Positions 1 through 64,000 of a DNA stretch of 64,000 nt are shown here, piece after piece. The number at the start of each line of letters is the position of its first letter. Within the stretch, counting starts at the first letter, position 1. This stretch comes from Chondrosia reniformis (Eukaryota; Porifera; Demospongiae; Chondrillida; Chondrillidae): NCBI GenBank assembly GCA_947172415.1, contig OX359198.1, forward strand, positions 1,023,401 through 1,087,400, given 5' to 3'. The position numbers and the translations under genes are program-made. A model generated the notes under the pieces. The model saw only the letters and a program-made list of their open reading frames with translations, did no database searches and had not been told where the DNA came from.

Positions 1-129
1 GCATATCCATGTGTATAAGAAATCTTTCAAAGAGTTCTAATTTTCAGAAATATATGAAGTACCGTATTTCACTCTTATACCTACTCAAGGTCGGCCATTT
101 ATAGTATTACGCAATTAGGGTTATCTAAT

Positions 130-2160
130 GTATGGTGAGAGATAGGGCAAATTTGAGTGGATATCAAAATTAGCAAAACTCAATAAACACCTTTCATACA
201 TCTCTGTGAACACTTAGATAGAGTTTCAGATTCATATCTCTTCATGTGGAAGAGTTACAGCACTTAATGTACTTTTTAATACTGCTATTCGAAGTTATGG
301 TGTTGTGATAGATAGGGCAAATTTTAGCAGATGTCAAAATTTGCAAATCTCAATGGATGCATTTCATATATCTCTGTGAACACTGAGATAGAGTTTCAGA
401 TTCATATCTCTTCATTTGGAAGAGTTAAAGCACTTAATGTACTTTAAATTACTGCTATACTCAGTTAATGTATGGTGAGGGATAGGACAAATTTGAGCAG
501 ATGTCAAAATTTGCAAATCTCAATGGATGACTTTCATATATCTCTGTGAAAACTAAGATAGAGTTTCAGATTCATATCTCTTCAATTTGAAGAGTTAGAG
601 CACTTAACTTACTTTAAATTACTGCTATACTCAGTTAATGTATGGTGAGAGATAGTGCAAATTTGAGTAGATATCAAAATTTGCAAAACACATTGAAAAC
701 CTTTCATACATCTCTGTGAACACTGAGATAGAGTTTCAGATTGATATCTCTTCATTTGGAAGAGTTACAGCACTTAATGTACTTTAAATTACTGGTATAC
801 CTAGTTAATGTATTGTGAGGGATAGGGCAAATTTGAGTAGATATCAAAATTTGCAAATCTCAATGGATGCCTTTCATAGATCTCTGTCAACACTGAGATA
901 GAGTTTGAGATTCATATCTCTTCATCAATTTGAAGAGTTACAGCACTTAATGTACTTTTTAATACTGCTATTCGAAGTTAATGTATGGTGATGGATAGGG
1001 CAAATTTTAGCAGATGTCAAATTTTTAAAACACATTGAAAACCTTTCATACATCTCTGTGAACACTGGGATAGAGTTTAAGATTCATATCTCTTCAATTT
1101 GAAGAGTTACAGCACTTAATGTACTTTAAATTACTGTTATACCTAGTTAATGTATGGTGAGAGATAGGACAAATTTGAGCAGATGTCAAAATTTGCAACT
1201 CTAAATGGATGACTTTCATATATCTCTGTGAAAACTGAGATAGAGTTTCAGATTGATATCTCTTCATTTGGAAGAGTTACAGCACTTAATGTACTTTAAA
1301 TTACGGCTATACAAAGTTATTGTATGGTGAGAGATAAGGCAAATTTGAGCAGATATCAAAATTTGCAAAACTCATTGAAAACCTTTCATACATCTCTGTG
1401 AACACTGAGATAGAGTTTAAGATTGATATCTCTTCATTTGGAAGAGTTACAGCACTTAATGTACTTTAAATTACGGCTATACTCAGTTAATGTATGGTGA
1501 GGGATAGGGCAAATTTTAGCAGATGTCAAAATTTGCAAATCTCAATGGATGCCTTTCATAGATCTATGTGAACACTGAGATAGAGTTTCAGATTCAAATC
1601 TCTTCATTTGGAAGAGTTACAGCACTTAATGTACTTTAAATTACTGGTATACCTAGTTAATGTATTGTGAGGGATAAGGCAAATTTGAGTAGATATCAAA
1701 ATTTGTAAAACTCAATGGATGCCTTTTTTACATCTCTGTGAATACTGAGATAGAGTGTCAGATACATATCTCTTCAATTTGAAGAGTTAAAGCACTTAAT
1801 GTACTTTAAATTACTGTTATATCTAGTTAATGTATTGTGAGGGATAGGGCAAATTTGAGCATATACCAAAATTTGTGAAACTCAATGAAAACCTTTCATA
1901 CATCTCTGTGAATACTGAGATAGAGTTTAAGATTCATATCTCTTCATTTGAAAGAGTTACAGTACTTAATGTACGTTTTATTAGTGCTATACGAAGTTAA
2001 TGTTTGGTGAAAGATAGGGCAAATTTGAGTAAATATCAAAATTTGCAAAACTCATTGGATGCCTTTCATATATCTCTGTGAATACTGAGATAGAGTTTCA
2101 GATTCATATCTCTTCATTTGGGAGAGTTACAGCACTATAATGTACATTTAATTTCTACTA
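130..2160. repeat. Satellite array, ~170-bp monomer (block 1)
   Basis: About 12 diverged head-to-tail monomers. Landmark words recur every ~170 bp: CTTTCATACATCTCTGTGAA starts near 191, 361, 531, 701 and 871, then continues with small indels. Each monomer also carries GATAGAGTTTCAGATT, AGCACTTAATGTACTTT and GTTAATGTATGGTGAGAGAT. Short ORFs inside are translations of the repeat and not genes. Bases 1-129 are a non-satellite leader repeated at 3090. Confidence 0.95.
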
Positions 2161-3089
2161 TACGACCTTTAATGGTGTAGCTTCTATATCGTGCGATACT
2201 ATTATGGAATTTATCGGCATTCCAAGTTAAAATGATTTGACATGAATGGGCCAACTAGAAACACGCAGGGACAGTCCAGAATGCAGCTAGCAGAAGGTCT
2301 TTATATAGAGGCAGGTAGCCATTATACTATTACAGCAATTGGGATTGAGTGTGGCTGGTTATACTAGTTTACGTTCATATCGGAACACCTCTCGCTAAAA
2401 TCGTTTCTACGTGGGACCAGAAAAGTAGCTCTCCTCCGCCGATCAAGACACTTACAGGATTCTATTCATTTTTCCCAGTTTCTAGATGAACCACAAATAC
2501 TGGATATACCTTTAAAATGGCTTGGAACGATGCACTGATCCCGAATTAACTTGATATAATTTGACTACATTTTTCTCGCTATTACCCTATTCTTAAGTAT
2601 GGAATAGCGCCAACCACAATCGTTTCCTTTTGAAATTTTGTTGTTTAAATAGAAGCGCAAAACCTTATAAAGTAGGCCTACCTGGACACATCTCTATGGT
2701 GGTAGCGGTTCCCATAGAGGTTGGTAGCGCTTAGACTCTGAAGCTGTCTCCTAATCGGTTGGTGCCATAGAGACGTGCTCACCAATAATCCGGATTTCGG
2801 GGGGGTTCCACGTAATGTGGGATTGGCATCTGATATCTTAGGATTCATATGAGTCGGCCATATCGAGAAGAACTGGTTCTTCTCACGCAAGTGACACCCA
2901 AAGCTCAACTCGGCAGAGCGTTACCACCGATCCCGGCCTCTGAGCGTCGTGGATGGTAGCGTTCGGTATGGTCCAACTTTTTTTCTTTGGAGTTTCGTTG
3001 GCCGTCGATCGGCAAAATTTCACTTTAACGACATCCATGTAATATATGTGGATAAATACTGCTTCAAAAACAATCAGGTACTACACAGT
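2161..3089. other. Non-satellite spacer of the ~3.1-kb unit
   Basis: Single-copy-looking, more GC-rich DNA between the two satellite blocks, with no convincing ORF. It holds short GGTAGCG-type repeats near 2700-2960 and a G-run near 2800. It ends in a GTACTACACAGTGCATATCC-like junction, after which the sequence matches window position 1. Leader + satellite + spacer therefore seems to be one higher-order unit of 3089 bp. Function unknown. Confidence 0.6.
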
Positions 3090-5285
3090 GCATATCCATG
3101 TGTATAAGAAATCTTTCAAAGAGTTCTAATTTTCAGAAATATATGAAGTACCGTATTTCACTCTTATACCTACTCAAGGTCGGCCATTTATAGTATTACT
3201 CAATAGGGTTAGCTAATGTATAGTGAGAATTTGAGTAGGTATTAAAACTTGCAAAATTCATTGAAAACATTTCATATATATATCTCTGTGAATAATGAGA
3301 TAGAGTGTTAGATTCATATCTCTTCATTGGGAAGGATTACAGCATATTACTGCTATACAAAGTTAATGTATGGTGAGAGATAGGGCAAATTTGAGCAGAT
3401 ATCAAAATTTGCAAAACTCATTGAAAACCTTTCATACATCTCTGTGAACACTGAGATAGAGTTTAAGATTAATATCTCTTCATTTGGAAGAGTTACAGCA
3501 CTTAATGTACTTTAAATTACTGCTATACAAAGTGAATGTATGGTGAGAGATAGGGCAAATTTGAGCAGATATCAAAATTTTTAAAAACACATTGAAAACC
3601 TTTCATACATCTCTGTGAACACTTAGATAGAGTTTCAGATTCATATCTGTTTATTTGGAAGAGTTACAGCACTTAATGTACTTTAAATTACTGCTATACG
3701 AAGTTAATGTATGGTGAGAGATAGGACAAATTTGAGCAGATGTCAAAATTTGCAACTCTGGCAAATTTGAGCAGATATCAAAATTTTTAAAACACATTGA
3801 AAACCTTTCATACATCTCTGTGAACACCGAGATAGAGTTTAAGATTCATATCTCTTCATGATCAATTTGAAGAGTTAGAGCACTTAATGTACTTTAAATA
3901 ACGGCTATACTCAGTTAATGTATGGTGAGAGATAGGGCAAATTTGAGCAGATATATATCAAAATTTGCAAAACACATTTAAAACCTTTCATACATCTCTG
4001 TGAACACTGAGATAGAGTTTAAGATTGATATCTCTTCATTTGGAAGAATAACAGCACTTAATGTACTCTTTATTACTGCTATACAAAGTGAATGTATGGT
4101 GAGAGATAGGGCAAATTTGAGCAGATATATATCAAAATTTTTAAAACACATTGAAAACCTTTCATGCATCTCTGTAAATACTGAGATAGAGTTTAAGATT
4201 GATATCTCTTGATTTGGAAGAGTTACAGCACTTAATGTACTTTAAATTACGGCTATACGAAGTTAATGTATGGTGAGAGATAAGGCAAATTTGAGCAGAT
4301 ATCAAAATTTGCAAAACTCATTGAAAACCTTTCATACATCTCTGTGAACACTGAGATAGAGTTTAAGATTGATATCTCTTGATTTGGAAGAGTTACAGCA
4401 CTTAATGTACTTTTTATTACTGCTATACAAAGTGAATGTATGGTGAGAGATAGGGCAAATTTGAGCAGATATCAAAATTTTTAAAAACACATTGAAAACC
4501 TTTCATACATCTCTGTGAACACTGGGATAGAGTTTCAGATTCATATCTGTTTATTTGGAAGAGTTACAGCACTTAATGTACTTTAAATTACTGCTATACG
4601 AAGTTAATGTATGGTGAGAGATAGGACAAATTTGAGCAGATGTCAAAATTTGCAACTCTAAATGGATGACTTTCATATATCTCTGTGAAAACTGAGATAG
4701 AGTTTCAGATTCATATCTCTTCAATTTGAAGAGTTAGAACACTTAATTTACTTTAAATTACTGCTATACTCAGTTAATGTATGGTGAGAGATAGGGCAAA
4801 TTTGAGCAGATATCAAAATTTTTAAAACACATTGAAAACCTTTCATATATCTCTGTGAAAACTGAGATAGAGTTTAAGATTCATATCTCTTCAATTTGAA
4901 GAGTTACAGCAGTTAATGTACTTTAAATTACGGCTATACTCAGTTAATGTAAGGTGATGGATAGGGCAAATTTGAACAGATATCAAAATTTTTAAAACAC
5001 ATTAAAAACCTTTCATACATCTCTGTGAACACTGAGATAGAGTTTCAGATTGATATCTCTTCATTTAGAAGAGTTAGAGCACTTAATGTACTTTAAATTA
5101 CTGCTATACTCAATTAATGTATGGTGAGAGATAGGGTTTGAGCAGATATCAAAATTTGTAAAACTCAATGGATGCCTTTCATACATCTCTGTGAACACTG
5201 AGATAGAGTTTCAGATTGATATCTCCTCATTTGGAAGAGTTACAGCACTTAATGTACTTTAAATTACTGCTATACAAAGTTAATG
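3090..5285. repeat. Leader repeat and satellite array (block 2)
   Basis: Bases 3090-3210 repeat the sequence at the window start almost exactly (the CATATCCATGTGTATAAGAA leader). About 12 further ~170-bp monomers of the block 1 family follow. Some monomers are truncated or fused, for example near 3750-3780 where one unit restarts inside another. Confidence 0.93.
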
Positions 5286-5990
5286 TATTGTGAGAGATAG
5301 GACAAATTTTAAGTTTCATCAGAATTTTAAAAACCCATTGGTCATGTTCTATAGATGTCTGTGAATGCTGACACAAAGGTTTAGCTTGATATCTCTCCAT
5401 TTGATAGAGTGACAGCCCTCAATGTACATTTAAACTAAGGTATACAAAGTTAATGTACGTATGGTGCAGTGAGAGATAGGGCAAATTTTAAGTTTCATCA
5501 AAATTTTAAAAACCCATTGGCCATGTTAAATAGATGTCTGTGAATGCTGACACAAACGTTTAGCTTCATATCTCTCCAGTTGATAGAGTGATAGCCCTCA
5601 AAGTACATTAAATTCTGGTATACAAAGTTAATGTATGGTGAGAGATAGGGCAAATTTTAAGTTTCATCAAAATTTCAAAAACCTATTGGACATGCTCTAT
5701 AGATGTCTGTGAATGCTGACACAAAGATTTAGCTTCATATCTTAATTTCCATTCGATAGAGTGACAGCCCTCAATGTACATTAAATTCTGGTATACAAAG
5801 TTAATTTATGGTGAGAGATAAGCCAAATTTTAAGTTTCATCAAAATTTCAAAAACCCATTGGCCATGTTTTATAGATGTCTGTGAATGCTGACACAAAGT
5901 ATTAGCTTCATATCTTTCAATTGATAGAGTTATAACCATTAATATACATTAAATTCTGGTATAGAAAGTTAATGTATGGTGAGAGATACG
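5286..5990. repeat. Diverged satellite subfamily
   Basis: Four monomers of ~171-175 bp keep the GTTAATGTATGGTGAGAGAT landmark. The rest of the unit is replaced by a distinct variant (AAGTTTCATCAAAATTT, GATGTCTGTGAATGCTGACA, GACAGCCCTCAATGTACATT). The switch from the main family is abrupt near 5290. The array ends near 5990. Confidence 0.88.
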
Positions 5991-6059
5991 TTGCAAAACA
6001 AACACATTAATAAATCCATTCAATACCAGATGACAGTACTTACGTACGTCTGGCACTGG

Positions 6060-6803
6060 AACCTCTTGATCCACATCTTCTCTATCATTCTTCCTCTTTT
6101 GCTGCCACTTGCAATTTGAATGCAGTCTTCTGAATGTCTTCCTGCTGCTCCACCTTCACCCTAATCTCTGTAACAACAAGAAGAGATCCTTTTTCTTCCT
6201 CTTTACACATCTCACACTTTAGAATGAAGTTTTCTACATGTTCAATCCCTGGAACCGAACATACAGGGCATGTTCTTTCTTCTCTGGGTATATAGACCAC
6301 TCCATCTTCCTGTTTCCTCCTTCAGCTCAGCTGTATACCTCCACTAAGCTTGGTCAGCATCCTTCTCAGCCTCTCGTTCCCAACATCCATACATCTATGG
6401 CTCATATCTCCCTTTGAAATCTCCCTCATCACTTTCAGCTTCGGTTTCTTCTCCAGGTCAACTTCCCATCTGGCCTTCACCGCCCTCCAGACACTACAAT
6501 CCATCATCTGCCCCCTCTCCCTTTCAGACATATTCTCCAACTCCATCCCTACTACATCTCCCCATCACAGTTCCTTTAGAGTCTTCCTCAGGTCAGCTAA
6601 CCATTTGATTGTTCTTCCCTTCTCCAGAACTTCCTCAGCAATGGTGAGTCTCTCTGGCTTCATTTGTAGCACCTTAAACCAGAAGCCCGTGCATCTTTTC
6701 TTAGCTGCCCAAACCACAGGTAGCAGATCCATCTCCATCTCCAAAGATGTTCTAGGATGCAGTCTGTTGGCTCCCAGAAATACCCTGAAACCCTTCAGTT
6801 GTT
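6060..6803 (-). pseudogene. Decayed non-LTR retrotransposon ORF fragment
   Basis: Conceptual minus-strand translation gives a broken reading frame resembling the C-terminal end of a non-LTR retrotransposon polyprotein. Pieces include FLGANRLHPRTSLE, then LPVVWAAKKRC, NERLRRMLTKLSGG and a terminal zinc-knuckle-like segment REERTCPVCSVPGIEHVENF. Stops and small frameshifts near 6310-6325 and 6550 break it. The C-x2-C...H arrangement is what the 3' end of LINE-type ORFs usually shows; the family is inferred. A ~75-bp piece of the same element recurs at 26637-26716. Confidence 0.6.
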
Positions 6804-7008
6804 ATATAGCATGTAGGAAAATGGTATACCTATACGTATTGGATTTTTCATGATCAAATTAAATGGTTGATTATTATATTTATAACAAAATACATATTGC
6901 ACCCAGCATGCATGTTTATAATACCTGCAGTATATTTTAGGATTGTATTAAGTGAAGTTTATATAGTAATACATTATTATTCATTAGCTTATATAATTGT
7001 TAGTGATA

Positions 7009-8418
7009 TTAGACAATGTCTTTTCCTTGAGAAATATCATCATCAGTCACATATCCACTCTGCATACCTTCTTTATCATTCCCCTAGAGTAATAAGGTAT
7101 ATAGATATCTTGAAGTTTGAATCTTAATTTTTCTATATATATACGTATATTATATACGATTAATCAAAGTGATAATCATGCAAACCACAAGTAACTAAAA
7201 TGAGGGGAAACACAAAAGAATTAAGCAATATTGCTGGGAATCTAACTCAGGACAACTGGTATGACCACCAGTGTTCTGCCTCTGAGCTACAATTATACCA
7301 CAACAATGCTCCATGCATTCATGTTTTCCCTTTTATATATACTAACTAAATAGAAGTAATTAGTTGCAAGTGATGATTCTCTTATCAGAACAAGCATGAT
7401 TCAGAAATTTAAAGATTAAGATCAAGAAAAGACAAAGATTCCCAGGGTCACTAATGTAGGGTGGAATTCCCAGAAACAGCCGCCTGGTCCAGTGGAGAAG
7501 AAAAAGAATATAGCTTTTTAAATAGCATGTAGAAAAATGGTGTATTAGATTTTTTGATATATAAATAATCAAGAGTCCCTATAGCTATTATATTCCTCAA
7601 TGCTTACCTCATATTTATCTAATTTAGCCGACAGTTCATTTATCTTGTTTTGCAAAACTTTAATTGTCTCTGTCATACCCACATTAGAGGGAGCAGTTAT
7701 TTTAGATCCTTTATAAGTTGGAAGATTAAAATTCAGTGCTGTATCGATACTATTATCATTTCTTATTCGATATAATCCCACCATCTGTATTTAGAAGCAA
7801 TGGATATATAAATATTATGCACATGTACCTATGTATAATATTATGTGTATATACTCTATCTACACATATGTGTATAAAAGGTATATATATGTATGTTCTA
7901 TGATCAGTAAACTTAATTATATTAAACTTATGTACATATTGATTTTTGGAGACATTAAGAAATGCCATTGAACTGTGTAATAATATGATTTTAAAAACTG
8001 GAATATACGTATATACAGTATACTGAGAAATGACTATATACAGCTTCTTAAGATTAAAGAAATTATTACATAATATTCACACATGCAGTGGCTTACTCTC
8101 GGTATGAAAAGCAGGCTTAGTATAGCAAATACTGATAGAATTATTCCCAATGAGAGAACAGCATAGCGGACATTTTGATCAATCAGAGCTTGTAAAATGC
8201 CGATAGGAACAAGTGGAATGCAGGCCACAACAGTGCAATACACACACACGGCAATGTACTTTGAGTCATTCAGAGCCTTGATGTTAACTTTGCGGTTCTC
8301 AAATGCCAAGAATACTCCAATAACCAGGTAGATTGCCTTATAGGCAAAGAATGTTATGAACACAGGAAGAGAGCCCTCAGATATACATAATAGGGTTAGA
8401 TCTCTTGACATCTATATT

Positions 8419-8454
<36 letters not shown>

Positions 8455-11400
8455 GATGTTTCTAACAATGGTGTATATACGTACGCATGCATCAGTATTA
8501 GTGTGACTAAAGACTTGTACTGTGATTATCCTAGGATTCATTTGTATATCTCTCTCTATATATATATACTATATATGGACTATAGTGTTCTCATGTCTGC
8601 TATATATACAGTACAATTAATGCAAGTTACAATATAATATATTAATGCTGGATTATACAATCAAGTACTCTACACAGGGCAAGTTACTAATTTATAGAGA
8701 TGCAAATGATCATCTTCAGTGTATACTAAGGTGTGAAAAGGTAATTGGTAGACCATGTGTGTTCTATATACCTTGTACAAACTACTAATAATATGCAGAA
8801 GTTAAATGATTTTTCAAGCCCGCATGCATCAGTATTAGTGTGACTAAAGACTTGTACTGTGATTATCCTAGGATTCGTTTGCATATCTCTCTCTATATAC
8901 TATATATGGACTATAATGTTCTTATGTCTGCTATATATACAGTACAAGTTACAATATAATATATTAATGCTGTATTATACAGTACTTACCTCCCTTTTCT
9001 GATCCTTCACATTTTCTCTTGTTGCTGGCACTGATGTGACAATTATTAGATAAATAATGTCTATTGTCAATAATATGACAATAGCAATCAACAACGTCCA
9101 ATCCTTGGGTGGCTGAAGGGAGTGCATGAATTACAGAATAATGTCATTTAAAACATTTATTATATGTAATACTATATATATGTACGTATATACATAATAC
9201 AATAATTGTATTATGTGTATACATACGTACATACACCATTGTTAGAATCTATATCTATATACTTTAGAGTAAAAGGTCTATAGGGAATTAAACTTAGTGA
9301 GAGATTATAGCATGCATTAAATATTAAAATACATATACTGACCCAGTGGAGAAGGAGAGAAAACTCTTATATCCTCATCTCCTCATGCATCTGTATCCAA
9401 AGCTCTCACTAGGTTTAATTCCCTATAGACCTTTTACTCTAAAGTAGATATAGATTCTAACAATGGTGTATATTATACCTCAAATGTCAGCTTGCTCTTC
9501 TTCTTCAGAGAGGAAAAGATAAAATATATCCTCCAAGTCTTCACCAGCAGGGAACCAAATATCAGAGTGAAGCCAATTGAAGCCACCCAAAGAGTAATCT
9601 AAATAATACATGTTATAATATGATTCATTATATGATATCGTCATTAATGTAGTGTATATATATAAGTACTAATGACAGCTAATGTATTATATAATGTACA
9701 TATATATATTATATATATATTCATTATTGTTCCAGCTGTTTTATATACCAATTTATAAGACACTTATACAATTAAAGGAAACGTGAAAATTTACATGAAA
9801 AATATATTCATCTCACAATTATAGTAAAACACTTGAGCAATGGGATAGAGGCCGGCATATGGTATATTCCGGCACATATATACGTTTGCTTACATTACAG
9901 AGGTAACGCATGACTTGGTGACTCTTTGTTATGCCCAGGAGTATCACTTCCACATACATCACGATAGCACCCACACAGATGATCACATTAATTACTGGAC
10001 TTGTCAGTCTTATGAATCTAATTAACCAAAAAATGTAAATACATTTATAGCATTACAAATATAATCCTGTGCGTTACGTATATACGTATATAACCATAAT
10101 TAGTAAAAATGACCATGACGTATATAACCATAATTAAGGGCTTTCTTTGTCAACTTGATCATAGCCAATTGTTCATATATAGCCATGCAGGAGCTCGAGC
10201 CTTGGAAAAGCAAGTATCATTCTGTTGCATTTATATACAGTACCAGTCACATCTAGGCCCATGCAGTCAAGCTATATATATGTATGTGTATTTACATGTT
10301 GCAGTTTGTCCAGTCTCTGTTCACATTACATATATACGTATATACATGCAAGTTTTCACCTGGGCCAATGACCTTATATACGTATATAACCCACTTATAT
10401 ATAAGCTGCTGTAAATTATAATAAAATAGCACATATATATAGTATATACTTGAAAAATCTAAGTATGTATAAGTTACAACCCATATGCATGCAATGTATA
10501 CATGCATATATTGTACATTCTGTATTTTCTGTATATAGGTCCACTTATAAGATACTCACTTCTTTTTGAAGAAAATAAGATTGAAAACCATGCAGATGAG
10601 TGCATAAATTATGCCAATGATAGCTGACGATGTCATTATAGCAAATAGTGCAGTATCAATCTCAGCGATACCATCATGTGGTATTCCATCTATATATACA
10701 CAAATATACATACAAACTAATCTCCCAGGCAATATATACATGTTAATACTTACACCCCATTGAGACAGAAAGAGCTATATAATAATAAATAGGGGGCATT
10801 TCTACAGTATACAGCGAGAATTGCTGATTAATAGGATATACAGTGTGAACTAGTTCATAACAGGAAGTGTCCAGTTCAAATGCCAGGGCAATGGGGTATA
10901 TAAATCAGTTATAGCCCATAAAATTAGCCAGAATATACTTACTCTGCCCCGGCTTGCCTCGGCCTCGTATATATATATATATTATATATATTCAGGCTAC
11001 AGTCCTCACTTCTGGGCTATAGCTATATACTATTGTAAATATGTCTGATAGCTATTAGTTATTAGATGACAGGGATTTCTTCTGTACCTTATCTTGAAGT
11101 CAGATGGTTCATCTTTTTAAGTCTTTTGAGTATCCACAGAATCTGATGCAGTTGGTTCTTTTAGGATTAAGACATTTCAATATCGAGGGGTCTTCTTCAG
11201 CAACTCAAAAGACCCCCAATGTTGAACATCCGAATCCTAAAAGAACCAACTGCATCTCTAGACGCTCAAAAGACATAAACAGATGAACCATTTCAAAGAT
11301 GTGCATTTCTTAGTTACAATCTTATGTGGGCATACGTACGTACTTGGAAAAATAATACTTTCAGCTTCCAACTCAATGTGTTTACTTTTTCTGCTGTAAT

Positions 11401-14400
11401 TACCCACTGTTCTTCTCCTGATATCATTCCCATCAAAATAATACTGAGTGACATTGGTTATTATTCCCAGACGATCACCAGTTGTTTCATTAAACTTCAA
11501 AGGACCCTATATGTACATGAATTGAAAGAGTAAATAAAAAATAAAATGCATGGGATCCTATAAAATATAGAGACCAATTATGATTTATATACATGTACAT
11601 GCATACTGCTAATTATAAATTGCTTACTGATGTCCCCATGGGATTACTGAAGTTTATGTGAATGTTGGAAAAGCTTTCTAGCAATTCTTTGGCAATCTTT
11701 GAATTCGATGCTCTGTTATTGGAACTTATATCAAGAGGGTTGAATCCATTGAACATATCTGGATCCTTGCTCAAGGTGCTATTCAGAACTAGACTAACTG
11801 CCAAGATAGCATCAAAGGCAGGCATAGCAAAAGAGTTTGCATAAATAGTTTTTCCCATGTCGCTAAGCTTGTTATAATAATCATTATTAATTTCAGATGC
11901 AGTCTATATAAGCAGAGATATGTATTTATATATAGATACATGTTACAATATTGAATAATGCTATAAATGCATACATACAGTGTATATACCAACCTTATTT
12001 GTAAATTTGACTTTCACATCTGAATTTGACACTCGTTGACTACTAAATGCAAATGCATTGTTGAGTACTACTTTGAGGTGACTACCGTCACATTTTCTAA
12101 GAAACACATTAAAAACTATCTTGACATTTTTCAGAGATTGTAATTATATACGTATATATAATATTATTATGCATATTACAGAGGTTTGCTCCATTCAATG
12201 TTACCATGTACATGTATATAAACCATACATATCTACAGGATTTGCATGGTGCTAGTCATGCAATGAGATGTATAATTCATATACGTATATGTATATGCAT
12301 AATGTTAGTGAACCCCTATTAGCATCTCTTACAAGCCTCCATTAGTTGTTACGCTTAGGTTTAGACTGTTCCAATATGTGTCATCATACCAACCAGAAAC
12401 AATCAATTGATAGTTCGGATAGTAAACACCATGATGAAAGGCCTACATTATAATATATATATCATTAATTATCTATATACATGCAAGCTATATAAGTATA
12501 CGTAAGTATTTGTAAGTATTTGTAATTACATATATAAAGTGTTATGCATGTATAATACGTATGGATATACATGCAATAATGTGAAAGATAGGGGATATAT
12601 AGTCAATTCCATCATTACACAAAAATGTTTTTGAAAATCAGAAGCCTTTGTTAGAATAAGCTTAAGTTTACTGTTAAACTTTATATCTTTAATATTAATA
12701 TATTGTATACGTAGATCTCACACTGTATATATATATGTATGTATGTGTGTACGTATGTACACATACGTATATATATATTATTATACAACACTTACTTGGC
12801 AAAGAAACTGTTCAAAAGTCTCCATGTATGCATTAGCAATTATAACCCTTGGTGGATCAGCCTATATAGTATGTTTTAAAGATGAATAGTTATTTAATTA
12901 AGGATTGACTGTTGGGTATATACGTATATATATACCACAATATGTAAATCAGCATAATATTTTAGTGTATATATACCTCCCTTTATCCCTCCTAGAAGCC
13001 ATATGAATTATGTAAATGATTTTATTTGCTCTGACAGTATATGTAATAACCAGATACTCACCCACAGTGAATCCAATCCCGTCAAAGGTATATTGGACTG
13101 AAAGCGATATATCCTAACATCTAATCCTTTTGAGTGTAAGTACATTTCAATTTCGTCTAGATTCTACATATATAAACAGTATTACATATATAATACATAC
13201 TTATTGTAACTTGCACTGTATATATACAAGTTCCATTATATAAGCCAAATAAAATTATATACATACGATATTGAGAATTAAAGACTTACAAATTGAAATA
13301 AATTCTCATTCTGAGCAACCAGGGCCACCTCTCTCCAGACATTGCTGTACTTTAACACAAGATCTGCCTGTGCATAATGCGCATCTGTAACTCTTGGTAT
13401 TGTTCCAATGTGATATTTGTACAGCGTCCTATTAGCTACCACTGGCGTTATGCTGGCAAATGATACCTATATATATATATATAGGAACCTGTATAATCTG
13501 ACACTATTATATAGTGTCCTCGAAAATGTTCGTAGTCAATTTTAGTATAGAGAATTAACAAAATATATCCCATACCATGTAGTGTACGTATATACAGGTA
13601 CGTAATTCTTCATTCATGCGCAATGAATGGTGAAATTTGCAGACATAGTGTTTGGTCAAGCAGTAAAAGGAAATAATATTGTAAACCACATGCTTTTTCC
13701 TGGTTGATGTCAATATGAGACTTCATACACATTTTTCCAGTACGCTATAACCCTTCTTGTATAGGTTTAATATATATATATTCAACTATATACTTGTAAA
13801 TGTACGTGCCTGCATTGTAACAATTATATAGATATATAATATGCATTTAGTAACATCCAGTTGGTTTCGTTTTTGAGCAATCTGCAACATATACATAATT
13901 CCAGGATTTGGACGTACGACCCATAGGTCTTCATCAGCAATTGCAACAAATGAGGATGATTACAGATGCAAGTTAAATAGAATAAGGGTGGCATTAGATC
14001 ATATGTTGTGAAAAAATGTGCCAAATTTATTATTTAACTTGCATTTGTAATCATTGTCCTCACTTGTTGCTGATGAAGACCTTTATTTGGCAAAATACAC
14101 TTTACCTGTACTGTGTTCCAGTAGGTAGAGAGTTCTGCCATTGGCTCTGTTGCCACCGAACAGCCACCTCCTAGGAAGATGGGGGATTTGTTGGTGTAAT
14201 TTGATCTCCAAAAGTTGAAGTATGCCCGAATGGCTCCAGATCGTGTGCACTATATTTAAATATTTAAATTTAAGACACATGCTGTATATGATTAGATGAT
14301 AAGGATTTCTTCTAACTGTACCAAAATTATATATGCTAATATTTAGTAAGGTGCAGCATTGTAAGCATCTATACAGAGACACTCAAAAGACTAATAAATA

Positions 14401-14932
14401 CACACATGTACACATGCATGTAGGTAAGCTGATATATACAGTAAGTGTGGCTTTTGGCCATATGGGTGACTATTGCATTTCCACACTTTGGCATTTACTG
14501 TAATTAAATATATATACCATGGAGTCAAATGTATCTCCTGTTTCTGGTGTATCTACTGATACAAGTTCCAGAGAGTAATTTCCTAACACTGAAGCATTGT
14601 TAACATAATCAACAGCCATTTCTGCTGCAGTAAGAGTACCTATATAAAATGTAAATATAATATAATCCATTGAAGTTCAGTATATACGTATATTTATGTA
14701 TGTACGTATACAAAATGTAGAAGAGATAAATTATCACATGTATGTATAAAGTTCTTCACTTTAGGTTCTAACCATAGCTGTTAAATCCTCCATTTGTGGT
14801 GTCTTTGGCTATCAAAAATCCAAGATGCAGCGGTTCCTTCTCTTCTTGCGCAGCCTCTCCAATGGAAGAAAAACTGGCTGCTAAGAAAAGCCAAATAATA
14901 GTTAATTTAGAAACCCATTTTAACTGATTCAT
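7009..14932 (-). CDS. GABA-B receptor-like class C GPCR, copy A
   Basis: Seventeen exons: 14773-14932, 14518-14639, 14106-14249, 13290-13466, 13062-13163, 12796-12861, 12333-12442, 11994-12096, 11628-11903, 11344-11506, 10560-10689, 9894-10017, 9479-9598, 8990-9112, 8097-8411, 7608-7784, 7009-7083. They total 2487 nt (828 aa), all GT-AG and in frame. A signal peptide (MNQLKWVSKLTIIWLFLAAS) leads a periplasmic-binding-type ectodomain with GGGCSVATEP, SFASITP and GWYDDTYW. Seven membrane helices follow (exons 11-15). TM5-7 carries FLAFENRKVNIKALNDSKYI, typical of GABA-B receptors. The short cytoplasmic tail has a coiled coil (IKVLQNKINELSAKLDKYE), as in heterodimerising GABA-B subunits. Family role: G-protein-coupled amine/amino-acid sensing at the plasma membrane; the actual ligand is unknown. 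The tail is shorter than in vertebrate subunits. Confidence 0.93.
7195..7330 (-). repeat. tRNA-derived SINE in intron 16 of copy A
   Basis: The minus strand reads as a tRNA-like head. An A-box region GTAGCTCAGAGGCAGA and a D-stem are followed by an anticodon-arm-like CTGGTGGTCATACCAG and a B-box-like GAGTTAGATTCCC, then an unrelated body. Acceptor pairing is poor, so this is a SINE or tRNA relic and not a working tRNA. A sister copy sits at 16130-16235; receptor C has lost this stretch. Confidence 0.6.
7400..7560. repeat. Dispersed intronic repeat, CTGGCCCAGTGGAGAAG family
   Basis: Short repeat with the core CCCAGGGTCACTAATGTAGG, then CTGGTCCAGTGGAGAAG and a 3' end like TAGCATGTAGAAAAATGGTG. 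Related copies occur at 16335-16545, 47435-47545, 49605-49765 and 50925-51120, in introns of unrelated genes, so it is a mobile non-coding family. The same CCCAGTGGAGAAG core lies inside the foldback element at 9235-9475. Confidence 0.65.
8412..8989. repeat. Duplicated element pieces in intron 14 of copy A
   Basis: After a (TA)n tract near 8420-8450, a segment beginning GCATCAGTATTAGTGTGACT (near 8488) recurs near 8826. Between them are AGTGCAAGTTAC-like motifs and a stretch (8660-8780) resembling the outer half of the palindrome arm at 37740-38000. The intron looks built from two partial insertions of that family. Copy C has the same arrangement (28800-29280); copy B has a much shorter version. 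Confidence 0.6.
9235..9475. mobile_element. Foldback MITE in intron 13 of copy A
   Basis: Inverted arms of ~70 bp: ACCATTGTTAGAATCTATAT... at the left and its reverse complement ending near 9473. The arms include TTTAGAGTAAAAGG and CCTTTTACTCTAAA. The spacer holds the CCCAGTGGAGAAG dispersed core. Orthologous insertions sit at 17880-18120 (B) and 29535-29755 (C, right end shortened), so it predates the duplications. Confidence 0.75.
11100..11290. mobile_element. Foldback MITE in intron 10 of copy A
   Basis: Inverted arms GATGCAGTTGGTTCTTTTAG and CTAAAAGAACCAACTGCATC flank a smaller internal inverted repeat (GGGGTCTTC / AAGACCCC). Outer TGGTTCATCT / AGATGAACCA ends also pair. Copies in the same intron position occur in B (20085-20240, outer half lost) and C (31387-31575). 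Confidence 0.75.
13925..14085. mobile_element. Foldback MITE private to copy A intron 3
   Basis: Inverted arms: AGGTCTTCATCAGCAATTGC running into a TTACAGATGCAAGTTAAATA end, and the matching ATTTAACTTGCATTTGTAAT...GCTGATGAAGACCT. The loop is ~50 bp. The corresponding introns of B and C lack it, so it was inserted after A split from B and C. Confidence 0.72.
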
Positions 14933-15927
14933 TTTACTACCACAATTTGAAGTAAAAATGAAATCAGGATTAGACAGAACACAAATTTAGCTGTGAACGT
15001 GTTGACTACAAACTGGACAATGCAGCTTTATATATATAAACCATCTGAACAATACTTTATTATAATGCATATATACGTATATATATATATATATACGTGT
15101 GTACACTGTATACTTACTGTATACTAGGAACTTCACAATATATTGTGAAGTTCCTACATATACATATATGTGGTCAATGTGACTTGCATCATTAGCTCCA
15201 TTAACCTCTCAAAATGGAGTGAGAAAGATACTAAAAGGAAACATTCATACAAGTTAAAAGGTTTCTTCTCAAAGATATTATATATAATATATTGTATTTT
15301 AATATTTGTATATTAATGTATCTTCAGCATCTACCATGTATACGTAACCCTAACACTAGTATAATCATTTTACATTTGTCTTTGTTCTTTTGCACTTTCA
15401 CTGGTGTGTTTTTCATCAATAATAATAATAATTAAGAATTAGTTAAAATATACGTAGGCCATCTGGTTCAAGATATATACTGTAATTCTTCCAATGTACG
15501 TACGGTGACTATGCATCCAGGATTGAATGAGTAATTGAAGCGAGTAAATACTTGGTGTCAGCACTCACAGACTACACTATAGTTTGTTAATTTATGAATA
15601 TGCAATTATTTTTTAAAATTTGTTGGAAAATAAGACCTGTATGATCTGTATTAATTCATCAGTCAGTCTTAAGCGAATAATTAAATTATGTTTCCCTTCA
15701 GAGCTAATGTATAATAGCTAAATGTACCACATTCATCCTTTGTTTGCATCTCATGTAGGAAAATGGTGTATATTAGATTTTGCATGATCCAATTAAATGG
15801 TTGATTGATTATATATATTTATAACAAAATACATATTCACCCAACATGCATGTTTATAATACCTAGTATATATATGATTGTATTAAGTGAAGTTTATAAT
15901 AGCATTAGCTTATAATTGTTGGTGATA
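14933..15927. other. Intergenic region between receptors A and B
   Basis: Holds the 5' flank of copy A and the 3' flank of copy B. I see TA/TACGTA runs (15070-15110), a short perfect inverted repeat AACTTCACAATATATTGTGAAGTT (15129-15153) and, from 15750, the GTAGGAAAATGGTGTA repeat end also found at 6810 and 27480. The first ~60 bp upstream of the ATG are nearly identical to the flanks of B and C; similarity then decays. No coding sequence recognised. Confidence 0.5.
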
Positions 15928-18900
15928 TTAGACAATGTCTTTTCCTTGAGAAATATCATCATCAGTCACATATCCACTCTGCATACCTTCTTTATCATTC
16001 CCCTAGAGTGATAAGGTATATAGATATCTTGAAGTTTGAATCTTAATTTTTCTATATATATACGTATATTATATACGATTAATCAAAGTGATAATCATGC
16101 AAACCACAAGTAACTAAAATGAGGGGAAACACAAAAGAATTAAGCAATATTGCTGGGAATCTAACTCAGGACAGCTGGTATGACCACCAGTGCTCTGCCT
16201 CTGAGCTACAATTACCACAACAATGCTCCATGCATTCCATTTTATACTAACTAAATAGAAGTAATTAGTTGCAAGTGATGATTCTCCTATCAGAACAAGC
16301 ATGATTCAGAAATTTAAAGATTAAGATCAAGAAAAAACAAAGATTCCCAGGGTCACTAATGTAGGGTGTAATTCCCAGAAACAGCCGTCTGGCCCAGTGG
16401 AGAAGAAGAAGAAAGAAAAGAAAAGTATCCAGGACCTGTATCTTCATCCAATTTAAAGCTCTCCAGGTTTAGCTCCCTATATAGCTTTTTAAATAGCATG
16501 TAGGAAAATGGTGTATTAGATTTTTTGATATATAAATAATCAAGAGTCCCTATAGCTATACCATTATGCTGTTTAGTATATATATTCCTCAATGCTTACC
16601 TCATATTTATCTAATTTAGCCGACAGTTCATTTATCTTGTTTTGCAAAACTTTAATTGTCTCTGTCATACCCACATTAGAGGGAGCAGTTATTTTAGATC
16701 CTTTAGAAGTTGGAAGCTTGAAATTCAGTGCTGTATCGACACTATTATCATTTCTTATCCGATATAATCCCACCATCTGTATTCATAGAAGGATGAATAT
16801 TATGTACATACCTATGTATATAATATTATGTGTACTCCATCTGCACATATGTGTAAAAGGTTGTCTCTGTGTTACGTTTTATGGCTTATTAAACTTATGC
16901 ACATATTTATATATATATATATTTAAAACATGCCATTGAAGTATGTAATAATGTGATTTAAAACAATGGTTATATACTGAGAAATGACTATATATACAAA
17001 CATAATTATTACATATATAATATTCACACATGCAGTGTCTTACTCTCGGTATGAAAAGCAGGCTTAGTATAGCAAATACTGATAGAATTATTCCCAATGA
17101 GAGAACAGTATAGCGTACATTTTGATCAATCAGAGCTTGTAAAATGCCGATAGGAACAAGTGGAATGCAGGCCACAACAGTGCAATACACACACGCGGCA
17201 ATGTACTTTGAGTCATTCAAAGCCTTGATGTTAACTTTGCGGTTCTCAAATGCCAAGAATACTCCAATAACCAGGTAGATTGCCTTATAGGCAAAGAATG
17301 TTATGAACACAGGAAGAGAGCCCTCAGATATACATAATAGGGTTAGATCTCTCGACATCTATATTCATCATAAGCAATATACTCAAATATAATTATGTAG
17401 CTTCCTAATATAATATACGTATATACATGCACATATGTTATAAAATTAATATGTAATTATAAAAGGTAATTTACATACGTATGTGACTGTCCATTTATAC
17501 AGTATATATAGTCCATATACAATGAACACTGAATGGACTACATACGTATATATCTACATATACTATGAGAATAACTACTGTATGGACTATACTGTTCTCA
17601 TGTCTGCTATATATAGAGAGAGATATGATCAATTTGAAGTATACATACGTATATACATACCTCCTTTTTCTGAACCTCCACATTCTGTCTTGAAGCTGGC
17701 ACTGATGTGATAATTATTAGATAAATAATATCTACTGTCAATAATATGACAATAGCAATCAACAACGTCCAATCCTTGGGAGGCTGAAGGGAGTGCATGA
17801 ATTACAGTTTAAAACATTTATTGTATGTAATACTATGTATGTACATACATAATACAATAATTGTATTATGTATATACGGACATACACCTTTGTTAGCATC
17901 TATATCTACTTTAGAGTAAAAGGCCTATAGGGAACTAAACCTAGTGAGAGATTATAGCATGCATTAAATATTAAAATACATATATACATATACTGACCCA
18001 GTGGAGAAGAAGAGAAAACTCTTATATCCTCATCTCCTCATCTGTATCCATAGCTCTCACTAGGTTTAGTTCCCTATAGACCTTTTACTCTAAAGTAGAT
18101 ATAGATGCTAAAAATGGTGTATATACGTACCTCAAATGCCAGCTTGCTCTTTTTCTTTAGAGAGGAAAAGATGAAATATATTCTCCAAGTCTTCACCAGC
18201 AGGGAACCAAATATCAGAGTGAAGCCAATTGAAGCCACCCAAAGAGTAATCTAAATGATACAAAGAATATCGCAACATGAAGTAAGTACATGCACGAGAC
18301 AGCTAATATTATACATCTATTTATTAATTGTTCCAGCTGTTTATATATATATATATGCCAATCTATAAGACACGTGTGCAATTAAAGGAGACGTAAAAAC
18401 TAATAACATGAAATATAGTTATATAATATATTTCTATGATATATAATATATATTCATCTGACATATGTATATATATAGTAAAACACTTGAGCAATGGGAT
18501 AGTGGCCAGCATATGGTATATTCTGGCACATATGTACGTTTGCTTACATTACAGAGGTAACACATGACTTGGTGACTCTTTGTTATGCCCAGGAGTATCA
18601 CTTCCACATACATCACGATAGCACCCACACAGATGATCACATTAATTACTGGACTTGTCAGTTTTATGAATCTAATTAACCAAAAAATGTATACATATAC
18701 ATGATACATATACACATGATTTGCTATAGCATTACAAATATAATCCTGTGTTTATATACAAGCCCAGTTTAGGTGCACAAACCACAAGTAAGGGCCTGGA
18801 CTGGTTAGTTTGGTTTATGAACAATTGGCTATGATTCAAATTGACAAAGAAAAATATCATTCCGTTGAGTTTAAATACACTATACGTATATACCAGTCAC

Positions 18901-21900
18901 ATCTGGCCCAGTTGAGCTATATGTACGTATATATGTAGTTTACATGTCTAAAGTTGCAGTTGGTCCAGTCCTTGTTCACAAATACAAGTTTTCACCTGGG
19001 CCAATGACCTTATATATATATTTATATAATCCACTTATATATAGGCTGGTGTAAACTGTAAATATAAAATAGCGCATATTATATTGACTTGGAACTCAAT
19101 AAAGTTTGAAATATAAATATAGTTATATACAATCCATATGCATGTAATGTATACATGCATATATATATATATATGTACATTCTGTATTTTCTGTATATAT
19201 AGGTCCACTTATAAGATACTCACTTCTTCTTGAAGAAAATAAGATTGAAAACCATGCAGATGAGTGCATAAATTATGCCAATGATAGCTGACGATGTCAT
19301 TATAGCAAATAGTGCAGTATTAATCTCAGCGATACCGTCATGTGGTATTCCATCTATACACAAATATACATACAAACTAATCTCTCAGGCAATATATACA
19401 TGTTAATACTTACACCCCATTGCCATGAAAAGAGCTAATAATAGGAGGTATTATCTACCATATAGGATATACAGTGTGAACTAGTTCATGACAGGAAGTG
19501 TCCAGCTCAAAAGCCAGGGCAATGGGGTATATAAATCACACTACCATTTCCAAACATGTGAAATTGCTGTGAAATTTAAATTTCACAAGGTGAGAAGGCT
19601 GTTAAATTTCATAGTTTCCAGTTATTAATTAAAATTCACAAACAATTTCACATGTTTGGAAATTTCACGGCCCTACTTAACAATTTCACGGCCCTACTTA
19701 ACAATTTCACGGCCCTACTTAACAATTTCATGGCCCTACTTAACAATTTCACGGCCCTACTTAACAATTTCACGGCCCTACTTAACAATTTCACGGCCCT
19801 ACTTAACAATTTCACGGCCCTACTTAACAATTTCACGGCCCTACTTAACAATTTCACGGCCCTGTTTTATTTCACCCTGAGAAATGCATATGTTTGCCAT
19901 AAAGTTAACAGCCCTGTGAAATGTAATATAGTTTTTTCACAGTCCTGTCATGAGGTGTCCGAGGTGATGGGCTATTATAATTGATCAGTTATATATAGCC
20001 CATCACCTCGGACTTCCTGAATATATATAATTCTCTGCCCTGACTTTGTCTCGGCCTCGTATATATTATTCTGGCTATCGTCCTCAATCTGATGCAGTTG
20101 GTTCTTTTAGGATTCGGACATTTCAACCTTGAGGGGTCTTCTTCAGCAACTCAGAAGACCTCTAGTGTCAAAACATCCTAATCCTAAAAGAACCAATGTT
20201 AACTACATTTCTAAATACTCAAAAGAGATGAACCATTTCAAAGATAGGCATTTCTTAGTTACAATCTTATGTGGGCATACGTACGTACTTGGAAAAATAA
20301 TACTTTCAGCTTCCAACTCAATATGTTTACTTTTTCTACTGTAATTACCCACTGTTCTTCTCCTGATATCATTCCCATCGAAATAATACTGAGTGACATT
20401 TGTTATTACTCCCAGACGATCACCAGTGGTTTCATTAAACTTCAAAGGACCCTATACAAGTAAATAAAAACATTTACAAAAATGATGTTAGAAGTAGGAA
20501 TGGCAGTGTTCACTAATACATCTGCAAAACGTATCGAAACAATACATATATGATATGATAAGGCTAATCATACAGAAGTTGCATATACACTAAAATATAA
20601 GTAACTTAACCATACACTTCTGTGTTTGGGTGCATCAAGCTGCAGTAGGAATATTAATGGTACAGGGCTTGCTGGTGCTTATAACTGGCTGCAAATAACC
20701 GAATATAACTAAAAATCGCTTCATTGGTGATTTATGAGGTGTTGCTTGCTAATACATTAGATAGGTCGGCCATGTTTTTTTTGGCCATTCCTACAGTACG
20801 CTCTGAAATATGTACATGAATTGAGAAAGTAAATCAGGAAAAAATAAAAATGGGATCTTATAATATATATAGAGACCAATTATGATTTATATACATGTAC
20901 ATGCATATTGCTAATTATAAATTGCTTACTGATGTCCCCATGGGATTACTGAAGTTTATGTGAATGTTAGAAAAGCTTTCTAGCAATTCTTTGGCAATCT
21001 TTGAATTCGATGCTCTGTTATTGGAACTTATATCAAGAGGGTTGAATCCATTGAACATATCTGGATCCTTGCTCAAGGTGCTATTCAGAACTAGACTAAC
21101 TGCCAAGATAGCATCAAAGGCAGGCATAGCAAAAGAGTTTGCATAAATAGTTTTTCCCATGTCGCTAAGCTTGTTATAATAATCATTATTAATTTCAGAT
21201 GCAGTCTATATAAGCAGAGATATGTATTTATATATAGACACATGTTACAATATTGAATAATGCTTTAAATGCATACATACAGTGTACCAACCTTATTTGT
21301 AAATTTGACTTTCACGTCTGAATTTGACACTCGTTGACTACTAAATGCAAATGCATTGTTGAGTGCTACTTTGAGGTGACTACCGTCACATTTTCTAAGA
21401 AACACATTAATAACTATCAGAGATTGTGATTACGCATATATATGCATATTACAGAGGTTTACTCCATTCAAATATTTCCAACCGTACAAGCCATAATATT
21501 ATGCATATATAAACCGTACAAATATACAGGAATTGGTGTTTATTATTACAGTTTGTCTCTAGTGATACATAGTGTATATAAGTATATACTTAAATGGTAT
21601 ATAAGGATCAGGGGATGTATAATTTGAATATATATATATATATACACAATATGTACATGAACTTATATAGCATCTCTTACAAGCCTCCATTTGTTGTTAC
21701 ACTTAGGTTTATATTGTTCCAATAAGTGTCATCGTACCAACCAGAAACAATCAATTGATGGTTCGGATAATAAACACCGTGATGAAAAGCCTATATTAAA
21801 ATATATATATCATTAATTATCTATACACATGCAAGCTATATAAGTACTTGTAAAGTGTTATGCATGTATATATGTGCAAACGATATGTGAAAAGATAGGG

Positions 21901-24180
21901 GATAGTTGTTCCATCATTCCAAAAAAAAGAATTTTTTTAACAATCAGAAGCCTTTGCTTGATCATGTGATATCAATAATATTGTTATATAACACTCACTT
22001 GGCAAAGAAACTGTTCAAAATTCTCCCTGTATGCATTGGCAATGATAACCCTTGGTGGATCAGCCTATATAGTATGTTTTAAAGATGAATAGTTACTTAA
22101 TTAAAGATTGATCGCTGTGTATAATTATTACAATCAGCATAATATTATATATACCTCCCTTTATCCCTCCCATAGAAGCCATATGAATTACTTACATTAC
22201 AAAATTTGCTCTGACAGTATATGTAATAACCAGATACTCACCCACAGTGAATCCAACCCCTTCAAAGGTATACTGGACAGAAAGCGATATACCCTAACAT
22301 CTAATCCTTTTGAGTGTAAGTACATTTCAATTTTGTCTAGATTCTACATTTATAATGTATGATAGTATTACATAGATATGCAAATTTCATTATAACTAAG
22401 TATACGTACGATATTAAGCATTTAATAAAGGGCCACTGACATGTTTGCATGATGTTAATTCACAGCCCATGAATTTTAGAGATGAATTTACCAAAAAGTG
22501 CAAATTTCTGCCCAAAAAGCATGCAGACAACTTTCAATACAATTTTGTGTAGTTTCAAGTGCTTCTCTGCAATATATCAAAATCATGCAAACATGTCAGT
22601 GGCCCTTCAAAGTGATCTAGAATACTTACAAATTGAAATAAATTCTCATTCTGAGCAACCAGGGCCACCTCCCTCCAGACATTGCTGTACTTTAACACAA
22701 GATCTGCCTGTCCATAATGCGCATCTGTAACTCTTGGTATTGCTCCAATGTGATACTTGTATAGTGTCCTATCAGCTACCACTGGCGTTATGCTGGCAAA
22801 TGATACCTATATATACATATATAGGAACCTGTATAATCTGACACTAATATATAGTGTCCTCAAAAATGTTCGTGGTCAATTTAGTATATATATAAAAGTA
22901 ACAAAGTAAATCCATACCATATTAAGTATATTAATATACCAATGTATTGGGAAAATGAAACCATCCCTACATAGAGAGTACTACTGTACTCTCTGATATA
23001 CGTATTAGTGTATATAGAGTACTAACAAAATATATCCCATACCATGCATCTAGTTACAGGTAAGTCTTCATTCATGCGTAATGAATGGTGAAATTCCCAG
23101 ACATCATGTCTGGTCAAGCAGAAGAAGGAAGAAATATTGCAAATCATAAGCATTTTCCTAGTTGATGTCTTGATGCTCCAGACCACGCACTTCAAACACA
23201 TGTTCCAGTACGTATACACTATTATGCTATAACTCTTCTTTAGATTTAATATATGTATAAGTAAATTTACCTGTACTGTTTTCCAGTAGGTAGAGAGTTC
23301 TGCCATTGGCTCTGTTGCCACCGAACAGCCACCTCCTAGGAAGATGGGGGACTTGTTGGTGTAATTTGATCTCCAAAAGTTCAAATATGCCCGAATGGCT
23401 CCAGATCGTGTGCACTATAATAAATATATAACTTTTAAGACACAGCATATATATGATAAGAACTAATACTTATATTTAGGTGATTCATCTATAGTCTTTT
23501 GAGTGTACATGTCTCTGTATAGATGCATATACGTAACACTAAAGATGAACCATCTCAAAAATATATAGAGATATCAACCATTTAACAACTATACGTATAT
23601 ATGCACACATGTACGTACACATGCATATATATAGATAAGCTCATACCGTATATATAAGTGAGGTTTTTGGCCATATGCATGGGTGACACTATTGCATTCC
23701 ACATGCACTTTGGCATGCAAAATTATCACAACTATTGTTATACAGTAATTAAATATAATTATACATTACCATGGAGTCAAATGTATCTCCTGTTTCTGGT
23801 GTATCTACTGATACAAGTTCCAGAGAGTAATTTCCTAACACTGAAGCATTGTTAACATAATCAACAGCCATTTCTGCTGCAGTAAGAGTACCTATATAAA
23901 ATGTATTATTTTATTATCCATTGAAGTTCAGTATATATACGTATATACTGTACTTATGTACATGCAATATAAAATATAGAAGAGATAAATTATTACATGT
24001 ATGTATATTTATATTCTAACCATAGCTGTTAAATCCTCCATTTTTGGTGTCTTTGGCTATCAGAAATCCAAGATGCAGCGGTTCCTTCTCTTCTTGCGCA
24101 GCCTCTCCAATGGAAGAAAAACTGGCTGCTAAGAAAAGCCAAATAATAGTTAATTTAGAAACCCATTTTAACTGATTCAT
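15928..24180 (-). CDS. GABA-B receptor-like class C GPCR, copy B
   Basis: Seventeen exons with the same lengths and phases as copy A: 24021-24180, 23770-23891, 23271-23414, 22630-22806, 22242-22343, 21999-22064, 21681-21790, 21292-21394, 20930-21205, 20289-20451, 19224-19353, 18548-18671, 18131-18250, 17661-17783, 17044-17358, 16600-16776, 15928-16002. All frames are open and splice sites GT-AG (828 aa). The order is the same: signal peptide, ligand-binding ectodomain, seven helices, coiled-coil tail. Differences from A cluster in the ectodomain (ANAYRENF for ANAYMETF, WKTVQ for WNTVQ, YPNHQ for YPNYQ) and after TM4 (ASRQNVEVQKK for ATRENVKDQKR), which could shift ligand or partner choice. 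The upstream neighbour, head-to-head, is the truncated CLN6 copy. Confidence 0.93.
16130..16235 (-). repeat. tRNA-derived SINE in intron 16 of copy B
   Basis: Sister of the copy at 7195. The head is better preserved on the minus strand: GTAGCTCAGAGGCAGAGCAC forms a D-arm with a GCTC/GAGC stem, followed by a GAGTTAGATTCCC B-box-like element and a shared non-tRNA body. The anticodon arm is irregular, so it is not called as a functional tRNA. Confidence 0.62.
16335..16545. repeat. Dispersed intronic repeat copy in receptor B
   Basis: Longer copy of the family at 7400. After the CTGGCCCAGTGGAGAAG core it keeps the second half, CCAGGACCTGTATCTTCATC ... TTTAGCTCCCTATA ... TAGCATGTAGGAAAATGGTG, which matches 49605-49765 in the CDP-DAG synthase gene. 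Confidence 0.65.
17880..18120. mobile_element. Foldback MITE in intron 13 of copy B
   Basis: Orthologue of the element at 9235. The arms TTTGTTAGCATCTATATCTA and GATATAGATGCTAAAAATGG enclose the CCCAGTGGAGAAGAAG core. Confidence 0.72.
19546..19920. repeat. Foldback repeat with 21-bp minisatellite, copy B intron 10
   Basis: A 21-bp unit (TTTCACGGCCCTACTTAACAA) is repeated about ten times between 19655 and 19865 and is nearly perfect; one unit reads TTTCATGG. It abuts an inverted repeat whose arms (TTCCAAACATGTGAAATT / AATTTCACATGTTTGGAA) lie at ~19549 and ~19645. The unit length is a multiple of three, so both strands show long artefactual ORFs. Copies A and C lack it. Confidence 0.93.
19958..20012. 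repeat. Perfect 18-bp-stem hairpin
   Basis: TCCGAGGTGATGGGCTAT and its exact reverse complement ATAGCCCATCACCTCGGA flank a ~19-nt AT-rich loop. It lies in intron 10 of copy B, downstream of the minisatellite, and is absent from A and C. It may be a short MITE remnant. Confidence 0.8.
20493..20794. mobile_element. Insertion private to copy B intron 9
   Basis: About 300 bp with short inverted ends GTAGGAATGGC / GCCATTCCTAC, found in B between exons 9 and 10. The homologous introns of A and C run straight through. No ORF; probably a non-autonomous DNA element. The right-hand flank (TGTACATGAATTGA) resumes the A/C sequence. Confidence 0.6.
22955..23005. repeat. Solo 3' hairpin end of the CTAGA...CTGA element (copy B)
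   Basis: The CATCCCTACATAGAGAGTAC...GTACTCTCTGA hairpin end of the elements at 26717 and 45601 stands alone here, in intron 3, with no element body. An identical remnant is in receptor C near 41000-41045. It is absent from A. Confidence 0.65.
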
Positions 24181-25134
24181 TTTACTACCACAACTTGAGG
24201 TAAAAATGAAATCAGGATTAGACAGAACACAAATTTAGCTATGTACGTGTTGACTACAAACTGGACAATTCAGCTTTATATAAACCATCTGAATAATACT
24301 ATAATAATGCATATATATGTATATATATAAATTCTATTGTAAAGTTCATGGTTGATGTGGTTAATGTGACTCACACCATTAGCTCTATTAATCTTGCAAA
24401 ATTGAGTGATCTCAGTATTATTGTCTAATTAAAAGGATATATACATACCAAAAGGAAATGCTCATAAGTTAAAAGGTTTCTTATAGAAAATACAGTACCT
24501 TGAACCAAATGGCCTATATTTCAACTAATTCATAAAGTTATTAATTGTACTGTATTATTCAGTTCAATAGTATAATCCAGCTGCAGGTATTTTAGCTGGA
24601 AAGTTCTATAAGTCATAAATCCACAATGAAATTTGAGGTACGTATGTATGGATAAACTTATATTTGAGAAAAACAAAATTCTTATGGATTTATAATGATT
24701 AGAGTTTGGATATACAGCAATTTTTCACTATTAGTGGTTGAATAGGAAGGTTAAAAGACAAGGGGGAATTTTAGTAGCTAATGAGTTGAAACAAATTAAA
24801 GGCAGATGGTTCAGCTAATCAGAGAATGATGGAGTTTCTAAAGGGGCATGATTGTAAAAATAGACTAGTGCTAGCTTTACTTCCATTTATAGGTTGCTCT
24901 ATGAGGAGGTTACACTAAAGGAATGACATTTCTTTAGGCAGTGAAGGAGAAAGATTAAACATAACAAGGATGCATGGCACTGTTTAATGCCAAAAGGATT
25001 CCATGGTAGACTGTAGCAAATAAATATCAATGCATAGCTAATGTTTAAACCGTGAACGGGTCAATGACTTATGACATCAATGTGCCCATGCGACCTTTTG
25101 ATCATGAGCTAAGATGATTGTGTAACAGTATTAA
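24181..25134. promoter_or_regulatory. Shared upstream region, receptor B / truncated CLN6
   Basis: About 950 bp separate the divergent start codons of receptor B (minus) and CLN6 copy 1 (plus), so regulation from here is inferred from position. The block is nearly identical to 42221-43157. No TATA box or known operator was picked out with confidence. The 60 bp next to the receptor ATG are also shared with copy A. Confidence 0.4.
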
Positions 25135-25973
25135 ATGGCTACCGATAAAGCAAGAGATGCCCCTTCAGAGGTTGGAACCAAGTTTCACATTGACGTATGG
25201 CTCACACTCGTTCTGGTCAATTGGATATGTGACTTTGGTCGACCCATCGCCGCCCTCTTTGTTCCTCTAAAGTACACGCCGCTCTACTACCCTAGCATTG
25301 GAGACGTCTTTCATTTTATTTACAACATCATTGTACCGCTATGCCACTTCAAGCTGATTGAACGAAGTTACCTTCGGATACCCCGTACGTTGCTGCACTT
25401 GTTGGTTACAATATTCGCCGTGGGCGCTAGCTTGCATTTAGTGGGCGACTCTTTTAATCATCGACTGATTCATTTGGGATACCAAAACCATTTGCATTTG
25501 ACTGAAAATCCGCTCATTAAGGTAGTAGTACTTGCATTTAGAAAGAATTACTGTAGTTTTGATAATTTTATGATAATAGGCTGCAAAATGTACATAATTC
25601 TGCTGTATGATGTCTGTAGATTTGTTGCACTATTTATGTATACACATGGCTACCCATATACCCTAATCATACTCATTTACAATTATTCTAAATTTTTATT
25701 TTACTTTATTTTTGGCAGAATATTTCTACTTGTTTGAGTCAGCACAACCCAGATGGAGGCCATATTGTTGATGTGTTCAAGCTAGTATACTTCTACGATG
25801 AGTACCTTGGCCATTGGATGTGGTACCTGCCTCATTTTACTATCCTCATCTGGGTCTTCTCATCTTCATTTGTGCCTTCCTCATCCAGCCAGAACACTTT
25901 ACCTTTTGCAGCAGCCATCTTGGTTCCAATTGATGTGTTGTATCAGTGGTACCTCATCACAGAGGATCATTAG
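25135..25973 (+). pseudogene. CLN6: Truncated CLN6 copy, 3' end replaced by a mobile element
   Basis: Exon 1 is 25135-25521 and exon 2 begins at 25719, as in the complete copy at 43158. Homology stops at 25965, after WYLITE. The frame then runs into the hairpin element and stops two codons later (~211 residues of an expected 295), removing the last membrane segments and the conserved C-terminus. The protein part that remains is almost identical to the intact copy (WICDFG for WVCDFG), and the intron splice sites survive. A truncated product might be made, but loss of the C-terminal third argues for a pseudogene left by duplication. Confidence 0.85.
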
Positions 25974-26605
25974 CTGTGCATGAATCATACAACACCCTTG
26001 CTTGTAGGATTCATGTATAGCTAATGCTTCACTGTGTAACATCCCTTTCTTGTTTCTCTACTTTTTATGCCATCCCTACATCTTCACTATTTTTGTAGAA
26101 AATTTTTAATATTTCTAGTTTCTGTACTTTTTATGGAGCATGGGCTAGGAATTAGATTCATATAATTAAAATCATTTTGGTTTCGCAATTTTCGACTGAT
26201 TATGACGTCATTAAAATGGCGACTTTATTGAGGCCTTGACTCTAGGGTCATGAAAACCGTCATGCTCAATAATAGCGTTATCGCTCTCGCTTCTACAAAA
26301 GAATACAGCTCGGAAAATTTGCAGTAGTTTCGTGTAACAATTAGTCCAAAAGCTTATATAGTTTTTTAGTTATGGCTGACGAAGAATAAGAAGAAGAAGA
26401 ATATGAAGAAGACGAAAATGGGAATTTTTAAAGTTTATTATTTCGCCAGCGGGACATATCCGCTTGCTTTTAAGGTCTATTTAGAGTATGTATATTGTAT
26501 ATTTAGCTATACAAAGCCTTGTTTTGTCGATTTTCGGCCTATTTCGGGATTTCGCTCCTATACCAATGTATGGGGAAAACGAAAAAAACTGTATATATAA
26601 ATAAT
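25966..26605. mobile_element. Truncated copy of the CTAGA...CTGA hairpin element
   Basis: Starts inside the loop of the element's 5' hairpin (CATTAGCTGTGCATGAATCA), directly fused to CLN6 copy 1. It runs to the GTATGGGGAAAACGAAA region and lacks the terminal hairpin. The interior is almost identical to 26830-27430. It carries a TGACGTCA palindrome (cAMP-response-element type) near 26200, followed by ATTAAAATGGCGAC. Confidence 0.85.
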
Positions 26606-26636
26606 AATAATAAATAATAATAATCTAATCATCACT

Positions 26637-26716
26637 GCATCCTAGAACATCTCCAAAGATGTTCTAGGATGCAGTCTGTTGGCTCCCAGAAATACCCTGA
26701 AACCCTTCAGTTGTTA
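26637..26716 (-). repeat. Short retrotransposon fragment, same as 6733-6803
   Basis: About 75 bp match the 5' part of the non-LTR fragment beside receptor A (GATGCAGTCTGTTGGCTCCC ... CCCTTCAGTTGTTA). In A this runs directly into the receptor's 3' flank; here the flank is interrupted by the hairpin element at 26717. Confidence 0.85.
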
Positions 26717-27469
26717 CTAGAAATATTAAAAATTTTCTACAAAAATAGTGAAGATGTAGGGATGGCATAAAAAGTAGAGAAACAAGAAAGGGATGTTACA
26801 CAGTGAAGCATTAGCTGTGCATGAATCATACAACACCCTTGCTTGTAGGATTCATGTATAGCTAATGCTTCACTGTGTAACATCCCTTTCTTGTTTCTCT
26901 CCTTTTTATGCCATCCCTACATCTTCACTATTTTTGTAGAAAATTTTTAATATTTCTAGTTTCTGTACTTTTTATGGAGCATGGGCTAGGAATTAGATTC
27001 GTATAATTAAAATCATTTTGGTTTCGCAATCTTCGACTGATTATGACGTCATTAAAATGGCGACTTTATTGAGGCCTTGACTCTAGGGTCATGAAAACCG
27101 CCATGCTCAATAATAGCGTTATCGCTCTCGCTTCTACAAAAGAATACAGCTCGGAAAATTTGCAGTAGTTTCGTGTAACAATTAGTCCAAAAGCTTATAT
27201 AGTTTTTTAGTTATGGCTGACGAAGAATAAGAAGAAGAAGAATATGAAGAAGACGAAAATGGGAATTTTTAAAGTTTATTATTTCGCCAGCGGGACATAT
27301 TCGCTTGCTTTTAAGGTCTATTTAGAGTATGTATATTGTATATTTAGCTATACATAGCCTTGTTTTGTCGATTTTCGGCCTATTTCGGGATTTCGCTCCT
27401 ATACCAATGTATGGGAAAACGAAAAAAACCGTGTCATCCCTACATAGGGAGTACTACCGTACTCCCTGA
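26717..27469. mobile_element. Full-length 753-bp CTAGA...CTGA hairpin element
   Basis: The receptor A flank (TTGTTATATAGCATGTAGG) is the empty site; here the element interrupts it, with TA on both sides. The 5' end is a ~245-bp near-perfect hairpin (GATGTAGGGATGGCATAAAA ... TTTTATGCCATCCCTACATC). The body holds TGACGTCATTAAAATGGCGA and an acidic GAAGAAGAAGAA stretch. The 3' end is the GTAC-TACC-GTAC hairpin ending CTGA. It encodes no transposase. The superfamily is unresolved: the CTGA end recalls Helitrons, but the hairpin sits too close to the end. Confidence 0.88.
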
Positions 27470-27659
27470 TATATATAGCATGTAGGAAAATGGTATACCT
27501 ATACGAATTGGATTTTTCATGATCAAATTAAATGGTTGATTATTATATTTATAACAAAATACATATTGCACCCAGCATGCATGTTTATAATACCTGCAGT
27601 ATATTTTAGGATTGTATTAAGTGAAGTTTATATTCATTAGCTTATAATTGTTGGTGATA

Positions 27660-30600
27660 TTAGACAATGTCTTTTCCTTGAGAAATATCATCATCAGTCA
27701 CATATCCACTCTGCATACCTTCTTTATCATTCCCCTAGAGTAATAAGGTATATAGATATCTTGAAGTTTGAATCTTAATTTTTCTATATATATACGTATA
27801 TTATATACGAATATATCATAAGAAGAAGAATATAGCTTTTTAAATAGCATGTAGGAAAATGGTGTATTAGATTTTTTGATATATAAATAATCAAGAGTCC
27901 CTATAGCTATTATATTCCTCAATGCTTACCTCATATTTATCTAATTTAGCCGACAGTTCATTTATCTTGTTTTGCAAAACTTTAATTGTCTCTGTCATAC
28001 CCACATTAGAGGGAGCAGTTATTTTAGATCCTTTATAAGTTGGAAGACTAAAATTCAGTGCTGTATCGATACTATTATCATTTCTTATCCGATATAATCC
28101 CACCATCTGCATATAGAAGCAATGGATATATAAATATTATGCACATGTACCTATGTATAATATTATGTGTATATACTCTATCTACACATATGTGTATAAA
28201 AGGTATATATATGTATGTTCTATGATCAGTAAACTTGATTATATTAAACTTATGTACATATTAATTTTTGGAGACATTAAGAAATGCCATTGAACTGTGT
28301 AATAATATGATTTTAAAAACTGGAATATACGTATATACAGTATACTGAGAAATGACTATATACAGCTTCTTAAGATTAAAGAAATTATTACATAATATTC
28401 ACACATGCAGTGGCTTACTCTCGGTATGAAAAGCAGGCTTAGTATAGCAAATACTGATAGAATTATTCCCAATGAGAGAACAGCATAGCGGACATTTTGA
28501 TCAATCAGAGCTTGTAAAATACCGATAGGAACGAGTGGAATGCAGGCCACAACAGTGCAATACACACACGCGGCAATGTACTTTGAGTCATTCAGAGCCT
28601 TGATGTTAACTTTGCGGTTCTCAAATGCCAAGAATACTCCAATAACCAGGTAGATTGCCTTATAGGCAAAGAATGTTATGAACACAGGAAGAGAGCCCTC
28701 AGATATACATAATAGGGTTAGATCTCTTGACATCTATATTCAACATATATATATATATATATATATATTAATGATGTTTCTAACAATGGTGTATATACGT
28801 ACGCATGCATCAGTATTAGTGTGACTAAAGATTTGTACTGTGATTATCCTAGGATTCATTTGTATATCTCTCTCTATATATGGACTATAGTGTTCTCATG
28901 TCTGCTATATATACAGTACAAGTTACAATATAATATATTAATGCTGTATTATACAATCAAGTACTCTACACAGGGCAAGTTACTAATTTATAGAGATGCA
29001 AATGATCATCTTCAGTGTATACTAAGGTGTGAAAAGGTAATTGGTAGACCATGTGTGTTCTATATACCTTGTACAAACTACTAATAATATGCAGAAGTTA
29101 AATGATTTTTCAAGCCCGCATGCATCAGTATTAGTGTGACTAAAGACTTGTACTGTGATTATCCTAGGATTCGTTTGCATATCTCTCTCTCTATATATAC
29201 TATATATGGACTATAGTGTTCTTATGTCTGCTATATATACAGTACAAGTTACAATATAATATATTAATGCTGTATTATACAGTACTTACCTCCCTTTTCT
29301 GATCCTTCACATTTTCTCTTGTTGCTGGCACTGATGTGACAATTATTAGATAAATAATGTCTATTGTCAATAATATGACAATAGCAATCAACAACGTCCA
29401 ATCCTTGGGTGGCTGAAGGGAGTGCATGAATTACAGAATAATGTCATTTAAAACATTTATTATATGTAATACTATATATATGTACGTATATACATAATAC
29501 AATAATTGTATTATGTGTATACATACGTACATACACCATTGTTAGAATCTATATCTACTTTAGAGTAAAAGGTCTATAGGGAATTAAACCTAGTGAGAGA
29601 TTATAGCATGCATTAAATATTAAAATACATATACTGACCCAGTGGAGAAGAAGAGAAAACTCTTATATCCTCATCTCCTCATGCATCTGTATCCAAAGCT
29701 CTCACTAGGTTTAATTCCCTATAGACCTTTTACTCTAAAGTAGATATAGATGTACCTCAAATGCCAGCTTGCTCTTTTTCTTCAGAGAGGAAAAGATAAA
29801 ATATATCCTCCAAGTCTTCACCAGCAGGGAACCAAATATCAGAGTGAAGCCAATTGAAGCCACCCAAAGAGTAATCTAAATAATACATGTTATAATATGA
29901 TTCATTATATGATATCGTCATTAATGTAGTGTATATATATAAGTACTAATGACAGCTAATGTATTATATAATGTACATATATATATATATAATATATATA
30001 TTCATTATTGTTCCAGCTGTTTTATATACCAATTTATAAGACACTTATACAATTAAAGGAAATGTGAAAATTTACATGAAAAATATATTCATCTCACAAT
30101 TATAGTAAAACACTTGAGCAATGGGATAGAGGCCGGCATATGGTATATTCCGGCACATATGTACGTATGCTTACATTACAGAGGTAACGCATGACTTGGT
30201 GACTCTCTATTATGCCCAGGAGTATCACTTCCACATACATCACGATAGCACCCACACAGATGATCACATTAATTACTGGACTTGTCAGTCTTATGAATCT
30301 AATTAACCAAAAAATGTAAATACATTTATAGCATTACAAATATAATCCTGTGCGTTACGTATACATGTATACGTATATAACCATAATTAGTAAAAATGAC
30401 CATGACGTATATAACCATAATTAAGGGCTTTCTTTGTCAACTTGATCATAGCCAATTGTTCATATATAGCCATGCAGGAGCTCGAGCCTTGGAAAAGCAA
30501 GTATCATTCTGTTGCATTTATATACAGTACCAGTCACATCTAGGCCCATGCAGTCAAGCTATATATATGTATGTGTATTTACATGTAGCAGTTTGTCCAG

Positions 30601-33600
30601 TCTCTGTTCACATTACATATATACGTATATACATGCAAGTTTTCACCTGGGCCAATGACCTTATATACGTATATAACCCACTTATATATAAGCTGCTGTA
30701 AATTATAATAAAATAGCACATATATATAGTATATACTTGAAAAATCTAAGTATGTATAAGTTACAACCCATATGCATGCAATGTATACATGCATATATTG
30801 TACATTCTGTATTTTCTGTATATAGGTCCACTTATAAGATACTCACTTCTTCTTGAAGAAAATAAGATTGAAAACCATGCAGATGAGTGCATAAATTATG
30901 CCAATGATAGCTGACGATGTCATTATAGCAAATAGTGCAGTATCAATCTCAGCGATACCATCATGTGGTATTCCATCTATATATACACAAATATACATAC
31001 AAACTAATCTCCCAGGCAATATATACATGTTAATACTTACACCCCATTGAGACAGAAAGAGCTATATAATAATAAATAGGGGGCATTTCTACAGTGTACA
31101 GCGAGAATTGCTGATTAATAGGATATACAGTGTGAACTAGTTCATAACAGGAAGTGTCCAGTTCAAATGCCAGGGCAATGGGGTATATAAATCAGTTATA
31201 GCCCATAAAATTAGCCAGAATATACTTACTCTGCCCCAGCTTGCCTCGGCCTCGTATATATATATATATTATATATGTTCTGGCTACAGTCCTCACTTCT
31301 GGGTTATAGCTATATACTATTGTAAATATGTCTGATAGCTATTAGTTATTAGATGACAGGGATTTCTTCTGTACCTTATCTTGAATTCAGATGGTTCATC
31401 TTTTTAAGTCTTTTGAGTATCCACAGAATCTGATGCAGTTGGTTCTTTTAGGATTAAGACATTTCAATATCGAGGGGTCTTCTTCAGCAACTCAAAAGAC
31501 CCCCAATGTTGAACATCCGAATCCTAAAAGAACCAACTGCATCTCTAGACGCTCAAAAGACATAAACAGATGAACCATTTCAAAGATGTGCATTTCTTAG
31601 TTACAATCTTATGTGGGCATACGTACGTACTTGGAAAAATAATACTTTCAGCTTCCAACTCAATGTGTTTACTTTTTCTGCTGTAATTACCCACTGTTCT
31701 TCTCCTGATATCATTCCCATCAAAATAATACTGAGTGACATTGGTTATTATTCCCAGACGATCACCAGTTGTTTCATTAAACTTCAAAGGACCCTATATG
31801 TACATGAATTGAAAGAGTAAATAAAAAATAAAATGCATGGGATCCTATAAAATATAGAGACCAATTATGATTTATATACATGTACATGCATACTGCTAAT
31901 TATAAATTGCTTACTGATGCCCCCATGGGATTACTGAAGTTTATGTGAATGTTGGAAAAGCTTTCTAGCAATTCTTTGGCAATCTTTGAATTCGATGCTC
32001 GGTTATTGGAACTTATATCAAGAGGGTTGAATCCATTGAACATATCTGGATCCTTGCTCAAGGTGCTATTCAGAACTAGACTAACTGCCAAGATAGCATC
32101 AAAGGCAGGCATAGCATATGTGTTTGCATTAATAATTTTTCCCATGTCGCTAAGCCTGTTATAATAATCATTATTAATTTCAGATGCAGTCTATATAAGC
32201 AGAGATATGTATTTATATATAGACACATGTTACAATATTGAATAATGCTTTAAATGCATACATACAGTGTACCAACCTTATTTGTAAATTTGACTTTCAC
32301 GTCTGAATTTGACACTCGTTGACTACTAAATGCAAATGCATTGTTGAGTGCTACTTTGAGGTGACTACCGTCACATTTTCTAAGCAACACATTAAAAACT
32401 ATCTTGACGTTTTTCAGAGATTGTGATTACGCATATATATGCATATTACAGAGGTTTACTCCATTCAAATATTTCCAACCGTACAAGCCATAATATTATG
32501 CATATATAAACCGTACAAATATACAGGAATTGGTGTTTATTATTACAGTTTGTCTCTAGTGATACATAGTGTATATAAATATATACTTAAATGGTATATA
32601 AGGATCAGGGGATGTATAATTTGAATATATATACAGTGCAAGTTACAATATACTAAGGTAATCTAATATAATATATATAATATAAATAAATAAATAATAT
32701 AATATAATATAATTAATTCATATGGCTCCAAGAAAGAACCTAAAAACAAAATGGGCATATCATCATAAAGTTTAGGGTATAAAACTCATTTTAAATTAAG
32801 GGATTTTTGATTTAGGCCTCCGTTTGTTAGAAAACAGAGGACAAAGTCTGCATATAAAAGGCCATAGGACTATAGAAAACATATGGGAAATTTATATTGA
32901 AACAATGTGTTATATTAATAAAAATTATCAATTTGTCATATAACTGTGAAATCAACATATATCATGGTACATGTGTATAAGAAACGTCTGGCGAAGTTTT
33001 GCTTAATTAAATGAGCAAAATAATCAAGATACAATGAAGAATTCAAAGTTACGATTGCGCAAGCTGGTGATGTATTGTGATGTTCTTCTATTGCGTCACC
33101 AACACCTTCGTATGTCGCTCGGTACACACATTTTGAGAATCTTGTGACGTTGCGAAAACGTCACCGCCTCGTTGCTAAAGAAGATCATCCTTTCGAGAAC
33201 GGCTATGACAAGTCGACGCTCTCCTACGAGAAGGAGCTACCGAATAAGAGAGTTGTAGCGAAGGTTAGATAAAGCGTATTTGTATACGTTCATGCTAAGT
33301 TTAAGCCAAAAGTGTTGCTATATATATTGATGTAAAGAAATAAAAGAAATTCGTTTAGACGACCATAATAAAACTGTGGTACTTTAAGCTCCGTCATCTC
33401 TTCTTATGTTTTCTATTACTTATCCATGTGTGTACGTGTGCAGGAGTGTAATTGGATACGTAGGGGTGGATTTGGATAAATATGCGTGCGTGCAAGCTCA
33501 TGAGTTGAGTTGAGATGAGTTGAGATAATGAGTTTCACTATAATGAGATTCCACTCTATATACAGTGCAAGTAAATTCATGTACACATTCATATATATAT

Positions 33601-36600
33601 AGGGCGTGGCTTCTATTTTCGGACACCATTAATAATCGGACACCTGATCTCAGCCGTTCATTAATCGATTGTCGTCATTCTTGGCACGTCACACGAGTAC
33701 ACTAAGATTACTAGCCCTGCCAAGTTTGAACTAGATCTGCGCTTCTTTAACAGAGTTACAGTAGAAATATCGAAGTGTCTGGAAATATATATTTTCGGAC
33801 AGATAGCATGTATTTTCGGACAGCGAAGCGTACGTCGCAAGGCGCAGGTATTTGCTAACTCTTTCTACATTGCCGAATGGGTACAGACTTGTGCTAATTA
33901 GGACTAAAATTTCAAAAGAAAACTCTCTTCCACGAAGGAGCTAGGGAACTTTTAATATGGGTGGTCGGGGTCACGAATTTTCGGACACTAATTTAATAAC
34001 TTCCGTTGTGAAATTTCGAATTTGCTACTTATTTGCGACCTAGAAATCGAAGACCGGTGCATAACTTTACCTTTTATCTGTTTTAGAGGACCTACCACGC
34101 ATCTTAAAGGTATGCCAAAGACTTTCCATAATTGTATTTGTAAACATAGGGACTAACTGTCTGAGGTACATATTTGTGGCTTCTTGCTATACAAACTAAT
34201 TGATAACTCATTGAACAGCACAACACAAATGCTTTCTTTTGGACCTCCAGATCTAGACATGGCTAGCTTTGTACCATTTCATTCTGGTGATGAAATTCAG
34301 CCACTTGAGTCACGTATAGTGAGATCTCAGTCCAAGATTGCAATGAAAATTCAGTTACCTCCTCAACGGTGTCCAACCTACAGAGAATATAGCACCACCA
34401 GTGTTGAGAGGGCCTATAAGGCTGTCACTATGGGTGAAATGAGTTTGAGAAAGGCTGCTGAAGAGTATGGTGTTCCTCGATCTACTTTACATGATAAGGT
34501 AAAGGGAAAGAGTGCAATTAATGTAAAGAGTGGCACCAAGAAGTACCTTAGTGATGGAGAAGAAGCCAAGCTAGTAGAGTTTTTAGCCGGGTGTGCTACA
34601 GTTGGCTATGCCAAGTCTAGAAAAGAGGTACAAGCAATTGTACAACAAATAGTTAGTTTGAGGGATCCACACATAGAGATAACAAAGGGGTGGTGGGATT
34701 CCTTTAAGCACAGACACCCTGAAATAACATTGCGCCAAGCAGAGCCTCTATCATACGCAAGAGCTGTTGCCACAAATCCACAAGTAGTGGAAAAGTACTT
34801 CAGTCTACTTGAAGAAACTATGGAAGCAAATGGCTTGACTCGCTGTCCTGGCCAAATATTTAATTGCGATGAGACAGGAATGCCTCTCGCACATAAGTCA
34901 GCAAAAGTTGTATCCTTGGTAGGACAGAAGCATCCATATGCCATTACATCTGGCGAGAAGGCACAAATCACCGTATTAGCATGTGCTAGTGCCAGTGGAT
35001 ACACTATACCACCCATGGTCATTTTTGACAGAAAACAGTTACAAGTAGAAATGACCAGAAATGAGGTACCAGGCACTTTCTATGGTCTTTCAGACTCTGG
35101 ATGGATGGATATGCAGCTCTTTGAGGAGTGGTTTAAAGGTCATTTCTTGGTTCATGCTCCATCTGCTAGGCCTCTACTTTTGCTCCTAGATGGCCATTCT
35201 TCACACTACAACCCTAGGCTTCTCAGAATTGCTGCAGAGGAAGGAGTGATTCTACTCTGCCTACCGCCGCACACCACCCACCTTCTGCAGCCATTGGATA
35301 ATGGGACATTTTCCTCTCTAAAGGATCATTGGCGAAGAGAGTGCCAGAAATTTTATGCTGAGAACCCAGGTAAGGTCTTAAATCGCAGAAATTTTATGGG
35401 AGTATTCCACAAGGCCTGGGTTCGAGGAATGACCATCAGCAATGTTATAGCATGCTTTCGCTCAGTAGGAGTATATCCTTTAGATAAACAGGTAGTTGTG
35501 TCACAGCTCCCTTGTGAAAATGGTATGAGCCCTACCCGTGAAGTCCCTATGCCCTATGTACCCTTCTGTACACCAAGAAGAGGTGAAACTCCTGGACCTC
35601 GTGCAGCTGATGACGAGTCACTGAAGCACACCATGGCCACCTACTCATCTGATGAAATAGAGAGCTTCCAAGCTAGACTGCAAGCGTCTAAAAACTCACG
35701 ATATGCAGTCTGGTTGGAAACCTTCCACCCAAGAGCACATGAATCAACAAGAGAAGATACATTAGGAGTAATATTGAAACGCCCTATGCCACCAGCTCAA
35801 TACAAAAAGCTACAGAGCCATCCTACTTGTGGGCGTGTACTTACCAGCCAACAATGTATTCAAGAATTAGCTGAAAAGGAAGAGAAAAAAAGGAGACAGG
35901 AAGAAGAAAAAGAGGAAAGAAAGAAACAGCGTGAGAAAAAGAAGAGGGAAAAGGAAGAAGAGAAGAAGCAGAAGAGAAAAAAGCAGGAAATAAAGAAGAC
36001 CCTTTGTGAAAAAAAACTAATGAATCAAGCATCATTACAGATAGGTATATACATGACTCATTAAGAAGCACATACAGATCTAAATATATATATAACATGC
36101 ATAATTACAAATTAAACTCACCATATGTACATTCTCTTTGCATATAGTGACTTCATCTGCACAGCATGATGAGGAATTTACAATGGAAGAGGTGAAAAAA
36201 TTTCAGTGCCGATTGGAGGAGGGGTATGACTTACCCGATCCACGTTATTCAATGTGGCTTAAACAGATTGGTATCAGGCCTAGTCCAAAAAAAAAATCCT
36301 GCAAAACGTCCAGTATACAGACAACTGTCCATAACTTGGATGAGGAGAAGGCACAGACATCTTGTTTGGATGGGCAATGCAAACACCCCAAGGCCAGAAA
36401 ATGGATTGGCTGTGACAGTTGCACTCGGTGGTACCACTGCCTCTGTGCAAAAGTACCACATAAGAAAGCCACATTAGTCAATTTTACATGTTCTAATTGT
36501 CTCTAACTGATGCATTTGACATGTGAAAGCATTTGTTTGGACTTACTGACTATATTTATACTCTAGCTTGTCATTATTATATACAATGTATTATTCTGGT

Positions 36601-39600
36601 AGCTTCAGAAGTAATATGTTAACTGCATATCCAGGAGAATCATCACTCACACTACAGCTGGTTTATTACCCAAAATATTTGGTATGGATGCATAAAAAAG
36701 GATCTTATATATACTAAAGTCCTGTGCTTGGATTTACTTTTCCGAGGTATAACACTGGCGTAGGAAGCAGGGGGGCGCCCCCCCCAAGCACCAGCGAAGG
36801 GGGGCTGGGCCCCTCCTAAAAATAGGGCAACACTGCCAAGTTGTGAAGTTCATACAATGAAGGTATGAATACCACAACTTGCCCAATATAGTAGCCAGTC
36901 TGTTGTACTGGACTGATGTCTGAAGTTGCTAAAGCCTCGCAGTGATTAGTCTCGCGTACGGCTAGCAGTAGCCCATTCATTTCCCTGCACTGTCCAAGTG
37001 TCTCCTGCCGCCATTTTGTATTGCGCAAGTGGAAGGAGTTTTGTATAGTTTGAGTTTGATTTAAAGCTGTGACTACATAGGCAATGAAATAACAGTATAT
37101 TAAAACGTCAAAAAATTTTTCGCTCGCTTCGCTCGCAAACCTTACTCACATTATTACAGCCCCCCCATTCTTAAACTACTTCCTACGCCCCTGTATAATG
37201 CATTATTCATGCCCAATAAGCTTAGGGTGATTTGTTTTCATTTAGAACTGTCAATTCTAAATTAGAGTTATTCTAAATTGAAGGCTGTTGACATTTAAAA
37301 ACTGTTACCCAGTGTCCGAAAATTCGTGACCCCGACCACCCATATTTAAAGTTCCCTAGCTCCTTCGTGGAAGAGAGTTTTCTTTTGAAATTTTAGTCCT
37401 AATTAGCACAAGTCTGTACCCATTCGGCAATGTAGAAAGAGTTAGCAAATACCTGCGCCTTGCGACGTACGCTTCGCTGTCCGAAAATACATGCTATCTG
37501 TCCGAAAATATATATTTCCAGACACTTCGATATTTCTACTGTAACTCTGTTAAGGAAGCGCAGATCTAGTTCAAACTTGGCAGGGCTAGTAATCTTAGTG
37601 TACTCGTGTGACGTGCCAAGAATGACGACAATCGATTAATGAACGGCTGAGATCAGGTGTCCGATTATTAATGGTGTCCGAAAATAGAAGCCACGCCCTA
37701 TATATATTAATTGTCCATGTGTAGGAATAAGGAGTGCTATATTAAGCATGTTTAAATACAATCAAGTACTACACAGTGCAAGTTACAAAAATTTACATGG
37801 ATGCAAGTGACTCCCAAGATAATCACACTGAGGTATATAATATAATACGGATGCAAATGACTCCCAAAATAATCACAATCAGGTATATTAAACGCTACAA
37901 GACTTTAGCCACACTGAAATTCTCAACTGCTGCATACAGAGTAGTAGTCTGTACAGATCATATAAGGTTAAACGCATGGCCTTCCAATTACCTTTTCACA
38001 CCTTAGTATAGACTGAAGATGATGCATCTGGATGCCATTATCAGCAAAAATTCAAGTCTCATGCAGGGGATCTCAGCCAATAATCACCGCAGATTTGACT
38101 TGCCTTGAGTGTCAGCTAGGAGTACCATTGGTTGCTTGCATGCATTCACATAAACAACAGGGTTAGAGACGATTTGGTAACTTGCACACAAGGGACATTG
38201 TTCATGAAATAAATTAAAGGCCCCAGCCTTTATGTCCCTGTGTGCAAGTTACCAAATCGTCTCTAACCCTGTTGTTTATGTGAATGCATGCAAGCAACCA
38301 ATGGTACTCCTAGCTGACACTCAAGGCAAGTCAAATCTGCGGTGATTATTGGCTGAGATCCCCTGCATGAGACTTGAATTTTTGCTGATAATGGCATCCA
38401 GATGCATCATCTTCAGTCTATACTTAGGTGTGAAAAGGTAATTGGAAGGCCATGCGTTTAACCTTATATGATCTGTAGAGACTACTACTCTGTATGCAGC
38501 AGTTGAGAATTTCAGTGTGGCTAAAGTCTTGTAGCGTTTAATATACCTGATTGTGATTATTTTGGGAGTCATTTGCATCCGTATTATATTATATACCTCA
38601 GTGTGATTATCTTGGGAGTCACTTGCATCCGTGTATAAATTTGTAACTTGCACTGTGTAGTACTTGATTGTATTTAAACAAGCATAATATATAACACTCC
38701 TTATTCCTACACATGGACAATTGCAAGTAAAAAATGAATAAAAACATAAGAAGAGAAGACAGAGCTTTAATTACCAAAGTTTTAATATATACGGTCGACT
38801 AAACGAATTTCTTTTGCATCAGTATAGGGACAATTCTGCCTCAAAATTAACGGGAACGTATACAAATACGCTTTATCTCACCTTCGCTACAACTCGCTTA
38901 TTCGGTAGCTCCTTCTCGTAGGAGAGCGTCGACTAAGACAGAGTTTAAATTACCAAAGTACGAATTTCTTTTACATGCATCAATATATAGCAACAATTCT
39001 GGCTTAAACTTAACATGAACGTATACAAATACGCTTTATCTAACCTTCGCTACAACTCGCTTATTCGGTAGCTCCTTCTCGTAGGAGAGCGTCGACTTGT
39101 CATAGCCGTTCTCGAAAGGATGATCTTCTTTAGCAACGAGGCGGTGACGTTTTCGCAACGTCACAAGATTCACAAAATGTGTGTACGGAGCGACATACGA
39201 AGGTGTTGGTGACGCATTCGAAGAACATCACAATACATCACCAGCTTGCGCAATCGTAACTTTGAATTCTTCATTATATCTTGATTATTTTGCTCATTTA
39301 ATTAAGCAAAACTTCGCCAGACGTTTCTTATACACATGTACCATGATATATGTTGATTTCACAGTTATCTGACAAACTGAAATTTTTTATCAATATAACA
39401 CATGGTTTGCATATAAATTTCCCATAGGTTTTCTATAGTCCTATGGCCTTTTATATGCAGACTTTGTCCTCCGTTTTCTAACAAACGGAGGCCTAAATAA
39501 AAAATCCCTTCTTTTAAAACGAGTTTTATACCCTATACTTTATGATGATATGCCCATTTTGTTTCTAGGTCCTTTCTTGGAGCCATATGAATTATTTAAT

Positions 39601-42220
39601 TAATTATTTATTTATTTATTTATATTATATTAGATTACCTTTGTATATTGTAACTTGCACTGTATATATATATATACAATATGTACATGAACTTATATAG
39701 CATCTCTTACAAGCCTCCATTTGTTGTTACACTTAGGTTTATATTGTTCCAATAAGTGTCATCGTACCAACCAGAAACAATCAATTGATGGTTCGGATAA
39801 TAAACACCGTGATGAAAAGCCTATATTAAAATATATATATCATTAATTATCTATACACATGCAAGCTATATAAGTACTTGTAAAGTGTTATGCATGTATA
39901 TATGTGCAAACGATATGTGAAAAGATAGGGGATAGTTGTTCCATCATTCCAAAAAAAAGAAATTTTTTAACAATCAGAAGCCTTTGCTTGATCATGTGAT
40001 ATCAATAATATTGTTATATAACACTCACTTGGCAAAGAAACTGTTCAAAATTCTCCCTGTATGCATTGGCAATGATAACCCTTGGTGGATCAGCCTATAT
40101 AGTATGTTTTAAAGATGAATAGTTACTTAATTAAAGATTGATCGCTGTGTATAATTATTACAATCAGCATAATATTATATATACCTCCCTTTATCCCTCC
40201 TATAGAAGCCATATGAATTACTTACATTACAAAATGATTTTTATTTGCTCTGACAGTATATGTAATAACCAGATACTCACCCACAGTGAATCCAATCCCT
40301 TCAAAGGTATACTGGACAGAAAGCGATATACCCTAACATCTAATCCTTTTGAGTGTAAGTACATTTCAATTTTGTCTAGATTCTACATTTATAATGTATG
40401 ATAGTATTACATAGATATGCAAATTTCATTATAACTAAGTATACGTACGATATTAAGCATTTAATAAAGGGCCACTGACATGTTTGCATGATGTTAATTC
40501 ACAGCCCATGAATTTTAGAGATGAATTTACCAAAAAGTGCAAATTTCTGCCCAAAAAGCATGCAGACAACTTTCAATACAATTTTGTGTTGTTTCAAGTG
40601 CTTCTCTGCAATATATCAAAATCATGCAAACATGTCAGTGGCCCTTCAAAGTGATCTAGAATACTTACAAATTGAAATAAATTCTCATTCTGAGCAACCA
40701 GGGCCACCTCTCTCCAGACATTGCTGTACTTTAACACAAGATCTGCCTGTCCATAATGCGCATCTGTAACTCTTGGTATTGCTCCAATGTGATACTTGTA
40801 TAGTGTCCTATCAGCTACCACTGGCGTTATGCTGGCAAATGATACCTATATATACATATATAGGAACCTGTATAATCTGACACTAATATATAGTGTCCTC
40901 AAAAATGTTCGTGGTCAATTTTAGTATATATATAAAAGTAACAAAGTAAATCCATACCATATTAAGTATATTAATATACCAATGTATTGGGAAAATGAAA
41001 CCATCCCTACATAGAGAGTACTACTGTACTCTCTGATATACGTATTAGTGTATATAGAGTACTAACAAAATATATATATCCCATACCATGCATCTAGTTA
41101 CAGGTAAGTCTTCATTCATGCGTAATGAATGGTGAAATTCCCAGACATCATGTCTGGTCAAGCAGAAGAAGGAAGAAATATTGCAAATCATAAGCATTTT
41201 CCTAGTTGATGTCTTGATGCTCCAGACCACGCACTTCAAACACATGTTCCAGTACGTATACACTATTATGCTATAACTCTTCTTTAGATTTAATATATGT
41301 ATAAGTAAATTTACCTGTACTGTTTTCCAGTAGGTAGAGAGTTCTGCCATTGGCTCTGTTGCCACCGAACAGCCACCTCCTAGGAAGATGGGGGACTTGT
41401 TGGTGTAATTTGATCTCCAAAAGTTCAAATATGCCCGAATGGCTCCAGATCGTGTGCACTATAATAAATATATAACTTTTAAGACACAGCATATATATGA
41501 TAAGAACTAATACTTATATTTAGGTGATTCATCTATAGTCTTTTGAGTGTACATGTCTCTGAATAGATGCATATACGTAACACTAAAGATGAACCATCTC
41601 AAAAATGTATAGAGATATCAGCCATTTAACAACTATACGTATATATGCACACATGTACGTACACATGCATATAGATAAGCTCATACCGTATATATAAGTG
41701 AGGTTTTTGGCCATATGCATGGGTGACACTATTGCATTCCACATGCACTTTGGCATGCAAAATTATCACAACTATTGTTATACAGTAATTAAATATAATT
41801 ATACATTACCATGGAGTCAAATGTATCTCCTGTTTCTGGTGTATCTACTGATACAAGTTCCAGAGAGTAATTTCCTAACACTGAAGCATTGTTAACATAA
41901 TCAACAGCCATTTCTGCTGCAGTAAGAGTACCTATATAAAATGTATTATTTTATTATCCATTGAAGTTCAGTATATATACGTATATACTGTACTTATGTA
42001 CATGCAATATAAAATATAGAAGAGATAAATTATTACATGTATGTATATTTATATTCTAACCATAGCTGTTAAATCCTCCATTTTTGGTGTCTTTGGCTAT
42101 CAGAAATCCAAGATGCAGCGGTTCCTTCTCTTCTTGCGCAGCCTCTCCAATGGAAGAAAAACTGGCTGCTAAGAAAAGCCAAATAATAGTTAATTTAGAA
42201 ACCCATTTTAACTGATTCAT
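27660..42220 (-). CDS. GABA-B receptor-like class C GPCR, copy C (mosaic, interrupted intron)
   Basis: Seventeen exons, same lengths as A and B: 42061-42220, 41810-41931, 41315-41458, 40669-40845, 40281-40382, 40029-40094, 39711-39820, 32277-32379, 31915-32190, 31631-31793, 30847-30976, 30175-30298, 29756-29875, 29290-29412, 28419-28733, 27930-28106, 27660-27734. All frames are open and splice sites GT-AG, so an 828-aa receptor is possible despite the 7-kb insertion in intron 7. Exons 10-17 follow copy A (PATRENVKDQKRE), exons 1-8 follow copy B (ANAYRENF, WKTVQ), and exon 9 has private changes (GKIINANTYAMPAF for GKTIYANSFAMPAF). Domains are as in copy A. Its head-to-head neighbour is the intact CLN6. 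The transposon lies antisense to the gene and could affect splicing of intron 7. Confidence 0.9.
29535..29755. mobile_element. Foldback MITE in intron 13 of copy C
   Basis: Orthologue of 9235-9475. The right arm is cut short by a small deletion that brings it against the exon 13 donor: GATATAGATGTACCTCAAAT, where A has an extra ~20 bp. Confidence 0.7.
31387..31575. mobile_element. Foldback MITE in intron 10 of copy C
   Basis: Nearly identical to 11100-11290 in copy A, including both nested inverted repeats. This is part of the A-like half of gene C. Confidence 0.72.
32633..33345. repeat. Left arm of the 7-kb inverted-repeat element
   Basis: Pairs with the right arm. It includes a 63-codon ORF (minus, 32936-33127) mirrored at 39181-39372 on the plus strand with few changes, and a GC-richer stretch (33140-33260) with GTGACG...CGTCAC and GTCGACGCTCTCCTACGAGA. 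No function recognised for the ORF; its conservation may only reflect recent arm duplication. Confidence 0.8.
33602..33988. repeat. Left terminal inverted repeat of the pogo-type element
   Basis: Ends in GGTCACGAATTTTCGGACAC at the inner edge. Its reverse complement is 37312-37698, with only a few mismatches seen by eye. Confidence 0.9.
34229..36506 (+). CDS. Pogo/Tigger-like transposase with C-terminal PHD finger
   Basis: Two exons, 34229-36044 and 36148-36506, joined by a 103-bp GT-AG intron that keeps the frame (724 aa). An open frame continues 15 codons upstream without an ATG; the first ATG is 34229 and another lies at 34259. Domains in order: Psq-type helix-turn-helix (~50-95, SLRKAAEEYGVPRSTLHDKV), CENP-B-like DNA-binding region (~105-180, GWWDSFKHRHPEITLRQAE), DDE catalytic core with D214 (FNCDETGM), D321 (LLLLDGHSSH) and D357 (LQPLDNGTF), a spacing of 35 between the last two. 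A Lys/Glu-rich coiled segment (~550-600) and a PHD finger (C...C, GCDSC, WYHCLC, FTCSNC) follow. No internal stop. Family role: cut-and-paste transposition at TA sites. The PHD finger is inferred to bind histone tails. Confidence 0.93.
36753..37193. mobile_element. 441-bp MITE inside the pogo-type element
   Basis: Inverted ends CACTGGCGTAGGAAGCAG / CTACTTCCTACGCCCCTG are flanked by a TATAA direct repeat on each side (36748-36752 and 37194-37198). Subterminal C- and G-runs occur near 36770-36815 and 37159-37166. No coding capacity. It lies 3' of the transposase ORF, so it does not disrupt it. Confidence 0.85.
37312..37698. repeat. Right terminal inverted repeat of the pogo-type element
   Basis: Reverse complement of 33602-33988, ending CGAAAATAGAAGCCACGCCC before TA. 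Confidence 0.9.
37709..38722. repeat. 1-kb near-perfect palindrome
   Basis: Arms of ~489 bp (37709-38197 and 38233-38722) around a ~35-bp loop. The left arm begins AATTGTCCATGTGTAGGAAT; the right arm ends in its complement. Differences are a few bases, e.g. AAATTTACATGG against AAATTTATACACGG. Each arm carries GTACTACACAGTGCAAGTTA ~40 bp inside its outer end. ORFs on both arms mirror each other and are not genes. Short relatives occur in receptor introns (8660-8780, 28965-29085). Confidence 0.93.
38795..39663. repeat. Right arm of the 7-kb element, with internal duplication
   Basis: Reverse complement of 32633-33345, except that ~130 bp (ACGAATTTCTTTT ... GTAGGAGAGCGTCGAC) is present twice in tandem (38815-38930 and 38960-39095). 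Confidence 0.82.
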
Positions 42221-43157
42221 TTTACTACCACAACTTGAGGTAAAAATGAAATCAGGATTAGACAGAACACAAATTTAGCTATGTACGTGTTGACTACAAA
42301 CTGGACAATTCAGCTTATCTGAATAATACTATAATAATGCATATATATGTATATATATAAATTCTATTGTAAAGTTCATGGTTGATATGGTTAATGTGAC
42401 TCGCACCATTAGCTCTATTAACGTTGCAAAATTGAGTGATCTCAGTATTATATTTAAAAGGATATATACATACCAAAATGAAATGCTCATAAGTTAAAAG
42501 GTTTCTTATAGAAAATACAGTACCTTGAACCATGGCCTATATTTCAACTAATTCATAAAGTTATTAATTGTACTGTATTATTCAGTTCAACAGTATAATC
42601 CAGCTGCAGGTATTTTAGCTGGAAAGTTCTATAAGTCATAAATCCACAATGAAATTTGAGGTACATATGTATGGATAAACTTATATTTGAGAAAAACAAA
42701 ATTCTTATGGATTTATAATGATTAGAGTTTGGATATACAGCAATTTTTCACTATTAGTGGTTGAATAGGAAGGTTAAAAGACAAGGGGGAATTTTAGTAG
42801 CTAATGAGTTGAAACAAATTAAAGGCAGATGGTTCAGCTAATCAGAGAATGATGGAGTTTCTAAAGGGGCATGATTGTAAAAATAGACTAGTGCTAGCTT
42901 TACTTCCATTTATAGGTTGCTCTATGAGGAGGTTACACTAAAGGAATGACATTTCTTTAGGCAGTGAAGGAGAAAGATTAAACATAACAAGGATGCATGG
43001 CACTGTTTAATGCCAAAAGGATTCCATGGTAGACTGTAGCAAATAAATATCAATGCATAGCTAATGTTTAAACCGTGAACGGGTCAATGACTTATGACAT
43101 CAATGTGCCCATGCGACCTTTTGATCATGAGCTAAGATGATTGTGTAATAGTATTAA
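42221..43157. promoter_or_regulatory. Shared upstream region, receptor C / CLN6
   Basis: Divergent intergenic region, nearly identical to 24181-25134 with small indels near 42315-42330 and 42450. Promoter activity in both directions is inferred from gene orientation only. Confidence 0.4.
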
Positions 43158-44241
43158 ATGGCTACCGATAAAGCAAGAGATGCCCCTTCAGAGGTTGGAA
43201 CCAAGTTTCACATTGACGTATGGCTCACACTCGTTCTGGTCAATTGGGTATGTGACTTTGGTCGACCCATCGCCGCCCTCTTTGTTCCTCTAAAGTACAC
43301 GCCGCTCTACTACCCTAGCATTGGAGACGTCTTTCATTTTATTTACAACATCATTGTACCGCTATGCCACTTCAAGCTGATTGAACGAAGTTACCTTCGG
43401 ATACCCCGTACGTTGCTGCACTTGTTGGTTACAATATTCGCCGTGGGCGCTAGCTTGCATTTAGTGGGCGACTCTTTTAATCATCGACTGATTCATTTGG
43501 GATACCAAAACCATTTGCATTTGACTGAAAATCCGCTCATTAAGGTAGTAGTACTTGCATTTAGAAAGAATTACTGTAGTTTTGATAATTTTATGATAAT
43601 AGGCTGCAAAATGTACATAATTCTGCTGTATGATGTCTGTAGATTTGTTGCACTATTTATGTATACACATGGCTACCCATATACCCAAATCATACTCATT
43701 TACAATTATTCTAAATTTTTATTTACTTTATTTTTGGCAGAATATTTCTACTTGTTTGAGTCAGCACAATCCGGATGGAGGCCATATTGTTGATGTGTTC
43801 AAGCTAGTATACTTCTACGATGAGTACCTTGGCCATTGGATGTGGTACCTGCCTCATTTTACTATCCTCATCTTGGTCTTCTCATCTTCATTTGTGCCTT
43901 CCTCATCCAGCCAGAACACTCTTCCTTTTGCAGCAGCCATCTTGGTTCCAATTGATGTGTTGTATCAGTGGTACCTCATCACAGAGGGACAACTAATTGA
44001 GGTGTTTCTAACAGTGCAGCTGCTAATGATACTAATTATAATGTACAGAAAGTTCCACGGCCAGTCTATGGACCCAAATGGCAGCTATTGGGCCACAGTG
44101 AATGTGATGACGTTCATTTATATACTGGTGTGGTCCTATTTTTTCAGACATCATGCAATACTACGAGAAAGATATCCGGGTCTCCTGTATGTACCAGAAC
44201 CATGGTCTGTCTATACTCTGTATCAAGCTGGACAGTTATAG
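43158..44241 (+). CDS. CLN6: CLN6 transmembrane ER protein
   Basis: Two exons, 43158-43544 and 43741-44241, around a 196-bp GT-AG intron; 295 aa, close to the ~311 aa of vertebrate CLN6. Start is the only ATG in context (AAATGG) before the conserved N-terminus. Family hallmarks: NWVCDFGRPIAALFVPL, YPSIGDVFHFIYNIIVPL, LIERS, GASLHLVGDSFNHRL, ENPLIK at the exon end, and VYFYDEYLGHWMWYLPH in exon 2. About seven hydrophobic segments fit a multi-pass ER membrane protein. In vertebrates CLN6 helps export lysosomal enzymes from the ER and its loss causes neuronal ceroid lipofuscinosis; that role here is inferred. Divergent from receptor C, convergent with the CDP-DAG synthase gene. Confidence 0.95.
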
Positions 44242-44730
44242 AAGAGTTATGCAACCACTGTTATTATAGATAGTACCCTCCATGGTGTTGTGTGTATAAT
44301 GAAAAAAACTACATAAATATGTACATTAAAATCCAGAGTCAAATGATGAAATGCGTTAGGAAGATGGCTTTTATATTGTTTACACTGCAATATTATACAT
44401 ACTAATGAAGTATTCTTAATATGTGGTTTTAGTATATAAGTCCTACGAGTTAGTGATATGAAGTAATTCCAACAGTATTTATTAGATAGTCAGCATGCAA
44501 ATTATATAGTATAATATATAAAGATGAACATTCAAATCATACATCTACATAGGTACATATATACTATACATTATCTTGACATCAGTCATGCCAATTATAA
44601 TCATTCATATCCATGCTAATCTACAACATAATTTATGCCAGTTCAGTTTTCATACATGTCTGTTCATATACTACAAAACTTGTGCTATCAAAAGAGCCCA
44701 AATATAGTAGAGCAAAGGATTGCTGCAATT
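44242..44730. other. Convergent 3' intergenic region
   Basis: AT-rich DNA between the stop codons of CLN6 (plus) and CDP-DAG synthase (minus). It should hold both 3' UTRs. Nothing else recognised. Confidence 0.5.
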
Positions 44731-47700
44731 TTAAATCAAATCTCGCCTTTGGAGACTTTCCTTTAGTTTATCATATAGCTCTATCTGCTGGTCAGGGGTC
44801 AGTAGTAAGACGGTGTGCCACACCTTAAAAGAGGTGGGACCCCTGTAGCAACAGAAAAGAACCAGAAGTGGATAAGTGGAGAGGTGTACTGTGGTATTGA
44901 TTGAAATGGAGGGAACTATTAATGTGTAATACCTACGTATATCATTATTATATGAGTACATTGTATCAAGAAATCAAATTTAAAAAGAAATGATTTGAAA
45001 ATTTATAGCAATAATATTCTCCATTACTAACATAAGTAAATTTATGTAATATATGTAGTTCCCTCTCAGAGACAAAGTGTTTACCTCAGACAATTATAAA
45101 GAATGGTGGGTGAAGAGGTTCTTAATTAGTTCTTGAGACCTTTGGACTTAAATATGACACACATTAAAACTCATATGGTGACACTTACGTACAAAGGTTG
45201 ACATGAAAGAGGTTATGAATGGAGGAAGCATTAATTTGTATTCATCATAATGTACTTATAGCACATGTGTAATAGGAAGGTTGACATGAAAGAGGTTTAT
45301 GAAATATAGGAAGTATTTGTATTCATTATAATATACTTATAGCACATGTGTAATAGGAAGGTTGACATGAAAGAGGTTTATGAAATATAGGAAGTATTTG
45401 TATTCATTATAATATACTTATAGCACATGTGTAATAGGAAGGTTGACATGAAAGAGGTTTATGAAATATAGGAAGTATTTGTATTCATTATAATATACTT
45501 ATAGCACATGTGTAATAGGAGCAATCACTAGCTGAAAGGTGTTATGTCTAAACCGAATACATATGTACTGTACGTAGGTACGTATGAACTAAAAAGGGTA
45601 CTAGAGAACAATAAAAATTTTCTACAAAAATAGTGAAGATGTAGGGATGGCACAAAAAGCATAGAAACAAGAAAGGGATGTTACACAGTGAAGCATTAGC
45701 TATATATGCACGAATCATACAACACCCTTGCTTGTAGGATTCATGCATAGCTAATGCTTCACTGTGTAACATCCCTTTCTTGTTTCTATGCTTTTTGTGC
45801 CATCCCTACATCTTCACTATTTTTGTAGAAAATTTTTATTGTTCTCTAGTTTCTGTACTTTTTATGGAGCATAAGCTAGGAATTCGTTGTATTTTAAACC
45901 ACTTTGGTTTTGCAATCTTCGACTGATTATGACGTCATTAAAATGGCGAATTTATTGAGGTCTTGACTCTTGAGCCATGAAAACTGTCATACTCAATAAT
46001 AGCGTTATCGCTCTCGCTTCTACAAAAGAATACAGCTCGGAAAATTTAGAGTAATTTCGATTAAGAAGTAGTCCGAAGGCTTATTTCGTTTTTTAGTTAC
46101 AGCGGGCGAAGAAGATGAAGAAGATGAAGAAGAAGATGAAGAAGAAGAAAACGAAAATGGGAGATTTCAAAGTTCGTTCGTTTGCCAACGATACACGGTC
46201 GCTTGCCTTCAAGGCCAATTTATAGCATGTTTGTTCTATATTCAACTCTACATAGTCTCGTTTTGGCGATTTTCAGCCTATTTCAGAATTTCGCTCCTAT
46301 ACCAATGTATGGGGAAAACGAAACAACCCGTACCATCCCTACATAGAGAGTACTACCGTACTCTCTGATAATTACCTCTGCATAGGCTATGATGAAAAGT
46401 GAATAATCAATGGGAGATATTATGCCTAAGACTTGGGTAACCTGGCTGCATGATGGGAAAAGGTTCTTAATTAGTTCTTGAGACCTTTGGACTTAAATAT
46501 GACACAAATTAAAACTCATATGGTGACACTTACAAAGGTTGACATGAAAGAGGTTATTGAAATATAGGAAGCATTTGTATTCATTATAATATACTTATAG
46601 CACATGTGTAATAGGAGCAATCACTACACATATTACAGTATATGTGGTGGGAATATATACACATATTAATAGTTAGGGGGAAATTCTTACTTGCAGAATG
46701 TGTTCAAGTATACGTTGGAGAAGGAAGCCATAAGCAGTTGACAGTCAAACCGATCCATGATACCTCCGTGGCCAGGGATGATGTCAGAGAAATCCTACAA
46801 TAGTATACCATTAGTACAGTATACATATAATACATTGGTACAGTATACGTACATAGGGTACAATAGTTTATATTATTATCAATTTGCCACATGCTCACCA
46901 GCACTAGGGCCAGACTGCCCTATGAGGCACAAAACAACAATAACAAACATATATATATAGTACAGTATAAATATAATTTAGTATACAGTATATAGCTACG
47001 TATATACATCAAGACAACCAGATCTCAAGGAGACTTCAAATAGTCCCTTCCACCGAGGATTGAGGTTGACTTACCTTGACCTGGAATGCTCTCTTAAAGC
47101 CACTTGCAAAGAAGCCTCCGAAGGGGGCAATCAAGGAGGCAAAGACGGCTAACACCAGAGAATGGAGCATGCAGGGGAGAAGCCAGATGTTGAAGGAGAA
47201 TCCTAACAGAGTGACGGGATAGGGAGTGTACTGGAACACCGGATCAGCTTCACACTCTCCTTTACTGTTCTCGGACTGCAGGAAAGAGAGAAATCATCAG
47301 ATACTTCATCTGACACAATTGACCTACCTTACACTAAATATTACTGTCTAATTGTTACAGGACTTATGTAAAAAGTCCAAGAAGTAGTTAGTGTAAGCTA
47401 CGTAGACCAATTGTGTCAGATGAGGACAGACATTCCCAGGGTCACTGATGACTTTCCAGAACCCACTATCTGGCCCAGTGGAGAAGTAGAGGAAAGTAAG
47501 AAAGTCAGTCTGACTGTACCACATCCAAAGCTCTAAAGGATTAACCCCAAGTCTCACAAGTCTTGTGTGTTTAGTCTTGTTTCCTTAGTCTTTGATAACC
47601 ATGTACAGTAGGAGGAGGGTGATTTAGCAGGGTTTCATTCAGGGGGGAGTTGCCCTAGGTTTCCACTGAACTGTTTTATTAAGGTATGATACTGCCCCTT

Positions 47701-50700
47701 TAAAAACTTTAAAAGTCAGTTTTTGCCTCCCCCTTACAAAACTTTCTGGATGAAACCCTGTTTAGATTACGCAACTATTTAAGAGTGTTAAGCATGTATA
47801 TACATTCCATTCTAACAGTGATTCTGAGAAAAAAGGAGAAAAAAAGAAAAAAGGTCTTCATTGAGTGTATGGGTCAAACTTACACAGACAAGAATATTTA
47901 CATGAGCCAGTATCCAAGACATCTACAAAGTGATACATATGACATACAGGTTAGGGTACATGAAACACATATACAAATACGTATATACATACACAGTATG
48001 AACAGTTAAATATCCTTTATTTGGACCAATCTGGCACAATCATAACAATCATTATAGTATGCTTATGATATGATTGATAGTCGTATCATGCCTTTAGACT
48101 CACTATAAATGCAAAGACAACCGTACTAGCGAGCGCTCCCAGGAAACCTTCCCATGTCTTCTTGGGTGACAGCTGAAGAGGGAGAGGGCATGTGATGGTA
48201 TACATGTCCCACATTAACTACTTAAATAACCAAATACATATATGTACATCTAATGTACATAATGGAATTTAATGCCTTTTTGAACTACATGTACCTTAAT
48301 TAATCTTGTTTTTCCAAAAAAGAAACCTATGGGATGGAATAAAGTAGAAAATATAATATGTACACGTCATCAGTGTGAGGTATATATGAGTCTATATGTA
48401 TAAATATGAATGAGAAAAATTTATACAAATAGGTATTAAGTACGTAGGAATAAATCAGTAGTAGCTCTTGATCTATATTTTCAATTTTAATTCAACCTTT
48501 CACCCTATTGACCTTTCACCCTATTGACCTTTAACCCTACTCCACCTTTCAGCCCTACATCACCCTGACATAAATCTCTTTAAAGAATATGGACTTACCA
48601 AAGAAATATGCCATGACATCATTGCATATCACCATAGAAACAGGCAGTACAAACCAGTAGAGCCCTTCAAACACATTCTGTATTGCTAGGAAGGCCTGAG
48701 TCCCAAATATGAGCAAGCTAACATGAGTCCACCCAAACTACACAAGGACAGACATTAGTACAGTAGGCATACAATAACAACAATACAAATATCAGTACAC
48801 AGTCCATATAATAAAATTAGCCACATGCAACCAGAAATCCAGTTTACAATTGGTTTTATGCAAATTTTGATCTTTATTCACATGACTAACATGTGTCCTT
48901 GCAAAATTGAATAGTTATTTTCACCAATGTGAATAATGTACCTACCTATGTATGTACCTACGTATGTACCTACCTACGTATGTATGTACCTATGTATGTA
49001 CCTACCTATGTACGTACGTATGTAAAAGTGGAAGGTTACACTCACTAGAGAGAACTGGACTCTGTAATAGTCCTTCTTCAGTGTGAGCACAAAGAAGACA
49101 AATCCAGTAACATAGAGCAGGAAGGAGATCATTCGATGGTAGCGGAAGAGGAAGATCAGAGTGTTCTGAAGGGAGAGACCAAACTAATTAATTAATTAGC
49201 CCCAGGAGCATCACTCATTATTATCATGTAATTAAAAATAAATCATTAGAGGGAGGTGAACTAACACATTAAAAGCTGCAAACATTACATAATTTACTGG
49301 AAAGTTTGAATGAGCATGTATTTGAAATGAAATATAAGATAGGTTAAATAACAGTTACAGTTAAAGTCTATTAGCTATTCTATTGAATGTCAGATGTGAC
49401 ATATAACATTACACTCACTGAGGAGGCGATCAGATCAGGGAAATAAGATGACAGGTTCTCTCCGTAGAAGAAGTAGTTAGCCGTCGCATAGAACAACCTA
49501 AGAATAATAATAAGATTGTATAGTTATGTACTGTACATATTATGTTATTATATGTATATTATATGCATATAATATACATATAGTTACATACAAAATGTAC
49601 ATAACAGCTGTCTGGCCCAGTGGAGAAAAAGAAAGAATAGAAAAGTCTCCAGGACCTGTATCTTCATTCAAAGCTCTCTCCAGATTTAGTTCCCTATAGG
49701 CTTTTTTTAAGAAGAGTAAGCATAGCATGTACGTAGGAAAATGGTGTATTAGATTTTCATAACATAATGTATATAAAAGGAATATACAAACCATGCTAGT
49801 ATCTCATACATATAAAGACTAAAGGTATGTAACAATGGTCGTACAATGAGAGAGAAACATTTTCACTTTATATTGTACAATTTGATACCTGAAAACAAAA
49901 TCTCAATCAGTCCTCTTTTCCGAAATTCAAGTGTTTTGGCTAACCACTAAATGGGGGACTTTAAGATCAAAATCTTAAGCTCGGATGGAGTGATATCGTC
50001 AGTGTTATATTGTACAATACAGTGATAGAAAACAGAGTCTAAAGTCTTCTCCTCCAACGTTTTTCTGTAAAGCCCTTAATATTAGTGCACCATTAATGTT
50101 AGCGAAATTAGTGATGCGATATCATTCACTAACATTTATGGTCACTAAAATGATTATTATTAGGCATGCGCAGTAGGTATTTACAACAAAACGCTAAATT
50201 CAATGGATGCTAATAAGTCATTTACGGTACAATATTAAATATAATGGACTTTAATATTTACAGTACGGTATGTGCTCCATGACAACATAACTCCACCCAC
50301 TCACCAGTTGATGACCCTGTACCAAGGAAGATTGTATTCCTTATACTTTCTGTGTCCAATTGTAATGATCTCATCAAAGCACTTAATCTCAATGCACAAT
50401 ATCTAAAGCAAAGGAGAGCTTGCTATCAGTTTTCCACTGAAACCACAACTATTTAAAATATATGACTCTTCAGACAGAACTCCTTTAAATGATGTACACA
50501 AACACTTCATTAATTAGTACGTACTAGACTAACACCTTCACACTAGGTAAAGTCTTATCTTGCGAATTAACTTTACTCTCCAAAAAGAATTGCTTAAATT
50601 TGAATCTTTAAAGAGTCTTTAAATGCATAGAGATTCACATTCAAATTTGAAGGATTACCTTACATAGCCAAAAGTACAAAGGTCAGGCTTTCATGCTCTA

Positions 50701-51808
50701 TCAGTGAAGTGATGATGATGACTGGTAAAATATTCAACTTACCATGATGGATAATGCAATCTTTCCCATCAAAATTATAAAAATGAATCCAATTATCATC
50801 ACCATACCAAACACTCCTCTGATCCACCATTTTACCCACCTACACAACAGAATGGCACTCCATTATAATGACATTCATAGCATGGGAGTAGTGGTCACAT
50901 GACATGGAAGAGAGAGGGACCAAGAAAGACAAAGATTCTCAGGGTCACTGATAAAGGGTGGAATTCCCAGAAAGAGCTGTCTGGCCCAGTGGAGAAGAAG
51001 AAAAGTAGAAGGAGAAAACTCTTGTATCCTCATCCAAAGCTCTCACTAGGTTTAGTTCCTTATAGGCCTTTACTCTGGAGTAGATGTATTATGTAAGAAA
51101 AGTGGTGTATTGATTATTCATGAAATACGTTTAGAGCACGCAAGAGACTGACCTGTCACTCATTCCAAGTCCTCTGAGGAAGGAGTGAAGTGCATTTCCA
51201 ATCGGCTCAGGAGTGCTTGTGTGAGGGGGAGCTACATTGCTCTGTACATCACTTGAGGGATCAGTCACAGAATTCTGATATATACAATCATAATTATTAT
51301 TATAATTTCAACAAGACACTGCATGGTGTATATAGGGGGCCAAGCAAAAAAGAGTATATATTGTACATTAAAAATTTATACACACAGGAATGTATTACTA
51401 TAGATCAAAGTACATGAAGGAAGTAGCATTAAAAAGAGCTCAATTCATATAACCCCTGTGGCTTACTAGACTAGTGACTCAAGGGCCCAGCTTGGCTAGT
51501 ACATACACATGCATGTGTCACTCTAATATACAGTTATTATTATATATTATTATTATTATTATATATCACACAAACCCACAGGAATGTATATATATCACAC
51601 AGAGATATTGAACTCAAATTACAATATATATATACGCGCATTGAGGAATTAAAGTGGTTTGGTATTAGAATAAGCCAAATCATTATCGTGTGATTACTAG
51701 CTAAAGCAACCGTACATTTGACTAAATAAAGAAGTCCGTACTATATCTTGTGGCACTTACACTGTCCTTTGAGGGGTGTGATCTTCTCTCTTTTATATCG
51801 GATTCCAT
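44731..51808 (-). CDS. CDS1: CDP-diacylglycerol synthase (phosphatidate cytidylyltransferase)
   Basis: Twelve exons: 51761-51808, 51153-51274, 50743-50839, 50305-50402, 49419-49497, 49046-49165, 48599-48737, 48295-48326, 48104-48172, 47075-47275, 46691-46794, 44731-44842. All phases match; 1221 nt, 406 aa against ~445-461 in vertebrates. The enzyme makes CDP-diacylglycerol from phosphatidate and CTP in the ER membrane, feeding phosphatidylinositol synthesis. Landmarks: WWIRGVFG before TM1, [67 protein letters not shown], and the family signature across exons 10-11 (SGFKRAF ... [12 protein letters not shown]) with its catalytic Asp residues. The luminal loop after FAFI is ~15-20 residues shorter than in vertebrates; a missed small exon is possible. 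Vertebrate CDS1 and CDS2 cannot be told apart here. Confidence 0.95.
45195..45525. repeat. 81-bp tandem repeat in the last CDP-DAG synthase intron
   Basis: Units start GGTTGACATGAAAGAGGTTT near 45279, 45360 and 45441. They are nearly identical, with a diverged first unit at 45197. One more unit lies alone at 46537-46620, on the far side of the hairpin element. A ~100-bp flank (TTCTTGAGACCTTTGGACTT) is likewise present at both 45130 and 46470. Confidence 0.93.
45601..46368. mobile_element. Full-length 768-bp CTAGA...CTGA hairpin element
   Basis: Same structure as 26717-27469: 5' hairpin with ~115-bp arms (45601-45845), TGACGTCATTAAAATGGCGA near 45930, acidic GAAGATGAAGAAGA tract near 46110-46150, and terminal GTAC-TACC-GTAC hairpin ending CTGA, flanked by TA. 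It is more diverged than the pair at 26 kb. It sits in the last intron of the synthase gene. Confidence 0.88.
47435..47545. repeat. Dispersed intronic repeat copy (synthase intron 9)
   Basis: Diverged copy of the family at 7400: ATTCCCAGGGTCACTGATGA, then CTATCTGGCCCAGTGGAGAA. Confidence 0.55.
48938..49024. repeat. GTAC/GTAT tetranucleotide microsatellite
   Basis: Alternating GTACCTAC, GTATGTAC and CTACGTAT words for ~87 bp in synthase intron 6, close to the exon 6 donor. Confidence 0.9.
49605..49765. repeat. Dispersed intronic repeat copy (synthase intron 4)
   Basis: CTGTCTGGCCCAGTGGAGAA, CCAGGACCTGTATCTTCATT and GTAGGAAAATGGTGTATTAG in the order seen at 16335-16545. Confidence 0.65.
50925..51120. 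repeat. Dispersed intronic repeat copy (synthase intron 2)
   Basis: The most complete copy: GACAAAGATTCTCAGGGTCA, GTGGAATTCCCAGAAAGAGC, CTGGCCCAGTGGAGAAGAAG, CTCTCACTAGGTTTAGTTCC and a final GTGGTGTATTGATTATTCAT. Its 3' half equals one arm of the foldback MITE at 9235. Confidence 0.68.
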
Positions 51809-54339
51809 TTATTCCAATAACGCATAAGGTATAACGCAAAATAACTCGTTTATATAGTACACATGTATCATACGACTAGAATGGAATGTGCAGATGTACG
51901 CGTGAAAAACAACATGCTACATTTATTATATAATTTTACAGTTGCCTGAAACATCTGCAAGCAGGTAGAACAGCCTATTTGTTTTCCTTAAATTCTTCTT
52001 ATCCTTCCTTTATTATTACATGTACCCACACCTGTACCTGTGGACGCTATAAAATTTAGAACAACAGAGCAGTTGCCAGGGCTATCTACCAAAAGTACTT
52101 CAAACACCCACCCACCCACTCAATCCTTCCCTTTCCTCTTCTCCACATTTTGTGGTGCTGTCGTGCCAGATCAGGTGACCTTTCAGCATTTCTCTGCCAG
52201 TAGTAGGTGTGGTCAGGCTTAACTCAGGACAAGTGCTCAATTCAGAAGGATCATCCTCAGATCTTGTTCAGAAGCATTTCCACTGGTGGCATGCCCGACT
52301 GGCATGGTACTTTCAAAATAATTAAATTAAAATTAATCCTTTATTAAAAACTACGTATAAGTTGCAATTAATAAACAATATGTAGACTTTTTCAGATAAC
52401 AGAGTCTTATATTAGGTTTTGTCTGACAATTTTAAAAAAGAAAAATGACTGTTCAAACAACAAGTTTGTTCTTTAAAAATTGCATGATTGAGCAATGCAT
52501 ACACTGTATTAGTTGCCCCATATGCCTCCCTCTTTCCCTTAAGTAGTGGATAATACCAACCATACCTATGTATATTATTTACTTAGTTATAAATGTATTT
52601 AAAGGTATAATATAGAATTATACAAGCATGTAAATCTTATATTAAAACCATGCAACACATACATACACAGTTGGTAAATAGGTAGCATAGATGTAATATA
52701 CTTCTTACACAGTTATACATATATTCTCATAAAGTCTTGTATAAGCCTAATTGGCCAAAAATTCCTAATTGTTTTCACAGCAAATGCTTGCATGACTGTT
52801 ATTCCAATTCTAATGGTGCCGCTTGGCTGTTATTCTGAAAAGAACTGCTAAATATGGTATGACTTTTGTTGAGCTTGACCTATAACAATGCCAACTGGAA
52901 CATTCAATCTAACAGTACTCTGTTAAAAATAGTGAGACTTTCTCAACTAGATCAACTTATTGTGGCAGTATTCATCACTTTTACCATAACATTGTGTGAA
53001 TATCTCACTTTCTTTTTAACAGGGTAGGCAATCATAAACAAAAAAACAAGTAAACATTAAAAGCTGAATCTAGAAGTATCATGCTATGTTTTCATACAGT
53101 TTGCAGTGGCTATAACTACGGGCAAACTGTATGAAACACTTTCAGGATTCTTTTGGTTATACCATAAACTCCTTTATATATAGTAGCTAGATCCTAAGAA
53201 TGGACATGGCTGAAAATGTATTTTCATTGGCCTAGCTGGACTGAGATAGATAACTCTAAATTCAAATGATTCCAGTCTGACTTGAAGGAAAATTATCAAA
53301 TCATTTAAGTATACAAGTATAAATTACCATGACAACACCTAGTTGTCAAATACACCTGAAAGTGTACATAATTGATCAAGTGTTAAAACTGGACTTGACA
53401 TACACATACAATGTAGCTACATACAGCGTAGTTTTAGTAAAATACGACTCTTATCATTTCGTCCACTATCAATTTCTCAGTCAAAATCTTTCAAACGACT
53501 TAAGAAATGCTTTATTAACGCCATTGACAGTATAATGAAAGCTGGGACTGTGCATGGTTTCTAAACAACTGTAATCGCAAAAGTAAAAATTTTAATAAAG
53601 CCGTACCTTCACTCAACTTGACGGCTGCCATCTTATCATCACGTTGCCAGTATAGACGTATCTCCAATGCATCATTGCGTCTTTCTCTAGATCTTCCTGT
53701 ATACGGTAGATTGCGGGTGTTATTGTACACATTCGAATTTTGCAATGCTCGCTATAAAATGTAGCATTTAAATTGGTAAATTGAAAGAGATACAATGTCA
53801 AATTATACATACATGTATAGGTTATACAAAGATGCAAACAAAATACATTTTGTAACTTGCTTACGAGTTTATACACGATCTGAAAACTGCTCCAACTGCT
53901 TAATATACAAGCATGGTCTCATTGTCTCCGAATAAGTCTGCATGCAGGTATATGCAGCAAGAGTACGTACGTACGTATACCTAGAGTAAACGGTGCATAT
54001 ACCAAACTGTCTTAATGTTTGAATTTCTGCGATGTATATGAACTTATAGAATATTAATGTTCTATATAACTTGCTCTAGATGTGTGTGCAGTGTTCGATT
54101 GCAATTGATTACATGTTGTTGTACTGGGTACAATAGATGTATACTACGGAAGAATGAATCTATAGAGAAGTTCGTGGCTGAGCTGTTGTGACTTTCGCCT
54201 GAAGATGTTCTTTCTATTGAGGAAGGTTTTACTGAGCTGTTTTGACTATTCTTTGCTGAATAGCTGAATGGATGTACTACTCGTACTCATTGTTCTCGAA
54301 CTTGCCACCAGAAGATCGTTCGCAAAAAAGTCGTTTATT
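51809..54339. other. Intergenic region without a supported gene
   Basis: Lies upstream of CDP-DAG synthase. I see AT-rich sequence, a small inverted repeat CATACAGTTTGC / GCAAACTGTATG near 53094-53135, and the MITE-like repeat at 52920. Near 53600-53630 the minus strand has AAGATGGCAGCC before a GT donor, which could be a first exon, but no continuation was found. The rest shows nothing I can name. Confidence 0.45.
52920..53022. mobile_element. Possible short MITE
   Basis: About 103 bp with inverted ends CTGTTAAAAATAGTGAGA / TCTCACTTTCTTTTTAACAG. No coding content; flanking duplication not clear. Confidence 0.45.
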
Positions 54340-54877
54340 ATAAATAGACCCTAGCAAATTTCATTCTTTGGCCTTCGGGCCCCACTCCGTTCCAGCACCG
54401 GAGTATACGGTTCGCCAGCCTCCGGGAATTTGGTGCGACAACCATGGCTTGGAGTACGGTCATGGGACCATGTGCTGCTGAAGGACCTGAGGTTTCGTCT
54501 GAGGGGGTGGTCTTCTCCATTATGGCCTAGGATCCGGGGTTGTTCCTCCCTAGCAACTCGCCTTTGTGCGTTTGTTCTCCAAAGACTAGAGACTGATGGT
54601 CTGGAAGCAGTGCGTGGGACCAGTACCCACCGACTCGGCGAAGAGAAGCTCTGACCGGAGTCCCTGTTTTAGGCTGCCCGTTTTAAGGTAATTGCATTTG
54701 CATACATCAGTCATTTGGTTATCATTTGGGAATTTTACGTTTGCATTGGTTTGCACAGGAAATTTGTTGGATGTGTATTTGTTGGCTTTTAAAATAATAT
54801 TGACAGTAAGATTTTGTGTATGTGATTTAAGGGTAGTATATATGTGGAGTTAAGGTAAGTTTGCATTTGCAAGATCA

Positions 54878-55112
54878 GGATTTGCATTTTGCAGGATTTG
54901 CATTTTGCAGGATTTGCATTTTGCAGGATTTGCATTTTGCAGGATTTGCATTTTGCAGGATTTGCATTTTGCAGGATTTGCATTTTTCAGGATTTGCATT
55001 TTTCAAGATTTGCATTTTTCAAGATTTGCATTTTCAAGATTTGCATTTTCAAGATTTGCATTTTTCAAGATTTGCATTTTTCAAGATTTGTATTTTTAAG
55101 ATTTGCATTTTT
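54878..55112. repeat. 16-bp minisatellite containing the ATTTGCAT octamer
   Basis: About 14 units of GATTTGCATTTTGCAG, shifting to GATTTGCATTTTTCAA and 15-bp variants. Every unit but one keeps ATTTGCAT. The first block of units also ends in TTTTGCAG|G, resembling a 3' splice site. Confidence 0.95.
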
Positions 55113-55194
55113 TCATAAGATTTTGTGTATGTATTTTATAATTAAGGGTAGTATTATGGAGTTAAGGTATATATATGTTTGACATAATTCAAGA

Positions 55195-55335
55195 TTTATA
55201 CATTTTTTTCAGGATTTGCATTTTTCAGGATTTGCATATTTCAGGATTTGCATTTTTTTCAAGATTTGCATATTTCAAGATTTGCATTTTTTCAAGATTT
55301 GCATTTTTTCAAGATTTGAATTTTTTCAAGATTGG
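55195..55335. repeat. Second block of the octamer minisatellite
   Basis: Seven looser 16-19-bp units (GATTTGCATTTTTCAG, GATTTGCATATTTCAG, GATTTGCATTTTTTC). They are separated from the first block by ~80 bp that itself duplicates the left flank (TTTTGTGTATGT, AAGGGTAGTAT, TGGAGTTAAGGTA). Confidence 0.92.
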
Positions 55336-57049
55336 ATGCCAGTGTTCAAATAAAGAAAATTTAAAACCAAAAAATCAACTGCATGAACTTCAATTCATGA
55401 CTTCAGAACAGTAATTTATCACCAATTGCAAGGCAACCAGATCTTCGCCTTTTGAAGGTTTGTCATGTTTATATATACATTATTCAGTTGTATTATATTA
55501 TTTTTCTATATTCTACAGGTTCTTCAATTTTTGAAATGGCAATCTTTCGGGACTCATTTTGTTCAACTTAATTTGAACTGGATGTCCAATTTTTCTGTAA
55601 ATTTCTGTGGACCAGTTTATATACAAATTTCTGTGGAGTTACAACTTTGAACTGACTGTCCTGTTCCATTTTTGACTTGCCACTGAGCTGGCAGTCCCTG
55701 GTCTGTTTTTTGACTTGTTACTTTGAAATAGCTCCTTTTCAACGTTACTTTGAGCTGGCCACTTTGAGCTGGCTGTTGTTTTTAAAAGACTTGCCACTTT
55801 GAGCTGGCTGTTGTTTTTAAGACTTGCCACTTTGAGTTGGCTATATATCGATCAATTATTATAAGGCATGCATGCAAGATTAATTTGGCCTTGTGCATAT
55901 TGCAACAGTTTGCTCAGACATTGGCTTTTGACTTAAATACACTCAGCAATGTAAATTTATAAATTCAGCAAGAAGGCATTTTTTTCTAACAACTCGTCAA
56001 GATTGGCATTTTTGCATTTTAATTTTTAACAATCCATTTTGCTTTAAGAAGAAAACATGAGAATGGTCACTTAATTTCATCTTTTGAATTTAAAATAACT
56101 GCTACATTATTATGACATACTTCAACTTAATACCAGTAGTAAGAGTAAAAAATTCCAAAAAAAGAAAAATCTCAACTCAAAACTGAAAACGACAAAGGAA
56201 GAAAACATGGATAATGGTCACTTAATTTTATCTTCAAAATTAAAATACCTTAGAAATTTCAACTCAACTTGAACAGAAATATCAACTTAACAGAAATTTA
56301 GAAATTTTCATTCAACTTGAACAATTTTTCAACTTAGAAATTTTACAACTTAATTGAACAGAATTTTGAAATCTCAATTCAACTCAACTCGAACTCTTCA
56401 AGAACAGGAAGTTGCACCAGGCAATCTTTAAAGGTTTGACACGTTTATATATGCACAGTTCAGTTCTAGTTATATTTTTTTACATTCTACAGGTTCTACA
56501 CATGCAAGCTTTCCATTTGATATGACAATTTTGGACTTTTCTTCTACTTTGACTTAATTGTGCTGGATGTCCCAAGTTTTTGAAGTTGCAACTTTGAACT
56601 GGCTGCCCAGATTGCATTTTTGACTTGCCACTGAGCTGGCAGTCCCTGGTCTGTTTTTTAAGTTGACATTTTGAGCTGGCTGCCTGTTGTTTTTTTGGAT
56701 TGCCACTTTGAGCTGGATTGCAACAGTTTGCTTGATTTGCCTTTTGTATTGCAACAATTTGTTCAGGACATTGGTATTTGGTATTACTACACTAAGCAAG
56801 ATTGGTATTTGGCATTTTTGCGTTAATGTCTTTAAGACGTTAATGTATTATATATTCAGCAAGATTGGCAATTTGCTTTATAGGAAGAAAACATTGAGGA
56901 CTTTGAATATAGTCACCTAATTTCATCTTTGGAATTTAAAATAACATCCTTTCTAGGAGTAACAAGAAATAAAAATCACAAAATTTACAAGTAAACAAGC
57001 CACTGTTAAAATGGAGATGTAAATTCCAAACCAAAAAATCAATTAACTT

Positions 57050-57190
57050 CAGAACTTCAAGTCAATTTAACTTCAGAACACATCACCGAGTCAATTTAAC
57101 TTCAGAACACATCACTGAGTCAATTTAACTTCAGAACAAGTCAATTTAACTTCAGAACACATAAAGTCCAAATTTTTAACTTCAGAACAG
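57050..57190. repeat. Short tandem repeat of ~28 bp
   Basis: Four to five units of GTCAATTTAACTTCAGAACA with a variable CATCACCGA spacer, inside the putative transcript. Confidence 0.85.
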
Positions 57191-58900
57191 AAAAGATATC
57201 AAGCAACCAGTATGGATCTTTGTCATGAAGGTTTGACATAAATATGTACTTTTTCAGTTGCATGTATTATAGTATTTTTTACATTCTACAGGTTCTGCAT
57301 GGATTTTGCAAATTTCAGATGGCAGTTCCATATTTCATCTTTGAATGTAAATTACATTCTTCGTACATTGATGTAATGCCAGGAGCAAAAGTAAAATATT
57401 ACAAGACAATTCAACTGAAGAATTAGAGATATATATATATATCAGCACTTGATCTTGTCTTTCGAAGGTTTGCCATTATATTTACATGTACAATATTCAG
57501 TTGTATTTATAGTATTTCCTTCATTCCATAGGTTTTACATTTGCATGGACTCATTTAGTTCCTGACTATACTTCATCTACTTTCATCTATTTTTAAACTT
57601 GTCATTTTGAGCTGGTGGTTTCTGCTCCTGGTCTGTGTTTGGATTTACAACTATGAGCTTGCTTGTGGCAGTCCCTAATCACTTTGTGCGAGTTGCCTCT
57701 GGTCTATTTGGTCATGTTTATAGTCATTTGAGCTGGTTGTCATGTCCTATAAATTTTCTCCTATATACCATGCATAGTGTGTTGTGTACATGTGTTGTTT
57801 AGCCATATTTTACTTGTATATAATGAACAACCATTGTTTAGTATGATATCCTCTCCATTCCTTTAGTGGTCCCTATCTCACACAAAGGCAGGTCTGATTT
57901 GAGGTAAAGTGACGCACTGTTCTCTGGTGCTACGCCGGTGTGTCATGATTCTCAATGAAGAAGGTTTGAGGTCCGCCAGGGTCGGGTCATTGTACACGTA
58001 GCATTTGTACCTTGATCTAGTAACTGGTCACAGGGCGGCTAGGTACGCCGAGCCGTTCCTGCGCATCTTCCTCCCCTCCTAGCTGAGAACGTGGAGCACT
58101 ACTGGGCGGAGTGGGGGGCACGATGTACTCCCACCTCCGCGTGGTGTGCCCCGGATTCAACTTTTTCATGGTTGGAAGTTGATACAAAGAGGAGTACAAA
58201 ACCAAATTGAAGATGAATTATTCTCAAGTGAGTTCAGATCCAGATTTACCATTTTATATATGTATAAAACTCTAAATATTCTTATTTTATATTTTCTCTC
58301 TCTTACTGTGTGCAGTTCATCAAGGAGTCCCTACTTTAAAGGCTGCAGCATATCTATATAAACTCCATTTACCAGCTGAATAGCATATTGCATTCACTAC
58401 TGAGTGCATGGAGAGATGCATGCAGGCTCTTTTTAAAGTAAGTTGCATAACCCTTACGAATTTACTGGAATTAAAATTCAAAACAGAAAACAGGAAGTCC
58501 TTGGCCTAATTTGAAAGTTTTTGGCCTGATTTGATTTGTCATTTTCAAGCTAGCTTTATAGCTTTATTTTAACTTGTCAAATCTATATATTTATGTCCTG
58601 CAGTATTAGCAGTTTACATGGCCATATCACTCTCTGACTGGTTATTTTTGAGCTGTCACTGTCCTTCATATGTTTAGACTTGAGCAAGTTTAAAAGCTAG
58701 TTTTTCCATGCAGGGCCTGTATAGTTGGAAGTTTAGTCATTGTGACTTGGAATATATAATACGTATGTACATTTTGTACATTGGTGTTTTAGTTTAGCTT
58801 GCTTAATAAGTATATGTATATATGTTTGTTGGATTTGATTTGTTCTCGTATATATATATTTAACATGTGCAGATTGTATCCATTTTGAAAAGTGACTAGA

Positions 58901-59672
58901 AACGGACTCAGTAAACTACGTAGATGATCTCACTGGATTGTGCTTTCAAGTTTCCAACAGTGACTATATTTTAATTTTGTCTGCTAAGTTTGAATATAAA
59001 CTTAAAATGTAAACTTTCCTTAATATTTTAAGTTATTAACAAATACTGTAGTTTCCTTGTTTCAATGATTCACAAGTTTGATGGTACTCTGTCTCCAAAC
59101 TACACAAATAGTTTTGATTGCATAATGCCATATGTGTTTGCACAATCGTCATAAATATGGCAGATATGAGCGAAAGGACTAGCCATTAAGAATTAATTAA
59201 GAGGAATACCCCAGGCAGTGCATTGTGCAATTATTTTACACCAAAATTTATGCAATATATTAATTTAAGAAAATTAAGGTCGCTGTATAATAGCTGTAGC
59301 AGTAGTAGTAGCAGTAGTAGATGTAGTAGCTGTTGTAGCAGTATTAGATGTAGTATATAGCTGTAGTAGCAGTATAGAGATTGAATATATTCATAATATA
59401 GCAGTAGTAGCTGCATGCTTTTGTTGTGCATGGCGACAATTTTTATTGACTTCTTGAATATATAGAAAAGCACTTCCTGGAGTGTTCCTCTTTTTAATGG
59501 GTAGTAGTCAAGCGTCCACCATTTTTTGACAGAAATATAATATACATATAATGGATACAAGTTTAAGAAAAAAAAGCCATACATAACATAATTTCTTAAA
59601 ACAATATATGTAGGAGCGCAGGCACCCCAAAAACAAAAAATAGTCACTATTTATACACTAAATAAATTAAAT
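58901..59672. other. Region with TAG/CTA trinucleotide repeat, no gene
   Basis: Between the putative transcript and the minus-strand Roc-COR gene. A degenerate GTAGTAGCA/TAG repeat (59285-59410) gives a Leu-rich open frame on the minus strand that I do not regard as real. The 3' UTR of the Roc-COR gene probably covers the right part. Confidence 0.5.
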
Positions 59673-62600
59673 TTAACATTTCTTTAAGAATTGATCAATT
59701 CTCTTTGCTAGTTCCTGATGAGTTGACCTTGTTGTGTCACTCTTTAAAACTTTAGAGAGAATCTGCAGTTTGGCTAGACTTGGGTCTTTATGCATGATAA
59801 TAAACAGACATGAATTGGCTTGAGACATCTTAACCATGGGACTTATTGTCTCACAGTCAGAATCACTGATGATCTTCTTAGCAAGAAGCTGATCTGATAT
59901 GCGACGTACATCACAGTTATTACGGAGATAGTCATTGAACCTCTCACTGCATAAGAAGTTCCTAATGTGGTCTTCAATTAAACCACAGCTGCCTACAACA
60001 GAGAAAAGTATAAACTATTTTAACCTCGGAATCTGGTTATAAATGTCCAAAGTACAAAGGTATACCTTGATCTCCGTAAATAGTTGTATTTTGAGATTTG
60101 TTCTCTCCTCCTTTGCTTGTCTGCTCCTCAAGAACCCAGTACTCCTCAGGGTCGTCACATTCGTTACTTGAAGCTGTCTTTAGAGTAAACTATTGAAATG
60201 ATAATAATTATAGCTGTAACATACAAACAAACTACACACGTGATAAAAATAGGAAGTTAGACAAGTTAGATTTGCTACACACAGAGGTGACTCACTGTTG
60301 CTTCATTGTTTTGAATCGGAAAGAACCAGACCTTTCTAACAGGCACTGAATACAGCTGTTTATTCCTTCCCTTTGGTCTGGTACACTTGAGTGTAACACC
60401 AGCTTTAGATTTAGACAGTAGAGCCAAGTGGGGAGAACCCTTTTGACAATCGCAGATAAACCCAACTTGAAGATTGACTTTCTTTAGGAACTCCTCACCC
60501 ATAACGGATCCACTGACTGCCTCAATTTCCTCTTTTACTTCATCTTTAATGGCAGCACAATGATCATGAAGCTTCTTCAAATCAGCAGGACACGGACCTT
60601 TCTTACTGAAAATGAAACTTTCAAAGCAAAAGACAGCTACCTCAATCCTTCCAGGCTTGTCAATCAGGAAGACCTCCAGGTCACCATAGGTGTACCTGAT
60701 GGTGGATCGATCAGAATCATTAGGACATGTATCCCACTCGTCCTTGTTAGCTAAACGGACAGCTAACTGGCAGAAGATGCTTCTGGGTAGATCAAGCAGA
60801 TTCTCACTGAAGGCATCCTCTTTGAAATTGAAGGCAAAGCAAAGAGGTTGCACAGTTGGGCAATCAGGAATCTCAATATGGCCTTTGGGTAGGACCGTAG
60901 GCATGAAGAACCTCCCTGGTCCAATTTCAGCTGTGAAGGAGAGATTCTGCAGCACTTGAAGAAGCCATTCACTTGGGGTTTCCTCACTGATCCCAACTTC
61001 TTTAAAAAGCTCTTGATAATCTCTCTCATTGATTATTCCCTCTTTTTTGAATCTCTTTGTTGCAACCCGCTGAGGATTACGTGGATGAAATCGAATTATG
61101 AGAAGCTTTGAAATCTCCTTGTACAGAAAGGTCACATCTGTACACACCCAATTGGATTTAAGGGGAACTCCCTTCAGCTCATAGTAGGCAAAGAAGCCAA
61201 AGTGGTGGAACAATCGAAGTAGTGCCAGAAATTGATCATCAGATTGATGACCATCAATGTAGCCATTTGAGAGACAGAATTTTTTGAGGTCTTGGCACTT
61301 GATGAAATGGTGTGGGGTTCGCTTTGTAATAAGATCCAGGAAAAACCACATCAAAGGCATTTCCAATTGAAGGCAGCCCTCCTTGTTGGAGATAAAGGAG
61401 CGAAGAAGGTTGAGGTAGTCCTGATCCTCTTTAGTAGCAGGATGGTCTTGCGAGAGGTACATGAGGTTGTTGACAAGAAAGGCAGTCTGGTCTGGAGCAT
61501 GAACAAGGTGCTCACGATAAGGCTTTGAATTCAGCTCCTTCAAATGGGATTCAATGGAATGAAGGATTTCTTGGCTATTCCCTGCTTCCATCAACTTATC
61601 TTTAAAGGTGCCAACAAGAAACATTCGAAGGCATGGCACCTTTATTTCCACCGGAAGCTGTGGTTCCCGTAGCGATGTGGTGTAGATGTCGGATAAGGAG
61701 TGCTGCATCACATTCCAGGCACTCTCGGAGGAGGAAATGGACTCTCTGGTTTGGCTGTCTGGTCGGTACAGCTGTTTCACTGGTTGGCTGAGATTCTGAG
61801 AGGAATCAAACACATGAATGTATGTGGCTGGAAGAGTGAGCAAGCAAGGTAAGGAGTCTTGAAACTCAGGTTGGCCTCCAGTGTCGAGGAGATGGATGAA
61901 TGTCTTTTCAGTCAGCTTCAGCTCATCCAGATTGGCGCTCTGCAACAAGTCATCCCGTGCTTTGGAAAGGCTTGTGAATATATCGTCCGGTTGTTCAACT
62001 GGAACAGCTTCCTCCATCTTCCTCGGAGGTGAAATGGTACTGACATCCTCAAGGAGATGAAGGTATGGATCTTCAGTGGCATCAATCACCAAGTGCTCTT
62101 GATCAAGTTGCTCTACAGTGCTTTCTGTGCTAGGAAGGACAGGGAAACCAGGATACATGTCCTTCTCTTTGTAATCTCCTTCGGCCGCACACTTTCTTAT
62201 GGAACCTTCCATTTTGGAATCTGTGACTAACGTCCACACTGATGAGCCTTCCTCTACAAGGTACTGCTCCGAAGTGACGGCTACCACTTCTGGTCTCTCA
62301 AGCACTCCAGTGCTAGTGTGAATCTCCTTTGATTGGTTGTGGGCCAGAAGCTGCTTCAGTGAAGACTTCCCTACAAATGATGCTCCACAGACTACACACC
62401 TGATGACATTAATAATCACAGATCCGTGAGTGTCTTTTGCCTTATGGTAATGCTCATTCCAGCTCTGCAAGGACAAAGTTAACAATAAATCACTGTTAAA
62501 GGAAGTTTTATTATTTCTATATACTTACAGCAACTTGGACATTTTCATGTGCTTCACTTGTTTCATGTGGATCTTTACTCTCTACCTCTGGAGCCTGGAA

Positions 62601-63843
62601 TATTGTATAAAACATGCTTGCGAATATTGTTCGTACAGAATAATAAATTATAAAGGCATATAAAACTCTCTGTATAGCAATGATAAGGTATTCTTCACAA
62701 CAATAAATTGAACAATGGAACTTACACTGACTGAACCATTCTTCAGTGAACCTTCTATATGAGTATTGTTTTCTAAGAGATTGGAACTCTCAGAGTGATC
62801 TTCTTCAGTGTTCCTTTGTTTGGTTAATAGGGCAATCATTTTCTTATCCTGGTAATGGGTTGCATACAAGGAATAATGTATTACTGTAAGGGGAGTTTTG
62901 GCTTCAAAACAAATTTTGTATTTGACTGAGTATATTCACAAGCTGTTGATTCTATAGCAAGTACGTAGGTCTAAAGTTAAAAGTGACTGCCTTAGTACAA
63001 TGATACACTATTTATATCTATACGTAGTTCTACACTCTGACACTTATTAATTAAGAGGGAACCTCTATAAACCATCCCACTCATCTTGAAATCTCTCAAA
63101 TGCCTAAAAACACTTAGCTTCCATGCTTGCCCCCCCACCCCTAATGTTACTTGGAACATCAGTTTTGTCCTCCCTTTTCTAAATGCAGCACTGCCTATAG
63201 ATTAGACAAGAAATGAAAGTAGCTTACATCTTTCCAAACAGCTACATCCAATGGTGTCCTTTTACGTGAATCCTTCTTATCAACATCAGCTCCTACTTGA
63301 AGTAGGTACTCTACAACTCTCACATGACCACTTCTTACAGCTAGATGAAGTGGAGTACCAGTAATACGACGAGAATCAAATAGATACTCAAAGTATGTCA
63401 ATAGTTGGTTGACATTCTCTCTGTTAATTGCTTTCATCACCTGTAACATGGAATTGTCAATTTCTAATAACTTCAATAATGTGATGATCATAGGATGAGA
63501 CAAACCTCATCAATATAGTCATTGACAATGTAACAAATTATTATAAGTATTTTCCAGGATCTTTTGAATGCTGACATTATAAGTATTACTACTAATATAT
63601 AAGAGAAATCTCTTTTGTATTCTTGGTACTACAGATACTAAGTGCACATCACATACATATACTTACGTAAGTATTAGTATAGTAAAATATATAAAGACGG
63701 TGATAGAGAAATGTTAATGATAGAAGATATGAAAAATGCCAAACCTCATCAAGTAATCCTTTTCTTATGAGATATATCTTTGTCTCATCACCAACTAACT
63801 TCAATTCAGTAAGGGGAAAGAGCAACTTCACAAGTTTTTTATT
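59673..63843 (-). CDS. Ankyrin - Roc-COR-like GTPase - CARD/death-like protein (5' end off window)
   Basis: Exons seen: 63745-63843, 63228-63440, 62726-62848, 62529-62594, 60296-62464, 60066-60189, 59673-59992; all GT-AG, continuous frame, 1037 aa visible. Order: ankyrin repeats (TPLHLAVRSGHVRVVEYLL, then RTPLDVAVWKD), a charged linker, a GTPase-like region with P-loop CGASFVGKSSLK and switch II-like LLDTGGQPEF, then a COR-like segment (LFHHFGFFAYY ... FLYKEISKLL). A C-terminal helical exon (LIEDHIRNFLCSERFNDYLR ... AKKIISDSDCETI) looks like a CARD or death-fold adaptor. The NKxD motif is not evident. By analogy with Roc-COR and NLR-like proteins of invertebrates it may be a signalling or immune sensor; that is inference. 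Further exons should lie beyond 64000. Confidence 0.82.
62980..63095. repeat. Intronic segment duplicated at 63865-64000
   Basis: AAGTGACTGCCTTAGTACAA ... TTCTACACTCTGACACTTAT ... TCTTGAAATCTCTCAAATGC recurs in the same order at the right edge of the window (AAGTGACTGTCTTAGTAAAA ...). Both lie next to ankyrin-region exons. Confidence 0.85.
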
Positions 63844-63864
63844 CTAAAGCAAAAAGGTTTTTTT

Positions 63865-64000
63865 CCATAAAAGTGACTGTCTTAGTAAAATGACACACTA
63901 TTTATTAATATACCTGCACTTAGTTCTACACTCTGACACATATTAATTAAGAGGGGTCTTCTATAAATCTTCTCCCTTCTTGAAATCTCTCAAATGCCTA
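63865..64000. repeat. Second copy of the intronic segment
   Basis: Partner of 62980-63095, cut by the window end. Confidence 0.85.

Follow-up and report, generated by a model that had tools for sequence, protein, structure and literature searches.

Three closely similar receptor genes, here called A, B, and C, stand in tandem in the genome of the sponge Chondrosia reniformis. This locus raises the question of how one of them, gene C, came to follow A along one part of its length and B along the other. We analyzed a stretch of 64,000 nucleotides of contig OX359198.1 (positions 1,023,401 to 1,087,400), hereafter the window, which contains no N bases. All results come from one assembly. The coordinates of the features are collected in Table 1.

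Table 1. Features of the receptor array, in positions of the window
Feature	Coordinates	Strand	Details
Receptor gene A	7009..14932	-	intact gene of 17 exons and 827 aa, with ATG and a single terminal stop
Receptor gene B	15928..24180	-	17 exons, 827 aa, intact; 16/16 introns GT-AG
Receptor gene C (hybrid)	27660..42220	-	17 exons, 827 aa, intact; ATG at 42220, stop ends at 27660; 16/16 introns GT-AG; Pfam domains
A-type part of C	27472..31954	-	exons 10-17 plus the 3' part of exon 9; 42 mismatches to A in 4469 (0.94%)
Switch interval	31955..32223	-	269 bp of identity between A and B; 7 C-private sites, 6 within 32117-32156
B-type part of C up to transposon	32224..32633	-	exon 8 with adjoining parts of introns 7 and 8; 3 mismatches/395
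B-type part of C	39663..42361	-	exons 1-7 plus adjoining upstream DNA; 9 mismatches/2685
Exon 9 of C	31915..32190	-	aa 328-419; K339R, T346I, Y348N, S351T, F352Y, T418A compared to A and B
Pogo-like DNA transposon	32634..39662	+	7,029 bp, inserted in intron 7 of C; inverted ends starting with CAGTGCAAGTTACAATATAC; lacking in A and B
Upstream flank common to B and C	42362..43979		matches B 24332-25957; 0.99% mismatch (16/1618)
Left-flank repeat remnant	26648..26716		69 bp identical to A left flank 6736-6804
High-copy 757-bp element	26715..27471		between 69-bp remnant and gene C
Truncated copy of 757-bp element	25958..26592		element positions 85-718, cut at both ends

RESULTS

Three tandem receptor genes

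We built the model of gene B from open frames and splice sites and then transferred it to A and C by alignment. GT-AG borders were found in 47 of the 48 introns of the three genes; the sole exception is intron 7 of A, which is GC-AG (15 of 16 introns of A are GT-AG). By self-comparison of the window, the copies extend from 6803 to 15090 (A), from 15752 to 24332 (B), and from 27472 to 42362 (C), and the limits of the C reading frame, on the minus strand, are exactly those given in the original prediction. Protein identity is 95.8% between A and B, 96.5% between A and C, and 97.0% between B and C. The exons of A and B are 97% alike, with 72 differences in 2484 sites, 35 of them amino acid-changing and 37 silent; synonymous divergence in the exons is 7%, and intron divergence is high, with several introns poorly alignable. 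For this contrast we considered homogenization limited to the exons and set it aside, given the poor alignment of those introns. All three genes are oriented in the same direction, and A and B offer enough homology for non-allelic homologous recombination (NAHR).

Other features of the window lie around and within the array. A satellite array with a unit of ~170 bp adjoins gene A at window positions 1 to 5900, its copies being 60 to 94% like the reference copies, and intron 10 of B holds a 21-bp minisatellite (19661 to 19863) where the alignment has gaps in A and C. A 749-codon open frame lies on the minus strand at 60275 to 62524; by eye, its motifs resemble those of a Roc/COR-type GTPase. 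A search of Rfam returned no match in the window.

A single switch along gene C

We made one alignment of A, B, and C for each side of the transposon in intron 7 of C. Gene C is A-type up to position 31954, the last A-type site, in exon 9, and B-type from position 32224, the first B-type site, in intron 8. Plotted along the three copies, the informative sites show a single switch rather than an alternating pattern: a model with one switch fits 1076 of the 1097 sites at which C sides with A or with B (615 in the best of 2000 label shuffles), a count that omits 32 sites with A and B alike and C different, seven three-state sites, and all gapped columns, and that is inflated by intron sites where the introns of A and B are barely homologous. 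The conservative count comes from the exons alone, where one switch fits 64 of 72 informative sites, compared to 52 in the best of 2000 shuffles.

The switch interval is the longest run of identity between A and B in the gene, followed by runs of 163 and 138 bp, and it is where one would expect the two genes to cross over by homologous recombination. The switch occurs inside this block without filler DNA, as NAHR should leave it, with one small exception. This exception is an A-like patch inside the B-like part, made up of site 32396 and a 12-bp indel at 32402 to 32413, which runs against a single switch unless B changed there or a crossover left a repair patch.

Specific markers that had been claimed for the two halves of C agree with this map. 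The marker GTTGGAAAAGC is confined to positions 11664 (A) and 31951 (C), AGACACATGTT to 21236 (B) and 32221 (C), and TTTCACGTCTG to 21310 (B) and 32295 (C). Among the peptide markers, PATRENV is shared by A and C and ANAYRENF by B and C, and GKIINANTYAM is confined to C. The repeated pair in intron 14, described as two MITEs, is present in A (8484-8659/8821-8981) and C (28802-28955/29117-29281) and corresponds by alignment largely to a gap in B.

The sites that depart from one switch are 16 B-type sites on the left and five A-type sites on the right. On the left side, we counted 16 sites private to A and 22 private to C, or 15 and 15 after dropping as alignment artefacts the six C-private sites at 27811 to 27819, which border a large indel, and sites 27467 and 27471, which belong to the neighboring element; these sites are still included in the one-switch counts. 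On the right side, five sites are private to B and three to C. Because the numbers of private sites of the two copies are similar on each side, the exceptions look like ordinary later substitutions. Separately, intron 16 of C lacks ~330 bp at about 27816 compared to A (about 7166 to 7498 in A), a stretch that is part-present in B and adjoins the 163-bp run of identity between A and B; this gap is possibly a second patch in which A and B were homogenized, or a deletion in C.

At the protein level, the switch falls somewhere from residue 328, where exon 9 starts, or shortly before that residue, up to residue 406. The product of exons 1 to 8 differs from B at two of 327 residues, and that of exon 10 and the membrane half differs from A at five of 408, while exon 9 itself is mostly unassignable to either parent. 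The original prediction placed a crossover or conversion tract inside exon 9, joining the ligand-domain half of one paralogue to the membrane half of another. C does combine a 3' half of A type with a 5' half of B type, joined in the exon 9/intron 8 block, but the border between the halves has to be moved, as the switch lies inside the ligand-binding domain.

A transposon in intron 7 of C

The B-like half of C is interrupted by a transposon on which the original prediction was silent. It carries a frame of 635 codons with a DDE_1 domain (PF03184, 3.9e-25) and a helix-turn-helix domain, HTH_psq (PF05225, 8e-10), and it has terminal inverted repeats in which the outermost 20 bases agree exactly and arms of ~730 bp agree at 93%; this combination is that of a pogo-like element of the Tc1/mariner type. 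TA is found on both sides of the element, but the site itself is a (TA)n run. The insertion is probably recent. The transposase frame has a copy at 99% identity on contig C2 (C2:3710437). A second frame has a weak match to the PHD finger, and long internal inverted repeats occupy 37.3 to 38.7 kb. We considered the transposon as the cause of the switch and rejected it: B runs uninterrupted across the insertion site, and 410 bp lie between that site and the end of the switch interval.

A private patch in exon 9

The changes in exon 9 that are found in neither A nor B had been described as lying at the junction. They are real: C has private states at eight of 276 sites in exon 9, compared to six of 2208 in the other exons (P ~1e-6). 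Six of the eight lie within 40 bp, a cluster that was reached in 0 of 5000 random placements; at other widths, clusters as dense were reached in 0 of 5000 placements at 60 columns, 8 at 100, 32 at 200, and 21 at 276. Among the 86 polymorphic exonic sites, the longest run of C-only sites is seven, which none of 20000 shuffles reached. The same exon is abnormally alike in the other two genes, with A and B differing at one of its 276 sites compared to 3.2% in the other exons (P = 0.0012). In the joined exons, the run of 260 identical A and B sites was reached by 411 of 20000 shuffles, which makes it unusual but not extreme.

These patterns suggest that the private changes are probably not a junction product. 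The density of private sites in exon 9, 2.9%, equals the usual exon divergence between A and B. Most likely, the patch is an older version of the sequence that C kept while A and B were later homogenized with each other, or else another parental allele. We favor homogenization of A and B because it explains both their likeness in exon 9 and the density of private sites in C.

Alternatively, the changes may have arisen in C after the gene was formed, through a burst of mutation at the junction or through positive selection on the ligand pocket, a reading that concerns the patch only and is compatible with a crossover. We consider this unlikely. Six of the eight private sites change amino acids, and six sit close together, as such a process could produce. 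However, the 6:2 ratio of changing to silent sites is not unlike the ratio of 35:37 between A and B (Fisher P = 0.26), A/B differences elsewhere are equally clustered (seven in 40 columns of exon 14), and the abnormal likeness of A and B in exon 9 is left unexplained. The position of the changes also speaks for change within C: residues 346 to 352 immediately precede the conserved D-A-I segment of the Venus flytrap, and residue 352 presumably corresponds to Glu465 of GABBR1, so that the cluster would lie near that position. GABBR1 Glu465 interacts with ligands of the GABA site (PMC2656813).

Comparison with other sequences gave no further donor. A whole-genome DNA search for a third donor with 31900 to 32260 matched only A, B, and C, and these three are the only copies of the exon 9 block found in the genome. 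At residue 352, C shares Tyr with the nearest paralogue (contig C10, 2.2 Mb), where A and B have Phe; most of the other sites are uninformative, and both residues are seen at position 352 among other paralogues, by reading of the alignment rows.

Exchanged flanks and a probable duplication scar

The flanks of C match different parents. On the right, C shares its 1.6 kb of upstream flank with B, and we found no match to this flank in the spacer of A. On the left, A and C both have the end of a repeat next to the gene, inserted at an identical base, and the border of B lacks it. This repeat has 14 matches in the genome, two of them within the query itself, and only 69 bp of it are left; because it is repetitive, its weight as evidence rests on its identical position. 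The outer markers are thus exchanged, with an A-type insertion on the left (the 69-bp repeat) and B-type sequence over 1.6 kb on the right, which is the arrangement that NAHR would leave.

Two copies of another element lie between B and C. This element, full-length beside gene C, probably spread recently, because at least 40 other near-full copies at 98 to 100% identity are found in the genome. We had considered this 757-bp element as an ancestral flank of the repeated unit, given a B/C match of 86%, and dropped this idea in view of those copies. The truncated copy joins the upstream flank of B through a common word of 8 bp (CACAGAGG), and with this microhomology the region from 25958 to 26592 is a probable duplication breakpoint.

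Divergence between the copies bears on the number of events. The left half of C has diverged from A (0.94%) as much as the shared upstream flank has diverged between B and C (0.99%; Fisher P = 0.88), as a single event predicts. The right half of the gene differs from B at 12 of 3080 sites (0.39%), below both the left half (P = 0.005) and the upstream flank (P = 0.016); when the right half and flank are combined, the comparison with the left half gives P = 0.07. Because the right half is less diverged, something beyond one event is indicated, perhaps a later exchange or conversion between B and C after the hybrid was formed.

Origin of gene C

We infer that C is a hybrid produced by unequal crossover, that is, NAHR, between the tandem paralogues A and B, with a probability of roughly 0.78. 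The original prediction left crossover and conversion as alternatives; the exchanged flanks favor crossover, because conversion of a third copy would not be expected to exchange them. Under the proposed mechanism, A and B would have crossed over inside their longest block of identity, in exon 9 and intron 8, giving a one-gene haplotype whose 3' half and downstream flank came from A and whose 5' half and upstream flank came from B. A further duplication or unequal exchange would then have set this hybrid beside an intact A-B pair, with 25958 to 26592 as its likely scar. Later, the pogo-like transposon would have inserted into intron 7 of C and the repeat into its left border, and A and B would have been homogenized at exon 9 by a short conversion (≤269 bp), C keeping the older patch.

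Conversion could have acted instead on an old third paralogue, overwritten by A on the left and B on the right, so that the exon 9 patch would be a remnant of the original gene. The density of private sites in exon 9 is that of an independent paralogue, and the right half of C is younger than the left, as two separate conversions would give. We nevertheless regard this origin as improbable: a converted recipient should keep its own flanks unless the tracts overran both ends, whereas the near flanks of C match A over 69 bp and B over 1.6 kb, and the identity of A and B where C is private is left unexplained.

It is more doubtful still that the array is an artefact of assembly, in which an A-B pair on one haplotype and a hybrid C on the other were wrongly joined end to end. 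Divergence near 1% between A and C and in the flank could be allelic, and the genome report gives the primary assembly a k-mer completeness of 69.43%, a value suggestive of strong heterozygosity, and mentions four haplotypic duplications removed in curation (PMC12181767). Against such an error, the window contains no N; the left flank matches A for 69 bp and is then followed by the truncated repeat and the 8-bp microhomology, like a real breakpoint; and C alone carries both a transposon, 410 bp beyond the switch interval, and the 757-bp element that adjoins its left end, markers that single reads with a mean of ~13 kb (10.31 Gb in 0.80 million reads; PMC12181767) should tie to the junction. 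Even then, the hybrid gene would still be real, merely allelic.

Receptor class and function

Judged from sequence, A, B, and C are GABA-B-type class C G protein-coupled receptors (GPCRs). A Pfam search of C detected ANF_receptor (PF01094) at residues 56 to 427 and 7tm_3 (PF00003) at residues 484 to 744, with no other Pfam family at E ≤ 0.001 and no cysteine-rich domain between the two. The closest solved relative of B in the PDB is GABBR2 (E = 1.3e-71, residues 41 to 807), and subunits of the GABA-B receptor make up the top 17 among the best 60 of 72 matches to solved structures. Counted by exon, the genome has 68 matches to 7tm_3, many of them in tight clusters, including one on contig C4 at 7.38 to 7.45 Mb; a large class C receptor family is probably growing in this genome by tandem duplication.

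The structure of C suggests that it probably uses the promoter region of B, a largely B-type ligand domain, and an A-type membrane domain. The proposal of new pairings of ligand and output in the original prediction is weak, with A and B 95.8% identical and exon 10, which belongs to the ligand domain, A-type. In exons 11 to 15, we counted 13 differences between A and B, seven of them in exon 14. By its alignment with GABBR2, exon 14 would correspond to TM4 and the beginning of the second extracellular loop, not to an intracellular loop. Few of the differences thus seem to lie in parts of the protein that would determine G-protein coupling, and any functional claim is therefore modest.

DISCUSSION

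With parents and product side by side, this locus presents a sponge array of class C GPCRs that would have gained a gene by crossover inside a ligand domain. It provides a ready trio, A, B, and their natural hybrid C, for asking whether the choice of ligand or the output changes. The exon 9 patch is where a surprise is most likely. More generally, it offers the lesson that a private patch at the junction of a mosaic can preserve an older sequence and need not be damage from the event. As a long shot, the array may also swap a short cassette of the ligand pocket in exon 9, with selection keeping the different pocket of C (residues 346 to 352) against homogenization; if true, an animal without nerves would be diversifying the specificity of its chemoreceptors through recombination inside the ligand domain.

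The event itself is most likely of a known kind, an ordinary unequal crossover between tandem paralogues. In titles and the starts of abstracts on sponge GABA-B families and on Chondrosia reniformis and receptors, we found no report of this array. Unequal crossover of tandem paralogues makes the deletion-type Lepore globin, red/green opsin, and CYP2D6/2D7 hybrids. Gene C resembles these hybrids in its same-orientation tandem parents, its one clean switch in the longest block of identity, and its outer flanks from different parents. It differs in that it stands in tandem beside both parents, which requires an extra duplication, and in being a GABA-B-type receptor of a sponge with a private patch in the switch zone. 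The low-affinity Fc-gamma receptor cluster is likewise a cluster of receptor genes, treated in a paper in which NAHR, chimeric gene, and tandem duplication appear as terms (PMC6563257), but it involves another receptor class in other animals. Gene C shares with GABBR1 and GABBR2 the order of an ANF_receptor ligand domain followed by 7tm_3, and GABBR2 is the best PDB match for B; in contrast to that pair, the sponge sequences are only distantly alike and form a tandem array with a hybrid member.
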